Assembly (NCBI GenBank): GCA_913030835.1
Contig: CAJWDP010000007.1
Span: 1 to 64,000 of the forward strand
Direction: 5' to 3'
Length of the DNA stretch: 64,000 bases
DNA from: an uncultured Flavobacteriales bacterium
GTDB taxonomy: Bacteria; Bacteroidota; Bacteroidia; Flavobacteriales_D; Parvicellaceae
The position numbers and the translations under genes were made by a program. Positions within the stretch are counted from its first letter, which is position 1. The number at the start of each line of letters is the position of its first letter. A model generated the notes under the pieces. That model did not search any database, was not told where the DNA came from, and saw nothing but the letters and a program-made list of their open reading frames with translations. Below, one piece after another: positions 1-64,000 of this stretch.

Positions 1-60
1 CTCGAACCCACGACCTGCTGATTACAAATCAGCTGCTCTAGCCAACTGAGCTATAGAGGC
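1..60 (-). tRNA. tRNA-Thr (anticodon UGU), cut by window edge
   Basis: Read on the minus strand, the sequence begins with a 7-base acceptor arm at position 60. A D-arm with GCTC/GAGC, an anticodon stem GCTGA/TCAGC with loop TTTGTAA, and the start of a T-arm (GTGGG TTCGAG) follow. The loop gives anticodon TGT, which reads Thr codons. The 3' part (end of T-arm, acceptor 3' strand) lies outside the window. In many Flavobacteria, rpsU-xerC-hpf is followed by a tRNA cluster and tuf, so more tRNAs are expected beyond the edge (inference). Confidence 0.93.
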
Positions 61-113
61 GGAATACGATGTCAAAACTGCTGTTTTTTACTTGTCATAA
101 TGCCAAACAAAAA

Positions 114-137
114 CAGACCTTTCCGTGAAAAGGTCTG
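114..137 (-). terminator. Rho-independent terminator after hpf
   Basis: On the minus strand an 8-bp stem (CAGACCTT pairing with AAGGTCTG) is followed by a T-rich tract. It lies about 80 bases past the hpf stop codon and before tRNA-Thr, so it should end hpf transcription ahead of the tRNA. Confidence 0.75.
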
Positions 138-218
138 CAAATGTAAAAACAATATCGTTTTATACAAGCGCGGAAACTAATTTTTCTACTATTCCCGCGA
201 AAGAAATTGACTAATGAA

Positions 219-515
219 TTACAAGGCAACTTTGCCTTTGTGTTTTCTAATCTGTCTTCTGAGGGCTTCAACTGCCAGGTCTGTAGCCTCCTCAAAAGTC
301 TTACATTGCTTTTTGGCAAACAACTCCTTACCAGGTATTGCCACTTTGATCTCCGCAATCTTGTTTTCGTTTGACGCGTTTTTATCTACCTTCAAATAAA
401 CCTCTGAATCTATAATTCTATCATAGAACTGGTTTAATTTACTGACTTTACCTTCTATAAAATTTACGAGATCCTTGTCTGCGTCAAAATGAATGGATTG
501 AACTGTTGTACTCAT
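219..515 (-). CDS. hpf: Ribosome hibernation-promoting factor, HPF/RaiA family (short form)
   Basis: The 98-residue protein matches the short HPF/RaiA fold: an N-terminal beta strand (VQSIHFDADKDL), a helix with the FIEGKVSKLNQFYD pattern, central strands, and a basic C-terminal helix (ALRRQIRKHKGK) that would contact 16S rRNA. The family binds the decoding centre of the 30S subunit and silences or dimerises ribosomes in stationary phase. The protein lacks the C-terminal dimerisation domain of long HPF. It lies 11 bases downstream of xerC and is probably co-transcribed with it. A strong hairpin terminator follows. Identification is firm; the split between hpf and raiA naming is conventional. 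Confidence 0.9.
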   Translation of the reverse strand: MSTTVQSIHFDADKDLVNFIEGKVSKLNQFYDRIIDSEVYLKVDKNASNENKIAEIKVAIPGKELFAKKQCKTFEEATDLAVEALRRQIRKHKGKVAL

Positions 516-526
516 ATTTCCTCCTC

Positions 527-1408
527 CTATTTTTTTTGTGCCCTAGGATGGGCTTGTGAATGGACATTTTTCAACTTCTCAATTGTATTATGGGTATACA
601 CCTGGGTCGCCGATAAATTTGCGTGTCCTAAAAGTTCTTTAATCGCATTTAAGTCTGCCCCATTATTTAACATGTGTGTGGCAAACGTATGCCGTAAAAC
701 GTGTGGGCTTTTTTTATTGGCAGTGGTTATAACTCCAAGGTAATAATTTACTTTTCTGTAAACAAATTTATCATACAGTTTATCACCACGGTCTGTTACC
801 AACAAATGCTCATTCTGCTCTAACGAAATTTCCTTCTTTTTATTTAAATAATTTTGAATTAATTCCATCAAAAAGTTTCCTACCGGTATAATCCTTTCCT
901 TATTTCTCTTACCCAACACTTTGATGGCATTAGCAGATACATCACTTTCCCTTAGCCCAACCAATTCGGATAATCTGATTCCCGTTGCGTAAAGCAATTC
1001 CAGCATCAGTCGATCCCGCAACGATGCAAAATCATCGGAGAAAACATCATCACGAAAAAGTAGTTGCATTTTTTCCTGCTCTACAAATTCCGGAAGCTTT
1101 TTTGCGGTTTTTGGGGCAACTACTTTATTCATTGGGTTTTTGGTAATTTCTCCCTGTCTCAATGAATATTTATAGAATGATTTTAATGTGGACAGTTTTC
1201 TGTTGATGGTTCTTGCTGTAATACCAACTTCCATTAGCTTAACAATCCACGATCGAACCATTTGATGACCTGCCTCTAATAGGTCGTTCAGCTCGTAAAC
1301 CTCACCCAAGTAGATTTCAAACTGATCTAAATCCCGTGAATACGATATTACCGTATGCACGGAATAACGTTTCTCAAATCGTATGTAATCAAGAAATTTT
1401 TGTTTCAA
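527..1408 (-). CDS. xerC: Tyrosine site-specific recombinase XerC/XerD type
   Basis: The 293-residue protein has the two-domain Xer layout. An N-terminal SAM-like core-binding domain spans about 1-90 and a C-terminal catalytic domain about 105-275. The catalytic set is visible: R145 in TGIRLSEL, K167, H236 and R239 in HVLRH, H262 in LLGHANL, and the nucleophile Y271 in TQVYTH. Family role: resolution of chromosome dimers at dif before division. Size and neighbours (rpsU upstream, hpf downstream) fit the conserved housekeeping Xer of Flavobacteria, not a phage or integron integrase; no attachment site is visible nearby. Whether it is the XerC or XerD partner cannot be told from this window. 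Confidence 0.88.
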   Translation of the reverse strand: MKQKFLDYIRFEKRYSVHTVISYSRDLDQFEIYLGEVYELNDLLEAGHQMVRSWIVKLMEVGITARTINRKLSTLKSFYKYSLRQGEITKNPMNKVVAPKTAKKLPEFVEQEKMQLLFRDDVFSDDFASLRDRLMLELLYATGIRLSELVGLRESDVSANAIKVLGKRNKERIIPVGNFLMELIQNYLNKKKEISLEQNEHLLVTDRGDKLYDKFVYRKVNYYLGVITTANKKSPHVLRHTFATHMLNNGADLNAIKELLGHANLSATQVYTHNTIEKLKNVHSQAHPRAQKK

Positions 1409-1495
1409 GAAATTAGGTTTCCATTTACTCTATTCATCGGACCCTTTTCATTGATTTCAATTTCCAACCTACTCTTGAGGCATATGAACACAAAA

Positions 1496-1519
1496 AAAGG
1501 GAAGCCCTTGCCTCCCTTT
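1496..1519 (-). terminator. Terminator between rpsU and xerC
   Basis: On the minus strand a 7-bp stem (AAAGGGA pairing with TCCCTTT) is followed directly by a run of eight T. It sits 27 bases past the rpsU stop and would end or attenuate rpsU transcription before xerC. Confidence 0.7.
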
Positions 1520-1545
1520 AGTACGTATATCCTATACAAATGTTT

Positions 1546-1737
1546 CTATCCTTCCTCGGTCTGCATCTTTTGCTTGTACGCAGCCTTAAGAATTTCTTCT
1601 CTTCTTGTTACAGAAGGTTTTTCAAAGTATTGTCTTGCTCTAAGTTCTTTGACCATTCGCACTTTTTCAAATTTCTTCTTGTACTTTTTTAGAGCTCTCT
1701 CGATTGAATCGCCTTCTTTTACTGGGATAATTAACAT
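1546..1737 (-). CDS. rpsU: 30S ribosomal protein S21
   Basis: The 63-residue basic protein starts MLIIPVKEGDSIERALKKYK and contains the S21 core (FEKVRMVKELRARQYFEKPS, then VTRREE). S21 is a small-subunit protein near the anti-Shine-Dalgarno end of 16S rRNA; in Bacteroidota it takes part in sequestering that end (established for the phylum). The length is usual for Bacteroidota S21. A well-formed promoter lies 33 bases upstream, and a terminator follows the gene. Confidence 0.95.
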   Translation of the reverse strand: MLIIPVKEGDSIERALKKYKKKFEKVRMVKELRARQYFEKPSVTRREEILKAAYKQKMQTEEG

Positions 1738-1769
1738 AATTTCTTTCTTAAATCTAAAATTTAGGATTG

Positions 1770-1798
1770 CAAATGTAGATTTTTTTTCAATTGTACAA
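1770..1798 (-). promoter_or_regulatory. Primary-sigma promoter of rpsU
   Basis: Read on the minus strand, TTG (1796-1798) is separated by 18 bases from TACATTTG (1770-1777). This is an exact match to the Bacteroidota TAnnTTTG -7 box at the usual spacing. The predicted transcript would have a leader of about 25 bases before the rpsU ATG. Confidence 0.6.
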
Positions 1799-1812
1799 AA
1801 ACAATCTACACA

Positions 1813-2955
1813 TTATTCTCTCATCACTTCCCGGGAAATTACCAATTTTTGAATCTCACTGGTTCCTTCTCCTATCGTGCATAATTTCGCATCTCGATAA
1901 TACTTTTCTGCCGGGAACTCTTTTGTATATCCATATCCACCAAATATTTGCACCGCTTCATTTCCCGCTCTCACGGCAACTTCTGAGGTCATATACTTTG
2001 CCATAGATGAGATTTTCGTGCAATTCTTCCCGTTGTTCTTCAGGTCTGCTGCCTGATATAACAGCAACTCGGACGCCTGAATTTCGGTAGCCATATCTGC
2101 CAGTTTGAACGATATTCCCTGAAAACTTGAAATCGGCTTTCCAAACTGTTCTCTTTCCTTTGAATATTTTACCGCTGCTTTAAACGCTCCTTTTGCGATT
2201 CCTAGTCCCAAAGCGCCAATTGAAATTCGACCTCCATCCAGAACTTTCATGGCCTGAATAAAACCTTCTCCCTCTTCACCCAAGAGCTGATCTTGGTGCA
2301 CGCGGCAATTGTCAAAGAACAAACACCCGGTCTCGGACGCTCTCATACCCAACTTATCTTCTTTTTTTCCGGCAGAAAATCCTTCTGTTCCTTTTTCAAT
2401 TATAAAAGCACTCATCCCGTGTGCATCTCCTTTTTCTCCAGTACGAACAATGACCACAGCAACATCACCTGAAATGGCATGAGTTATGAAATTCTTACTT
2501 CCATTAATGACAAAATAATCACCGTCTCTTACAGCGGTTGTCGTCATACCCCCGGCATCACTGCCCGTTCCCGTTTCGGTCAAACCCCAAGCACCAATGT
2601 GCTCTCCTGACGCTAGCTTAGGTAGGTACTTCTTTTTTTGACTCTCATTACCAAAATAAAGAATGTGCCCTGTGCACAATGAATTGTGCGCAGCAACAGA
2701 TAACCCAATCGACCCACAAACCTGAGCGATTTCTTCAATGACGGTAATGTACTCGTTGTAGCCGAAACCAGAACCACCGTATTCCGTTGGGACTAAAACA
2801 CCCAATAAACCCAGGTCACCAAGTTTTTTGAATAAGGGCACGGGGAACTCCTGCTTTTCGTCCCAAGTCATGATATTCGGACGTATTTCCTTTTCTGCAA
2901 AATCGCGAACCATTTGTGCGATCATTTTTTGATTCTCTGTATATGAAAAATCCAT
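1813..2955 (-). CDS. Acyl-CoA dehydrogenase (FAD)
   Basis: The 380-residue protein has the full acyl-CoA dehydrogenase layout: N-terminal helical domain, middle beta domain with the WGLTETGTGSDAGG signature near 125-140, and C-terminal helical domain. The catalytic base appears as E363 in IGEGTSEIQ, the short/branched-chain position. The reaction is FAD-dependent alpha,beta-dehydrogenation of acyl-CoA, feeding electrons to ETF. The exact chain-length or branched-chain specificity cannot be read from the sequence. It follows apt by 12 bases and is the last gene of the compact minus-strand run that starts at purM. Confidence 0.9.
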   Translation of the reverse strand: MDFSYTENQKMIAQMVRDFAEKEIRPNIMTWDEKQEFPVPLFKKLGDLGLLGVLVPTEYGGSGFGYNEYITVIEEIAQVCGSIGLSVAAHNSLCTGHILYFGNESQKKKYLPKLASGEHIGAWGLTETGTGSDAGGMTTTAVRDGDYFVINGSKNFITHAISGDVAVVIVRTGEKGDAHGMSAFIIEKGTEGFSAGKKEDKLGMRASETGCLFFDNCRVHQDQLLGEEGEGFIQAMKVLDGGRISIGALGLGIAKGAFKAAVKYSKEREQFGKPISSFQGISFKLADMATEIQASELLLYQAADLKNNGKNCTKISSMAKYMTSEVAVRAGNEAVQIFGGYGYTKEFPAEKYYRDAKLCTIGEGTSEIQKLVISREVMRE

Positions 2956-2967
2956 TTTCCTTTTTGC

Positions 2968-3498
2968 TTAATAATTCACTATTGTCTTTATTTCTTCGCT
3001 GTACGCATTTAATCTCTTTGCACCATCCAAAAAGGAAAGTCCAATCAAAAAACTGAAACCGGCAATTGATCCACCTTCCATTTTTATCAACTCTGCTGCA
3101 GCTGCAGCAGTTCCCCCAGTTGCCAACAAATCATCGTGAATCAGAACATTCCACCCCTTTTTCACAGAATCCTGATGCATTTCTATTGTAGCACTTCCGT
3201 ATTCCAAATCGTACGAATGACTTACTGTATTGTAGGGTAATTTGCCTTTCTTTCGGATGGTTATAAAAGGAACATTCATTGCCATTGCCAAAGGCAACCC
3301 GAATAAAAAGCCCCTACTCTCTACACCAGCAATGGCATCAACATTCAAATCACTAAAACTATTTTTTATTTCCTGAACCAAATCTCTACACAACGTTGGG
3401 TTTTCAAGAACCGGAGTAATGTCTTTGAACATGATCCCCGGCTTGGGAAAATCGGGTATTGTTCGCAGCTGATTATCGAGACGTTCTCCAATGTTCAT
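2968..3498 (-). CDS. apt: Adenine phosphoribosyltransferase
   Basis: The 176-residue protein has the APT hallmarks: FPKPGIMFKDITPVL near residue 17-31, GVESRGFLFG near 58-67, and the PRPP-binding loop VLIHDDLLATGGTA at about 118-131. It salvages adenine plus PRPP to AMP. Its start overlaps the end of the upstream HhH gene by four bases (ATGA), a sign of translational coupling. With amn (AMP nucleosidase) elsewhere in the window, both directions of adenine/AMP turnover are represented. Confidence 0.95.
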   Translation of the reverse strand: MNIGERLDNQLRTIPDFPKPGIMFKDITPVLENPTLCRDLVQEIKNSFSDLNVDAIAGVESRGFLFGLPLAMAMNVPFITIRKKGKLPYNTVSHSYDLEYGSATIEMHQDSVKKGWNVLIHDDLLATGGTAAAAAELIKMEGGSIAGFSFLIGLSFLDGAKRLNAYSEEIKTIVNY

Positions 3499-4325
3499 TT
3501 AATGGGCATTAAATAGGGCTGCAATTTTACGTATAATTTACCTGAAATCAAACCCATGTGAACAATGTCATTGTTGGACTGAAAAGGCCCAATTGTTTCT
3601 CTGTGGAAAACAATTGATTCCGCGGTTTTGTTCGAAATGTATGGGTGTTTTTCGAGCAATTCCAAACTCGCAGAATTGAGATCAATTCGAGACCATGAAT
3701 TTTCTTCAACACGAATATAATCTTGAATCTGAATAAACACCGATGAATCTATACCATAGGTCTCAAGCACCTGATTTTTCGTGTTAAACCCCCCGAGCAA
3801 ATTTCTAAACTTGAGTATTTTGTGTGCTCTATACGATCCTATACCAGGAAGTGCAATTAATTGGGTTGAATCGCATGAATTGATATTCAAGATCGTCTTT
3901 TTCTTCCGATGAATTGATTTTTCGATGCGAACAAAAGGTTTCAATTCATTATACCTCATTGTATCAATCGCATATAGCTTCAACAAATCTTCAGGGTTAT
4001 TAAATTCACCGGCCTTATCTCTGTATTTGATGATCGAAGCTGCTTGTTTCTCACTAAAACCAAGATTAATCCAACCTGTTTGATCCAATTTATTCGGATC
4101 AAATTCTTGCAGAACAGTTGGCAGGTTATCATTTTTAGATTCAGTTCCATTTGCTTGTTCAAGCAACGCATGAAGATCCATCGCTTTGAAACTTTCCGAA
4201 TCATCTGTGAAATAATCCCTCAAAAAAACACCCGTAACGGCAAGAATAATGAGCACCAGTAAAACGATCAAACCGTTTCTTTCTGATGCTGAATAGTGGA
4301 AATAGTTTCGAAACTTGTTGGTCAT
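3495..4325 (-). CDS. Membrane-anchored helix-hairpin-helix protein (ComEA-like)
   Basis: The 276-residue protein begins with a short cytoplasmic stretch (FRNYFHYSASERNG), a single membrane helix at about 18-38, and then three helix-hairpin-helix regions near 85-123, 147-193 and 214-260 (for example LIALPGIGSYRAHKILKFR). This matches the Bacteroidota family annotated as helix-hairpin-helix domain protein, related to the DNA-binding part of ComEA. A role in DNA uptake or DNA binding at the membrane is inferred only; no other competence gene is in the window. The stop codon overlaps the apt start. Confidence 0.82.
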   Translation of the reverse strand: MTNKFRNYFHYSASERNGLIVLLVLIILAVTGVFLRDYFTDDSESFKAMDLHALLEQANGTESKNDNLPTVLQEFDPNKLDQTGWINLGFSEKQAASIIKYRDKAGEFNNPEDLLKLYAIDTMRYNELKPFVRIEKSIHRKKKTILNINSCDSTQLIALPGIGSYRAHKILKFRNLLGGFNTKNQVLETYGIDSSVFIQIQDYIRVEENSWSRIDLNSASLELLEKHPYISNKTAESIVFHRETIGPFQSNNDIVHMGLISGKLYVKLQPYLMPIK

Positions 4326-4359
4326 ATTCTATTCCTTCGACCAATCAAGATAAGAAAGA

Positions 4360-6150
4360 TTACTTGTACTTTTTTATCGCTCCGGATTTCAATCTAGAAT
4401 AATAATCTTTCATATCCTGTCGCACCTCTCCCGATAAAAAGAGCAGACCTAAAATATTTGGAAATGCCATACCCAATACCATAAAATCTGAAAAGTCAAT
4501 AACGGCGCCAAGCCCTGCGGAGCATCCGACTACAACAAATCCACAGAAAACCACTTTGTACAGTACGACAACTAATTTACTGTGCCCAAACAAATACGTG
4601 GTTGCTTTAAGACCATAATAGGACCAGGAGATCATAGTTGAAAAAGCGAATAAAACGATTGCTATTGTCAGCACATGCTGAAACCAACCAAACTGCTGTC
4701 CGAAAGCTGCTGAAGTTAAAGCAGCTCCGCTCAATCCATCGGGATCCTGAGCGTACCCTGTAAATATCAACACCAATGCTGTCATCGTACAAATCACAAC
4801 CGTATCAATGAATGGTTCCAATAGAGCAACAGAACCTTCTGAGACAGGCTCATCTGTTTTAGCTGCAGAATGCGCAATTGAAGCCGAACCTACTCCAGCT
4901 TCATTTGAAAACGCAGCTCTTTGAAAACCAACAATCAACACACCAATCACTCCACCTAAAGCTGCACTTGGTGAAAATGCTCCCTGGAATATTTCGTAGA
5001 ATGCACTTCCAATACTTCCAATATTCATCCCGATGATTATCACAGCAAAAAGAACATAGATACCTACCATAAATGGCACTATTTTATCTGTCACTTTTGC
5101 TATACTTTTCACACCGCCAATAATCACAACCCCAACCAACAGAGCCAATATAAATCCAAAGATCAAACTGTAATCTTCCAATCCTGAAAACGTTTGCTTG
5201 ACCTGAGCAAATGCCTGATTTGCCTGAAACATGTTGCCTCCTCCAAACGAACCACCAATGCAAAGCACCGCAAAAAATATGGCCAAAATTCTTCCGAATC
5301 CACCTAGTCCTTTTTTCTTCAGGCCCTTACTTAGGTAGTACATTGGACCTCCCGACACTTCTCCGTTATCATCAACTTCCCTGTACTTAACACCTAATGT
5401 ACATTCAACAAACTTGCTTGCCATTCCTAGTAGTCCGGCAAGAATCATCCAAAAAGTAGCACCAGGTCCACCGGTGGATACAGCCACAGCTACACCCGCT
5501 ATGTTACCCAAACCAACAGTACCTGAAAGCGCTGTTGTGAGTGCTTGAAAATGAGATACCTCTCCCTTTTCTTTGTGATCTGGATCATCATATTTACCAC
5601 GAACAAGACCCAAAGCATGCTTCACTCCCCTGAAATTGATAAATCCCATTTTTATGGTGAAAAAGATTGCTCCCAACACAAGCCATATCACAATAAATGG
5701 AATTCGCATTGTGTTAACGTCTCCATTTGGTTTGGTTTTGGGAAGACCATCCTCGCCGTAAATAATGTTGTCATATAGGTTCAAAAAAGCAAACGGATCA
5801 AACATTAAAACGGAACCAATATGATCCACAATTGGGGCAAACCATGCATTGATCTTTTCGCTACCATTTCCAGGTGCTACCATCACATTACCTACAACAG
5901 TATCACCCGCTGCATCCGTAACCTTTAAAACATACTCTTTCCCTTCAGTTAGACCTTTACTTGTATCTGCTTCCAAACTGGTAGAAGACTGTGACCAATA
6001 GTAGCTATACGGAGGTTTACCACCCGTTACTTTGGCATAAGCCCATCCATCACTTAATTTCCCCGATTCATTTCCAGTCTCAAAATTTAAATCAAGCTGT
6101 CCGAAAACGAATGTTGGCAACATTACTACTGCCAGTACTAAACTTCTCAT
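4360..6150 (-). CDS. Alanine/glycine:cation symporter with N-terminal SprB-like domain
   Basis: Residues about 115-590 form an AGCS-family amino-acid:Na+ symporter. Family motifs include [17 protein letters not shown] and [20 protein letters not shown], and about ten hydrophobic segments are visible. Unusually, the protein starts with a signal peptide ([18 protein letters not shown]), then a module near 35-90 that reads like one SprB repeat: [11 protein letters not shown], then [17 protein letters not shown]. This module should lie in the periplasm before the first transport helix. Ordinary AGCS carriers of about 450-550 residues lack it. The start overlaps the stop of the upstream reductase by four bases. 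Substrate (alanine, glycine or both) is inferred from the family. Confidence 0.87.
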
Positions 6151-7067
6151 ATTTGTGCTTTATCTGTCAATTGCTGACTCAATATCTCGAGCCCTTCTTT
6201 GAATGATTTTGGTTTATATCCCAACTCATTTATTGCCTTATCGATTACGAAGCCAGTCCTTGGGGGACGTTTAGCTGCCTGATTCAGCAGGTTTGACTTG
6301 ATCGGTTGGACAATTGAGGTGTCTAAATTAAAGAAATCTCCGACTTGGTGAACCAATTCAAGAATACTCATCGTCTCCTTACCGGAAATATGGAAAATTC
6401 CGGTTGCTCCTTTTTCAGCAGCCGAAATACAACCCGAGGCCAGATCTTCGGCAAGTGTAGGCGCCCTGAACTGGTCATCTACCACATTGATCGGCATTCC
6501 CTTTTCCAATGCTTCTTTAGCCCATAAAACCACGTTACTCCTGCTCATTTCTTCAGCAATTCCGTAGAGAATTATGGTACGCACAATCGACCATTTTTTC
6601 AAATTACTTGATTGGATTAATTTTTCTGCTTCGTATTTAGACTCGCCATAGAAGCTGATCGGGTTAGGCGTATCGTTTTCCTCATATGGTCCATTTGCAC
6701 CATCAAAAACAAAGTCCGTGGATAAATGAATGAAATGAGCATCGACTTGATTGCAGGCATTAATCAACATTTCAACAGACTTGACGTTCAAATTCCAACA
6801 TTGCTCTTTTTCTGATTCGCAAAGATCTACATTGGTCATTGCCGCTGTGTTAATGACCACGTTTGGTTCAAATAATTCAAATACCCGCTTAATTTGTCCC
6901 TCGTTGGTTATGTCTAATGACTGGTACTTTCCTTCAGGTATTTGACTCATTCGATTCTTTCCATTGGATGTGGCTATCCAACTGAATTCCTCCTGATCGA
7001 TAAGCTGCTCAATTATTTTTTGGCCTAAGAGGCCATTTGAACCTGTAATAAGAATCTTTTTTGCCAT
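6147..7067 (-). CDS. NAD(P)-dependent sugar-nucleotide reductase, RmlD-like
   Basis: The 306-residue protein is an extended short-chain dehydrogenase. It has the dinucleotide loop [10 protein letters not shown] (7-16), the strand [10 protein letters not shown], and the catalytic pair Y140/K144 in YGESKYEAE. It most resembles dTDP-4-dehydrorhamnose reductase (RmlD substrate-binding family). No rmlABC genes are adjacent, so the true substrate is uncertain; relatives also serve as general NAD-dependent epimerases. It abuts the K+ channel gene upstream with no spacer and overlaps the symporter by four bases, so it is part of the compact operon. Confidence 0.8.
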
Positions 7068-8090
7068 TTATTGTATCCCAAATACACTGTTGAGCTCCGT
7101 GATTTGCTCCGGCTTACCCAGCACAATCAATGTACTACTCGGCACAATCTCTGTTCTTTCATCCGGATTGATAATATAGCTTCCTGAAGGATCTTTGAAA
7201 CCGATAATATTGCAACCCGTTCGATACTTTGCATTAAGGTCCGCAATTGTTTTGTATTTCGATTCAGCTGGAAGGTTATCAAAAGAAATAGCTTCCAATG
7301 TAACATCGGACTCTCCTTGTATGCTAATGTTATCAAGAAATTCGATCACATCGGGAGTAACAACTAACGATGCCATGTGAGATCCACCCAAGGAGTCTGG
7401 CATAATCACATTATTTGCGCCAGCAATTTTTAGTTTTCTCACAGATGAGGGACGTGAAGCCCTAGAAATAATGGTCAGCTTTTTATTGGTTTCCCTGGCG
7501 GTAAGAACGACAAATAGGTTATCCGAATCCGATGGTAGTGTCGTTATGATCGCACTTGCTTTTTCTATACCTGCTTTCATCAGATCCTCATCTTTAATTG
7601 CATTTCCTTTTAAGTATGGAAATTTCTTTTCGCTCTCAAATTTGTCAATGATCGCCTGATCCTGTTCAATTACTACAAACTTTTTATTGAAAGCCAATAG
7701 CTGAGATACGGCTTGTGTTCCAACCCTTCCATATCCACAAACAATTACATGATCGCTAATTTTATCAAGATTCTTTACCATTCTCTGCTCTTTAAAATAT
7801 TGCCTGTATTCTCCTCCAACGAGATAAGAAGTTATCGATGTCAAAGCGTAAGCAAATGTACCAAAACTTGTTATGATTAAGAACACGGTAAACAGCCTTC
7901 CGTTATCTGACAGTTCTCCAACCTCATTGAATCCAACTGTAGAAACTGTTATGATGGTCATGTAAAATGCATCCAGCAGGGAAAACTCATCCTCAATCAG
8001 CATGAAACCAAGTGTTCCAACGACCATGATGAGCGCCAAAAGAAACATGGCATAGAAAATCCTATTAAAAAATCGAAAATTAAACAGCAT
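7068..8090 (-). CDS. Potassium channel with cytoplasmic RCK (TrkA-N) domain
   Basis: The 340-residue protein has the two-helix channel plus RCK plan: TM1 about 11-31, pore helix and filter near 41-58, TM2 about 64-91, a Rossmann RCK-N domain starting HVIVCGYGRVGTQ near 114, and a TrkA-C-like end from about 255. The selectivity filter reads TVGFNE (51-56) in place of the canonical TVGYGD. An F for Y is common in bacterial channels of this type; N-E after it is less usual. Likely ligand-gated K+ conduction at the inner membrane. The start lies 3 bases after pspC, so translation is probably coupled. Confidence 0.88.
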   Translation of the reverse strand: MLFNFRFFNRIFYAMFLLALIMVVGTLGFMLIEDEFSLLDAFYMTIITVSTVGFNEVGELSDNGRLFTVFLIITSFGTFAYALTSITSYLVGGEYRQYFKEQRMVKNLDKISDHVIVCGYGRVGTQAVSQLLAFNKKFVVIEQDQAIIDKFESEKKFPYLKGNAIKDEDLMKAGIEKASAIITTLPSDSDNLFVVLTARETNKKLTIISRASRPSSVRKLKIAGANNVIMPDSLGGSHMASLVVTPDVIEFLDNISIQGESDVTLEAISFDNLPAESKYKTIADLNAKYRTGCNIIGFKDPSGSYIINPDERTEIVPSSTLIVLGKPEQITELNSVFGIQ

Positions 8091-8093
8091 AAA

Positions 8094-8321
8094 TCAGAGG
8101 TCCCAGATACTCTTTCTTCTGCGGCTAAATTTAAAGAATTTTTTATGTTCTAAAACAAATGCCATTATGAGATATATAACAATGGGCGAACCTAGGGTCA
8201 GAAAAGACAAATAGATAAAAAACAAGCGAATATTTCCCGCACCAATTCCTAATTTTTTGCCCCACCATTCACATACACCAAATGCCCGTTTTTCAAAATA
8301 GGATAAAATATTTCTAATCAT
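8094..8321 (-). CDS. PspC-domain small membrane protein
   Basis: The 75-residue protein shows the PspC signature: GVCEWWGKKLGIGAGNIRLF, then a hydrophobic helix (FIYLSFLTLGSPIVIYLIMA) and a basic tail. PspC domains occur in envelope-stress (phage shock) proteins, but stand-alone versions in Bacteroidota have no settled role. It overlaps DUF2851 by four bases upstream and precedes the K+ channel by three bases. A structural or regulatory link to the channel is possible but only inferred from position. Confidence 0.8.
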   Translation of the reverse strand: MIRNILSYFEKRAFGVCEWWGKKLGIGAGNIRLFFIYLSFLTLGSPIVIYLIMAFVLEHKKFFKFSRRRKSIWDL

Positions 8322-9586
8322 TGTCCGGTGATTGTTTTAAAACCAATGGCACAATTTAAACATTTTTTGTGACTGCAATAGTTGTTGTACAATTCCAGCA
8401 ATGACTGGGAATCGTATCCATTACTGCATGGAACACTCAACCCTTTCCACATTCTGATGACCTTATTGTTTTCACAATCAGTAGCCTCCATGATTCGCGT
8501 TGCATTGCGCAGTAAGTTCTCATCTCCGATATACTTGCCATACGCATACATGGATGGAACAACAAGATTCAAGATCAGAGAGTTAATCGTATAGAGACCA
8601 AAAGGGCCTGTTTTATCTGTATTTTTTATTCCAACGTACTGTGTATTAACCGAGTGAATATTTGGATCAACTGTAAGAATATTGATTACATTTTCTTTGG
8701 TTTCAGACTGCACAATTTTCTGAAATAATCTTGGTCTTTCCACCAATAACGAGGAAAGCTGCAGAATTCTAACGGTCGGAAAATTAGCAGGCCTCATTCT
8801 TGAATACTTTAGCTGAAAATAATTTTTTTTGAGTCTGAGCTTTATCTTCTGATACTCGTATTCTTCTCGCAATTTTATTTCATACTCATTGGTCACATCT
8901 TCCAGCAAATTCGCCTGACCATAAAGCACCGCTTTTACTGCAAGTATATCTTTACCTAACTTGTTGATACACGAAAGAGGTATGGATTTTGCCAATTCAA
9001 AGAACATCCCTGAATTTACACCCATTGCAACATATTTGAACAGCAATCGATAAAACGTTTCTTCCCAATTATTGCCACTTCTTAAGAGATCTATTGAAAT
9101 TAATTTTGCCTTTCTATCCAATCTTTCAGCAAATAAGCGATCTTGAAAAGATCGCCAATATAACTTATCAATACGCTTGATCATTGACTGGCAGGGCACA
9201 TCAATTTTAGAATCCATAATTCGCTGGTAGTTCAATAGTAAATAGGGATCAATTAGTTCTTTCAGCTCAATCGTTGGCAATGGTCTCTTATAGCTATTAA
9301 CTATCTCTGAATCATGGTTGTATACCACATGAAGAATGACATTATCGTACTGTTTACTTGACGAATGATTGTGTTTGATCCAATCCGAACTGTTTCGATG
9401 TATTTCGATACTTCCTACAAATTCAACATTTCGAATCAAAACGCGACCGTTGAGAAAGTCCGGCCCTTGATCGTAATTTATCTCGCCAAAATCTATTATC
9501 CGAATTGGGTCTCCTGCAGTGGTATATATGGGTTGGTTTGGAAGTCTCTTCATCTTCCAAATGAACTGTAAAACATCTTCCTTCAT
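8318..9586 (-). CDS. DUF2851 family protein, function unknown
   Basis: The 422-residue protein matches the Bacteroidota DUF2851 family: an N-terminal FIWKMKRLPNQPIYTT segment, then FGEINYDQGPDFLNGRVLI and EIHRNSSDWIKH near 65-85, and a Cys pair region at the C-terminus (CSHKKCLNCAIG). The conserved histidine/aspartate-rich N-terminal half resembles a catalytic fold, but no function is established. No signal peptide or membrane segment is visible, so it is likely cytoplasmic. The gene sits 42 bases after pyrF and overlaps pspC by four bases. Confidence 0.85.
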   Translation of the reverse strand: MKEDVLQFIWKMKRLPNQPIYTTAGDPIRIIDFGEINYDQGPDFLNGRVLIRNVEFVGSIEIHRNSSDWIKHNHSSSKQYDNVILHVVYNHDSEIVNSYKRPLPTIELKELIDPYLLLNYQRIMDSKIDVPCQSMIKRIDKLYWRSFQDRLFAERLDRKAKLISIDLLRSGNNWEETFYRLLFKYVAMGVNSGMFFELAKSIPLSCINKLGKDILAVKAVLYGQANLLEDVTNEYEIKLREEYEYQKIKLRLKKNYFQLKYSRMRPANFPTVRILQLSSLLVERPRLFQKIVQSETKENVINILTVDPNIHSVNTQYVGIKNTDKTGPFGLYTINSLILNLVVPSMYAYGKYIGDENLLRNATRIMEATDCENNKVIRMWKGLSVPCSNGYDSQSLLELYNNYCSHKKCLNCAIGFKTITGQ

Positions 9587-9628
9587 CGACCCAATGTAGA
9601 GTCGAGCAATCGTAATCTATTTATGTAG

Positions 9629-10453
9629 TTAATGAATGACGCCGCTATTGGCCAGATGCAGCTCCATTTGTTTTTGCAATCCAAGTGCCTTTTCCCTGGC
9701 GACTTGCCCGAAATCCTCTTGATCAGAAGCATAAATTATCCCACGAGAAGAATTAACAAGCAAACCGCAATCCTTATTCATTCCGGCATGAACAACATCT
9801 TCTAGACTGCCTCCCTGGGCACCAACTCCCGGAACCAAAAGAAAGGTATCCGGTGCTATTTTTCTAACATCGTCAATAAGATCAGCACGTGTAGCCCCCA
9901 CTACCAACATGGTATTGCGATCGTTACCCCATTCCATCGATTTTTTAATCACTTTTTCAAACAATCGTTCTCCCTGCTGATCCTTTTGAAATTGAAAATC
10001 CAATCCCCCAACATTTGACGTCATCGCCAATACAATTGCCCACTTGTTTGTATGAGCTAAAAATGGAGTTACTGAATCGGAACCCATGTAAGGAGCAATT
10101 GTCACTGCATCAAAATCATAGGTATTGAAAAATGTATTCGCATAATATCCTGATGTATTACCTATATCGCCTCTTTTTGCATCAGCAATGGTAAAAATGT
10201 TGGAAGGAATGTACTCTATTGTTTTTTTCAATGATTCCCACCCTTTAGGTCCTAACATTTCATAAAAAGCGATGTTTGGTTTGTAAGCCACACACAAATC
10301 CTTCGTTGCATCTATAATGACCTTGTTGAATTCAAAAACCGGATCGTCGCAATCCAACAGATGTTTTGGTATTTTTTGAAGGTCCGTATCCAATCCAACG
10401 CACAAGAAAGTGCGTTTCTCTTTAATTTGATCAATTAGTTCTTCCCTGGTCAT
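9629..10453 (-). CDS. pyrF: Orotidine 5'-phosphate decarboxylase (type 2)
   Basis: The 274-residue protein contains the active-site motif [11 protein letters not shown] at 91-101, with D91, K93 and D96 as the catalytic residues. [12 protein letters not shown] near 18-29 and [10 protein letters not shown] near 205 form the phosphate-binding parts. The length marks it as the longer type 2 enzyme. It decarboxylates OMP to UMP, the last step of pyrimidine synthesis. It directly abuts prfA upstream with no spacer. Confidence 0.95.
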
Positions 10454-11536
10454 TTATTCGTCTTCCTGGCCTTTTAGTTTTTCTGCATTTTCCGCCATTT
10501 TTAGCGAGTCGATCATTTCGTGAATATCACCATTCATAAAACTCGGCAAACTGTATATTGTTTTATTGATTCTATGATCTGTTATTCTACCTTGAGGATA
10601 GTTGTAGGTTCTTATTTTAGCCGATCTATCGCCTGTTGAAACTAAAGATTTTCGGTGCGCAGCCCGCTCTTCCTGAGCCTTTTCTAATTCCACCTGATAC
10701 ATCTTTGAGCGCAACATTGTTAGTGCCTTTTCAAAGTTCTTGTGTTGTGATCTGCCGTCCTGACATTCTGCGACTATTCCAGTTGGTACGTGGGTCAACC
10801 GAACAGCAGATTCAGTTTTATTCACATGTTGCCCTCCTGCTCCGGATGCCCTGTATGTATCTCTCCTTACATCAGCCATATTGATTTCTACATCCACCTC
10901 TTCCGCTTCCGGCATAACCGCAACTGTAATGGCAGAAGTATGCACACGACCTTGCGATTCTGTTTCCGGCACACGCTGGACTCGATGCACCCCGGATTCA
11001 AATTTCAATATTCCAAATACTCCTTCTCCCTCAATACTAAGAACAATTTCCTTGTAACCTTTTACACCCCCCTCATTGGAATTGATCACTTCTGTTTTCC
11101 AGCCAAGGTTTTTGAAATACATCAAATACATTCTATAGATGTCTTCAACAAATATACATGCCTCATCACCCCCCGTTCCGGCTCGAATCTCCATAATCAC
11201 ATCCTTATCGTCCTCAGGAGATTTCGGGATGAGTAAAATCTTGATTTCCTCATCCATCTCAATTTTTCTGGTTTCCAGCGTCTCGAGTTCCAACCGGGCC
11301 ATTTCCTTAAATTCAGGATCTGATTCTGTCTTAATTATTTCTTTAGACGACTGGATATTCTCAATCACATTTTTGTATTCCACGTACACCTTCGTAATCG
11401 GCTCCAAATCTTTGTATTCTTTATTGAGCTTCACATAACGCTTCATGTCAGCAATCACATCGGGATCTACAATTAGCTTGGAAACCTCTTCCCTTCGCAT
11501 ATGTATTGCCTCAAGCTTTGATAGTATATCACTCAT
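10454..11536 (-). CDS. prfA: Peptide chain release factor 1
   Basis: The 360-residue protein carries the GGQ peptidyl-hydrolysis motif at 234-236 (GAGGQHVNKTESAV) and the stop-codon recognition PxT tripeptide as P190-E-T192. RF1 reads UAA and UAG and releases the nascent chain. The PxT rather than SPF motif separates it from RF2. It lies 2 bases after purM and abuts pyrF, so it sits inside a nucleotide-synthesis operon. Confidence 0.96.
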   Translation of the reverse strand: MSDILSKLEAIHMRREEVSKLIVDPDVIADMKRYVKLNKEYKDLEPITKVYVEYKNVIENIQSSKEIIKTESDPEFKEMARLELETLETRKIEMDEEIKILLIPKSPEDDKDVIMEIRAGTGGDEACIFVEDIYRMYLMYFKNLGWKTEVINSNEGGVKGYKEIVLSIEGEGVFGILKFESGVHRVQRVPETESQGRVHTSAITVAVMPEAEEVDVEINMADVRRDTYRASGAGGQHVNKTESAVRLTHVPTGIVAECQDGRSQHKNFEKALTMLRSKMYQVELEKAQEERAAHRKSLVSTGDRSAKIRTYNYPQGRITDHRINKTIYSLPSFMNGDIHEMIDSLKMAENAEKLKGQEDE

Positions 11537-11538
11537 GG

Positions 11539-12708
11539 CTATTGGTACGTGAATTCACCATAAGGTGATCTGATGGTAAGCTTTTTTTGTCCCTCTTGAA
11601 CCCTTCCAATAATTTGAGCTTCAACACCATAATCCACAGAAACTGAGATTATCTCTTCCGCAATGCTTTCAGGCACATATAGTTCCATTCTATGGCCCAT
11701 ATTGAATACATTATACATTTCTTTCCAGTCGGTATTTGATTCTTTTTGAATAAGGTCAAACAAAGGAGGAATTGGAAACAAGTTGTCTTTTACAATATGG
11801 AACTGATCTATAAAATGGAGCACTTTAGTTTGAGCGCCTCCACTGCAATGAACCATACCATGAATATTTGCGCGGTGTTCCTTAAGAATACGCGCAATAA
11901 TGGGCGCATATGTTCTTGTTGGCGACAACACCAGTTTTCCAACATCGATATCCAATCCATCAATTCGGTCTGAGAGCTGTTTTGAACCGGAATAAATTAA
12001 TTCTTTCGGAACAGCAGGGTCAAAGCTTTCCGGATATTTTGACATTAGAATTTTTGAAAACACATCGTGTCTTGCAGAAGTTAAGCCATTGCTACCCATT
12101 CCGCCATTGTATTCCTTTTCGTATGAAGCTTTTCCGCAGGAGCTGAGCCCTACGATTACATCTCCCGGACATATTCTATGATTCGAAATGACTTCAGACC
12201 GTTTCATTCTAGCGACAACCGTACTATCTACTATAATGGTTCTAACCAAATCACCTACATCTGCCGTTTCTCCACCTGTGGACCTTATATTAACTCCAAA
12301 CTCCCTAAGCTCCTCCAAAAGCTCCTCTGTACCGCGAATAATTGCCGAAATCACTTCTCCGGGAATCAAATTCTTATTTCTTCCTATGGTACTTGATACC
12401 AGAATGTTATCTACAGCACCAACACAGAGTAGATCGTCGATATTCATTATCAGTGCGTCCTGAGCTATTCCCTTCCAAACACTCAGGTCACCTGTCTCTT
12501 TCCAATACATATAGGCAAGCGAAGACTTAGTTCCTGCGCCATCAGCATGCATAACAACACAGTAATCCTCATCATTCGAGAGATGATCCGGGACAATTTT
12601 GCAAAATGCTTTAGGGAAAAGACCTTTATCTGAATTCTTTATTGCTTCATGAACATCCTCTTTGTCTGCTGAAACACCCCTTGCACCGTATCTAGTTTCT
12701 AACGTCAT
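11539..12708 (-). CDS. purM: Phosphoribosylformylglycinamidine cyclo-ligase (AIR synthetase)
   Basis: The 389-residue protein is a PurM-type enzyme that makes AIR from FGAM using ATP. It has YGARGVSADKEDV at the N-terminus, MNIDDLLCVGA near 100, and GLSSCGKASYE and HCSGGAQTK further on. An in-frame ATG exists nine codons upstream, but it lies inside the terminator hairpin at 12729-12746. The start at 12708 (MTLETRYGARG) is therefore chosen; it also gives the usual Bacteroidota PurM length. First gene of the compact run purM-prfA-pyrF-DUF2851-pspC-channel-reductase-symporter-HhH-apt-acyl-CoA dehydrogenase. Confidence 0.93.
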   Translation of the reverse strand: MTLETRYGARGVSADKEDVHEAIKNSDKGLFPKAFCKIVPDHLSNDEDYCVVMHADGAGTKSSLAYMYWKETGDLSVWKGIAQDALIMNIDDLLCVGAVDNILVSSTIGRNKNLIPGEVISAIIRGTEELLEELREFGVNIRSTGGETADVGDLVRTIIVDSTVVARMKRSEVISNHRICPGDVIVGLSSCGKASYEKEYNGGMGSNGLTSARHDVFSKILMSKYPESFDPAVPKELIYSGSKQLSDRIDGLDIDVGKLVLSPTRTYAPIIARILKEHRANIHGMVHCSGGAQTKVLHFIDQFHIVKDNLFPIPPLFDLIQKESNTDWKEMYNVFNMGHRMELYVPESIAEEIISVSVDYGVEAQIIGRVQEGQKKLTIRSPYGEFTYQ

Positions 12709-12728
12709 TGTTTTGCAAAAATAAAAAA

Positions 12729-12746
12729 GCCCCACATTTGTGAGGC
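12729..12746 (-). terminator. Terminator of the PorE-like gene
   Basis: On the minus strand a 7-bp stem (GCCTCAC with GTGGGGC, one G-T pair) and an ATTT-type loop are followed by TTTTTTATTTTT. It lies 22 bases past the stop at 12769 and upstream of purM, separating the two transcripts. Confidence 0.75.
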
Positions 12747-12768
12747 TTATTTATAAAATAAGTATTCA

Positions 12769-14775
12769 CTATTCGGAACCTCCGGCAGGTTTGTAATCAA
12801 AACTCAATACTCTGAACTGAGTCCGTCGATTCTTTTGGTGTGCAGCTTCTTGCTCCTCTTCTGTTGGAAGCTTGTCAATTTCACCACACTCAAATTTAGG
12901 TCCTCTAGGTTGCTTTTCTCCATATCCAACCGGAACCATTCTATCACTTGGTATTCCTTTCGTGATCAAATAATCTACGCAAGACTGAGCTCTCTTTTGA
13001 GACAGCTTCTGATTGTAAGAGTCCGAACCTCTGCAGTCTGTATGAGACTGAAGTTCAATTACAATGGTAGGATTTTCAGTCAATGTCGTGTACAAGTAGT
13101 TAAGAGAATCTTCGGAGTTAATGGTCTCGTTAACTTGAAGCGCCCATTTATCTAAGTCATACCGTACTTCGGGAAAATCAATCACAACATCCTTCGTTGC
13201 CGGTTGAATTTCATATGCAGAATAAAAATTCTTACCGGTTGTTCTTCCTACTGTCGAAACACTTCCATTTCCAATCAAGAAATCAGTTTTTGATATTTCA
13301 ATAGTATAATTCGTTTCCTTTTTAATCAGTCGATTCGCGTTCTCCTCATCAAATTTATATTTTCCAGTTTCGTCTGTAGTTCTGGTTACACTAGTTCCAT
13401 CCGAACCAACAAGAGTAATAGTAGCACCAGGGACAGGCTCAAAAGTTGCTTTGTTTTTCACTTCCACCGTCCAAGTAAATTGAATTTGAGGGACTTTAAA
13501 GCTGTATATGTCGTCATGTCCTTTTCCGTTGATTCTAGAAGAAGTGAAAAATCCTTTTTCAGTATCACCCCGATCGAAAATGATTCCAAAATCGTGCTCA
13601 CTTGAATTTAGCGGATAGCCCAGATTCTGAATATTTCCCCATTGGTTTTCTCCTGTCTTTTCAGCCTTGAACATGTCCAGACCTCCCATTCCCAGGTGAC
13701 CAGTAGAAGAGAAATAAAGAGATCCATCCGGTTTCAAGTGAGGGAACATTTCATCGCCGGCTGTATTGATTGTTTCACCCAAATTGGATGACGGCCCCCA
13801 CTTCTTTGCCTTTCTATCCCACTTGGTGATCCAAAGGTCTTTTCCTCCAAAACCACCTGGCATATCAGAGGCAAATATCATCACTTGATCATCAGCAGAT
13901 AGGCAAGGATGACCAACTGTGATAGTGTCACCACCTTCAGGCTTTAGACCAACGCTTGTTGCCGATTTCCAATTACTACCTTGCTGTTGTGAAACCATTA
14001 TATCACAACCAATGTTGTGCTTTTTCTCTCTAGGACACCTTGTAAAATACATGGTGTTCATCTTTCTGTTAAAGGCAGCAGCTCCTTCGTTGTCCTCTGT
14101 GTTGATTGAAGATGAAAGGGGTTTCGGCTCACTCCATTTTCCATTGTTGTCTCTGGTAGTTGCCCACAAGTCCATGAAACTCTCACCCGTTCTATCATCA
14201 ATTTCTGCACCTGTAGAACCTTCTCTAGAAGATGAAAATATCAGCTGATTGTATTTTCTATCAGCAAAAACAGGAGAAAAGTCGTATTTATCTGTATTCA
14301 GCTGAACTTCTGCAACAATGATATGCCGTGTTTTGTTATTGATCCATTCCTGAGATTTTTCACAAGCCGCCAATCCGTCTTCAGCCATCTTAATACCTGG
14401 CTTGACTTTCAAAAATTTCTCATACTGCTCTGCCGCTTCTTTGTACTCTCCTTCTTCCTTGATCACCTCTGCGAGCTGAAAAATGACGATTGGATTCACC
14501 TTATCGTACTTCAGTTTAATAGCTCTTCTGTAGAATGTTTCAGCTTGAGTCGGGTCAACCAACATTCTGTAACATTCTCCCAGTTGAAAATTAATTCTGG
14601 CTTTTTCCGCGGGTTTTGCCTTGGTTTCGGCCTTCTTGTAGGCATCAATAGCTGAGAAATACTGCTCATTCGCAAATTTCGCATCCGCTTCTTTCGCAAA
14701 GTTCTTTTGAGCATAACCCCCAACTGATATCAGAGATACCAACAACACCGTAGCAATTCGTCTTAATAATTTCAT
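12769..14775 (-). CDS. PorE-like outer-membrane-associated protein (TPR, beta-propeller, CRD, OmpA domain)
   Basis: The 668-residue protein has a signal peptide (cleavage near GYAQ, residue 23), TPR repeats at about 25-150 and WD40-like PD40 propeller repeats at about 165-420. A carboxypeptidase-regulatory-like domain lies near 430-510 and an OmpA-C peptidoglycan-binding domain near 530-660 ([32 protein letters not shown]). This order and length match PorE, a type IX secretion component that ties the outer-membrane complex to peptidoglycan. PorE of Porphyromonas is a lipoprotein, whereas here no lipobox Cys is seen. Many Flavobacteria encode several such paralogues, so PorE itself is likely but not proven. 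Confidence 0.8.
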
Positions 14776-14820
14776 GTATAGTTTACTTATGCTTTCCTTA
14801 ATTCTCGTTCATCGGACAAA

Positions 14821-14850
14821 CGAAAATAAGTAAATATTTTAATTACTCAA
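14821..14850 (-). promoter_or_regulatory. Candidate promoter of the PorE-like gene
   Basis: On the minus strand TTG (14848-14850) is followed by 19 bases and TATTTTCG (14821-14828), one mismatch from TAnnTTTG. The expected leader is about 40 bases to the ATG at 14775. Confidence 0.45.
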
Positions 14851-14960
14851 CGAAAACTGTACCACATTTGACACAGGGTAACATTAAATCAAAACACTAA
14901 AGGTCATCTCAACCAAAAAGCTGATTCAATCTTAACGATTCACTTAACCCGTTTATTTGG

Positions 14961-17150
14961 CTAGTTTGCAAACAGCATTTCTCTCAGCTTTGGCAGAGGC
15001 CAGTATTCATCTGCCACCAACATCTCCAATTTGTCGGCATCGTATTTTATCTCGTCAAAATACGGCTTCACTTTATCGCAATAAGCAATTGCTCTCTTCT
15101 CCATATCTTCGATCAAATTGGCTTTCCTTCGCTCTTCGATCATGTCTTCCACATTTTTCTTTATAGAAGTAAATCTTTTTGATATTTCTGTGATCAAATC
15201 ACGTTGAGCGGATGTAATTCCCTTCGCTTCTTTCTCACTCATGATGTCCATTATTCCCTCAACATTTTCCACCAATTGTGTTTGATATTTGATCGCAGCA
15301 GGTATAATATAATTGAAGCATATATCGCCCAATATTCTGGCTTCAATCTGAAGTTTCATGATGTAATTTTCCAACTCAATCTCATGTCTAGCATGCAGTT
15401 CGACTGAGGATAAGACATTCAGCTCCTCAAAAAGTTGGATTGTATTTTTGTCTACCATGGCCGCAAGTGCTCTAGGTGTATTTTTAAGATTGGACAATCC
15501 TCTTTTCTCCGCTTCTTTTACCCACTCGTCTCCATATCCATTCCCCTCAAACCGAATTTTTTTGGACTCAATAATCAGCTTTTGAAGTTCTTTTAAAATT
15601 GCTTCATCTTTCTTTGTTCCACCCGAAATTCTTTTATCAACTGCTGTTTTGAACAAGCGCAACTGTTTTGCAACAATTGTATTGAGTGCAATCATAGATG
15701 ACGAACAATTTGCTGCTGAACCAACTGCTCTGAATTCAAATTTATTCCCTGTGAAAGCGAACGGAGAAGTTCTGTTTCTATCGGTATTGTCCAACAGAAT
15801 CTGTGGAATTTTCCCAATATTCAATTTCAATTCCGTTTTATCCTCGGGGGTCATTTTCCCGGATTTGATATTTTTCTCCAATTTATCCAACATTTCAGTG
15901 AGCTGTGACCCAATGAAAACGGAAATTATAGCCGGAGGTGCCTCGTTGGCACCCAACCTGTGATCATTGGACGCTGAGGCTATTGAAGCCCTTAAGATAT
16001 CGGCATTATCACAAATTGCTTTAATCGTATTCACGAAAAATGTAAGGAACTGCAAATTGGATTTTGGGTTTTTTCCCGGGCTTAACAAATTAACCCCGGT
16101 ATTTGTCGCCAAAGACCAATTGTTGTGCTTACCTGAACCGTTCAAACCGGCAAACGGCTTTTCATGAAATAACACCCTGAAGTTGTGCTTTCTTGCCACT
16201 TTTTCCAAGACATCCATCAGTAACAAATTGTGATCATTTGCCAAGTTGGTTTCTTCAAAAACCGGTGCACATTCAAACTGATTTGGAGCAACCTCATTGT
16301 GCCTCGTTGTAACGGGAATCCCCAGCTTAAGCGACTCCTGTTCATAATCTCTCATAAACGCCATCGCTCGATCAGGAATGGAACCAAAGTAATGGTCGTC
16401 CAACTGCTGACCCTTGGCAGGATAATGACCCACGAGCACTCTTCCGGTTGTGGACAGATCCGGGCGGGCGTGATAAAGAGATTTATCAACTAAAAAGTAT
16501 TCCTGCTCCCAACCCAATGTTGCATTTACCTTTGTTACGTTTTTGTCAAAGTACTGGCATACATCAGTTGCGGCCTCATCAACAGCAGATAGCGCTTTGA
16601 GCAATGGCATTTTGTAATCCAAAGCTTCTCCCGTGTAGGAAATAAAAATCGTAGGAATACAAAGCGTAGTTCCCATTACAAATGCAGGTGAGGAAGGGTC
16701 CCAAGCCGTGTAGCCTCGGGCCTCAAATGTATTTCGGATTCCGCCATTCGGAAAGCTCGAAGCATCTGGTTCTTGCTGGACCAACAAACTTCCTTCAAAT
16801 TGATCAATAGCCCTTCCACCTTCTATCGGCTGAAAAAAAGCATCGTGCTTTTCCGCAGTTGCACCGGTTAATGGCTGAAACCAATGTGTATAATGAGTCG
16901 CTCCTTTGGCTAATGCCCAGTCTTTCATGGCAGACGCGACCTGATCAGCTACCTTTCTATCGATTCTTTTTCCTTCGTACGTAGCCTCTTGAACGCTTTT
17001 GTACGCCTGTTCGGTGAGGTATTCGCGCATCGAATCCTGATTGAAAACATTTTCGCCATACAGTTCCGAAATTCTGGTGGTCGTGGTAGGTATTTTAATA
17101 GGCTCCCTTTTTTGGGCCTCTTCAATCGCGTTAAATCTCATTTGACTCAT
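14961..17150 (-). CDS. glnN: Glutamine synthetase type III
   Basis: At 729 residues the protein has the length of the GSIII class, far longer than GSI or GSII. Class features include LGWEQEYFLVDKSLY, the ATP/metal region GLNGSGKHNNWSLATNTG, and NDHRLGANEAPPAIIS. It makes glutamine from glutamate, ammonia and ATP and is a main nitrogen-assimilation enzyme in Bacteroidota. It is probably a single-gene transcript: the upstream exchanger ends in its own terminator, and a one-mismatch -7 element (CATATTTG on the minus strand, 17168-17175) lies just before the start. Confidence 0.95.
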   Translation of the reverse strand: MSQMRFNAIEEAQKREPIKIPTTTTRISELYGENVFNQDSMREYLTEQAYKSVQEATYEGKRIDRKVADQVASAMKDWALAKGATHYTHWFQPLTGATAEKHDAFFQPIEGGRAIDQFEGSLLVQQEPDASSFPNGGIRNTFEARGYTAWDPSSPAFVMGTTLCIPTIFISYTGEALDYKMPLLKALSAVDEAATDVCQYFDKNVTKVNATLGWEQEYFLVDKSLYHARPDLSTTGRVLVGHYPAKGQQLDDHYFGSIPDRAMAFMRDYEQESLKLGIPVTTRHNEVAPNQFECAPVFEETNLANDHNLLLMDVLEKVARKHNFRVLFHEKPFAGLNGSGKHNNWSLATNTGVNLLSPGKNPKSNLQFLTFFVNTIKAICDNADILRASIASASNDHRLGANEAPPAIISVFIGSQLTEMLDKLEKNIKSGKMTPEDKTELKLNIGKIPQILLDNTDRNRTSPFAFTGNKFEFRAVGSAANCSSSMIALNTIVAKQLRLFKTAVDKRISGGTKKDEAILKELQKLIIESKKIRFEGNGYGDEWVKEAEKRGLSNLKNTPRALAAMVDKNTIQLFEELNVLSSVELHARHEIELENYIMKLQIEARILGDICFNYIIPAAIKYQTQLVENVEGIMDIMSEKEAKGITSAQRDLITEISKRFTSIKKNVEDMIEERRKANLIEDMEKRAIAYCDKVKPYFDEIKYDADKLEMLVADEYWPLPKLREMLFAN

Positions 17151-17270
17151 TTTTACAATTATTTATGCAAATATGAGCATTTTTTAGGGGTCGAACCTAA
17201 TATTTTACCGCTATTTTTCAACAGTACCCCAATTTTTAGGGGGTGCATTCCATAAAAAACAAAAAACACT

Positions 17271-17289
17271 AAAGCTAATGACTAGCTTT
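17271..17289 (-). terminator. Terminator overlapping the stop codon of the exchanger gene
   Basis: On the minus strand the last codons form one arm of a hairpin, AAAGCTA, with loop GTCAT and second arm TAGCTTT. The stop codon TAG is part of the second arm. A T-rich tract (AGTGTTTTTTGTTTTTT) follows immediately. It should end the tatA-exchanger transcript. Confidence 0.62.
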
Positions 17290-18237
17290 ATAGATCAGAA
17301 TCGAAATATAGGCAACATAGGTTAGCAGCAGAATTACCCCCTTAACTCGACCAATTTTTTTACCTAAGAACAGCATTACTCCCAACCCAATAGCGATACC
17401 GAGCATCCACCAAAAATCAAAGCTCCATACCTCCTCGTTAACCTTCAGCACATTGGGCTCGCTGGCGGCCATACCAGTAATTCCAACAACAGCCATGATA
17501 TTGAAGATGTTAGAACCCAATAGATTACCTAATGAGATGTCCGGCTGTTTTCTGTAGGCGGCAACCGCAGAAGTAACTAGCTCGGGAGCAGAAGTGCCAA
17601 ATGCAACAATAGTTAGCCCAATAACATGATCCGGCATCTCCAGCGCCTCAGCAACATTGACTGCACCATCGATCAACCATTCACACCCGAAATAAAGACC
17701 AGCCAATCCAATGAAAAGAAATAAAACAGAAAGCCAAATCGGATGTTTCACACTTTCAATTTTAGAAGCATCTGCATTCGTGCGTACTTCCTTTCTTGAT
17801 TTCACAATTAATAAGGTGGTGAAAATGATCAGAATACAGAATAAAATTGCCCCCTCCCAAAGTTGAATCTTTCCATCCAAAGAGAACAGCACAAATAAAA
17901 CTGTGGCAAAAATCAACATAGGCCAGTCAACTCTCTTCGTCTGTTTGCCCGGTATAATTGGGAATATTATGACTGTCAAACCCAAAACCAATGCAATGTT
18001 TGCGATGTTAGATCCCACCACATTACCAATAGCAATGCCCGGATTTCCGCCAAGTGCAGATTGCAAACTAACCAATAGTTCAGGAGCCGATGTTCCAAAT
18101 GAAACAACGGTCATTCCAATCACCAATGGAGATATTCGAAATGACTTTGCTATTCCAACCGAACCTTTAACTAAGAACTCACCTCCTACAAAGAGAACGG
18201 CCAACCCTAAGAGCAAAAGTCCGATATCATATATCAT
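17275..18237 (-). CDS. Calcium/sodium antiporter, CaCA (YrbG-like) family
   Basis: The 320-residue protein has two homologous halves of about five membrane helices each. Each half bears the alpha-repeat motif: VVSFGTSAPELLVSLQSA with GNVVGSNIANIALVLG in the first, and IVAFGTSAPELVTSAVAA with GNLLGSNIFNIMAVVG in the second. The paired GTSAPE/GSNI motifs define the K+-independent Na+/Ca2+ exchanger family. It extrudes Ca2+ against Na+ at the inner membrane. The start overlaps the tatA stop by four bases. Confidence 0.92.
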   Translation of the reverse strand: MIYDIGLLLLGLAVLFVGGEFLVKGSVGIAKSFRISPLVIGMTVVSFGTSAPELLVSLQSALGGNPGIAIGNVVGSNIANIALVLGLTVIIFPIIPGKQTKRVDWPMLIFATVLFVLFSLDGKIQLWEGAILFCILIIFTTLLIVKSRKEVRTNADASKIESVKHPIWLSVLFLFIGLAGLYFGCEWLIDGAVNVAEALEMPDHVIGLTIVAFGTSAPELVTSAVAAYRKQPDISLGNLLGSNIFNIMAVVGITGMAASEPNVLKVNEEVWSFDFWWMLGIAIGLGVMLFLGKKIGRVKGVILLLTYVAYISILIYKASH

Positions 18238-18509
18238 TGATCAATGTTCTTGAATGGCTTACTGATATCGGATATCGGCTTCTCCATATCCTCAAACGGC
18301 TTTTTAATATCCTTAACCGTATTTCCAATGCCCGATTCGGTATCCACAACGGAATCCTGAATGTCTCTTTGAATGTCTTGTGTTGCATCTTTGATCTGAC
18401 GCATACCTCTACCTAGAGTTCTTGCGATTTTAGGCATACTCTTGGAACCAAAAAACACTAAAACGATGAGGAGAATAATGACTATTTCCCCTCCACTCAT
18501 TCCAAACAT
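18234..18509 (-). CDS. tatA: Twin-arginine translocase subunit TatA/E
   Basis: The 91-residue protein has the TatA layout: a short membrane helix (GEIVIILLIVLVFFG), the hinge GSKSMPKIARTLGRG, then an amphipathic helix and a charged tail with repeated KPF/KPI motifs. TatA oligomers form the passage for folded twin-arginine substrates. An in-frame ATG 14 codons upstream lies inside the secDF terminator, so the start MFGMSGGE at 18509 is chosen. TatBC are not in this window. It overlaps the Ca/Na exchanger by four bases. Confidence 0.9.
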   Translation of the reverse strand: MFGMSGGEIVIILLIVLVFFGSKSMPKIARTLGRGMRQIKDATQDIQRDIQDSVVDTESGIGNTVKDIKKPFEDMEKPISDISKPFKNIDQ

Positions 18510-18537
18510 AGTCGACTTGTATTGCAAACAAAAATAG

Positions 18538-18566
18538 AAAAGCCTCTCCATTCGGAAAGGCTTTTT
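18538..18566 (-). terminator. Terminator after secDF
   Basis: On the minus strand the stem AGCCTTTCC pairs with GGAGAGGCT (one G-T pair) around a GAAT loop, followed by TTTTCTATTTTTG. It lies 20 bases past the secDF stop. Confidence 0.75.
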
Positions 18567-18584
18567 CTAAAAGTATTTTACTCG

Positions 18585-21500
18585 TTATGCTTTTTTCTTT
18601 CGCTTATTGGCATCGAAGTTTCTGGAAAGATCCACCACTGTAGGGGTAGCAATGCACAGAGACGAGTAGGTCCCTACGACCACACCAATCATCAATGCAA
18701 AAGTAAACCCTTTGATACTGTCAGCGAACAAGAAAATAACCAGAAGCACAATGAATGTACTAAGCGAAGTGTTAATGGTTCGGCTAAGTGTACTATTCAA
18801 TGCACCGTTGATCACTTCTTTGTGGTCTTGTTTTCTATGCAGACCTAATCGCTCTCTAATCCGGTCAAAAACAACCACGGTATCATTTATTGAGTAACCC
18901 ACCACTGTCAATATCGCAGCAATGAATGCCTGATCAATTTCCATGGTAAATGGCATTATGCCCCAACAGATCGAAAATATGGATAACACCACAACAACAT
19001 CGTGGAACATCGCTAATAGCGCACCTAAACCATACTGCCATTTTTTAAATCTGAATGCGATATATATGAAGATCACAATCAACGAAAGAATTATGGCAAT
19101 AAACGAAGACTTAATCAGCGTCTCGGTAATGGTAGCATCAACCTGTCTGAATTCCTGAATTCGATAGGCCCCTACAATATTCTCCGCCCCGGATGCCTTG
19201 GCATTTGCCACTGCTTGAGCGTTTGACGTTTCGTCATCAGCAAACGCATATCCGAGTGTTCCCATTCCACTTTTCACCGCATCGTCAACCATTTTGTTTC
19301 CATCCAGAGATTTATCGGTGTACTTGTATTTGGTAGTTACCTCGTACTGATACTCATTGCCCCTGCTTTTCACCTCTGGAGGCATGTTATCAAACGCAGC
19401 GGTTAGAGCGGATTTTAATTCATCCTGCTTTACTGTGTTCTGCACTTTAATGTGGTATTTTCTACCTCCACTGAATTCCACTCCTACATCGAGTCCTTTA
19501 GTCACCAACGATGAAACTCCTCCAATGATAATAAGTGCAGATACCAAGTAGAATATCTTACGTTTCTTAATAAACTGATAATTCGCGTTAGCAAATACCT
19601 TCTCAGTAAGCCTTGTAGAAAAGGAAATCTCTTTCTTCCTTTCCAGCATGTACGTGAAGACGAGTCGAGTTATGAATATGGCTGAAAACAGAGAGGTAAA
19701 AATACCAATGATCAGTGTAATTGCGAATCCTTGAATTGGTCCCGATCCGAAATACGCCAAAACAATCGCGGTAAACAATGTTGTCAAGTTGGCATCAATT
19801 ATAGCCGAATAAGCGTGCTTGTAACCATCAGTAATTGCAAGTCGCTTGCCTTTTCCTGCTCGCACCTCTTCTCTAATTCTTTCGTAGATAAGTACGTTGG
19901 CATCCACCGACATACCAATTGTCAATACAATACCTGCAATACCCGGCAATGTGAGAGCCGCTCCCAATGAAGCAAGCGTACCTATTATAAAGAAGATGTT
20001 TGCGACCAAAGCAATGTCCGCCACTGCTCCTGCTTTTTTGTAATAAAACACCATATAAATTAGAACCAATATGATGGCTATCACAAACGACATCAATCCA
20101 CTGTCAATATTTTCCTGACCCAATGTAGGACCGATCTTGGATTCATCAATAATTTTAGCGGGAGCATCCAGTGAGCCACCTTCAAGAACTGTAACCACAT
20201 CCTTTACTTCTTCGAATGTAAATCGCCCAGTAATCCTAGAGCTTCCTCCTGTTATTTTTTGCTGAATATTGGGTGCGGAATACACCAGATTATCCAAAAC
20301 AATAGCAATGGGCTCACCCACCTTTTCTTCTGTCCAAACACCCCATTCATCAGCGCCTTCATTGGTCATTTGCATATTAATTTGCCAACCGGATCCTCGC
20401 TCCATATCAACGGAGTAAGAGGCATTAGCAATGTCCGCACCAGTAAGACGGGCTTTGCCGTCGGATTCTTTTTGAATCACATACAAATCAATCCTCTTAT
20501 CTTCATCTTCCTCCGCCTCATTCTCTTTGTACGACCACATAAAATCAACATATGCAGGCAAACTTGTTTTTACTTTCGGATCATTTATAATTGAGTTGAC
20601 ATATGCTGTATCAGCTAGTTTTACATCACCTATGATTCCTGCTCTCAGCAGACCTTTATCCCTGATTTTTCTGTCCCACGGATTGTCACCCGCCAAGCTT
20701 GCGTCAATGATGGAGTCTTTTTCAGCCTTGGTGTAGGGCCTTGCAATTGTATCCATCGTAACCGAATCTATCTGCGCAATCCCTAAAGTGTCCACCAAAA
20801 CATTCCCAATTGAGTCCATTTGGTACACCGTATCTTTAGGCACGAGGTCAAATGTGGAGTCAAGCTTCATCACCTGATCTCCCAATTCCATCCGCTCTTT
20901 ATCAAGCAAATAAGACTTGATCACTCTAATACTACCCACAAAGTTTTCATTGACCTCTGGAGTTTCCCAAAATTCAAGTTTCGCTGTTTTCTGGATCAAA
21001 TTCCGGGCCCTTTCCACATCCTTTACACCAGGCAATTCCAGATGAATTCTTCCTGACGCAGGCTGCTTTGAAACCGCCGGCTGTGAAACGCCGAACTTGT
21101 TGATACGGGTCATGATTACTTCCTCTGTTTTGTCCAGAGCCTTGTCCGCCTCAACTCGAAGCACCTCAATCACTTGTTGATTGGTCAAATCATCATCAAA
21201 CTTTTCTTTTGAACCAACTGAAAAGAACCGTGTCATCTTCTGATCAGGATCGATCGAATTCCAGTTCTTCTCAAACAAATCAATGAAGTTCTCACTTGTT
21301 TCAGAATGCTCCTTCATTGCAGCATTGAACGGGTCCATAAAAACAGATTGTACTTCGGCTTGTGGCCCTGCTAAGTTTTTCACTAAATCAGGAATCGACA
21401 CTTCCAAAGTTACCGCCATACCACCTTGCAAATCCAGACCTAAGTTCAGCTGGTGATTCTTACAATATTGATACGTATGTCCGAATACCGGATATACTTT

Positions 21501-21800
21501 CTTTGGTGCTACGTTGATCAAATATTGCTGTTCAAAGAACCCTTTGAGATCTGATAGTCCTGCACTGTCAATTTCACCAGTCGTTGGATCTCCAAAGACA
21601 ATCGACTTCTTTCCGACATTATACACGTACTGAGCCGGCTCTAGTCTAGTTAGTGAATCCTGCACCTGAAGCTGGCGCAATTCAGCGTGTTCCTTCGCAT
21701 CGTTTTCAACACTGCTAACAACCCATCCAAACGAGAGTTGATAAAGACAAGCAAGGGTTAAGAGAATGGTAAAAAGCCATATGGCCGTTTTATTCTGCAT
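18585..21800 (-). CDS. secDF: Fused protein-export membrane protein SecDF
   Basis: At 1,071 residues this is a SecD-SecF fusion, the usual Bacteroidota form. The SecD half has the N-terminal helix, a large periplasmic P1 region (LGLDLQGGMAVTLEVSIPDL near 120-140), and the membrane block with TIGMSVDANVLIYERIREE near 630-650. The SecF half begins near 700 (VEFSGGRKYHIKV) and ends with VVGYSINDTVVVFDRIRE near 970-990. SecDF uses the proton-motive force to complete Sec translocation and so supports export of the T9SS cargo in this window. The P1 region carries a long insert rich in acidic residues near 330-430. Confidence 0.96.
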   Translation of the reverse strand: MQNKTAIWLFTILLTLACLYQLSFGWVVSSVENDAKEHAELRQLQVQDSLTRLEPAQYVYNVGKKSIVFGDPTTGEIDSAGLSDLKGFFEQQYLINVAPKKVYPVFGHTYQYCKNHQLNLGLDLQGGMAVTLEVSIPDLVKNLAGPQAEVQSVFMDPFNAAMKEHSETSENFIDLFEKNWNSIDPDQKMTRFFSVGSKEKFDDDLTNQQVIEVLRVEADKALDKTEEVIMTRINKFGVSQPAVSKQPASGRIHLELPGVKDVERARNLIQKTAKLEFWETPEVNENFVGSIRVIKSYLLDKERMELGDQVMKLDSTFDLVPKDTVYQMDSIGNVLVDTLGIAQIDSVTMDTIARPYTKAEKDSIIDASLAGDNPWDRKIRDKGLLRAGIIGDVKLADTAYVNSIINDPKVKTSLPAYVDFMWSYKENEAEEDEDKRIDLYVIQKESDGKARLTGADIANASYSVDMERGSGWQINMQMTNEGADEWGVWTEEKVGEPIAIVLDNLVYSAPNIQQKITGGSSRITGRFTFEEVKDVVTVLEGGSLDAPAKIIDESKIGPTLGQENIDSGLMSFVIAIILVLIYMVFYYKKAGAVADIALVANIFFIIGTLASLGAALTLPGIAGIVLTIGMSVDANVLIYERIREEVRAGKGKRLAITDGYKHAYSAIIDANLTTLFTAIVLAYFGSGPIQGFAITLIIGIFTSLFSAIFITRLVFTYMLERKKEISFSTRLTEKVFANANYQFIKKRKIFYLVSALIIIGGVSSLVTKGLDVGVEFSGGRKYHIKVQNTVKQDELKSALTAAFDNMPPEVKSRGNEYQYEVTTKYKYTDKSLDGNKMVDDAVKSGMGTLGYAFADDETSNAQAVANAKASGAENIVGAYRIQEFRQVDATITETLIKSSFIAIILSLIVIFIYIAFRFKKWQYGLGALLAMFHDVVVVLSIFSICWGIMPFTMEIDQAFIAAILTVVGYSINDTVVVFDRIRERLGLHRKQDHKEVINGALNSTLSRTINTSLSTFIVLLVIFLFADSIKGFTFALMIGVVVGTYSSLCIATPTVVDLSRNFDANKRKKKA

Positions 21801-21858
21801 GTTGTAAAATTTTGTTATTCATTACCCTAAAAGCCAATATGCTTCGACATAGGGGCTG

Positions 21859-21889
21859 CAAATATAGAATTTCAAATTATTATTAACAA
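21859..21889 (-). promoter_or_regulatory. Primary-sigma promoter of secDF
   Basis: On the minus strand TTG (21887-21889) is separated by 20 bases from TATATTTG (21859-21866), an exact TAnnTTTG -7 box. It predicts a leader of about 50 bases before the secDF ATG. Confidence 0.6.
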
Positions 21890-21985
21890 CATTAATTTCT
21901 ACTTAGAAAAAGGCATGTTTTGGATTGCAATTTCAATCAATTATTTTTACCCCATTATGCAATCAAATAACGCACTTTTACGTCT

Positions 21986-24256
21986 ATGATTATTATGAGA
22001 TCGAAACATATTGTACTCGCAGCTCTCCTGCTTTGGGCAAACCTAAATTTTTCACAGACGTATCAATTTGATTTTTCAGACACCATTTCCGTATTTGAAA
22101 TGGGAAGCGAATTGGAGAATCCGTGGGTCGGGGGTATCAATTCAGCCCAGATTTCAACCATTGAGTTAAATGGTGATGGGTTGGCTGATTTATTTATTTT
22201 CGACCGAACAGATGATGCCATAATGACCTACATCAACAATGGGAGTTCAGGAGTGCCATCCTACACTCACGCCCCTGAATACGAAAGCATTTTTCCTTCA
22301 GACTTAAAGAGCTGGTGTATACTTAGGGATTACAATTGTGATGGAAAGAAAGACATTTGGACCTATGCCACAGGAGGAATTAGAGTTTTCAAAAATACGG
22401 GGACACCGGGAAATGTTTCATTTAGCCTCGAAACCGAATTGGTAAAAAGCTTTTACAATACCAGCCACTTGAATTTATATGTGAGCTCTACAGACATTCC
22501 ATCGGTTGATGACATTGACAACGATGGCGATTTAGACGTAATCACATTCAGCATTTTCGGATCCAACCTCGAATATCATAAAAATCTGTCGGTAGAAAAT
22601 TATGGGACATGCGACAGCCTTGTCTTTCGGTTAAAAAATAATTGCTGGGGACATTTTTCAGAAGCTTTTACAAATAGCGTACTTCAGCTTTATGACACTT
22701 GTGATAATTCCAATCTTGGTGGAGTGGCAGAATACATTCAGAGCAACTCGGACCCTTTGAAAACAGAAATTAGGGAAAAATCTGCGTTGCGACACAGCGG
22801 TTCAACTGTAATGACAATTGACGAAAATGGAGACGGAGTTAAAGATGTTTTAATTGGGGATGTCAGCTATTCATTTATGTCTCTGCTTACTAATGGTGGT
22901 AGTGCCCCGAATACCAATTCCTCCATGATTGAACAGGACACAACATTTCCGACCTACGACACTCCAATCAACATTAAGGTTTTCCCTGCATCCTTTTATG
23001 AAGATGTAACCAATGATGGAAACAGAGACCTTATTATATCGCCGAATACACCAAATCAAAGTGAAGATATCCAAAGCGTTCATTATTACTTAAATGTTGG
23101 AACTGACGCCAATCCTTCATTTTCTTTTCAATCTAAAAATCTCTTTCAAGACAATATGATTGATGTGGGATCCGGATCAATACCCACTTTTTTCGACCAC
23201 AATGCTGATGGTTTAATGGATCTTTTGGTTTCTAACTTTGGCAGGTTTGACCCAATTTCTGACACCTATATTCCTTTTATTTCCCTATATGAAAATACGG
23301 GAAGTGCTTCTGCGCCTGTATATACACTAACAGATAATGACTATATGAATCTTTCCACATCAGGTATAGAAAAAAATATGATCCCCACATTTGCCGACCT
23401 TGACAATGATGGCGACGATGACATGATCATTGGTGACTACAACGGAGTGCTCCACTACTTCACCAATACAGCCGGACCCGGAAATACGGCGAACTTCGTC
23501 CTTACTGCCCCTCAAATGACCGACCTGGACGGCATTACGATCGATGTGGGATTGCATGCTGCCCCAACCTTATTCGACCTGGACAAAGACGGTGATTTTG
23601 ATCTAATTATTGGGGAACGGAATGGCAACTTAAATTATTACGAAAACAAAGACACTTTACTTCCAAAATTCACATATGTGACGGACAGCCTAGGGTTTAT
23701 ACAAGTCAATTATTTTGGAACAAGTATCGGAATGTCTTTCCCTAGATTTTTTCTCAACGATATGGGAGAAACTCAGTTATTTACAGGAGGTGAACACGGC
23801 AACATTGAGCACTACAATACTATCGACGGAAATTTATCGGGAAATTTCAATCTTGTCACGAATCAGGTTAGCAATGTGAATGTAGGTTTGAGAAGCACTC
23901 CTGCACTGCAGGACTTGAATAATGACAACAACCTGGATATGATTGTCGGTAATAAAAGAGGCGGTTTAAGGGTCGCCTTGGGCACTGGCCTATCCAACAC
24001 CATTGAACCAGCATACGAAGAGTTCCGTTTTTCTGTATTTCCTAATCCAGCCGCGGATCAATTCACGATTCAGCTAACCGGAACAATGGCAATAGATTTT
24101 GAGCTTTTAGATCTAAGTGGGAAAATTGTTCGACAGGAATCCAGAAATTCTAATTCCACGCATCAATTTGACACTTCATTTTTAACATCCGGAATGTACC
24201 TTGTAAAAATTACGTCAAAATCCGGCACAGGAACCCAACCAATTTTGATCAAATAA
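21986..24256 (+). CDS. Secreted VCBS/FG-GAP repeat protein with T9SS type A sorting domain
   Basis: The 756-residue protein has a signal peptide (ALLLWANLNFSQ). It then has repeated Asp-rich FG-GAP/VCBS blades such as ELNGDGLADLFIFDR, DIDNDGDLDVITF, DLDNDGDDDMIIGDY and DLDKDGDFDLIIGERNG. These Ca2+-binding loops suggest an integrin-alpha-like beta-propeller. The C-terminal 80 residues match a type A sorting domain (FSVFPNPAADQFTIQL, then LLDLSGKIV, and SGMYLVKI near the end), which targets the protein through T9SS to the cell surface or medium. Ligand or function is unknown. An ATG at 21995 would be an equally good start. It is divergent from secDF. Confidence 0.88.
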   Translation: MIIMRSKHIVLAALLLWANLNFSQTYQFDFSDTISVFEMGSELENPWVGGINSAQISTIELNGDGLADLFIFDRTDDAIMTYINNGSSGVPSYTHAPEYESIFPSDLKSWCILRDYNCDGKKDIWTYATGGIRVFKNTGTPGNVSFSLETELVKSFYNTSHLNLYVSSTDIPSVDDIDNDGDLDVITFSIFGSNLEYHKNLSVENYGTCDSLVFRLKNNCWGHFSEAFTNSVLQLYDTCDNSNLGGVAEYIQSNSDPLKTEIREKSALRHSGSTVMTIDENGDGVKDVLIGDVSYSFMSLLTNGGSAPNTNSSMIEQDTTFPTYDTPINIKVFPASFYEDVTNDGNRDLIISPNTPNQSEDIQSVHYYLNVGTDANPSFSFQSKNLFQDNMIDVGSGSIPTFFDHNADGLMDLLVSNFGRFDPISDTYIPFISLYENTGSASAPVYTLTDNDYMNLSTSGIEKNMIPTFADLDNDGDDDMIIGDYNGVLHYFTNTAGPGNTANFVLTAPQMTDLDGITIDVGLHAAPTLFDLDKDGDFDLIIGERNGNLNYYENKDTLLPKFTYVTDSLGFIQVNYFGTSIGMSFPRFFLNDMGETQLFTGGEHGNIEHYNTIDGNLSGNFNLVTNQVSNVNVGLRSTPALQDLNNDNNLDMIVGNKRGGLRVALGTGLSNTIEPAYEEFRFSVFPNPAADQFTIQLTGTMAIDFELLDLSGKIVRQESRNSNSTHQFDTSFLTSGMYLVKITSKSGTGTQPILIK

Positions 24257-24284
24257 AAAAGGCACTACCTGAGTAATGCCTTTA
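24257..24284. terminator. Bidirectional terminator between the VCBS gene and mdh
   Basis: A hairpin with arms AAAGGCACTAC and GTAATGCCTTT (one mismatch on the plus strand, a wobble on the minus strand) has A-rich and T-rich flanks on both sides. It lies between two convergent genes and can serve both. Confidence 0.7.
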
Positions 24285-24305
24285 TTAATTTTCAATTCTA
24301 TTTGA

Positions 24306-25244
24306 TTAGACTACCACGTCCATTTTATCAAGAACCGCCATCACATCGCGAACTGCAGTAGCAGAATTTTCTAACAATTCTTTTTCAGCATCGTTTAGAT
24401 CCAATTCAATGATCTCTTCAATCCCGTTCTTACCAAGTTTTACCGGCACTCCTAAATAAATGTCTTTCATCCCATATTCACCTTGAAGCCATGCACAAAC
24501 CGGGAAAATTCTCTTTTGGTCTTTACAGATTGCCTCAACCATTTGGGCAGCGGCAGCTCCCGGAGCATAATAACCAGAAGTTCCAAGCAGATTAACAATT
24601 TCACCACCACCTTTCTTTGTACGCTCAACTATAGAATTCAATCGATCTTCAGAAACCAACTCAGTTACAGGAATCCCTCCTACTGTTGTGTATCTTGGAA
24701 GTGGCACCATAGTGTCTCCATGACCTCCCATCAGTACAGCCTGAATATCTTTGGGCGAGCAGTCTAATTCAAGTGCCAAAAAAGATCTGTAACGAGCCGT
24801 ATCTAAAATTCCAGCCATTCCCATCACTTTTCTTGAATCTTTTTTTGCTGTTAAGTAGGTAGCATAGGTCATCACATCCAACGGATTTGAAACACAAATC
24901 AAAATTGCATCCGGAGATTTTGCAATAACGTTTTCCGTTACAGACTTAACAATTCCGGCATTGGTCGCGATCAGGTCATCTCTGCTCATACCCGGCTTTC
25001 TTGGAATTCCCGAGGTAATCACGATCACATCAGACCCTGAAGTTTTTTCATAATCGTTTGTAGAACCGATCATTCTTGTATCAAACGAATTTATTGGTGA
25101 TGTTTCCCAGATATCCAAAGCTTTGCCTTCAGCATATCCTTCTTTGATGTCGAGCAATACAACTTCATTACAGACTTCTCTATGCGCAAGCACATTGGCA
25201 CAAGTAGCTCCTACATTTCCGGCCCCTACAACAGTTACTTTCAT
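24306..25244 (-). CDS. mdh: Malate dehydrogenase
   Basis: The 312-residue protein has the NAD-binding start MKVTVVGAGNVGATCANVLA and the substrate-binding arginines in TSGIPRKPGMSRDDL. The active-site histidine is in MGGHGDTMVPL. The sequence type is the LDH-like malate dehydrogenase common in Bacteroidota. It interconverts malate and oxaloacetate in the TCA cycle. A partial -7 element (TATTTTCG on the minus strand at 25287-25294) lies upstream without a clear TTG partner. Confidence 0.94.
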   Translation of the reverse strand: MKVTVVGAGNVGATCANVLAHREVCNEVVLLDIKEGYAEGKALDIWETSPINSFDTRMIGSTNDYEKTSGSDVIVITSGIPRKPGMSRDDLIATNAGIVKSVTENVIAKSPDAILICVSNPLDVMTYATYLTAKKDSRKVMGMAGILDTARYRSFLALELDCSPKDIQAVLMGGHGDTMVPLPRYTTVGGIPVTELVSEDRLNSIVERTKKGGGEIVNLLGTSGYYAPGAAAAQMVEAICKDQKRIFPVCAWLQGEYGMKDIYLGVPVKLGKNGIEEIIELDLNDAEKELLENSATAVRDVMAVLDKMDVVV

Positions 25245-25391
25245 TTTATTCTAAATTTGTTTTTGTTTCTTACACTAATTTGTTTGCGAAAATAATAAAC
25301 TTACTCGGATTGTCACTTCTTGGAAAAAGTTAATATTTACGTGGCAAATATGATTTCAAATAAAAGATTAGAATAAAAAGGTCGATGCAAG

Positions 25392-25416
25392 GCAACCCAA
25401 TGTCTTAGTTATCGTC
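25392..25416 (+). promoter_or_regulatory. Candidate ECF-type promoter before the sigma gene
   Basis: GCAACC (25392-25397) and CGTC (25413-25416) are separated by 15 bases. An AAC-containing -35 element plus a CGTC -10 element is the general pattern of promoters read by ECF sigma factors. Its place 17 bases before the sigma ATG suggests autoregulation. This is a by-eye match with no transcript data. Confidence 0.42.
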
Positions 25417-25433
25417 AGTTACTTGAATTCGTA

Positions 25434-26009
25434 ATGAATTTAACAGAAAAGCAGCTTCAAAAGACGATTAAGAAGTGTATAAAGAATGACCGAAAAAGTC
25501 AGGAATTACTCTTCAAAACGTACTACAGTAAAATGATGGCTGTGTGTATGCGTTACAGTCGCGATCACGATACTGCTCAGGATGTTTGTCAAACCGGATT
25601 CATAAAGATCTTTGAAAAATTGGAACGTTACAGTTTCGGAGGCTCATTTGAAGGGTGGATGAGAAGAATCATGGTCAACACGGCCATCGATCATATCAGA
25701 AAATCAAAAAAAGAGCTAACGATAATAGAAGACGAAAGCAGAATCGAAGATGATTTATTGGAAGATGAAGACATAGAATTATCTGAGATGTTAGGTATTG
25801 GCGTTGCGGATGTTGTGGAAGCCATGCAAAGTCTGAGTCCTGCTTACAAAACGGTCTTTAATTTATATGTAATGGAAGATATGTCTCACAAAGAAGTTGC
25901 AGAAATACTCGGCATTTCTGAGGGGACATCAAAATCCAATTTAGCAAAGGCGAAAAAAAATCTTAAGGTGATACTTAAGAAGAAAATGAAAGAGAATGAA
26001 GAACCGTAA
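25434..26009 (+). CDS. ECF-type RNA polymerase sigma factor
   Basis: The 191-residue protein has region 2 at about 20-88, including the core-binding and -10 melting motifs (DHDTAQDVCQTGFIKIFEKL, then GWMRRIMVNTAIDHIRK). A linker rich in acidic residues spans 95-118, and region 4 with a helix-turn-helix spans about 122-180 (LYVMEDMSHKEVAEIL, then SEGTSKSNLAKAKKNL). This is a sigma-70 ECF factor. Its last 14 bases overlap the start of the next gene, a membrane protein with anti-sigma-like design, so the pair is probably a sigma/anti-sigma unit. A GCAACC-N15-CGTC element upstream suggests self-activation. The likely targets are the surface-protein genes downstream (inference). Confidence 0.9.
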   Translation: MNLTEKQLQKTIKKCIKNDRKSQELLFKTYYSKMMAVCMRYSRDHDTAQDVCQTGFIKIFEKLERYSFGGSFEGWMRRIMVNTAIDHIRKSKKELTIIEDESRIEDDLLEDEDIELSEMLGIGVADVVEAMQSLSPAYKTVFNLYVMEDMSHKEVAEILGISEGTSKSNLAKAKKNLKVILKKKMKENEEP

Positions 26010-27297
26010 TGGTTTTGAAAATAGTGTAAAAGAAAAGTTGGAGCAGCAGCACTACGACTACGACCCTTCTCAATGGAACGCCATTGAGAAGCGGCTCCCC
26101 TCACCAAAAAAGGTACTGCCTTGGAAAGGTATTGCCGCTGCTTCGACTTTACTTGTTGTGTCATTGTTGATTTGGCAATTGATGGAGAAAGAGAATTCTT
26201 CGATAGTCGAAAACGAGCAACAGATCATTTCAAATAAAGATGGCGTTCCTGTTCCAGAAAAGACAGCAATTTCATCAACCGAAAATCAAGCGTTGCAAGA
26301 TTTTGATGCGGAGCAAACCATCATTGTGCATGATAGAGTGTATGACCATGCTGCTAACAATGAAGACGAGGAAAAGACTACTTCAGACAAGTATCGTAAA
26401 GTACCCGAGCATGAGTTTGTTCCTGATGAGGAATCAAACACAACGGTAGATGATAAAACAACAAAATCCTCTCAATTGAATCAGCATGGATTGTCAAATG
26501 CCTCAACAGGAAAAATCAGTAGACCAAGCGCACAGTTTTCATTGAATAAAACTTCAATTTGTACAGGTGAAGTGATTGATTTCCAACTATTAAGTCAATC
26601 AAAACAAGCACAGTATTTTTGGGATTTTGGAAATGGAGCAAACTCAACCGATAACAATCCTGTGTACCAATATCCTGAATCGGGAACTTATTACGTCCAG
26701 CTCAAAGCAACGAGCACCTTGGATGCATCTGTAATGAACATATCTGATAAAATTGCAATTCATGTTCTCCCGGCTCCTAAAGCCGAATTCAGGTGGTCGG
26801 AAAATAGCATGAATGCGATACCTTCCATCCAGTTCCAAAGCAACTCAGCTACTGCTGTGTATTGGGAATGGGATTTCGACAATGGTATAAAATCGACAGA
26901 AAAGGAGCCTTTTGTTACCTTTAACAAAAAGGGGTTTTATACAATAAGCCATACTGTCACAAATGTAGAAGGATGCTCCAAATCCTCTTCACAACAATTA
27001 GAAATAACTACCGATTACAATCTTTTAGCGCCAAATTCCTTTACACCTAATGCCGATGGAATAAATGATAATTTTATCCCTAAAGCACTTGAAATTCTCA
27101 ATGTAAATTTTGAGATGTCGATTTTCGACAAAAGAGGTTTGGTCTATTCTACAACTAGCGTGAGCTTTCCCTGGAATGGATCAAATCAAAGAGATGGTGG
27201 TTTGTGCCCTCAGGGTGCATATGTATGGGTGGTCAAGTATATTGATCACGAAGGAAAAGATCAGATTTTTAAGGGCACGATTAATTTGTTGAAATAA
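25996..27297 (+). CDS. Putative anti-sigma factor with periplasmic PKD domains and type B sorting-like domain
   Basis: The 433-residue protein has a cytoplasmic N-terminus of about 44 residues (YDPSQWNAIEKRLPSPKK), one membrane helix near 45-63, and a long polar linker. Two PKD-type domains follow at about 178-258 (FWDFGNGANSTDNNP) and 262-338 (WEWDFDNGIKSTEK). A C-terminal domain at about 344-433 matches the gliding-motility/CHU_C type B sorting domain (APNSFTPNADGINDNF, FDKRG, WNG, GAYVWVVKY). There is no cleavable signal peptide, so the PKD and C-terminal domains should stay tethered in the periplasm. No zinc-type anti-sigma motif (HxxxCxxC) is present; the anti-sigma role rests on the 14-base overlap with the sigma gene and the topology. 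It could instead be a signalling or scaffolding protein. Confidence 0.72.
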   Translation: MKNRNGFENSVKEKLEQQHYDYDPSQWNAIEKRLPSPKKVLPWKGIAAASTLLVVSLLIWQLMEKENSSIVENEQQIISNKDGVPVPEKTAISSTENQALQDFDAEQTIIVHDRVYDHAANNEDEEKTTSDKYRKVPEHEFVPDEESNTTVDDKTTKSSQLNQHGLSNASTGKISRPSAQFSLNKTSICTGEVIDFQLLSQSKQAQYFWDFGNGANSTDNNPVYQYPESGTYYVQLKATSTLDASVMNISDKIAIHVLPAPKAEFRWSENSMNAIPSIQFQSNSATAVYWEWDFDNGIKSTEKEPFVTFNKKGFYTISHTVTNVEGCSKSSSQQLEITTDYNLLAPNSFTPNADGINDNFIPKALEILNVNFEMSIFDKRGLVYSTTSVSFPWNGSNQRDGGLCPQGAYVWVVKYIDHEGKDQIFKGTINLLK

Positions 27298-27364
27298 CTT
27301 CATATTTCATTTATTTCATTCTGCCTTTAATTTTTTGGATTAGTTTTAATCGAATTGTAGCACG

Positions 27365-30300
27365 ATGAAGTTTGGCTTGCTAATTTTATGTTTGGGGGTA
27401 TTGGGCTTAAGCTCTGCTTACAGTCAGTCAGATAATTGCGCCACAGCTACAACCTTTCCTTTAGTGGGTGGGTCCAACTGTCAAACCGGAACTACTTCTG
27501 GTGCTACTTCGGATAGTATTCTGTTCGGAGCATGCAACGCAGCACCTGCTAACGAAGTCTGGTACACGTATGTAGCAACGGGTTCCCAAAATGATTTTTC
27601 AGTTGTTCCCTCCGGTCTAACGGAAACGGAAATCGTAATCTATACCGGTGGATGCCCTCCAACCACGGGAACTTTGGTTACTTGCCAAACCGTTACAGGA
27701 ACGAATACATTAAACCTAAATTGGGGTTTTCCAGCTGGAACTCAGGTGTGGGTCGGAATAATGTCCAACGGCGGCACCGATGGTGGATTTGATCTATGTA
27801 TAGATTCGTACGATCCTCCACCGGGTGGCGGTAACGCCTGTTCCGGCGCTATTCCATTGTGCGACGTTAATGCTACTACGAGTATCGACATGTCCACCCT
27901 TTCGGCTTCCGGCGCAAGTCCGCCTTGTTTCCCCGGTGGTGGCAATCAAGATGTATGGCTCCAGTTTACGGTAACGCAAACTGGTCAGCTTGCCTGGGAT
28001 ATCTCAGCAACGAGCGGTTCCGGAATAGAATGGGACTGGTCCATTTACGATATAACGGGTGGATGCCCAACAAATCCGGCGCAATGGACTTCATCGAATG
28101 TTGCCTGTAATTACAACTACTCCAGCGGAAGCGGTGTTTCAGGCATGAATTGCACATCAACAACCGCATGCCCAATTAATACGGCCGGAACAGCTGCAGA
28201 AGAGTATTGCCCCTGTATAACGGTAACAGCTGGAAACACCTATGTAATTCAAATTGACAATTACACTAGTGCAACTGCTACCGGACTTGATTTTTCTTTT
28301 GGACCGGACATGACAGCGTTGATCGCTCCCGACGTAGACTTTTCAATTTCCCCATCGACCGTAACCTGTGGCAGCTCGGTTACGGTGAATATAACGGATA
28401 ATTCCGTTGGTATTCCAACCTGGGATTTTGGCGACGGAACTACTTTCACAGGGAATAACCCACCTTCTCATACTTATACAGCACCAGGCACTTATGCCAT
28501 TACAGCAACCATTGGGGGCGCCTGCCCGGATGTGCAAACCGAATTTGTTGAGTTGTTCGGTCCGTTAGTTACAACCGTCTCACAGACAGATGAAACCTGT
28601 CTAGGGGACTGTGATGGATCTGCTTCAGTCAGCACAACAGGAGGTAGCGGCGTTTACACCTATATCTGGACTCCAGGTGGAGCAACCACACCATCAATAT
28701 CAAATTTATGTAGCGGAAATTACTCTGTTACAGTAACAGATGCTACCTGTGCAACAAATAGTGTGGAGAACATCACAATTACAGGTCCATCTTGTGTGTC
28801 TTGTGTGATTGATTCTATGCCTATCGCTTTAACGAATTGTTACACCAATACTTCCGGTTTTCTAGTCTATGATGTAGCCGGCACCATATATTACACAGAT
28901 CCACCAACAACTGGCACACTGACAATTACAGCATGTGACGGGCAGCAGGTTGTGATCAGCGCTCCGTTTGGCACGTCAAGTCCTTTCAACTTCACCGATC
29001 TGCCTCAAGGTGGCGGAAATTGTGATTTTACAGCTGTATTCAGTGATGAACCGGCATGCGTGTATACTCAAGGGTTTCAAGCTCCTCCACCAATACTTGG
29101 ATTTAACATCTTCTGTACTGTTGGTGGTGGCTCCGTAAATGGAGATATAACCTTCGATGACACTTACACCTCCGGCACTTTGGTCATCTCCGTTTTTGAT
29201 GGGACATCGACGATCGACACAATTATTAATCTCCCGGCTACCAGCCCGCAAAACTGGTCGGTTTCCGGTTTGGATCCAACTGCAAATCCATACACTATTG
29301 ACTATTATTTCTCCGACTACCAATCATGTGGCAGCCAAACCGTGATCAATTGTGGTTGTGCAGCTTATGCTGGAACAGTTACAACGACACAAACGGGAAG
29401 TGGAATCAACAATTACATCCTTTGCTACGGAGATCAAATCGATATTACCACTAATGGTGACTATATAGATCCGGATGACATTGGTCCAATTGGTACAGGT
29501 CCTACTTACAATTTTCAACCGGAGTTGATTTATCTGGCCTATTCCTGTCCTCCAACACCTGGTTTATTCCCAACAGCGGATCCCTGTTTTATTGGTCTAA
29601 TCCCCAGTCCACAGGATTTAACTGACATCAACGATCCGACCTCATATGCTGCTACGTTGCCAGGAGGACCATATACCAACCTGTGGTTCGCGCAATCCAA
29701 TTTGTATCATTATGACCCTGTTTTGGGCAATTACATTTATAATTCGAATTGCTGGGATGTAGGCGATGGTGTTCAAGTAACCTACCTGAACCCTATTTCT
29801 GCACCATCTACACCAGACTGTCAGAACAGTGATGTAACGGTGGTCCTGACGGGTGGCTACCCCGAACTATTCGGTGGTAACTTCACCGCATCCAATCTTT
29901 CTCCTGCGACAGCAAGCTTTGTCAATACAACCTGTGCACATGGAGGATCAATTGTCATCAACGGACTTCAAGATGGCGACATGTGGTCGTTTGATGTGGT
30001 GGATGCAAATGGATGCCCGATTACCGTTTCCGGAGGACCATTTGTCGGGTTGCCCAATGCTCAAGCCGGTGTAGACGACACCATCTGTGGAGCGCTGACC
30101 TATAACCTTAGTGGCATCCCTTCATTCGGGACAGGATCCTGGACAGGCCCTGCAGGTATTACCTTTGCCAATCCTAACTCTGCTACCTCGGCAATAACGG
30201 CTGCTGCACCAGGAACTTATACCCTTACATGGACGGAAGACAACGGAGGCGGATGCATCTCTACCGATCAGGTTACTATATCGTTGTCCGATCCTACATT

Positions 30301-32722
30301 TACGGATGCGGTTGTTCCTGCCATCTGCGGCTTGGCCAACGGTGAAATAGAAATTACCGCCTCAGGTGGTGTTGCTCCCTACAGCTATAGCATTGACAAT
30401 GGTGCAACCTCCCAAGCAACAGGAACTTTTACCGGACTCTCTGCAAATACCTATCAGGGATGGATTCAAGATAATTTGGGATGCCTGTTCACTCAGAGCA
30501 TCACCATCAGCAACACCGGATCTCCGGTAATTGATAGTGTGGTTGCTACAGATCCTCTTTGTAATGGTGACTGTAACGGGCAGCTGATAATTTATGGATC
30601 AGGAGGAACCCCACCCTACGAGTATAGTCTTGACGGGGTTACTTTTGTCCCCGGTCAGGATACCTGGACAGGACTGTGTTCCGGTAATCAGAATGTATAC
30701 ATACAAGATGCTGCCGGTTGCCCAAACTCTTCTTCAACAATACTATACGATCCCCCTGCACTTAGTGTCGCTCTAGACCTTGTTGTGCATGTCGATTGCA
30801 ATGGTGATGCAACAGGAGAAATTCGTGTCACTGCTTCGGGAGGAACCTTCCCCTATTCCTATCTCTGGACAGGACCAGGAGGTCCTTACACTGCTGATGA
30901 TATCGACTTCCTTGCTGCAGGAACATACGACCTGGTAGTTACGGATGACAATGGATGTACTGCCACCTTTTCAGAAACCATCAATGAGCCTGCCCCTCTA
31001 ACCATTACCTTCTCCGCATTTGATGCTTCATGTGCCGGTGCTTGCGACGGAACTGCAATTGTAATCCCTGCCGGAGGCACTGTAGCTGCGGGATACAATT
31101 ACTCCTGGTCTTCAGGTATTGCAGGTAACGTACCCAATGCTGCCGGAATTTGTCCCGGAACATACGACCTCACTGTGACCGATGACAACGGATGCACTGC
31201 CGATACACTCGGGTGGAACATCCTCGGCCCTCCAGCTGTAACTTTCTCATCGGTGATCTTTACTGATGAAACCTGCAACGGGTCCTGTGACGGAACCATT
31301 ACTGTTGCCTCTGCTTCGGCAACCCAATATAGCTTTAACGGAGGAGCTTTTGCTCCAACATCGGCTTTCAACGGACTCTGTTCTGGAACCTACACCATTA
31401 CAGCAGCAGATGCAAACGGGTGCTCCATAGACACAACAGTAACCATTGGGTCTCCACCTGCGGTGAATCTAACAGCATCTCCCGATACCACTATATGTAT
31501 TGGAGGTACAGCCACCATTACGGCAACCGCTTCAGGTGGTGTCGGAGGATTCAACTATATATGGGACAGTGGAGAGCTGACCGCAACGATCAATGTATCT
31601 CCGGCTACCAATCAGGCCTACTGCGTGACTGTAACCGACGCAAACGGATGTCCTGCTCCTGCAGCAGCATGTGTAAACATCAACTTAAACCCTGCTCTGC
31701 AAGTAACTGCTTTATCCGACCAGGGGATATGTCCGGGGGATGTAGCAAGTATATCTGCTATTGCCACCGGTGGTGATGGAAATTACTCCTATACCTGGGA
31801 CAATGGGATCGGTCCGGGACAAACCCAAAACGTCGCTCCGGGGTCTACAACGGTGTATACAGTTACCGTTACAGACGGGTGTGAAACACCAGGTGCATCA
31901 GATGATCTTACCATTACTGTAAATCCTCTGCCCACCATTGATTTTACTCCGGATGTGACCGATGGATGTACCCCCGTTGAGGTCAACTTCACGGAAGCAG
32001 GGCAGCCTACAGGTTCGCAATGCTTCTGGGATTTCGGTGACGGAAACGCCAGTGTCAATTGTGGTACTGTTTCAAATACCTATACTGACCCGGGGTGTTA
32101 TGACGTAACTCTTACCGTTATATCAGACATGGGATGTACAGATCAGCTCACCTTTCCAAACCTGATTTGCGTGTATCCATACCCAAATGCAGCTTTCAGC
32201 TTCGGACCACAACCCACATCGGTCATGAACACAGAAATCGTTTTCACCAACGAATCAACAGGAGCAACAACCTACAACTGGGAGTTCGGAACAGACGGAA
32301 TACTGGGAAGTTCCGGTGAAACCAATCCGTCTTTCACATTCCCTAACGACAATCCGGGATCTTATCAGGTTTGTCTAACTGCAACAACAGATTATGGTTG
32401 CCAGGACAGTATATGCCAGCTGGTGGTCATCGACGAGGAGTTCATCGTTTATGTCCCCAATGCATTTTCCCCGGACGACGATAATGTTAACGAGCTATTT
32501 ACTCCCGTGGTAATAGGAGCGGATCCGTTGAACTACAAGTTTATGGTATTCAACAGGTGGGGAGAACTCATTTATGACAGTCAGATCATCGGACAAGGAT
32601 GGGACGGAAAATACGGTGGAATCCCCGTTCAGCAAGACGTATACGTCTGGAAATTGGAAGTAGTGAACGCCATGAACAACGAAAAACTCAATTACAAAGG
32701 TCATGTTACCGTGCTGAAGTAA
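27365..32722 (+). CDS. SprB-like giant adhesin 1, T9SS type B (1,785 residues)
   Basis: After a signal peptide (residues 1-20) come two head domains (about 22-148 and 154-308), a PKD domain (322-397), and an SprB-like repeat (398-478). Two copies of an unnamed module with a PPTTG-type motif (about 478-662) follow, then a Cys-containing module with YILCYGDQID. From T816 to the end the sequence is a stalk shared with the next gene: about five SprB-like repeats (ASGGVAPYSYSIDNG, YDLVVTDDNGC and similar), two Ig-like repeats, two PKD domains, and a type B sorting domain (YVPNAFSPDDDNVNELF, FNRWGELIYDSQ). Such proteins are exported by T9SS and displayed on the surface; SprB itself mediates gliding and adhesion. 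The ligand is unknown. It follows the putative anti-sigma gene by 67 bases and may be read through from it. Confidence 0.88.
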   Translation: MKFGLLILCLGVLGLSSAYSQSDNCATATTFPLVGGSNCQTGTTSGATSDSILFGACNAAPANEVWYTYVATGSQNDFSVVPSGLTETEIVIYTGGCPPTTGTLVTCQTVTGTNTLNLNWGFPAGTQVWVGIMSNGGTDGGFDLCIDSYDPPPGGGNACSGAIPLCDVNATTSIDMSTLSASGASPPCFPGGGNQDVWLQFTVTQTGQLAWDISATSGSGIEWDWSIYDITGGCPTNPAQWTSSNVACNYNYSSGSGVSGMNCTSTTACPINTAGTAAEEYCPCITVTAGNTYVIQIDNYTSATATGLDFSFGPDMTALIAPDVDFSISPSTVTCGSSVTVNITDNSVGIPTWDFGDGTTFTGNNPPSHTYTAPGTYAITATIGGACPDVQTEFVELFGPLVTTVSQTDETCLGDCDGSASVSTTGGSGVYTYIWTPGGATTPSISNLCSGNYSVTVTDATCATNSVENITITGPSCVSCVIDSMPIALTNCYTNTSGFLVYDVAGTIYYTDPPTTGTLTITACDGQQVVISAPFGTSSPFNFTDLPQGGGNCDFTAVFSDEPACVYTQGFQAPPPILGFNIFCTVGGGSVNGDITFDDTYTSGTLVISVFDGTSTIDTIINLPATSPQNWSVSGLDPTANPYTIDYYFSDYQSCGSQTVINCGCAAYAGTVTTTQTGSGINNYILCYGDQIDITTNGDYIDPDDIGPIGTGPTYNFQPELIYLAYSCPPTPGLFPTADPCFIGLIPSPQDLTDINDPTSYAATLPGGPYTNLWFAQSNLYHYDPVLGNYIYNSNCWDVGDGVQVTYLNPISAPSTPDCQNSDVTVVLTGGYPELFGGNFTASNLSPATASFVNTTCAHGGSIVINGLQDGDMWSFDVVDANGCPITVSGGPFVGLPNAQAGVDDTICGALTYNLSGIPSFGTGSWTGPAGITFANPNSATSAITAAAPGTYTLTWTEDNGGGCISTDQVTISLSDPTFTDAVVPAICGLANGEIEITASGGVAPYSYSIDNGATSQATGTFTGLSANTYQGWIQDNLGCLFTQSITISNTGSPVIDSVVATDPLCNGDCNGQLIIYGSGGTPPYEYSLDGVTFVPGQDTWTGLCSGNQNVYIQDAAGCPNSSSTILYDPPALSVALDLVVHVDCNGDATGEIRVTASGGTFPYSYLWTGPGGPYTADDIDFLAAGTYDLVVTDDNGCTATFSETINEPAPLTITFSAFDASCAGACDGTAIVIPAGGTVAAGYNYSWSSGIAGNVPNAAGICPGTYDLTVTDDNGCTADTLGWNILGPPAVTFSSVIFTDETCNGSCDGTITVASASATQYSFNGGAFAPTSAFNGLCSGTYTITAADANGCSIDTTVTIGSPPAVNLTASPDTTICIGGTATITATASGGVGGFNYIWDSGELTATINVSPATNQAYCVTVTDANGCPAPAAACVNINLNPALQVTALSDQGICPGDVASISAIATGGDGNYSYTWDNGIGPGQTQNVAPGSTTVYTVTVTDGCETPGASDDLTITVNPLPTIDFTPDVTDGCTPVEVNFTEAGQPTGSQCFWDFGDGNASVNCGTVSNTYTDPGCYDVTLTVISDMGCTDQLTFPNLICVYPYPNAAFSFGPQPTSVMNTEIVFTNESTGATTYNWEFGTDGILGSSGETNPSFTFPNDNPGSYQVCLTATTDYGCQDSICQLVVIDEEFIVYVPNAFSPDDDNVNELFTPVVIGADPLNYKFMVFNRWGELIYDSQIIGQGWDGKYGGIPVQQDVYVWKLEVVNAMNNEKLNYKGHVTVLK
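29810..32722 (+). repeat. Direct repeat copy 1: shared adhesin stalk (2,913 bp)
   Basis: This segment matches 34332-37244 at an offset of 4,522 bases. I see only two differences, both silent and near the left edge (29821 t/c and 29851 g/a). From 29852 onward no difference was found by eye, and the translations agree in all reading frames. The right boundary is the last base of the stop codon. Confidence 0.93.
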
Positions 32723-32771
32723 GATGATTTTTGTAATTTTTGGAATTGATAACTAGGTATTGAAAACTAAC

Positions 32772-35700
32772 ATGTTGATTAGCAAATTAATCTTACCGTT
32801 GGCATTCTGCGGAATACTAATTGGATTGTCATTTACTGGATTTTCTCAAGGAGCCACCTGCGCAACCGCAGACCCATTCTGTACGGACAATGGTGCAAAC
32901 TTTCCAGCATCCACAAGTACAACAGCTGAAACAGGGCCAAACTATGGCTGTCTTCTATCACAGCCTAATCCCGCATGGTACTATCTCCAAATCGACAACT
33001 CGGGAAACATTGACATTACACTAACTAATAATGGGTGTGGAGGAACGGGATGCGATATTGACTTTGCGTGTTGGGGGCCATTTTCCAATCTAGCATCCGC
33101 GTGTTACCCTACAAATGCACCTATATCTTGTAGCTTCTCTCCCGATCCTACAGAAACTGTCAATATTACCGGAGCTGTTTCTGGAGAATTTTACCTATTG
33201 CTAATTACCAATTACTCAGGAGACCCAACAGACATCAGTGCCAATCAAACCGGGGGAACCGGATCCACCGACTGTTCAATTTTAACTCCTTGCTTTATGA
33301 ACTTCCTGGATGCGAATCTTACCGCATGTGACCCGGCTACAGGTACATTTGACATTTCAGGTGAAGTTCAATTTACAGACCCTCCAACCACCGGACAATT
33401 GATCGTAGAAAACTGTTCGGGAGATCAACAAATATTTAATCCACCTTTTACATCACCAATCAACTACAATATTACCGGCATTACCGCAGATGGCACAACC
33501 GGCTGTGAAGTAACCGCTTATTTCACTGCGGATCCGGCTTGCACTTTAACTTCAGGTACATTCACAGAACCCGTATGTACTTGCAATATGGATTTCTTTC
33601 AGGTCAACTTTGGTGCTTGTGAGACGTCAACGAACACCTATTCTGCAAACGGATACGTCGAATTCACTTCACCTCCAACCACTGGTCAGTTGATCATTAC
33701 CATCGATGACGGAATAAACCCTCCATACGATACAATTATCAACCCTCCATTTGTAAGCCCCCAAACTTGGAGCATCTCCGGAATGGCAACCGGTACCGGA
33801 ACTAGCGCTTCGGTTACAGTATACTTTACTGCTGATCCTGCGTGCACACAAACCCTAAGTCTTGCTGTACCCGCTAATTGTGACTGTCCTGCTACTGCCG
33901 GAACCTATACGACGACTATGACCGGAAATAGCAGCACCAATTATATACTTTGCAATGGTGATCAGATCGATTTTACACACAATAACGATTTCATTCCTCC
34001 TGCCGACCTTTCCGACCCAACCGTACCATATAATCCCGGCATTTGGTGGTTAATCTACAGCTGCCCTCCAACTCCGGGTATAGATATTCTCACCGACCCT
34101 TGTTTTCTTGGAGTTATTTCTTCAACTCAGAATTTTTCCGATGTGAACGACCTATCTGTGATTAACTCATTTCCCGCAGGAACATTTACTGACAATACCG
34201 TTTACTATGTCCCTATTACCATGTATGATGCGGTTGGTGGGATTTACAGTTTATACCCTCCTCCTGACCTTTGTTTTGACCTCGGTTTAGCGACGGAAGT
34301 TACCTACTTACCAGAAATTATTAGCAATGCGACACCAGACTGCCAGAACAGTGATGTAACGGTGGTCCTGACAGGTGGCTACCCCGAACTATTCGGTGGT
34401 AACTTCACCGCATCCAATCTTTCTCCTGCGACAGCAAGCTTTGTCAATACAACCTGTGCACATGGAGGATCAATTGTCATCAACGGACTTCAAGATGGCG
34501 ACATGTGGTCGTTTGATGTGGTGGATGCAAATGGATGCCCGATTACCGTTTCCGGAGGACCATTTGTCGGGTTGCCCAATGCTCAAGCCGGTGTAGACGA
34601 CACCATCTGTGGAGCGCTGACCTATAACCTTAGTGGCATCCCTTCATTCGGGACAGGATCCTGGACAGGCCCTGCAGGTATTACCTTTGCCAATCCTAAC
34701 TCTGCTACCTCGGCAATAACGGCTGCTGCACCAGGAACTTATACCCTTACATGGACGGAAGACAACGGAGGCGGATGCATCTCTACCGATCAGGTTACTA
34801 TATCGTTGTCCGATCCTACATTTACGGATGCGGTTGTTCCTGCCATCTGCGGCTTGGCCAACGGTGAAATAGAAATTACCGCCTCAGGTGGTGTTGCTCC
34901 CTACAGCTATAGCATTGACAATGGTGCAACCTCCCAAGCAACAGGAACTTTTACCGGACTCTCTGCAAATACCTATCAGGGATGGATTCAAGATAATTTG
35001 GGATGCCTGTTCACTCAGAGCATCACCATCAGCAACACCGGATCTCCGGTAATTGATAGTGTGGTTGCTACAGATCCTCTTTGTAATGGTGACTGTAACG
35101 GGCAGCTGATAATTTATGGATCAGGAGGAACCCCACCCTACGAGTATAGTCTTGACGGGGTTACTTTTGTCCCCGGTCAGGATACCTGGACAGGACTGTG
35201 TTCCGGTAATCAGAATGTATACATACAAGATGCTGCCGGTTGCCCAAACTCTTCTTCAACAATACTATACGATCCCCCTGCACTTAGTGTCGCTCTAGAC
35301 CTTGTTGTGCATGTCGATTGCAATGGTGATGCAACAGGAGAAATTCGTGTCACTGCTTCGGGAGGAACCTTCCCCTATTCCTATCTCTGGACAGGACCAG
35401 GAGGTCCTTACACTGCTGATGATATCGACTTCCTTGCTGCAGGAACATACGACCTGGTAGTTACGGATGACAATGGATGTACTGCCACCTTTTCAGAAAC
35501 CATCAATGAGCCTGCCCCTCTAACCATTACCTTCTCCGCATTTGATGCTTCATGTGCCGGTGCTTGCGACGGAACTGCAATTGTAATCCCTGCCGGAGGC
35601 ACTGTAGCTGCGGGATACAATTACTCCTGGTCTTCAGGTATTGCAGGTAACGTACCCAATGCTGCCGGAATTTGTCCCGGAACATACGACCTCACTGTGA

Positions 35701-37244
35701 CCGATGACAACGGATGCACTGCCGATACACTCGGGTGGAACATCCTCGGCCCTCCAGCTGTAACTTTCTCATCGGTGATCTTTACTGATGAAACCTGCAA
35801 CGGGTCCTGTGACGGAACCATTACTGTTGCCTCTGCTTCGGCAACCCAATATAGCTTTAACGGAGGAGCTTTTGCTCCAACATCGGCTTTCAACGGACTC
35901 TGTTCTGGAACCTACACCATTACAGCAGCAGATGCAAACGGGTGCTCCATAGACACAACAGTAACCATTGGGTCTCCACCTGCGGTGAATCTAACAGCAT
36001 CTCCCGATACCACTATATGTATTGGAGGTACAGCCACCATTACGGCAACCGCTTCAGGTGGTGTCGGAGGATTCAACTATATATGGGACAGTGGAGAGCT
36101 GACCGCAACGATCAATGTATCTCCGGCTACCAATCAGGCCTACTGCGTGACTGTAACCGACGCAAACGGATGTCCTGCTCCTGCAGCAGCATGTGTAAAC
36201 ATCAACTTAAACCCTGCTCTGCAAGTAACTGCTTTATCCGACCAGGGGATATGTCCGGGGGATGTAGCAAGTATATCTGCTATTGCCACCGGTGGTGATG
36301 GAAATTACTCCTATACCTGGGACAATGGGATCGGTCCGGGACAAACCCAAAACGTCGCTCCGGGGTCTACAACGGTGTATACAGTTACCGTTACAGACGG
36401 GTGTGAAACACCAGGTGCATCAGATGATCTTACCATTACTGTAAATCCTCTGCCCACCATTGATTTTACTCCGGATGTGACCGATGGATGTACCCCCGTT
36501 GAGGTCAACTTCACGGAAGCAGGGCAGCCTACAGGTTCGCAATGCTTCTGGGATTTCGGTGACGGAAACGCCAGTGTCAATTGTGGTACTGTTTCAAATA
36601 CCTATACTGACCCGGGGTGTTATGACGTAACTCTTACCGTTATATCAGACATGGGATGTACAGATCAGCTCACCTTTCCAAACCTGATTTGCGTGTATCC
36701 ATACCCAAATGCAGCTTTCAGCTTCGGACCACAACCCACATCGGTCATGAACACAGAAATCGTTTTCACCAACGAATCAACAGGAGCAACAACCTACAAC
36801 TGGGAGTTCGGAACAGACGGAATACTGGGAAGTTCCGGTGAAACCAATCCGTCTTTCACATTCCCTAACGACAATCCGGGATCTTATCAGGTTTGTCTAA
36901 CTGCAACAACAGATTATGGTTGCCAGGACAGTATATGCCAGCTGGTGGTCATCGACGAGGAGTTCATCGTTTATGTCCCCAATGCATTTTCCCCGGACGA
37001 CGATAATGTTAACGAGCTATTTACTCCCGTGGTAATAGGAGCGGATCCGTTGAACTACAAGTTTATGGTATTCAACAGGTGGGGAGAACTCATTTATGAC
37101 AGTCAGATCATCGGACAAGGATGGGACGGAAAATACGGTGGAATCCCCGTTCAGCAAGACGTATACGTCTGGAAATTGGAAGTAGTGAACGCCATGAACA
37201 ACGAAAAACTCAATTACAAAGGTCATGTTACCGTGCTGAAGTAA
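32772..37244 (+). CDS. SprB-like giant adhesin 2, T9SS type B (1,490 residues)
   Basis: The ATG at 32772 gives a good signal peptide (MLISKLILPLAFCGILIGL, ending GFSQ). A TTG at 32760 in the same frame is a less likely start. The head holds a domain of the type ATADPFCTDNGANFP with LSQPNPAWYYL (about 25-170). Two tandem copies of the PPTTG module (about 170-375) and the YILCNGDQID module follow. Residues 521-1490 are identical to the stalk of adhesin 1 (SprB-like repeats, Ig-like, PKD, type B sorting domain). The head shares only scattered identity with adhesin 1, so the pair are old paralogues with a homogenised stalk. The gene starts 49 bases after adhesin 1 and is probably co-transcribed. 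Confidence 0.88.
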   Translation: MLISKLILPLAFCGILIGLSFTGFSQGATCATADPFCTDNGANFPASTSTTAETGPNYGCLLSQPNPAWYYLQIDNSGNIDITLTNNGCGGTGCDIDFACWGPFSNLASACYPTNAPISCSFSPDPTETVNITGAVSGEFYLLLITNYSGDPTDISANQTGGTGSTDCSILTPCFMNFLDANLTACDPATGTFDISGEVQFTDPPTTGQLIVENCSGDQQIFNPPFTSPINYNITGITADGTTGCEVTAYFTADPACTLTSGTFTEPVCTCNMDFFQVNFGACETSTNTYSANGYVEFTSPPTTGQLIITIDDGINPPYDTIINPPFVSPQTWSISGMATGTGTSASVTVYFTADPACTQTLSLAVPANCDCPATAGTYTTTMTGNSSTNYILCNGDQIDFTHNNDFIPPADLSDPTVPYNPGIWWLIYSCPPTPGIDILTDPCFLGVISSTQNFSDVNDLSVINSFPAGTFTDNTVYYVPITMYDAVGGIYSLYPPPDLCFDLGLATEVTYLPEIISNATPDCQNSDVTVVLTGGYPELFGGNFTASNLSPATASFVNTTCAHGGSIVINGLQDGDMWSFDVVDANGCPITVSGGPFVGLPNAQAGVDDTICGALTYNLSGIPSFGTGSWTGPAGITFANPNSATSAITAAAPGTYTLTWTEDNGGGCISTDQVTISLSDPTFTDAVVPAICGLANGEIEITASGGVAPYSYSIDNGATSQATGTFTGLSANTYQGWIQDNLGCLFTQSITISNTGSPVIDSVVATDPLCNGDCNGQLIIYGSGGTPPYEYSLDGVTFVPGQDTWTGLCSGNQNVYIQDAAGCPNSSSTILYDPPALSVALDLVVHVDCNGDATGEIRVTASGGTFPYSYLWTGPGGPYTADDIDFLAAGTYDLVVTDDNGCTATFSETINEPAPLTITFSAFDASCAGACDGTAIVIPAGGTVAAGYNYSWSSGIAGNVPNAAGICPGTYDLTVTDDNGCTADTLGWNILGPPAVTFSSVIFTDETCNGSCDGTITVASASATQYSFNGGAFAPTSAFNGLCSGTYTITAADANGCSIDTTVTIGSPPAVNLTASPDTTICIGGTATITATASGGVGGFNYIWDSGELTATINVSPATNQAYCVTVTDANGCPAPAAACVNINLNPALQVTALSDQGICPGDVASISAIATGGDGNYSYTWDNGIGPGQTQNVAPGSTTVYTVTVTDGCETPGASDDLTITVNPLPTIDFTPDVTDGCTPVEVNFTEAGQPTGSQCFWDFGDGNASVNCGTVSNTYTDPGCYDVTLTVISDMGCTDQLTFPNLICVYPYPNAAFSFGPQPTSVMNTEIVFTNESTGATTYNWEFGTDGILGSSGETNPSFTFPNDNPGSYQVCLTATTDYGCQDSICQLVVIDEEFIVYVPNAFSPDDDNVNELFTPVVIGADPLNYKFMVFNRWGELIYDSQIIGQGWDGKYGGIPVQQDVYVWKLEVVNAMNNEKLNYKGHVTVLK
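34332..37244 (+). repeat. Direct repeat copy 2: shared adhesin stalk (2,913 bp)
   Basis: Second copy of the segment at 29810-32722. Homology at the DNA level stops at the stop codon on the right, where the flanks (gatgat versus actacg) differ. On the left it stops where the adhesin heads diverge. A repeat of this size is a substrate for homologous recombination, and also a risk for misassembly. Confidence 0.93.
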
Positions 37245-37368
37245 ACTACGTTTATTCGATTATTATTTTCAAGAATAATGACCTCAAATTGAATCTTAGG
37301 AATTCTAATTCCAACGAAAATTGGTTCAATGATGGACCATCTCGAAATTCAATCCTATCCATTATGTA

Positions 37369-37376
37369 TATATTTG
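37369..37376 (+). promoter_or_regulatory. Candidate -7 box before the CUB/P-domain protein
   Basis: TATATTTG matches TAnnTTTG exactly and lies 15 bases before the ATG at 37392. No TTG is found at the expected upstream distance, so support is partial. Confidence 0.33.
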
Positions 37377-37391
37377 CATTAACATAAGTTT

Positions 37392-40295
37392 ATGATTAAA
37401 AGCCTCCATCTAGTTATTTTCTTCCTTCTAGCGAGTTTATTTTCGTTTGCACAAACAATAAACATTTCTGCCGGAGGATCTCATACGCAATGCCTCGGAA
37501 ATACTACAGATAGTGATGCTTCGGGGGGAAATTATGGCCCTGGAGAAAATTATACTGTGACCATTTGCTCTGATGGAACCGGAAATGTAATTACGTTGGA
37601 TTTCACTGCAGGAGCTTTTGACGTTGACGCTAGTGATCAACTATTTATTTATGATGGTAATAGCGCTGCAGCTCCACTGATCGATATTTATAACAACAGC
37701 AATCCAGCGGTTGCCGTGTCCTCTACAACATCGAACACCAGCGGCTGCTTGACACTCGTTTTTGTATCTGACGCAAGCATTGAAGCCACAGGTTGGGATG
37801 CCAACATTGTATGTGGGACAGTCTGTCAACCCATTCTGCCTACCATTACTACTACTCCGCCCATTACATCGTATGGTCCGGATTCGAACTATACAAACAT
37901 ATGTCCCGGAGACACTATTCTTTTTACAGCATCCGGCACCTATCCGGTTAATGGAATCAATCCGGTAAACTATGCTCAAAGCGATGCAACTTCAACCTTT
38001 GAGTGGAACTTTGGCGAAGGCACAATTGCAAATACGGCAATTGCCAGTAACGTTTTTTCAGATGAACAGGGATACCTGGTTACATTAGTTGTAACGGATG
38101 CAAATGGTTGCTCTGAAACGGTAACGCACAAAGTAAGAACAGGAATATCCCCCACTTTCAGTGGAATTGCGGTAACTCCTGACACGGCTTGCTATGGTGA
38201 CACTGTTCAATTACTTGGTGGCTATAGTACCGTTTCATCCTCTGCTGTTGGAGCAGACGCCAACACGGGATACATACAAGCGGGTGGCGTAGTATCAGGG
38301 ACAACATTTCTTCCGGACGGCAGCGGTGTCAGCTATTCAACTAACGTAACTATTGGAGGTTTTGGATCCCAGACAATTATGGCGGGATCGGATATATCGG
38401 AAATATGCATTGACATTGAACATTCATACATCGGTGACCTCGATATGACCCTAACTTGTCCTAACGGCACAGTCATTCAGCTAATGGACACTTACAATGG
38501 TGGAGGGCCAGGCAATGTATTTCTAGGAGATGCTTTGGATGATGGATCAACCACCCCTGGTATTGGAATGACGTATTGTTTTGATCTGGGTGCAACTTGG
38601 GGAACCATGACGGACGAAAATATTGCAGGGAATTATATCCCCGCAACCGTTACTCCCCCAAATGATATTTTAGCTCCCGGATCATTCCAACCTTTGCAGA
38701 GCTTCAACTTGCTAGTAGGCTGCCCCATTGACGGAGATTGGACGTTAACTATTACAGACAATATTGGAATAGACAATGGATATATTTTTGAATGGGGAAT
38801 CGTAATTGATCCCGCGATTAACCCGAACTCTGAAATTTACAGTGTTGCCATTACCAATGGTGAATGGATCAGTCCAACAGTTGTTGGTGTTTCTGACTCT
38901 CTTTCTTATGCCATCCCGGACAGCAATGGATTATATGATTACACCTTTCAGATTACAGACGAATATGGTTGCACTTTTGATACCATAGTGGACGTGTTTG
39001 TTTTACCAGAAATGGTTCCAATCGCTACTCCCGACACGATTATATGCCCGGGCCAACCACTTACTTTGTACGGCGTAAATAGTGCTGCTCCTGTAATTTC
39101 AACTTGTGACTACTGTATTTATATGGAGGACACTTGGGGAGATGGCTGGAATGGTGGAACATTGACCATTTTACTGGATGGGGCAGTTGCCGGCAACTTC
39201 ACGCTGGCCACCGGTTCTTTTGATACCATTTGTTTCCCTGTTACCGATGGAGCGCTTTTGGAAGTATCGTTTGTTGCAGGAAGTTTTGTAAATGAAGTGA
39301 TCTATGAAATTGCTGATCCCAATGGAAATATTGTATTTGCAGATGGAGACGGTATTACCGGCCCTTCTGCCGGATTGCAAGTCGTAGGTAACATAGGGTG
39401 TGCGCCAAACTACAATTACATCTATACCTGGGAGCCTCCAACGGGACTTGCTTCTCCAAATAACGACACGACCGTCTTTACCGGGACAACGACATCAAGC
39501 TATCAATTGACCATGTCCATTGTTGGATATCCGCAATGTTCAATTAGCTCAGATACAATTACTGTGGAAGTGCAAGACACCACTTTATTACCTTCTGTAT
39601 CGGGCGATACCAGTCTGTGTATTGGAGAATCCACTACTCTATTCGTTGACAACGCATTGAGTCAATTGTGGCCGGATGGTTCAACCGGTGCGTCTGTTAC
39701 GTTTACACCACTGCAGGATACAACACTAATGGTTGAAGCTTCGAATGCGTGTCAGACTTATTTCTACCCAACAATGGTTTCAGTTCACCCATTGCCAACT
39801 GTTTCGACAATCAATGATACAACTATTCCAATTGATGCCAGTGTGGATTTATTTACGACAAGCTCAGGTGTTAGCTTTTTATGGACACCTGCAACAGGAC
39901 TCGACTGTTACACATGTGAAAGTCCTGTAGCTACTCCTACTACCAACGCTTCCTATGTTGTTGAGATCACTGATATACATGGTTGCAAAAGCTATGATAC
40001 AGTGCATATATTAGTAGAGTATCTGCCGCTATTTATTCCTACCGGGTTTTCTCCAAACAACGATGGTGTAAATGACCTGTTCTTTGTTCGTGGCACAGGA
40101 ATTGGACAAATGGAGCTTCAAATATTCGATCGGTGGGGTATTATGGTCTTCAGCACAACAGATCAAAGTATTGGATGGGACGGGACTTACCAGGGCCAGG
40201 TACTTAATTCTGATGTTTTTGTGTACAAATGTGATGTGGTCTTGAAAAATCTTGAAACTTTAAAATTCCAAGGCAATCTAACATTATTCCGATGA
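37392..40295 (+). CDS. Surface protein with CUB, PKD, P-domain and type B sorting domain (967 residues)
   Basis: A signal peptide (1-21) is followed by a CUB-like domain (about 22-147: YTVTICSDGTGNVITLDF, then LFIYDGNS and SGCLTLVFVSD) and a PKD-like region (about 155-255). A proprotein-convertase P-domain-like segment lies at about 297-478 (ICIDIEHSYIGDLDMTLTCP, DGDWTLTITDN). A module with the TWGDGWNGGTLTI motif lies near 571-665, then Ig-like repeats, and a type B sorting domain at 878-967 (IPTGFSPNNDGVNDLF, FDRWG, WDGTYQG). No protease catalytic domain is present, so the P-domain stands alone as a probable binding module. The stop overlaps the start of the PorP/SprF gene by four bases. 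Confidence 0.85.
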   Translation: MIKSLHLVIFFLLASLFSFAQTINISAGGSHTQCLGNTTDSDASGGNYGPGENYTVTICSDGTGNVITLDFTAGAFDVDASDQLFIYDGNSAAAPLIDIYNNSNPAVAVSSTTSNTSGCLTLVFVSDASIEATGWDANIVCGTVCQPILPTITTTPPITSYGPDSNYTNICPGDTILFTASGTYPVNGINPVNYAQSDATSTFEWNFGEGTIANTAIASNVFSDEQGYLVTLVVTDANGCSETVTHKVRTGISPTFSGIAVTPDTACYGDTVQLLGGYSTVSSSAVGADANTGYIQAGGVVSGTTFLPDGSGVSYSTNVTIGGFGSQTIMAGSDISEICIDIEHSYIGDLDMTLTCPNGTVIQLMDTYNGGGPGNVFLGDALDDGSTTPGIGMTYCFDLGATWGTMTDENIAGNYIPATVTPPNDILAPGSFQPLQSFNLLVGCPIDGDWTLTITDNIGIDNGYIFEWGIVIDPAINPNSEIYSVAITNGEWISPTVVGVSDSLSYAIPDSNGLYDYTFQITDEYGCTFDTIVDVFVLPEMVPIATPDTIICPGQPLTLYGVNSAAPVISTCDYCIYMEDTWGDGWNGGTLTILLDGAVAGNFTLATGSFDTICFPVTDGALLEVSFVAGSFVNEVIYEIADPNGNIVFADGDGITGPSAGLQVVGNIGCAPNYNYIYTWEPPTGLASPNNDTTVFTGTTTSSYQLTMSIVGYPQCSISSDTITVEVQDTTLLPSVSGDTSLCIGESTTLFVDNALSQLWPDGSTGASVTFTPLQDTTLMVEASNACQTYFYPTMVSVHPLPTVSTINDTTIPIDASVDLFTTSSGVSFLWTPATGLDCYTCESPVATPTTNASYVVEITDIHGCKSYDTVHILVEYLPLFIPTGFSPNNDGVNDLFFVRGTGIGQMELQIFDRWGIMVFSTTDQSIGWDGTYQGQVLNSDVFVYKCDVVLKNLETLKFQGNLTLFR

Positions 40296-41371
40296 TTGGG
40301 AGTAGAACATATTTGTTGGTTGGCTTTCTATTTTTTTCTGTAGAATATTACTCTCAGGACATCCATTTTTCTCAATTCGAAAATGCTCCATTGGCAATAA
40401 ATCCCGGAAATGCCGGAATGGGTAAAGGATACAATAGAGCAAATTTGGTTTATCGTTCGCAATATCCAAGCCTTGGAAATGTATTCAGCACACAATACGC
40501 TTCATTGGATTTCCCCATCCTGAACGAGGCAATGCGACATAAGAATGGGCTTTTAGGTGTAGGAATCTCATTTTTCAATGATCAAGCAGGTGACTCAAAA
40601 ATGGGAACACTTCATGCGGCCCTAACACTGTCAGGCATTGTTACGCTTAATCGACAACAGCGCTTATCTATGGGACTCCAATGTGGATATATGCAAAAGT
40701 CATTTGATGTATCCAATATCACCTGGGACAATCAATTTAACGGATATCAATACGATCCAACATTACCCTCTGGAGAAATGAACTTTATGGAAAAAACCGG
40801 TTTTTTCGATATGTCTGCAGGGGTTGCTTACAAGTATTTTTCCACCGAAACAAATCTCTACAATATAGAAAGGACATCTTTTGATGGTGGCATTGCTTTT
40901 TTCCACTTAACCAGAGGAAAACAAGAGTTTTTCCAAGGTCAGCAAGATCGGCTGTATGGAAGGCTAGTAGTTCATGCGACAAGCCTTTTCACATTGGAAA
41001 ACAGACCATTTGGGTTCAGACCATCGGTCTTGTATCAGCGTCAAGGCACACTTAGCGAAGCGATAGTAGGAGGAGGAATCAACTACTACATCAAAGCTGA
41101 CACTAAATACACAGGATTTGTTAAACAAGCCTATATCGGGTTAGATTTGAGATATCGTGTGAATGATTCATTTATAACAGGAATACGGTTTAAGTTCAAT
41201 GATTTTGAAATTCGTTTGTCTTATGATTATACTACATCCGATCTCAGCTCTAGAATAAACGGAGTCGGCGGATTTGAAATTGGATTCAGATTCACAGATA
41301 CCTATGGAACATTATTCAATCAAGGAAATAAACACGTAATCAACAGTCATGGGGGAAATTTAAGCTTATGA
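40292..41371 (+). CDS. PorP/SprF family outer-membrane protein
   Basis: The 359-residue protein has a signal peptide (GFLFFSVEYYSQ) followed by the PorP/SprF start DIHFSQFENAPLAINPGNAG, and alternating amphipathic strands throughout consistent with a 14-strand-type barrel. FDVSNITWDNQFNGYQYDP and the C-terminal GGFEIGFRF are typical of the family. SprF of Flavobacterium is needed for secretion or attachment of SprB, and family members are often encoded beside their type B cargo (established). Here the ATGA overlap with the 37392 gene argues that it serves that cargo first, and perhaps its neighbours. Confidence 0.9.
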   Translation: MIGSRTYLLVGFLFFSVEYYSQDIHFSQFENAPLAINPGNAGMGKGYNRANLVYRSQYPSLGNVFSTQYASLDFPILNEAMRHKNGLLGVGISFFNDQAGDSKMGTLHAALTLSGIVTLNRQQRLSMGLQCGYMQKSFDVSNITWDNQFNGYQYDPTLPSGEMNFMEKTGFFDMSAGVAYKYFSTETNLYNIERTSFDGGIAFFHLTRGKQEFFQGQQDRLYGRLVVHATSLFTLENRPFGFRPSVLYQRQGTLSEAIVGGGINYYIKADTKYTGFVKQAYIGLDLRYRVNDSFITGIRFKFNDFEIRLSYDYTTSDLSSRINGVGGFEIGFRFTDTYGTLFNQGNKHVINSHGGNLSL

Positions 41372-41419
41372 CCCTTTTTAGGAATCCAAGTGATTCACCA
41401 ATTCACGGCATAATTTTTA

Positions 41420-41444
41420 GCAACGAATAAATTAAAAGTTCGTT
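41420..41444 (+). promoter_or_regulatory. Candidate ECF-type promoter before the 1,241-residue surface protein
   Basis: GCAACG (41420-41425), 15 bases, then CGTT (41441-41444). The spacing equals that of the GCAACC-N15-CGTC element before the sigma gene, with one change in each half. It lies 24 bases before the ATG at 41469. The resemblance may be chance. Confidence 0.28.
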
Positions 41445-41468
41445 ATTAGAGCAACCATTTCGCCTAAC

Positions 41469-44400
41469 ATGAAATACCTTGCATTGGTTACTTTATTGTT
41501 GTCAATTGGGTTCAAGACCTTTTGTCAAACAGTAGTTTTAATGTCGGATGGCACTGCTTCTACGTGTTCAGGAATATTATATGATACCGGAGGAATTGGA
41601 GCAACCGGATATCAGAATGATGAATATTATGTCCTTACGATTTGTCCGGATGTGCCCGGCGATGTAGTAACCCTTGATTTTGTCTCTTTCGCCTTAGATC
41701 AAACGAATACCGCAGCGCCACCGGCCAGCAATATCGACAATCTCGCAATTTTTGATGGTAATAGTACAGCCGCCCCGTCATTAGGTGTCTATACGGGCAA
41801 CAGTCTTCAGGGGTTATTGGTTTCTTGCACCTCATTGAATACCTCGGGTTGCCTGACCTTGGTTTTTACGTCAAACAACACAGGTACGGGTGTTTTTGCA
41901 GCATCAATTACCTGCAGCACCCCTTGCCAAAGACCGGAGGTGCACATGGCAGCGCCAACAATAGCAGATAATCCTGTTAAAATATGCGATGGAGAGACAG
42001 TAAATTTTGATGGTAGCGCTTCCTTTGCAGCCCCTGGATTTACAATAGTTGATTATATTTTCAACTATGGGGATGGAACTTCGGACACGCTTAACACCCC
42101 TATTTCCTCGCACGTGTACAATTCAGGTCCAGGAGAATATTCCATGAATTTATATGTAATCGATGACAATGGCTGCATCAACACCAACGTTGAAACAATA
42201 GTAGTTCAAACAGGCACAATACCTATATTTAATTACATCTTTTCAGATACTACGCTATGCCTAAATGAGTCAGTTTGCATGGGAGAACCGGGCACGTTGG
42301 CGAGTACGGGTTCAGTAACGGGTCATGTTGTTCCAACTACATGGACAGGTCAACCGGTAAGCAGTCTTGGAGGCGCAACTTATTTACCTGATGACGTTGG
42401 TTCATGCTTTTCTGCTACTCTAGAATTCTCAGCTTTCACTCCCGGCCAGACACTGAACAATGTTAATGACTTACAAGATCTTTGTATTAACATGGAACAT
42501 TCCTATATGGGTGATCTGGTTGGAACCATATACTGCCCAAACGGACAGAGCGTAATTTTTCACCAGCAGAACGGGGGAGGCACTTTTTTGGGAGATCCAA
42601 TCGACGTAAACGATAGCTTACAACCCGGTGATTGTTGGGAATACTGCTTTAGCCCGACGGCAACCAATGGAACCTGGGTAGATAATGCACAATTTGGTCC
42701 GACACCAAATACAATTCCTTCAGTGAACAACGCTTTTGGTAATTGCCTAATTCCGGGAACTTATGAAAGCTTAAACCCTTTGTCTGGTCTCGTTGGTTGT
42801 CCTTTAAATGGTACATGGACGCTGGAATTTTGCGATTTATGGGGCGCGGATGATGGATTTGTCTGTGATTTCTCGGTTAATTTTGACCCTTCGCTATATC
42901 CAGCCATATCCACTTTCACACCAATTATTGGCAGTGAATGTGATTCAAGCTATTGGACCGCTTCGACCTTAGCGACATCCTTCATAACATCTTCTTCTAC
43001 TGACTGTAACCAGATCTGTATTACTCCGACCCAAACGGGTTTATTTGATTATACCTACGTAGTTATAGACGATCACGGATGCACCTATGATACTACCTGG
43101 ACTGTTACGGTTGATGATGGACCCACAGTTTTTGCTGGAAATGACACAACCGTTTGCCCAGGCTCCTTGCAACTTTTAGCTACGGCTACTGGGGGGATTG
43201 AAGCTCCTCCAACCTGCGATTATCAGATCAATATGTATGACTCATTTGGAGACGGATGGAACGGATTTAGTATTGAGGTTTTTGCAGATGGTGTTTCATT
43301 GGGAGATTACTCCTTTACTTTTGGTGCTACCAATACTGAAACATTTCCTGTTTACGCTGGGGCTGTATTAGATTTTCAAACTACCTCGGGTATTTTTGAT
43401 GCGGAAGTAAGCTATGAAATTCTCGATTGCGATGGTAACGTCATCTTTCAAGATGGGCTGCTCTTTTCAGGGGTTAATCCAATCATTGGTCTGGCGTTTA
43501 CTACCACCGCAGTTAGCAATGTACCTCCACAATATAACTTTTCATGGTCTCCTGCTTCGGGATTGTCTGATCCTCTTATTGCAGACCCTACGGCCAACAT
43601 CAGTGGGTCAATTCAATATGTTGTTGAAGGTTGGGAAACCAACCACTTGCTTTGCTCATCTACCGATACAATTAATATCACAGTAAGCTCTACCGGTTCA
43701 GCAGGGAATGACACACTATTGAACTATTGTAATTCGGATCCTATTGTTGATCTTTATTCACTTTTGCCAGGCAGTCCGGATCCGGGTGGAAATTGGTTCG
43801 ATTCTGCCCTAACGCCAGCAACTAGTATCTTTGATCCAGCCACACAGAGCTCTAACGTTTTTGCTTATGTTGTAGGAGTCGGTGGTTGTTCAGATAGTGC
43901 ATTCGTTACGGTCAACGTAGCTCTTCCATTCAACCTAAATTTGTCCAATGACACGACTATTTGTGAAAATGGGACCGCTCAGCTCATTGCCAATCCTGCT
44001 GGAGGGCTGGGAGGGCCATATACGGAGTCATGGAGTTCTGGATTAATTGGAAATGCTCCCCATGCAGTAAATCCTGCGATCAACACATGCTATTCCATGT
44101 TTGTAACCGATGCATTTGGGTGTATCTCCGAAACAGATTCTATTTGTGTGAATGTGCTTGATCCTATTTCGGCATCCGTTATTGGAACTGATTCTATTTG
44201 TCCAGGAGAAAATGTTCAATATGATGCTACTGCATCCGGTGGTTACGGTGCACCGTACACATTTAGTTGGGATAATGGCATCGTTGGACCTCAATTGACA
44301 GACGTTCCTACCACATCTACAACATATTGTGTTACAATTACAGACAATTGTGAATCGACTCCTGTAATTGTTTGTGATTCTATTATAGTGAGCCCAAACC

Positions 44401-45194
44401 CACCGGTTAGTTTCATATCGGATACGAATTCCGGATGTTATCCGTTAACCGTAAATTTCACAAACACCACCCCTTCATCCTTTATAGAATCAGTATTTTG
44501 GGATTTCGGAAATGGAAGTACAACATCCAGTACAGGAACAGTAGGAGCAACCTATCCCGACCCTATTTGTTATGATGTTAGCTTAATTGTCACTACCCCT
44601 GAGGGATGTGTTGACAGCCTCATCCAGCCGGATATGATTTGTGTTGATGACTATCCAATTGCCAATTTCACCATGAATCCGAATCCGACCAATTTAAATG
44701 AAACCATAATCGAGTTTACAAATCAAAGTACGGATGCCGCCACATATTTTTGGGAATTTGGAGCGAATACAGTTCCAACTAGCTCTGTACTGATCGATCC
44801 CACTGCAGAATTTCCGAATATTAATCCGGGAACTTATGATATCACACTTACGGCTTATACTGACGCCGGATGTGCCCATGACACGACATTCACACTTATT
44901 ATTAATGGAATATTTACGCTATATGTTCCCAATGCATTTAGCCCCAACGGGGATGGGTTCAATGATCTTTTTATGGCTCAAGGAGACATGATCGACCCGG
45001 ATGATTTTGAATTTCGCTTATTCAATCGATGGGGAGAGCTAATTTGGGAAACAGATGCACATGACGGAGCTTGGGACGGCACATACAAGGGATCAGCAGT
45101 GCCTGTTGATGTATATGCCTGGAGAATAAAAGCAAAAGATCTGTATACAGACGAAATCTACGAATTCACGGGTAGCGTAACAGTAGTTCGCTAA
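41469..45194 (+). CDS. Surface protein with CUB, PKD, P-domain, Ig/PKD repeats and type B sorting domain (1,241 residues)
   Basis: This is a longer paralogue of the 37392 protein. It has a signal peptide (1-20), a CUB-like domain (about 21-155, with YVLTICPDVPGDVVTLDF), and a PKD domain near 170-250 (FNYGDGTSDTLN). A P-domain-like segment lies at about 303-477 (LCINMEHSYMGDLVGTIYCP), and a module with DSFGDGWNGFSIEVF near 582-680. Several Ig-like repeats follow, then two PKD domains (about 977-1145; FWDFGNGSTTSSTG, FWEFGAN), and a type B sorting domain (about 1147-1241: YVPNAFSPNGDGFNDLF, FNRWGELIWE). Its two last PKD domains resemble those of the adhesin stalks at the protein level but are diverged in DNA. 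The role is probably surface binding; no enzyme domain is seen. Confidence 0.85.
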   Translation: MKYLALVTLLLSIGFKTFCQTVVLMSDGTASTCSGILYDTGGIGATGYQNDEYYVLTICPDVPGDVVTLDFVSFALDQTNTAAPPASNIDNLAIFDGNSTAAPSLGVYTGNSLQGLLVSCTSLNTSGCLTLVFTSNNTGTGVFAASITCSTPCQRPEVHMAAPTIADNPVKICDGETVNFDGSASFAAPGFTIVDYIFNYGDGTSDTLNTPISSHVYNSGPGEYSMNLYVIDDNGCINTNVETIVVQTGTIPIFNYIFSDTTLCLNESVCMGEPGTLASTGSVTGHVVPTTWTGQPVSSLGGATYLPDDVGSCFSATLEFSAFTPGQTLNNVNDLQDLCINMEHSYMGDLVGTIYCPNGQSVIFHQQNGGGTFLGDPIDVNDSLQPGDCWEYCFSPTATNGTWVDNAQFGPTPNTIPSVNNAFGNCLIPGTYESLNPLSGLVGCPLNGTWTLEFCDLWGADDGFVCDFSVNFDPSLYPAISTFTPIIGSECDSSYWTASTLATSFITSSSTDCNQICITPTQTGLFDYTYVVIDDHGCTYDTTWTVTVDDGPTVFAGNDTTVCPGSLQLLATATGGIEAPPTCDYQINMYDSFGDGWNGFSIEVFADGVSLGDYSFTFGATNTETFPVYAGAVLDFQTTSGIFDAEVSYEILDCDGNVIFQDGLLFSGVNPIIGLAFTTTAVSNVPPQYNFSWSPASGLSDPLIADPTANISGSIQYVVEGWETNHLLCSSTDTINITVSSTGSAGNDTLLNYCNSDPIVDLYSLLPGSPDPGGNWFDSALTPATSIFDPATQSSNVFAYVVGVGGCSDSAFVTVNVALPFNLNLSNDTTICENGTAQLIANPAGGLGGPYTESWSSGLIGNAPHAVNPAINTCYSMFVTDAFGCISETDSICVNVLDPISASVIGTDSICPGENVQYDATASGGYGAPYTFSWDNGIVGPQLTDVPTTSTTYCVTITDNCESTPVIVCDSIIVSPNPPVSFISDTNSGCYPLTVNFTNTTPSSFIESVFWDFGNGSTTSSTGTVGATYPDPICYDVSLIVTTPEGCVDSLIQPDMICVDDYPIANFTMNPNPTNLNETIIEFTNQSTDAATYFWEFGANTVPTSSVLIDPTAEFPNINPGTYDITLTAYTDAGCAHDTTFTLIINGIFTLYVPNAFSPNGDGFNDLFMAQGDMIDPDDFEFRLFNRWGELIWETDAHDGAWDGTYKGSAVPVDVYAWRIKAKDLYTDEIYEFTGSVTVVR

Positions 45195-45217
45195 TCCTAG
45201 TAAAGAAAGTTTCTCTT

Positions 45218-47191
<1,974 letters not shown>

Positions 47192-47200
47192 CTAACCTTA

Positions 47201-47208
47201 CAAAGGTA
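47201..47208 (-). promoter_or_regulatory. Candidate -7 box of gyrB
   Basis: On the minus strand TACCTTTG matches TAnnTTTG exactly and lies about 30 bases before the gyrB ATG. No TTG partner sits at the usual distance. Confidence 0.38.
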
Positions 47209-47394
47209 ACATTACTAAAGGGTTAATACTAGCGGGAAGCCTTGTATTTACTAGCTTTTTTCAACATGAAATAAGGTTATCAACACTAAAACTGAGAAAA
47301 GATATATTTAATGCAATAAATTACTCATATTCAACACTATAACACAAAATGAAATGACAAATGCAAAGCAGGAAAACTACTTCAATGCCAACAC

Positions 47395-49158
47395 TCAAAA
47401 CCTAACAGTGCCGCCAAAAAGAATATTGATGCTTTGATTTGGATACCGCAACCACATTTGATATTTTTTTGTGGTCAAATTATTGACATTGACGAAAGCA
47501 GAAACCTTCTTGGTCAGCCGATATTCCAGTCCCAAATTCGCATCAAATATGGCATTCATTTCAACCGGATAATACACATCGTTCCCATCCGGACTAATGA
47601 TCTCAGTTAGATCCTGCCCACCCGGATCCTTCAGCAGTTTAGCGTGTCGCTGGCCAATAAAGAACAGATCGGCACGAACAATCAGTTTGTCGGCCATATT
47701 GTACACTCCGCCAACAGATATTTCCAACGAAGGCATATGCCAAGCATGTGCTTCAACATCCATATCATACTGATAGAAATCTAATCTAGAATACAATTTC
47801 AACCGTTCACCTGCGCGGTAACCAAGCTGACCACCAACCTTCAACACGTTTGCATTATCATAAACTACATCGAATTTGTTCTGCATAGAAAATAGGGTGT
47901 CGTTGTAAAAAAAGAGCATGTCGGTGTATCTTCCGTGTGACACTCTCATATTAAACGACATGGAAGAGCTGAAGGATCCGCGAATCCCTCCATAAATTTC
48001 GTACCGCTGAACTGTATTCTTTAATTGCACAGCACTTGATACGAATGGATTATCAGCGGTAACGGATTGAAATGAATTACGATCTATATTACCAGTTGCT
48101 CCTGCATAAGGAATGAACATATCGTTAAACAAGCTGTATTTAACCTCTGCGTGGGGAAAAAGGTGAAAACCACCCGACCTTGAATCAACCTGCATTGATG
48201 CACCAATGTGGGCTTTAAAATTCTTTCTCAACGCATTGATACTTGGAGTTACCTTTAAAATTGCACTGTTTTGTAATACATTGAATTCGTTTTCCGACAA
48301 TTCCGCAACCAGCTGAGTTGAATCTAAAGCAGCATAGCTTTGATGCATATAGTCATTGTAGTCTAAGGAAAAATCAAGCCTGGCCAATTCCTTTCCAAAG
48401 TACTTCTGAACTCGACCACCCAGCACCAAACGATTTTCACGATTTTGATAGTTACCCATCAAAAAGTTGTAGGTCAGATCTACCGTGTGATTTAACTTCG
48501 CAGAATCTTTATAATGACTTTCCAGCTGAGCACTGAAGTTGATGTTGTTGTAGGTTGTTCTTATGTCGTCTTTTGCATCCTTAAAATTGGCAAATGTAGA
48601 ATCCGTCAAATCGAAACCGTAATAGTATGCCACATCCCTATTGTATTTCAAATCGAAACTTAGCGTATGATAGTCCAGAAAATGATTGTAGCTGGCACCA
48701 AATGCATTTTCACTGAATCCGGAAAAACCTACATCATCAGGTCCTTGTGCGGAAGAAAAATGCTTTAGGTTTAACCCCCAACTGTTCTTTCTGGACCTTG
48801 TTCCTCCATAGTAAAAGTCGACCAATGGGGTAACATAATTCCCAAATCCTGCCTTCAAATAACCCGGATATAATTTTTCCAAAGGTTCTCTTACCTTAAG
48901 CCTAGCAGGCTTGATCGGTTCAGGAATAAACGAGACGTTAACCTTCTTAGGTAACACAGCATACGAAACCAGTGGTTTGGTATGATCTTCTTCCTTAACT
49001 TCCGGCAGTTCTGAAATTTTCGACGGAGGTGAAATGGACCTCTTTCCCTGACCATGAACATTCAACGAAAAATCTCCACTATTCGGATCGTTTGTCTGGC
49101 TGCGGATAAAGCTTACCGAACCGATCAGTAAAAGAAGCAAGCATATTCGTCTACTCAT
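47395..49158 (-). CDS. Outer-membrane beta-barrel protein resembling a TonB-dependent receptor without plug
   Basis: From the ATG at 49158 the protein has 587 residues and a signal peptide (RRICLLLLLIGSVSFIRSQ). Three ATG codons stand in a row at 49156-49164, and any could be used. After a proline-rich linker the sequence is a series of amphipathic strands (for example LYPGYLKAGFGNYVTPLVDFY). It ends like a TonB-dependent receptor (NVNNLTTKKYQMWLRYPNQS, INILFGGTVRF, terminal F). No TonB box or plug domain is seen, so it is a barrel of unknown cargo. Its start overlaps the stop of the upstream TPR gene by 8-14 bases, suggesting a functional pair. Confidence 0.75.
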   Translation of the reverse strand: MSRRICLLLLLIGSVSFIRSQTNDPNSGDFSLNVHGQGKRSISPPSKISELPEVKEEDHTKPLVSYAVLPKKVNVSFIPEPIKPARLKVREPLEKLYPGYLKAGFGNYVTPLVDFYYGGTRSRKNSWGLNLKHFSSAQGPDDVGFSGFSENAFGASYNHFLDYHTLSFDLKYNRDVAYYYGFDLTDSTFANFKDAKDDIRTTYNNINFSAQLESHYKDSAKLNHTVDLTYNFLMGNYQNRENRLVLGGRVQKYFGKELARLDFSLDYNDYMHQSYAALDSTQLVAELSENEFNVLQNSAILKVTPSINALRKNFKAHIGASMQVDSRSGGFHLFPHAEVKYSLFNDMFIPYAGATGNIDRNSFQSVTADNPFVSSAVQLKNTVQRYEIYGGIRGSFSSSMSFNMRVSHGRYTDMLFFYNDTLFSMQNKFDVVYDNANVLKVGGQLGYRAGERLKLYSRLDFYQYDMDVEAHAWHMPSLEISVGGVYNMADKLIVRADLFFIGQRHAKLLKDPGGQDLTEIISPDGNDVYYPVEMNAIFDANLGLEYRLTKKVSAFVNVNNLTTKKYQMWLRYPNQSINILFGGTVRF

Positions 49159-52100
49159 CATCATTTTCCTCCTCCCTTTCTTGATCTTGATCTTGGTCAT
49201 CATCGATCTGATTGTTGTCGTTTTCCTCGGGTATGTCATTCATCTCCGAATCGCCCTCTTCATCCAAGTCAATTTCATCAGAATCATTTTGGGATTCTAT
49301 TTTTTCCTCCTGACTTTCCAACTCATCCAATTCCAGCAATTTTTCCTGAGCAAGCGAAATAATATCATCTTCACCCTTGTACCCATTGATCACACTTTCC
49401 AAATTGTAACGTGCGTTGAAATAATCTGACCTTACCATGTAAACTTCTGCCAACAGTATAATGCCCTTGGCCAACCAATAATCATATCCCGGTTTTTGCT
49501 CTACAAGCTCATGAATTTCATTTTCACAATCCTCATATTTTTCCTGAATAAAATAGATTTCGGCTATACCAAATTTTGCTTCGGCACCTTTGATGCTTTT
49601 CGTAATTTCTGTTGTTCTTCGCAACGCTATTAGTGCGGAAGAGTATTCCATCAATTCTTTTAGAGCTATTCCTTCAATGAATTGAGCTTCAACCTCGAGT
49701 TCTTCATCATCGGTAATTTTGTTCAGCACTTTTCGCGCATATTCTTTGGCATATTGGTAATTCGTCATTTTGAAAAAACAGCGCATCTGACCGATCATTG
49801 CCTTATTTACATTCTCAGACTCCTGAGCCACTTTTTCCAATGTTGTATAGTTGCTCAGCGCTGCCTGGTAATCTTTCAAGTGATAAAAGTTCAATTCTGA
49901 TGCCTCAGATAATGCCTGTTCAGTATACTCATTGTTTGTTGCTTCGATTACTTTGTTGTAAGCTGAAATAGAAGCAACATAATTCTCAAGCTGATAATTG
50001 CATTGAGCAATGAAAAAATACGCCGCCATACCGTGTTTCGGCTGTTCAATTTTTGCCAGGTAATTCTCAAACTTTTCGATAACTCTCAAACAATTAACCG
50101 GGTCATTTTCCAGCTCATTTATCGCTATAGAATAGTACTCATTATCCAACTCTTCAAATGACGCATCAATTCCTTTGCTGTTCAGCCATGCTACGTAATC
50201 GTCAAGCTGATCGGTTGCTTTGTATGCTTCTTTCATTTGAACCACAGCCGCATTTTTTTCTTCAGAATTCGGATACTGATCAACAACCTGATTAAACACA
50301 TCCCTGGCCCTGAGATAGTCTTCATTTCTAAAATGAATGACTCCGATATTAAACAAGGCCCTTCTCGCATTTACATTCTGCGAATAATCCGATACAATTT
50401 TCTCAAAATAAACCAATGCTTCGGCGTTCATATTTTGCACCAAATAAGCCTCTCCTAATTCATATCTCGCAGCTACCGCGTAAGAAGATGTTGGATACCG
50501 TTCCAATAATGATTTCAGTGACACAATTTTACCTTCCTGATCATCTGTATACCCTTGACTTTTGGCAAGTTGAAAATGCGCATAATCCCCATTTCTCACG
50601 GCCAGCTGGATGGCTTCTTGATAATTGCTGATCGCATCCCGATCTTCTTTTAGTAAAAAATAGTTGTCCGCAATCCTTAAATACGCATCTGCTTTTCTTT
50701 GGGTCTCTGTGGATGATGTTCCCTGAATGAATTGTCTGAAAGCAGTGATGGATGCAGAATAATTCTCATTTTTTAGGTAGGCGTATCCTACATTGTAATC
50801 CGCCAACGCTCGTTTACCCGTTAAAATTGATCCGGGCTCTAATTTAAATTCATTGTATTTCAAAATGGCTTCCTGAAACTTACCGGATCCAAAAAGTGCC
50901 TCTGCCTCCCAATAAACTGCCTCGGACGACAATATTTTATCCACCTTGTATGTTCTAGAGTTTTCAAAACTCGCAATGGCTGAAGTGTATGCATTGTTGT
51001 GAAACTGCTCTACACCCAGATTAAAAGCAATCGTTTGGTACGCCTTCTTCATCTTCTCATTTTTATTTTTTATTCTGGAGATCGAAGACAGCGCTGCTTC
51101 ATAATTCTTTGTAGTAGTGTATACATTTAACAAAAATTCATATGCCTTATCTACTTTGGAGCTATTCGGATACTTGTCAATGTATTCGTGAAATGCACCG
51201 ATTGCTTCATCATATGGGTTATACGAAAGTTCATACGCCAATTTTGCATAAGACCAAAGAGCGTCCTCCTCAATATCCTTGTCAAATGCGAATTGAGACG
51301 CTTTTTTAAATGCATTTCTTGCATAGTCTTTTTGATCGTATTTAATGTAAGCATCGCCCAATTGATAATACGCCACTTGCGCAAGTGAATCATTCTTAGA
51401 TTTTACCCTCCCCAGATACTTTATTGCATTTTTGTAGTCACCCGTTTGATAATAGGAGTATCCCAATTGATAATAATCTGTCCGTGAAGATTTAACAGAC
51501 AAATTATAATCTTTTAAGTACGTTATAGCACTATCGTATTTTTCCAGTCGGTAATAAGAGTCACCAATAATATGAGCAAATTCCGCCTTTCTCTTTTTCG
51601 AAATAGTCGAGTAAAAATCCGGAGCATATCCCGCGACTTCCTCATACTTTTTTTGCTTGTATAAAATATGCCCAATATAGTACGGTGCAATACTCCTGAA
51701 CTTATCCGTCGTATCAATTGATCGGAAGTTTTCTAACGCCAGCTGATTTTGCTCATTCGTATATGCTATGTGCGCATAATAATAAACTGAAGGAGTTCTA
51801 TACTCTGATTCTTTGTCCTTGACTTCAAGAAAATTGTCACGAGCGGTTGAATAATCTTTCGTGTAAAAAGCACTGTAGCCCAATTTGAATTGAAACTCGA
51901 TCTGTTCCTCCTCAGTCAATTCGTACTTATCTACCTTTTTAAAATACTTCAGAGCGTCTCGATACCTTTTCCTTCTGTAGTGATGTTTGCCCAAATTAAA
52001 ATAAACCGTTTTCGTTCGGACATTATCGGGATGGTTGTACACAAATTCGTTCAACAAATACTCCGCATTTTGACTATACAATTCCAAAGCACAAACTGCT

Positions 52101-52321
52101 GCGTAGTACTCTGCATCAATGCGTATTTCGTCATGTGGGCTGTCAATTTTCTGAACTATCTCTTCAAACTTAGATTGTGCTGCCTGAAACTGGGCCTTTT
52201 CGTACAATTCCATTCCATCCTTGAATTCCTTGTATTTTTCGGTATAAATCCTGGTTTGCTGGCTGTAGGTAGTACCAGCAATTAACAACAAGAACAATAT
52301 GACATGAAATGAAGCCTTCAC
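49151..52321 (-). CDS. Large periplasmic TPR protein with acidic C-terminal tail
   Basis: The 1,056-residue protein starts at a GTG codon with a signal peptide (ILFLLLIAGTTYSQ). About 950 residues of TPR repeats follow, such as YFNLGKHHYRRKRYRDALKY, YYQLGYSYYQTGDYKNAIKY and YELGEAYLVQNMNAEALVYF. The last 60 residues are extremely acidic, almost only D, E, N, Q and S. TPR arrays scaffold protein complexes; similar long TPR proteins beside a barrel gene are common in Flavobacteria, but their role is not established. It overlaps the downstream barrel gene and is divergent from ftsE. Confidence 0.83.
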   Translation of the reverse strand: MKASFHVILFLLLIAGTTYSQQTRIYTEKYKEFKDGMELYEKAQFQAAQSKFEEIVQKIDSPHDEIRIDAEYYAAVCALELYSQNAEYLLNEFVYNHPDNVRTKTVYFNLGKHHYRRKRYRDALKYFKKVDKYELTEEEQIEFQFKLGYSAFYTKDYSTARDNFLEVKDKESEYRTPSVYYYAHIAYTNEQNQLALENFRSIDTTDKFRSIAPYYIGHILYKQKKYEEVAGYAPDFYSTISKKRKAEFAHIIGDSYYRLEKYDSAITYLKDYNLSVKSSRTDYYQLGYSYYQTGDYKNAIKYLGRVKSKNDSLAQVAYYQLGDAYIKYDQKDYARNAFKKASQFAFDKDIEEDALWSYAKLAYELSYNPYDEAIGAFHEYIDKYPNSSKVDKAYEFLLNVYTTTKNYEAALSSISRIKNKNEKMKKAYQTIAFNLGVEQFHNNAYTSAIASFENSRTYKVDKILSSEAVYWEAEALFGSGKFQEAILKYNEFKLEPGSILTGKRALADYNVGYAYLKNENYSASITAFRQFIQGTSSTETQRKADAYLRIADNYFLLKEDRDAISNYQEAIQLAVRNGDYAHFQLAKSQGYTDDQEGKIVSLKSLLERYPTSSYAVAARYELGEAYLVQNMNAEALVYFEKIVSDYSQNVNARRALFNIGVIHFRNEDYLRARDVFNQVVDQYPNSEEKNAAVVQMKEAYKATDQLDDYVAWLNSKGIDASFEELDNEYYSIAINELENDPVNCLRVIEKFENYLAKIEQPKHGMAAYFFIAQCNYQLENYVASISAYNKVIEATNNEYTEQALSEASELNFYHLKDYQAALSNYTTLEKVAQESENVNKAMIGQMRCFFKMTNYQYAKEYARKVLNKITDDEELEVEAQFIEGIALKELMEYSSALIALRRTTEITKSIKGAEAKFGIAEIYFIQEKYEDCENEIHELVEQKPGYDYWLAKGIILLAEVYMVRSDYFNARYNLESVINGYKGEDDIISLAQEKLLELDELESQEEKIESQNDSDEIDLDEEGDSEMNDIPEENDNNQIDDDQDQDQEREEENDDE

Positions 52322-52524
52322 TATAATTTATCACATAATCTACTCAGACCTTAAGGTGACCTATGATATGACCCTAAAATTACTAAGGGTGCTCAATTAC
52401 AGTGGCTGTTTGATGTTTATTTATTAACTCGGTTCTGTTAAGTTTATTTTGTCGATAAGTTTATTTAATTCCAATAGTACTGTGTCAAAATTTTATTGAA
52501 TTTCATTTTCAATACTTTTTGGAA

Positions 52525-53226
52525 ATGAGTGGAGATACAATCATACAGCTGATCAATTCAGTAATCAAGCAGGATGACATTACTATTTTGGACCAGGTCA
52601 ACATAGAAATTAACAGAGGAGAATTTGTTTATCTGATCGGTCGCACGGGCAGTGGAAAATCATCGTTGTTAAAAACACTGTATGGTGAACTAAAACTAAA
52701 AACCGGCGAAGGCAAAATAGTCAACTACAACCTAAAGGGAATAAAATCAAAAAAGATATCCGAGTTAAGAAGAACAATCGGTATTGTTTTTCAAGACTTC
52801 CAATTGCTCATGGACCGATCAGTAAAGGAAAATTTGATCTTCGTTATGAAATCAACTGGATGGAAAAACAAAGGGAAAATGAATGAAAAAGTGGATGAGC
52901 TATTGAATCGCGTAGGCATTGAAGGAAAACATCACAAGTTCCCAGGGCAGCTGTCCGGAGGAGAACAACAACGGGTCGCCATCGCACGTGCTTTGATCAA
53001 TGATCCTGAATTAATTTTAGCGGATGAACCAACCGGCAATTTAGACCCTATTACAAGTGATGAAATAATGAAGTTGCTGTTTGAAATAAGTAGCACCGGC
53101 AAGGCGATACTTATGGCCACGCATGATTATCACATCATCAACAAATTTCCATCCAGAACCCTCAAGACTGAAGATGGAGCAATTTCAGAAATCAATCTTG
53201 CTCAGGCAGAGGAATTCCGGTTTTGA
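52525..53226 (+). CDS. ftsE: Cell-division ABC transporter ATP-binding protein FtsE
   Basis: From the ATG at 52525 the protein has 233 residues. It shows Walker A (GRTGSGKSS, about 39-47), Q-loop ([18 protein letters not shown]), signature [15 protein letters not shown], Walker B with [13 protein letters not shown], and the H-loop (MATHDYHII). GNLDP and the FQDFQLL stretch are typical of FtsE/LolD-type ATPases. FtsE works with FtsX to drive peptidoglycan hydrolases at division; FtsX is not adjacent here, as is usual in Bacteroidota, so partner assignment is by family. The 3' end overlaps the convergent glycosyltransferase gene by 25 bases. Confidence 0.87.
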
Positions 53227-54116
53227 TGTTTTTCCATTTCTTTTATTAGGGTCATCAGCTTAAAAAAATTAAACTGCTTTATTGACCCATTTCCTTTCCT
53301 TAATCTCTTTAATAGACCTTTCTTTATGATAGAGTGAAATATTTTTAGTCTTTTGATCCGACCTTTTTTCTTAGCTTGATGATAATAGCTAAGTAGCCTG
53401 ACCTCATCGAAAAACTTTTCATCGCTTCCCATACCGCTTACAATCTGAACCAGATTATAGATCCCGTCCTTCGTTTTATCGAGAAATTCTTCATTGGTTT
53501 CTAAATGGCCATTCAATATGGGATTCTCTATATGGACTATGGGTACTCCATTGGTTTTTAGCTCATAGCCAAAAAGTGTGTCCTCGTGTCCGTAACGGGT
53601 AAGATCTTCATCAAACTTAATTCGCTGCAACGTGTCTTTTCGAATCAAAAAATTGTTCGTCATAAATGAACGATAAGGAAATTGATTCCGGATATCAGCC
53701 GTTTTACTTTCAGATTCAATCCCGTATCGCCACCTCAGGTTGTATTTAGATGAAGGGGATTCATTCGGATACACCCTACCTCCGCACACGACCTCAACAT
53801 TATTCTCCCTCGCTGCCTGCAAATAGCTGGATATGAAATCAGCTTTCATGACCAGAGAATCACAGTCAAGAAATAGCATGTATTCGAATTGCACATGCTC
53901 CAAAAATAAATTTCTGATTTTAGCTCGCCCTACATTCTGCTCCAAACAAACAAAATTCACCCGATCCGATAAAGCACTATTTTCTTTTACAAAAGACGGG
54001 CTGGAAGCATCGTCAATGACAATTATTTCACAATCCAGACTGGACGATTGTGCCAGCAGCTCTTCAACCAAATCGGTAACGTTGTAATTGTATGTCGGGA
54101 TACAGATTGAAATCAT
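53202..54116 (-). CDS. Glycosyltransferase family 2
   Basis: The 304-residue protein has a GT-A fold start (ISICIPTYNYNVTDLVEELL), the nucleotide-binding stretch IIVIDDASSP, a DxD motif in LFLDCDSLV near 81-89, and RYGHEDTLFGYEL near 195, which holds the probable catalytic base. The C-terminus is basic and helical. It probably adds a sugar to a surface glycan or lipid; donor and acceptor are unknown. It overlaps the upstream methyltransferase by four bases and, with the GT4 gene, forms a small glycan-modification set. Confidence 0.85.
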   Translation of the reverse strand: MISICIPTYNYNVTDLVEELLAQSSSLDCEIIVIDDASSPSFVKENSALSDRVNFVCLEQNVGRAKIRNLFLEHVQFEYMLFLDCDSLVMKADFISSYLQAARENNVEVVCGGRVYPNESPSSKYNLRWRYGIESESKTADIRNQFPYRSFMTNNFLIRKDTLQRIKFDEDLTRYGHEDTLFGYELKTNGVPIVHIENPILNGHLETNEEFLDKTKDGIYNLVQIVSGMGSDEKFFDEVRLLSYYHQAKKKGRIKRLKIFHSIIKKGLLKRLRKGNGSIKQFNFFKLMTLIKEMEKHQNRNSSA

Positions 54117-54853
54117 TTCTTGTAGGCAAACAATATAGTTTCATTATTGGAAAACCCCATCCTGTTTCCCTCATTTGCTTCAAAAATTCGTTCGACCACA
54201 TTGAATCCAGCCGCAATTAGCTTCTTCATTAGGTCCTGAACTGAATAAATCCTTACATGATCTTCCTGACCGAAATGAATTCGTCGTTCTTCGGGTAGAA
54301 TGATAGAAGCATCCTCGTAGGTATTCCCTTCTTTAAATGGGGTTTGGATCAGGCATAGTCCACCTTTCTTTGTTATTCTGTGCAACTCGCGCATGGCCTG
54401 TTCATCGTCTAAAACATGCTCCAATACATGGAAACAAATGATCAGATCAAAACTCTCATCGCTTTTATCAATGGAGGTAATGTCTATTTTTTCCGAAGCC
54501 GGAAATTCACCTGAATAATCAGCAGAAATATAGGATAAAGGCCCTGCTTTTTTGATTCTTTCTGATAACGATTTAGGTGGAGAAAAATGGAGGATCGCCT
54601 TATTCTGAATTCCAACCTCGGATTGCATAACGGAACACAATCTTCGAGATCTTGGCAAACTGCCGCATTTCGGACATAGCTTGTTTCCATTCTCAAGCAA
54701 AATGAATCGGGACATTTGAAAATGACAAATTCCGCATTCGTAACTAGATCCAGTATAAAAAGCTGCAACAATTTTTCTAAGCGTCTGGGTATTTCCTCTG
54801 ACCCAACCCTTAGGAACAATTTTCTTTACGATTTTCTTTACTTTTTCATACAT
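54113..54853 (-). CDS. SAM-dependent methyltransferase with N-terminal zinc-ribbon-like Cys pairs
   Basis: The 246-residue protein carries two Cys pairs near 40-65 (CGIC, then CPKCGS), likely a zinc ribbon. A class I methyltransferase domain follows: the nucleotide region near 105-120 (LSYISADYSGEFPASEKIDI), the motif FDLIICFHVLEHVLDDEQ near 135-152, and GGLCLIQTPFKEG. Similar fused proteins occur in polysaccharide loci. The substrate is probably a sugar or nucleotide sugar, by context between two glycosyltransferases (inference). It starts 30 bases after the GT4 gene. Confidence 0.8.
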   Translation of the reverse strand: MYEKVKKIVKKIVPKGWVRGNTQTLRKIVAAFYTGSSYECGICHFQMSRFILLENGNKLCPKCGSLPRSRRLCSVMQSEVGIQNKAILHFSPPKSLSERIKKAGPLSYISADYSGEFPASEKIDITSIDKSDESFDLIICFHVLEHVLDDEQAMRELHRITKKGGLCLIQTPFKEGNTYEDASIILPEERRIHFGQEDHVRIYSVQDLMKKLIAAGFNVVERIFEANEGNRMGFSNNETILFAYKK

Positions 54854-54883
54854 AGCGAAATGAAATCAAAGCATTACGTTCAC

Positions 54884-55996
54884 TCAAGCTAGTAATGGAA
54901 GGTATATTTTATCCAACACCAATGATTCATTCTCCCAATTGAGTTCTTCAGCAGCTATTTTTAGCTTGCTCTTCATTTTATCTATGGCGATATCCTCAAC
55001 TACATATCTAATTTTCTCTGCAATTTCAGCCGGATCATGAGAAGAAACAATTGCACCCACTCCGTATTTCTCAACGATGTTTTTCACTTCCACAAGATTA
55101 GAAGCAACAACAGGAGTACCCGCATGAATGTAATCGAATATCTTGTTCGGCAAGCTGTATCGATAATTTATGTTCGTGTCCTTATCCAAAGAAACCCCAA
55201 CGTCGGCATGAGCCGTGTAGCGCATCATCTCAGCATACGGCTTTTTTCCAACAAAAGTAATGTCCTGCCTTTCTTTAGCAAGCTCTTTCAATATTGGAAG
55301 AACGTCACCGGAACCAACCACTATCAAATGATAACCAACCAGATGGTCCATGGCCTGCAAAAGCTCTTCAGCGCCCCGATCCACATTTATACCTGCACCT
55401 TGAAGTATTACAATTTTTTTGTCGTTCGGCAAGTTCAAATCATCGCGACTTACCTCTTCCTCGCAAAAATTCAATGGTGATATATTTCGTACCACAAAAA
55501 GCTCTTTTCCATATTTCTTTTTATATAGATCAGCAATGCTTTGGTTGACCGTATAAATGTGTTCGAGCTTGGGAAATATCCTTGCTTCAATTCGCTCCCA
55601 GATCTTCTGAACTTTCGGTCTGGAAACCAACTCGGGTACCTCAGTGAAAAATTCATGTGTGTCATAGACCAGTGTAGTAGTTGATTTAAATCGGAGTGCA
55701 GTCTTATTGGCCAGAAGCGTATCTAAATCGTTCGATAAAAACAAGTTGGCCTTTTTAAACAGCAGATAAAAAAACAGCCTTATATTGAATTCTGCATAAA
55801 ACAGTGCCCCTTTATTGAAAAGGAGCCTGAATCTTTTACATCTGTATGACCTTTGAATGGGTAAACTATCCGTCTTGCGTCTTCCCACCAAAGTAACACT
55901 GCATGACTTGTTTTGAAGATAAGTGCAAACTTTGTGCACTCGCTGATCAGTTACGAGATCATTGGTCACAGAAACTATAACTGTTGTCTTACTCAT
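54884..55996 (-). CDS. Glycosyltransferase family 4
   Basis: The 370-residue protein has the two Rossmann halves of GT-B enzymes. The N-terminal half includes VYDTHEFFTEVPEL. The C-terminal half includes NDKKIVILQGAGINVDRGAE near 190-210 and the donor-site segment SLPNKIFDYIHAGTPVVAS near 280-300, with conserved acidic residues weakly kept. It probably transfers a sugar from a nucleotide donor in surface glycan synthesis. It leads the minus-strand trio with the methyltransferase and GT2, and is divergent from murB. Confidence 0.85.
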   Translation of the reverse strand: MSKTTVIVSVTNDLVTDQRVHKVCTYLQNKSCSVTLVGRRKTDSLPIQRSYRCKRFRLLFNKGALFYAEFNIRLFFYLLFKKANLFLSNDLDTLLANKTALRFKSTTTLVYDTHEFFTEVPELVSRPKVQKIWERIEARIFPKLEHIYTVNQSIADLYKKKYGKELFVVRNISPLNFCEEEVSRDDLNLPNDKKIVILQGAGINVDRGAEELLQAMDHLVGYHLIVVGSGDVLPILKELAKERQDITFVGKKPYAEMMRYTAHADVGVSLDKDTNINYRYSLPNKIFDYIHAGTPVVASNLVEVKNIVEKYGVGAIVSSHDPAEIAEKIRYVVEDIAIDKMKSKLKIAAEELNWENESLVLDKIYLPLLA

Positions 55997-56102
55997 TTGT
56001 CCTGAACGAAGATAAGAAACGGTTGAGTTATTCAGTTATTGCTGTTGATGGAATAAGTCTATCAATCATTCGAGTTTTCATAAGCAATCTTAGTTTTGTA
56101 CT

Positions 56103-57119
56103 ATGCAAATGGAAAAAAATAAATCACTGCAGGAGTACAATACCTTCGGCATTGACGTCAAAGCAAAACTATTTGCAACATTTAACTCGGTTACAGAATT
56201 GATCGATTTGTTATCTCATGAAAACTTGCGTAGTGAAAAGCATCTGATTCTCGGTGGAGGTAGCAATTTACTTTTCACAAGCAATTTCGACGGAGTCGTT
56301 CTAAAAAATGAAATTAACGGGATAGAGCTGGTTAAAGAAGACGAGGAGTACTATTACGTTGAAGCGGGTGCTGGGGAAAATTGGCATGAGTTTGTCTTAT
56401 ACTGCATTGAGAAGGGTTGGGCAGGACTTGAAAACCTATCCCTTATTCCCGGTTGTGTCGGCGCAAGTCCTATGCAGAACATTGGCGCCTATGGTGTAGA
56501 AATCAAAGATCGGTTTGAGGAGCTTCAAGCGTTGAATATAAGCACCAAAGAAGTCGAAACATTCAGATCAAAAGATTGTCAATTCGGATACCGGGAAAGT
56601 ATTTTCAAGGGTACATTAAAAAATCAGTACATCATTACGTCGGTTACTTTTCGATTATTTAAATCGCCTCAGCTCAACACCTCATATGGAGCTATTGAAG
56701 ACATGCTAAAAGAAATGAACGTAACGGCTCCAACCATCAAAGATGTGAGCGACGCCGTGATTTCCATACGTTCATCAAAGCTACCGGATCCAGCTGAAAT
56801 TGGAAATTCCGGAAGTTTTTTCAAAAATCCGGTGATCACCAATGAGAAATTCGAACTCCTTAAATCCGAATATCCTGAAATAGTATCCTATCCTGCAGGA
56901 CCTGACCATCGAAAAGTGGCAGCAGGCTGGCTTCTGGATCATGCTGGATGGAAAGGATACAAAGAGCAAAACTATGGCGTCCACAAAAATCAAGCACTTG
57001 TACTTGTCAATTACGGTGGTGCGGAAGGATCTAAAATTTACGAATTAAGTGCGCGGATAGTTGAATCAATCAAAAGTAAATACGGAATACAACTAGAGCG
57101 AGAAGTGAATATTTTATAG
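56103..57119 (+). CDS. murB: UDP-N-acetylmuramate dehydrogenase (UDP-N-acetylenolpyruvoylglucosamine reductase)
   Basis: The 338-residue protein is a type I MurB. YNTFGIDVKAK lies at the start, the FAD-binding loop LILGGGSNLLFT near 48-59, and IPGCVGASPMQNIGAYGVEI near 118-137. The catalytic serine is in GNSGSFFKNPV near 236-246, and the terminal acidic motif is LEREVNIL. It reduces UDP-GlcNAc-enolpyruvate to UDP-MurNAc in peptidoglycan synthesis. An exact TAnnTTTG box (TAGTTTTG, 56091-56098) lies so close that, if used, the ATG at 56109 would be the real start. It overlaps nothing; the convergent M3 peptidase ends 10 bases away. Confidence 0.95.
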   Translation: MQMEKNKSLQEYNTFGIDVKAKLFATFNSVTELIDLLSHENLRSEKHLILGGGSNLLFTSNFDGVVLKNEINGIELVKEDEEYYYVEAGAGENWHEFVLYCIEKGWAGLENLSLIPGCVGASPMQNIGAYGVEIKDRFEELQALNISTKEVETFRSKDCQFGYRESIFKGTLKNQYIITSVTFRLFKSPQLNTSYGAIEDMLKEMNVTAPTIKDVSDAVISIRSSKLPDPAEIGNSGSFFKNPVITNEKFELLKSEYPEIVSYPAGPDHRKVAAGWLLDHAGWKGYKEQNYGVHKNQALVLVNYGGAEGSKIYELSARIVESIKSKYGIQLEREVNIL

Positions 57120-57128
57120 CTTCTACAA

Positions 57129-58856
57129 TTATTTCAATTGCTCCAGCTCTGATATCACAAACGAAACCAATTCTCTGACATACTCGCGGGAGAAATCGAA
57201 TTGGATACCTGCTGTTTCATAGACTTCCGGTATTGATCTCGTGGATCCCAGCTTAAGCGCGGCGATGTAATGCTCTAATGCTTTTTCCGGATCCTGTTTG
57301 TAGTTTCTCCAAACCGCTATCGCACCGAGCTGGGCCATACCATATTCAATATAATAAAATGGCACCTCGAAAATATGAAGTTGCCGCTGCCAGCTACTGG
57401 ATTTAGCTTCAGGATAACCCGACCAATCAACCAAACCTCCAGAAAAAGTAGTACTGATCTCATTCCAAGCCTCTGTTCTTTCTGATTTCGTATGTTCCGG
57501 GTTCGTGTAAATCCAATGTTGAAATTTATCAACTGTCGCCACCCATGGCAGAATTTTCAATAGTGTTTCCAGCTGGTCTCGTTTGGCCCTTTTCAACTCG
57601 TTTTTATCCGAATAGAAAATATCCCAAAATTCCATTGAAATCAATTCCATACTCATCGATGCCAATTCAGCAACTTCGCTGGGCAAACTTTTAAAAGCTG
57701 TAAGCTTTAATTCTCTTGTCAGGAAACTATGTACTGCATGGCCACCCTCATGAACCATTGTAATGAGGTCTCGTTGAGTACCGACCGAATTCATAAAAAT
57801 GAACGGAACACCTATTTCATAAAGGGGATAATTGTACCCTCCCGGCGCTTTTCCTTGTTTGGAATCCAGATCAAGATGCCCCATCTCCTTCATCGTTTCC
57901 AGACACTCTCCGAAATAAGGGTGAATCTTGTAAAAAAGCTGCATCGATTTCTGCAGCAATTCTTCTCCCCCATCAAATGGTTTCAAGGCATTGTTCCCCT
58001 CAGGATCAACTTCTAAGTCGTATGGAAGAAGTACGTCATAACTTAGCGCCGCTTTTCGAGCCTTATTAAATTCTGTGATGATCGGAACAATTTCTTTTTC
58101 AATGCTTTCGTGAAAATCAAAACAATCCTGAACGGTGTAGTCAAACCGTCCCATCGATTCAAATTTGTAGTCTCGGAAATTGTTAAAATCGGCATTCAGG
58201 GCAATCTTATTGCGGAGCCCCAAAAGAACATCAAACAAATCATCCAAAGCTTCTCTATCAAGCATTCTTCGGCTCATCATTTTCTCGAAAACATGCTTCC
58301 GATGGTCACGATCCTGATTTTTTAATTCTTTCGCTGCCTGCTGCATCGTAAATTCGTTACCATCCAGCTGAATACTTTGGGCCCCCGATAATGCTCCAAA
58401 TTTTTGAGACTCCTGAGCGACTTCAGCCGCCAACAGAATGTTTTCTTCTCTGAATAATTCAATTGCTTTAGTCAACTCCCGGTTATGAAGCTCGAACTCT
58501 TTTCCAACTAAGGATTTTGAAAATTCACTCTCAACAAACTTTCTATTGAACAAGTCTTGATATGCCGCTGAATGCGGGTGAATTTCGGTCACGAACGTCC
58601 GGTACGATTCGGCAAGGGCCTCATCGGTGGTATCAATGGTCATTTTTATATATCTCCACCCAGCATCTTCCGAGAGCACTGCTTCCAGCTCACTTCGGTC
58701 TGACATCCAATCGAGTAGCTCTTGCTTGGAACAAATAGGTCGATTTTTCAGCTCCTCAAAGTAGGGCTTCAATTTATCCCACGTTGAGACCTCAAAATCA
58801 TTTGGAAGTAACCTTCTTTTTGGTTTAGTAGGAATCGTAATATTTAGATCGTCCAT
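57129..58856 (-). CDS. M3 family oligoendopeptidase (PepF-like)
   Basis: From the ATG at 58856 (MDDLNITIPTKPKRR) the protein has 575 residues. This start avoids overlap with the upstream gene. The zinc site is HEGGH at about 369-373 in MVHEGGHAVHSFL, with the third ligand glutamate in the downstream MSMELISMEFW stretch. M3 enzymes cleave short peptides in the cytoplasm. No signal peptide is seen. It follows the DUF5606 gene by 13 bases and is probably in one transcript with it. Confidence 0.92.
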   Translation of the reverse strand: MDDLNITIPTKPKRRLLPNDFEVSTWDKLKPYFEELKNRPICSKQELLDWMSDRSELEAVLSEDAGWRYIKMTIDTTDEALAESYRTFVTEIHPHSAAYQDLFNRKFVESEFSKSLVGKEFELHNRELTKAIELFREENILLAAEVAQESQKFGALSGAQSIQLDGNEFTMQQAAKELKNQDRDHRKHVFEKMMSRRMLDREALDDLFDVLLGLRNKIALNADFNNFRDYKFESMGRFDYTVQDCFDFHESIEKEIVPIITEFNKARKAALSYDVLLPYDLEVDPEGNNALKPFDGGEELLQKSMQLFYKIHPYFGECLETMKEMGHLDLDSKQGKAPGGYNYPLYEIGVPFIFMNSVGTQRDLITMVHEGGHAVHSFLTRELKLTAFKSLPSEVAELASMSMELISMEFWDIFYSDKNELKRAKRDQLETLLKILPWVATVDKFQHWIYTNPEHTKSERTEAWNEISTTFSGGLVDWSGYPEAKSSSWQRQLHIFEVPFYYIEYGMAQLGAIAVWRNYKQDPEKALEHYIAALKLGSTRSIPEVYETAGIQFDFSREYVRELVSFVISELEQLK

Positions 58857-58869
58857 CACCTGTATCGAT

Positions 58870-59292
58870 CTATTCTTCTTCCGTCTCGGAATCGGAATCT
58901 GTATCAGACATTTCAATTAATGCACCTGAGGACTGCAAAACGTTATACCATTGAAACAATTTCTTGATGTCAGACCCGTATACTCTTTCCTCATCATAAT
59001 TAGGCAAAACTTCACCCAGATAAGATCTAAGGAGGTTCATATCTTCCTTGTGATTCGGAGCAGGACCTCCACTCTCCTTAGAAAATATGGCCTCGTAAAC
59101 CTCTTTCAAAGGAACATCATCCTCTTCCGTGTAGATGGAAATATCTTCCAACGCACTGATTCTATGTGAAGCCAAAGCAGTAAATCGTTTACTGTCAACT
59201 AGTGATTCAACAACAAGATTTGAGCGATTATTTGCAACCACCTTATACAGTCCCGGTTTACCTGAAATTGAAATGATACCCGATAAGTCCAT
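58870..59292 (-). CDS. DUF5606 family protein, function unknown
   Basis: The 140-residue protein matches the conserved Bacteroidota DUF5606 family: SGIISISGKPGLYKVVANNR at the start, ESLVDSKRFTALASHRISAL, then LEDISIYTEEDDVPLKEV, and LPNYDEERVYGSDIKKLFQW. The tail is acidic and rich in D, E and S. No function is known. It is probably a small cytoplasmic protein. It is followed at 13 bases by the M3 peptidase, an arrangement that may be conserved, but this was not checked. Confidence 0.87.
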   Translation of the reverse strand: MDLSGIISISGKPGLYKVVANNRSNLVVESLVDSKRFTALASHRISALEDISIYTEEDDVPLKEVYEAIFSKESGGPAPNHKEDMNLLRSYLGEVLPNYDEERVYGSDIKKLFQWYNVLQSSGALIEMSDTDSDSETEEE

Positions 59293-59344
59293 AGATTATC
59301 AAAATTTAGGCGGCTAAAATAAGAAAATCACACGTGCAAAATAA

Positions 59345-61942
59345 CTAACGACTCACTTGAATTTTGACAATATGTGATTCCTTTTCATTTATTATCCGAA
59401 GAATATATACACCTCTAACAACCTGAGAAAGGTTAATTTCTCCCTCAAGCCCATTCACAAAACTTTTCATGATCAACTTTCCATTGAGGTCAACAAGCTC
59501 AACCAAATCAATTTTTGTCGATGATGAAATTTGCAGTTTGTCCATTACCGGATTGGGAAATAGCAAATACTCAATATCATACTCGGACATTGATGCTGAG
59601 CTAATGAAAACGCTATCCGTAAACACCGAACACCCATTTGAATCAATGTGCTCAGCATAAACCCATACTCCAGTGGGATCAGATGCTATATAAACGGTAT
59701 CGTTTTCACCCACTGCAATAGAGCCATTCGAATACCATTGGATCGAATCCGAAAGTGCAGTAGTTGCACTGCCGTCTCCATTATCCACAATAACAGGTAT
59801 AGGAATCGAATCATGCTCCACAAGGGTGTAAAAAACGGTATCACTCAGACAACCTCGATCATCCTGAACAATAAGAAATCCCGTAGCTGATGAGTCATAT
59901 TGATAGGTAGATGTTGATCCTAATCCGTTCCAATTGTAATTGGCATAAACAGAATCCGTAGCTAAAACAGTTGATCCGCCGAAGCAAAAAGAAGTGTCTC
60001 CAATTACATTCGGATTTAAATTTGTTGCGGATAGAAGTGCCAATGCATCTGTTTTCCCATATCCCCAACGATTATTCGGCAATGCTCCTGTATACTGATC
60101 CGCATACGAAGTTGAATGCAGGTAGCCAACGAATTCTTGTGCGGTTAGCTCCGGACATTTTTCCAATAAAAGAGCTCCCAGTCCCGCAACTACCGGAGAT
60201 GAAAATGAAGTTCCCGCTCTGCGTGTATGAAATCCGGACTGGATCAATCGCCACGCACTTGATCCTCCCTGCATCGATATTGCTCTATCCACAGGCAGTG
60301 CGCTCATTACCCAAAATCCTGTTGAGTTTACATCGGGCTTCAACCTTCCCAAGCGGGTAGGTCCTGCGCTGCTGTTCATCGCCAAAGAATCTGTTAGTTG
60401 CGGACATACCTGCACATCACCCAAAAAATCCGTGTACTCGCTGCGGTTTACATATTGACCTACCGTTACTACGCGGTCGCTGCATTGGAATCCGCTCACA
60501 ACCGATTGGCTTGAGTCTGGAAGCTGGTAGTTGCTTATCGACGGCCAGGTTCCGGTAACGGGAAATCCACTATTGACCATATTCGAAAGCCAAACGATGT
60601 CCGATCCGAAATACAAACCCAAATAGGAAATGGACCACAAATCCAGCTCACCATCTCCTACAGAAATCAAACTGTAATTGTAATTCGTGGAATCGATATT
60701 CGGAAGATAAATTTGCAAGTTGTATTGCCCCCCTCGAAGCTCCGTGTATAGCTGGACCTCAGCCATTTTATTGCCGCTCGAAAAAATGGTATCAATAACC
60801 GTGTTTCCGATAAGATTGTCAGCAAGCACATTTCTGAAAATTAGATGTCCACCATGGGCAAAAGATGTATTGTGATCCGCTCCAATCGAAAAACTCAGGT
60901 CATTGAGATCTGCTGTATCCGCCCATATATCTAAAAACACCGTACTCCCTGCTGTGGAGGAAGAATTTGGGGAAAACCACGTAAAATTGGTATCCGCTCC
61001 ACTCACAGCATGCTTTAAATGATAAGGACCCCAATCACCGGAATTGCCCGCAGCTGCTACAAATAACCTTCCGGGCTTTTCATCGATCAAACTATCCAGA
61101 AATAAAGCTGTCGCATCTAACCCATCATGAGAACCGAGGTAATCACCATAGCTTGCATTAATTACGCAGGGTTTATCTTCCGAATCTGCCACATCATAGA
61201 TGTACTTGAATGCATCCACACTGGCCGTTAAATTGGCTCCGGTAAAGTCCAATTCAACAATAACTAGGTCCGATTCTGGAGCAACTCCTTTCAGTTCACC
61301 ACTATGCCATCCGTTACCTGCCATTACACTAGCCACTCCTGTACCGTGATTGTCAGAGTCCAAATGTGCATATGTTCCTGCATTGATACTAGAGCTATCA
61401 AATTCCTGCCCGTATCCAAAAGAGGGAGTTAATACAGGATCAAAAACCAAAGTCTGGTCCCAAATACGGAGTATTCTTGTTGAAGAATCCATATTCTGAA
61501 AATCTCTGTGTAGAGGATCTATACCGGTATCAATTACGCCTGAAATGACATCCTTTCCTGAATAGCTGGTCGGTAAAGGATGCACTCCGGAATGAACAGC
61601 AGCTACATTGTTCTTGAGTAGCATAGAATCGTTCATAACCAAATTTCTACCCCACTCAAACTCAAAGCCTTCGATAAATTCCTGCTCGGATAGATAAAGT
61701 ACATCACGAATAGTAAGTTCAGTTAATATCAAATTTCTCAGCTGCCCTTTGATCTTAGCATTGGCGCTTTCCAGATATTCTTTAATCCTATTAACATCAC
61801 CCCTAACAAAAATAGATACCTGATCGTCCGGCAGTCGATTTTGGACCATCGCCCTTGTTTGAAAGTTCATGTGCGCCGAATTGTTGTGCTGCGCGACTGA
61901 AAGCAACGGAATTAGGATCGTAAGTAGAATAAAATGACGCAT
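59345..61942 (-). CDS. Subtilisin-like S8 serine protease with T9SS type A sorting domain
   Basis: From the ATG at 61942 (MRHFILLTILIPLLSVAQ, a clear signal peptide) the protein has 865 residues; the longer frame would place 28 unlikely residues before it. The catalytic triad is D138 (GVIDTGID), H199 (DNHGTGVASVMAG) and S579 (AGTSFSSPVVAG), with the oxyanion N300 in AAAGNSGDWG. A large insert between N and S (about 320-570) separates the triad halves. A probable Ig-like region follows, then a type A sorting domain (YLLFPNPVMDKLQIS, VDLNGKLIMKS, RGVYILRI). It is exported through T9SS and likely degrades external protein. It starts 13 bases after the HsdR-N-like gene. Confidence 0.9.
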   Translation of the reverse strand: MRHFILLTILIPLLSVAQHNNSAHMNFQTRAMVQNRLPDDQVSIFVRGDVNRIKEYLESANAKIKGQLRNLILTELTIRDVLYLSEQEFIEGFEFEWGRNLVMNDSMLLKNNVAAVHSGVHPLPTSYSGKDVISGVIDTGIDPLHRDFQNMDSSTRILRIWDQTLVFDPVLTPSFGYGQEFDSSSINAGTYAHLDSDNHGTGVASVMAGNGWHSGELKGVAPESDLVIVELDFTGANLTASVDAFKYIYDVADSEDKPCVINASYGDYLGSHDGLDATALFLDSLIDEKPGRLFVAAAGNSGDWGPYHLKHAVSGADTNFTWFSPNSSSTAGSTVFLDIWADTADLNDLSFSIGADHNTSFAHGGHLIFRNVLADNLIGNTVIDTIFSSGNKMAEVQLYTELRGGQYNLQIYLPNIDSTNYNYSLISVGDGELDLWSISYLGLYFGSDIVWLSNMVNSGFPVTGTWPSISNYQLPDSSQSVVSGFQCSDRVVTVGQYVNRSEYTDFLGDVQVCPQLTDSLAMNSSAGPTRLGRLKPDVNSTGFWVMSALPVDRAISMQGGSSAWRLIQSGFHTRRAGTSFSSPVVAGLGALLLEKCPELTAQEFVGYLHSTSYADQYTGALPNNRWGYGKTDALALLSATNLNPNVIGDTSFCFGGSTVLATDSVYANYNWNGLGSTSTYQYDSSATGFLIVQDDRGCLSDTVFYTLVEHDSIPIPVIVDNGDGSATTALSDSIQWYSNGSIAVGENDTVYIASDPTGVWVYAEHIDSNGCSVFTDSVFISSASMSEYDIEYLLFPNPVMDKLQISSSTKIDLVELVDLNGKLIMKSFVNGLEGEINLSQVVRGVYILRIINEKESHIVKIQVSR

Positions 61943-61955
61943 AACGTAATAACGC

Positions 61956-62405
61956 TTATTGTAAGTTATAGTTTGGTATTTCTTGTAAAAAAGTATGACT
62001 TTTATCCGAAAAGTTAATCTCTGCAATAAAATGTTTTAATCCATTGGATACGTACAGCAACGGAGCCTCAATACTCAAATTGTATCTGGCGATTTGATGG
62101 AATGTAGCCTCGGAAATAGAAACATCCGAACGCTTAAATTCACACAATAGAAAAGGACTCCCATCATTCTTGTAGCAAAGCAGATCAAATCTTTTCATCA
62201 GCTTATTCACCGAAATCTCCTTCTCAACAGCCATTAGAGAAAGTGGAAAATGTTTTTCAAAATGTAGAAAAAATATTGCATGTTGACGCACCCATTCTTC
62301 CGGCGTTAAAAGCACGTATTTCTTACGAACAATATCAAAAATTTGCGTTCCTTTAGGGTTCCGTTTGATTTTGAATTGATATTCCGGGAAGCTCAGCTTT
62401 TCCAT
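61956..62405 (-). CDS. Orphan HsdR N-terminal-like PD-(D/E)XK nuclease domain protein
   Basis: The 149-residue protein carries a PD-(D/E)XK core: D74 in KRFDLLCYKNDG, E89 and K91 in LLCEFKRSD, and the downstream FHQIARYN helix. This pattern is found in the N-terminal part of type I restriction subunit HsdR. No HsdM or HsdS gene is nearby, so it is not a restriction system. The family is widespread in Bacteroidota near holA, so a DNA-replication or repair role is possible but unproven. It is divergent from amn with only 20 bases between start codons. Confidence 0.8.
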   Translation of the reverse strand: MEKLSFPEYQFKIKRNPKGTQIFDIVRKKYVLLTPEEWVRQHAIFFLHFEKHFPLSLMAVEKEISVNKLMKRFDLLCYKNDGSPFLLCEFKRSDVSISEATFHQIARYNLSIEAPLLYVSNGLKHFIAEINFSDKSHTFLQEIPNYNLQ

Positions 62406-62425
62406 GCACCGGCTAATTTACATTT

Positions 62426-63199
62426 ATGATAAAGAAAAATGAAATTGTTGAAAATTGGTTGCCTCGATACACCGGTGTGCAAATAAAAGATTTTGGAAAA
62501 TACATCCTGCTGACCAACTTCAACAACTACGTAGATATCTTCTCTGAAATAGAAGGTGTTGAAGTAAAAGGAAAAGACAAGGCGATGCCGAATGCCACTT
62601 CCGGAAATATTTCGATCATAAATTTTGGAATGGGAAGTGCAAATGCAGCAACCATTATGGATCTTTTAGCTGCAGTTAAACCAAAAGCCGTGCTTTTTTT
62701 GGGAAAATGTGGAGGTCTTAAGAAAAAGAACAAGATCGGGGATGTCATTCTTCCAATAGCTGCTATTCGAGGGGAAGGAACCGGAGACGATTACTTTCCT
62801 CCTGAGGTCCCCGCTTTACCTTCTTTCAATCTACAAAGAGCCGTTTCTCATGTTGTAAGAGAACACGAAATGGATTATTGGACAGGCACGGTTTACACGA
62901 CCAACCGGAGGGTGTGGGAACACGATACAGTCTTTAAAGGTTATTTGAAACAAATTCGTTCTATGGCAATCGATATGGAAACAGCAACCATATTTATGGT
63001 CGGGTTTGCCAATCACATTCCAACCGGTGCTTTGCTTTTGGTTTCAGACCAACCCATGGTGCCCGAAGGAGTGAAAACGGAAAAAAGCGATGAGCTCGTA
63101 ACTAAAAACTTTGTTCAAAAGCACATTACAATTGGCATCGAGTCGCTCAATGAACTCATTAATAACGGAATAACGGTCAGACACCACCGATTTGAATGA
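62426..63199 (+). CDS. amn: AMP nucleosidase
   Basis: The 257-residue protein matches the short Bacteroidota AMP nucleosidase: EIVENWLPRYTGVQIKDFGK, PNATSGNISIINFGMGSANA, FLGKCGGLKKKNKIGDVILP, then IDMETATIFMVGFANHIPTG and LLVSDQPMVPEGVKTE. It has the nucleoside-phosphorylase fold and splits AMP into adenine and ribose 5-phosphate. The adenine could be reclaimed by apt, also in this window. The stop codon overlaps the holA start (TGATG), so the two are coupled. Confidence 0.93.
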   Translation: MIKKNEIVENWLPRYTGVQIKDFGKYILLTNFNNYVDIFSEIEGVEVKGKDKAMPNATSGNISIINFGMGSANAATIMDLLAAVKPKAVLFLGKCGGLKKKNKIGDVILPIAAIRGEGTGDDYFPPEVPALPSFNLQRAVSHVVREHEMDYWTGTVYTTNRRVWEHDTVFKGYLKQIRSMAIDMETATIFMVGFANHIPTGALLLVSDQPMVPEGVKTEKSDELVTKNFVQKHITIGIESLNELINNGITVRHHRFE

Positions 63200-64000
63200 T
63201 GGATTACAATTCAATTCAAAAAGAACTAGAAAACGGTCAGTTTAGACCCGTGTATTTTCTTCAGGGAGAAGAACCTTACTTTATTGATAAGCTGACCAAG
63301 TATATTGAGCTCCATGCCATTCAAGAGCATGAACGAGACTTCAATCAAACTATTTTTTATGGTAAAGACTGTACTCCGGATATAGTTTTGGAAACCGCCA
63401 AACGATTCCCCATGATGGCGGAAAGACAAGTCGTTATTGTACGGGAGGCACAGCACCTCAAATCCAAGATGGATGAATTCAAGGCCTATCTCGAAAATCC
63501 TCTTCAGAGCACTGTTCTGGTATTCAATTATAAGTATGGAAAACTGGACGGAAGAAAAGAAATAGCCAAGCTTTTTGGACAGCACTGCATGTTCACATCG
63601 AATAAGCTAAAAGATTATCTAATTCCGGACTGGATTGTTCAATACGGTCGATCGGAAGAGCTGGACATTTCTCAAAAATCAGCAGTATTACTTTCCGAGT
63701 ATTTGGGAAATGATCTGCAAAAAATTGCGGGAGAAATAGCCAAGCTTAAAATCGCCACTAAATCCGGATCTAAAATAGATACAGAAGACATTCAAAAGAA
63801 CATTGGTATTAGTAAAGACTACAACGTATTTGAACTACAAAATGCACTCTTAACCAGAGACGTACTTAAAGCAAATCAAATTGTAAAATACTTTGCAAGC
63901 GACTCCAAAAAACATCCCGATGTGCTGACCATCTCTATATTGTTTTCACTGTTCCAGCGATTGATGAAGTTTCACTTTTCAGTCAATAAATCGAACGACA
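63199..64000 (+). CDS. holA: DNA polymerase III subunit delta (HolA), 3' end beyond window
   Basis: The open frame begins MDYNSIQKELENGQFRPVYF, with LQGEEPYFIDKLTKYI next, and continues for at least 267 codons to the window edge. The delta-type AAA+ fold is visible: the FLQGEEPY start, FPMMAERQVVIVREAQHLKS near 72-91, and a C-terminal helical part (LSEYLGNDLQKIAGEIAKLK, then ISKDYNVFELQNALLTRD). Delta opens the sliding clamp in the clamp loader. It starts on the last base of the amn stop. A full-length HolA is about 330-340 residues, so 60-70 are missing here. Confidence 0.9.
   Translation, partial: MDYNSIQKELENGQFRPVYFLQGEEPYFIDKLTKYIELHAIQEHERDFNQTIFYGKDCTPDIVLETAKRFPMMAERQVVIVREAQHLKSKMDEFKAYLENPLQSTVLVFNYKYGKLDGRKEIAKLFGQHCMFTSNKLKDYLIPDWIVQYGRSEELDISQKSAVLLSEYLGNDLQKIAGEIAKLKIATKSGSKIDTEDIQKNIGISKDYNVFELQNALLTRDVLKANQIVKYFASDSKKHPDVLTISILFSLFQRLMKFHFSVNKSND

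Follow-up and report, generated by a model that had tools for sequence, protein, structure and literature searches.

How Bacteroidota match the production of giant surface adhesins to T9SS export and anchoring is a question raised by a locus in a 64,000-nucleotide stretch (the window; positions 1 to 64,000 of contig CAJWDP010000007.1, from an uncultured Flavobacteriales bacterium), where an ECF sigma factor gene overlaps by 14 bp the gene of a partner protein that ends like a T9SS cargo and is followed by adhesin genes (Table 1). The initial annotation had given this partner a cytoplasmic N-terminus, one membrane helix, two PKD domains and a type B sorting-like domain, and domain searches, hydropathy and AlphaFold2 modeling agreed with each of these assignments.

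Table 1. Features of the sigma/anti-sigma locus and the adjoining adhesin genes, with positions in the window.
Feature	Position	Strand	Basis or remark
Predicted ECF promoter of the sigma operon, GGCAACC-N15-CGTC (-35/-10 type)	25391..25416	+	Kept in orthologous loci
ECF sigma factor, 191 aa	25434..26009	+	PF04542 and PF08281 over cut-off; orthologs 5' of every full-length partner checked
Predicted anti-sigma factor, 433 aa: hairpin, membrane helix, tether, PKD-PKD, type B domain	25996..27297	+	
Cytoplasmic helical hairpin, residues 4-33, predicted sigma-binding part	26005..26094	+	AlphaFold2 helices 4-17 and 25-33
Membrane helix, residues 44-63	26125..26184	+	Hydropathy, AlphaFold2
Acidic disordered tether, residues 66-171	26191..26508	+	AlphaFold2 pLDDT about 28
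PKD domain 1	26521..26742	+	PF18911; structural matches to PKD domains, Z about 12
PKD domain 2	26761..27009	+	PF18911, second stretch; structural match to PKD, Z 12.9
Modified T9SS type B (CHU_C) domain without RWG motif	27028..27285	+	PF13585, 51.4 bits
Adhesin 1, 1785 aa, SprB repeats, PKD, type B domain	27365..32722	+	Starts 67 bp past the anti-sigma gene
Adhesin 2, 1494 aa	32760..37244	+	Last 2871 nt identical to adhesin 1
Adhesin 3, 967 aa, type B domain	37392..40295	+	TIGR04131, 61.7 bits
PorP/SprF family shuttle/anchor protein	40292..41371	+	TIGR03519, 153 bits
Adhesin 4, 1241 aa, type B domain	41469..45194	+	TIGR04131, 55.9 bits

The sigma ORF matched Sigma70_r2 (PF04542, 58.9 bits) and Sigma70_r4_2 (PF08281, 59.5 bits) far above the cut-offs, and is a short protein with sigma-70 regions 2 and 4 only, as in ECF sigma factors; its score against TIGR02985 (95 bits) was under the cut-off of 126. 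The partner scored 75.5 bits against PF18911 and 51.4 bits against PF13585 (CHU_C), both with a cut-off of 27. Against TIGR04131 it reached 32.5 bits, slightly below the cut-off of 35, and 35.2 bits in a genome-wide search; it was among the weakest of the 37 type B matches in the 3.14-Mb genome. Both PKD domains and the type B domain were well folded in the AlphaFold2 model. Hydropathy peaked from residue 41 on, and since K/R residues precede this peak, the N-terminus is predicted to lie in the cytoplasm. Inspection by eye revealed no signal-peptide cleavage motif, and the hydrophobic helix begins only at residue 44, behind the conserved hairpin. The hairpin matched no named anti-sigma family; no FecR domain was found in the partner at E ≤ 1, and the listed family matches of 24 orthologs (E ≤ 0.01) included none either. 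Foldseek and VIA-align searches with the partner returned mainly PKD and other Ig-like folds and were uninformative for the hairpin.

Comparison of 54 orthologs revealed that these parts are conserved to different degrees. Mean pairwise identity was 39% in the type B domain, the highest of all parts, 34% in the hairpin, where W27 is invariant, and 27% in each PKD domain. The tether showed 11% mean identity and no conserved motif, with a length of 85–124 residues (median about 105). A most-conserved type B domain behind a tether that keeps its length and not its sequence is the pattern that a sensor head carried by a spacer would show. Two cysteines, C189 in PKD1 (26560-26562) and C327 in PKD2 (26974-26976), were invariant in 24 aligned orthologs, neither with a visible partner within its own domain, and an inter-domain C189–C327 disulfide is possible.

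The prevalence of the pair was examined by whole-genome searches with alignment. These replaced a single-protein scan of public genome contigs, which had yielded only two distant matches because its patterns need near-identity. In a search of 40 relatives, full-length partner frames of about 400–480 aa were present in most genomes of the family and in several other families of the order. The initial annotation had proposed searching for ECF sigma genes followed by a one-TM protein ending in a CHU_C or TIGR04131 domain. At the level of the class, at least 50 of 295 genomes, spread over about 14 families, carried a full-length partner. The sigma gene lay directly 5' of the partner in all 26 aligned order-level orthologs, most of them overlapping by 4–23 bp, and in all 29 class-level loci opened, and PKD and CHU_C domains were both present in the 24 order-level partners scanned. 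The architecture is kept in more than 50 genomes with a sigma gene upstream at every locus opened, which argues that the pairing is more than chance. The class-wide operon, the N-in topology and the conserved cytoplasmic N-terminus together bear out the sigma/anti-sigma layout first read from this locus. Around the pair, a malate dehydrogenase gene on the far side of the sigma gene and a gyrB gene after the partner form a conserved frame, and the stretch between them varies; this neighborhood is old.

The type B domain of the anti-sigma proteins differs from that of cargo in one conspicuous feature. It retains the PN.FTPNGDGIND, W-D/N-G, Y.W and terminal blocks, whereas the RWG motif was found in none of 54 anti-sigma tails and in 51 of 55 cargo tails (Fisher p 9e-27). 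Among cargo, this block was present in 23/24 tails of the same genome, 28/31 neighboring adhesins and 15/21 type B proteins with the predicted promoter motif. A tree with 57 cargo tails, 24 from the same genome and 33 from ORFs near orthologs, placed the anti-sigma tails in one clade (support 100/96) apart from cargo, suggesting an old dedicated domain; the orthologs were gathered by profile similarity, which favors one clade. In Flavobacterium johnsoniae, the type B tail has five conserved motifs, each needed for secretion, and is recognized by specific PorP/SprF shuttles (PMC12618676); type B proteins are also anchored by PorP-like proteins (PMC9143113). Since each published motif is essential for secretion, and RWG presumably lies in one of these motifs (A to E), we read the domain as a tail with its fold and much of its surface kept that is unlikely to be ordinary cargo. 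The absence of RWG from all 54 tails fits a modified rather than a working cargo tail, and the domain may no longer meet the secretion machinery at all. The initial annotation had matched the PKD and type B domains to the ends of the neighboring adhesins; the likeness is real (E 2e-23), but other type B proteins of the genome are closer (2e-29), and the tail tree rejects copying of the anti-sigma tail from these neighbors.

Next, we considered which genes the sigma factor might transcribe. Of 57 orthologous loci, 55 have a motif GCAAC[C/T]-N14..16-CGT[C/T] 5' of the sigma start, as do all six further loci, at a distance of mostly 32–46 bp and rarely about 125 bp; having the shape of an ECF -35/-10 pair, it implies, at the level of sequence, that the sigma factor is autoregulated. 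In the 3.14-Mb genome, the exact GGCAACC-N15-CGTC motif occurred three times, once before the sigma gene and once before each of two type B adhesin genes, at a distance of 58 bp (1143 aa) and 117 bp (1327 aa). The stricter pattern GGCAAC-N15/16-CGTC likewise gave three matches, and a variant with spacing 17 lay 51 bp before a third type B gene (673 aa). Loosening the motif to GCAACY-N13..16-CGTY gave 58 genome matches compared with 94 for a reversed control; the loosened motif is thus unselective, and the regulon claim rests on the full motif. Across the family, 20 of 62 non-self sites preceded genes with type B tails compared with about 0.2 expected, the 62 being those with enough downstream sequence, the two in the studied genome included, and the expectation being calculated from the share of positions (0.33%) in the 450 bp leading up to a type B gene, not from a control-pattern search. 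Two further sites start small-protein operons that are followed, judged by coordinates, by a type B gene; one site precedes a PorP/SprF gene, and several precede ORFs ending like type A cargo. Two thirds of the family sites were not before type B genes, and many look like chance. None of the 12 sites in genus g2 preceded a type B gene, and a genus that lacks the pair (G005, G013 and G020) had no sites. In two genomes outside the family, a copy of the motif also lay before the adhesin gene adjoining the pair. Such a predicted promoter motif, seen both at the sigma gene and in trans ahead of type B adhesin genes, supports the earlier suggestion that the pair controls surface adhesin genes.

At the locus itself, the link to the adjoining adhesins is less direct. 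No terminator-like site was found between the anti-sigma gene and adhesin 1, and scans of the locus for sigma-70-like promoters and terminators performed at chance level, so co-transcription with the adhesins is indicated by spacing and the absent terminator-like site only. After adhesin 4 follows gyrB, on the other strand. The gene immediately downstream of the pair encoded a proven type B protein in 19 of 45 loci with readable downstream sequence, compared with roughly 1% of genes being type B; 8 more loci had ORFs that resemble adhesins but run into a contig end or showed no tail, giving 27/45 in all. In five genomes (G006, G010, G014, G017 and G023), the pair directly precedes gyrB with no adhesin between; adjoining adhesins are thus dispensable to the pair, and the link to adhesins runs through the genome-wide promoter motif as much as through adjacency. 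The ends of adhesins 1 and 2 are identical over 2871 nt (29852-32722 and 34374-37244) and their N-terminal parts differ: a new head on a fixed stalk and tail, arising from recent duplication, gene conversion or an assembly effect.

Several known systems share parts of this design. Dma anti-sigma factors (Dma1-3), known in Bacteroidota only, pair with ECF21 sigma factors in Bacteroides thetaiotaomicron (PMC13088901). The partner resembles them in its N-terminal anti-sigma domain (sigma binding being a prediction), single membrane helix, long disordered tether and adjacent ECF sigma gene; by contrast, Dma proteins end in a beta-barrel and the partner in PKD-PKD-CHU_C, and Dma controls vesicle and polysaccharide genes where the partner is predicted to control type B adhesins. 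PorA of Porphyromonas gingivalis is a T9SS C-terminal-domain protein that influences the ECF sigma factor of T9SS genes (PorXY-SigP; PMC7712824), and a search of the open literature found no other CTD protein reported to influence an ECF sigma factor. PorA, however, has a signal sequence, resides on the cell surface, acts via the PorXY two-component system, is itself no anti-sigma factor, and controls machinery genes. With T9SS type B cargo, the partner shares the CHU_C/TIGR04131 fold, preceding PKD domains and a nearby SprF gene (PMC12618676, PMC9143113); PF13585 scored over its cut-off and all 24 scanned orthologs carry CHU_C. It differs from such cargo in its predicted anchoring in the inner membrane, with no signal peptide seen on inspection, and in lacking RWG, like its orthologs. 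FlgM is a small soluble anti-sigma factor that is exported by the flagellar apparatus and leaves the cell. The partner would likewise couple a secretion machine to the transcription of its cargo, but it is predicted to be membrane-anchored and is unrelated. No protein of the partner's design was found described in the openly licensed literature searched. The initial annotation knew of no system with this exact design; the Dma class, which is closely comparable, has been published (PMC13088901).

Collectively, these observations favor, with a probability of about 60%, an autoregulated sigma factor held by a Dma-like, envelope-spanning anti-sigma factor that controls type B adhesin genes and uses its modified cargo tail to monitor type B secretion. 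Within this reading, the predicted pairing and regulon are well supported by sequence comparison, and we infer the binding of the sigma factor, the docking partner and the direction of the signal. The cytoplasmic hairpin would hold the sigma factor, and the anti-sigma protein, anchored in the inner membrane, would reach the outer membrane on a disordered tether whose length suffices to span the periplasm. There, the type B domain may dock on the machinery for type B cargo, either a PorP/SprF-type protein or the SprA translocon, and docking, its loss, or competition by real cargo would change the grip on the sigma factor. Once freed, the sigma factor would transcribe its own operon, consisting of the sigma and partner genes, and type B adhesin genes elsewhere. 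Driving these genes, it is proposed to match adhesin synthesis to the capacity for secretion and anchoring.

The same order of parts as in Dma proteins, namely an anti-sigma domain, membrane helix, long disordered tether and outer-membrane module (PMC13088901), also fits a surface sensor that spans both membranes. Here, the N-terminus would remain in the inner membrane, whereas the T9SS would export the PKD-PKD-type B part and an SprF-like barrel would keep it on the cell surface. The trigger that frees the sigma factor would then be, as proposed for Dma proteins, contact at the surface, a bound ligand or a pull on the tether. In favor of this reading, about 105 tether residues could bridge the periplasm, surface adhesins often contain PKD domains, and another anti-sigma-like protein of this genome joins a similar N-terminus to what looks like a barrel end. 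However, all 54 tails lack RWG while the conserved type B motifs are each essential for secretion, and the translocon could be jammed by a substrate still anchored in the inner membrane; we regard this reading as unlikely.

The cargo-like tail could alternatively report envelope stress or a cargo backlog. Unsecreted cargo would titrate a periplasmic factor or protease for type B tails, leaving the anti-sigma factor exposed to regulated cleavage, of which RseA/DegS is an example. An anti-sigma factor anchored in the inner membrane is a layout common in systems controlled by proteolysis, but neither a protease nor a cleavage site was identified and the tether has no conserved motif, making this explanation improbable. 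Finally, an ordinary membrane-anchored or secreted T9SS protein that lies by chance beside a sigma gene would also have a Pfam-significant type B domain and PKD domains as in cargo, but is scarcely credible given that every ortholog checked, from about 14 families, follows a sigma gene, and given the conserved cytoplasmic hairpin, the lack of a visible signal peptide, the lost RWG and the separate clade of the tail.

The pair offers a candidate regulator, kept across many families, for which the promoter motif and the sensor domain are defined and the regulon is predicted, and with all of these in hand the matching of adhesins to secretion becomes directly testable. The cell may thereby tune adhesin production to how well adhesins can be secreted. 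The pair also suggests that sorting domains are reusable as sensors, and a membrane helix followed by a type B fold that lacks RWG is a marker for finding more such proteins. More tentatively, and at somewhat less than even odds, the pair may represent a class-wide anti-sigma family in which a disarmed T9SS type B tail senses the type B route and sets type B adhesin transcription, with both the cargo and the shuttle halves of that route built into sigma regulators.

Related designs in the same genome suggest that Bacteroidota several times joined outer-membrane or secretion modules to anti-sigma factors. In a Dma-like pair (G000:C1:93008-94703; L116:3009-4704), the partner of the ECF sigma factor has 374 aa and no NCBIfam match; behind a similar N-terminal motif come a membrane helix and a linker, and the protein ends barrel-like, as in Dma. 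A shorter pair (G000:C1:175657-177321; L031:3658-5322) has one PKD domain and a type B-like tail without RWG, and lies beside a CotH-like gene. It has eight relatives, with a type B-like tail that also lacks RWG; seven are full-length, with the ECF gene directly upstream and its own promoter-like GCAACC-N15..17-GTC. Another sigma gene (G000:C3:93006-95247; L115:7007-9248, minus strand) is followed by a gene for a 583-aa protein and then by a separate SprF gene. In the 583-aa protein, a long linker connects an anti-sigma-like N-terminus and membrane helix to a PorP/SprF barrel (TIGR03519, 112 bits, over the cut-off), a design complementary to the cargo-like tail; relatives were present in about ten genomes, and in the loci read, TGTAACTTTT precedes the sigma gene.
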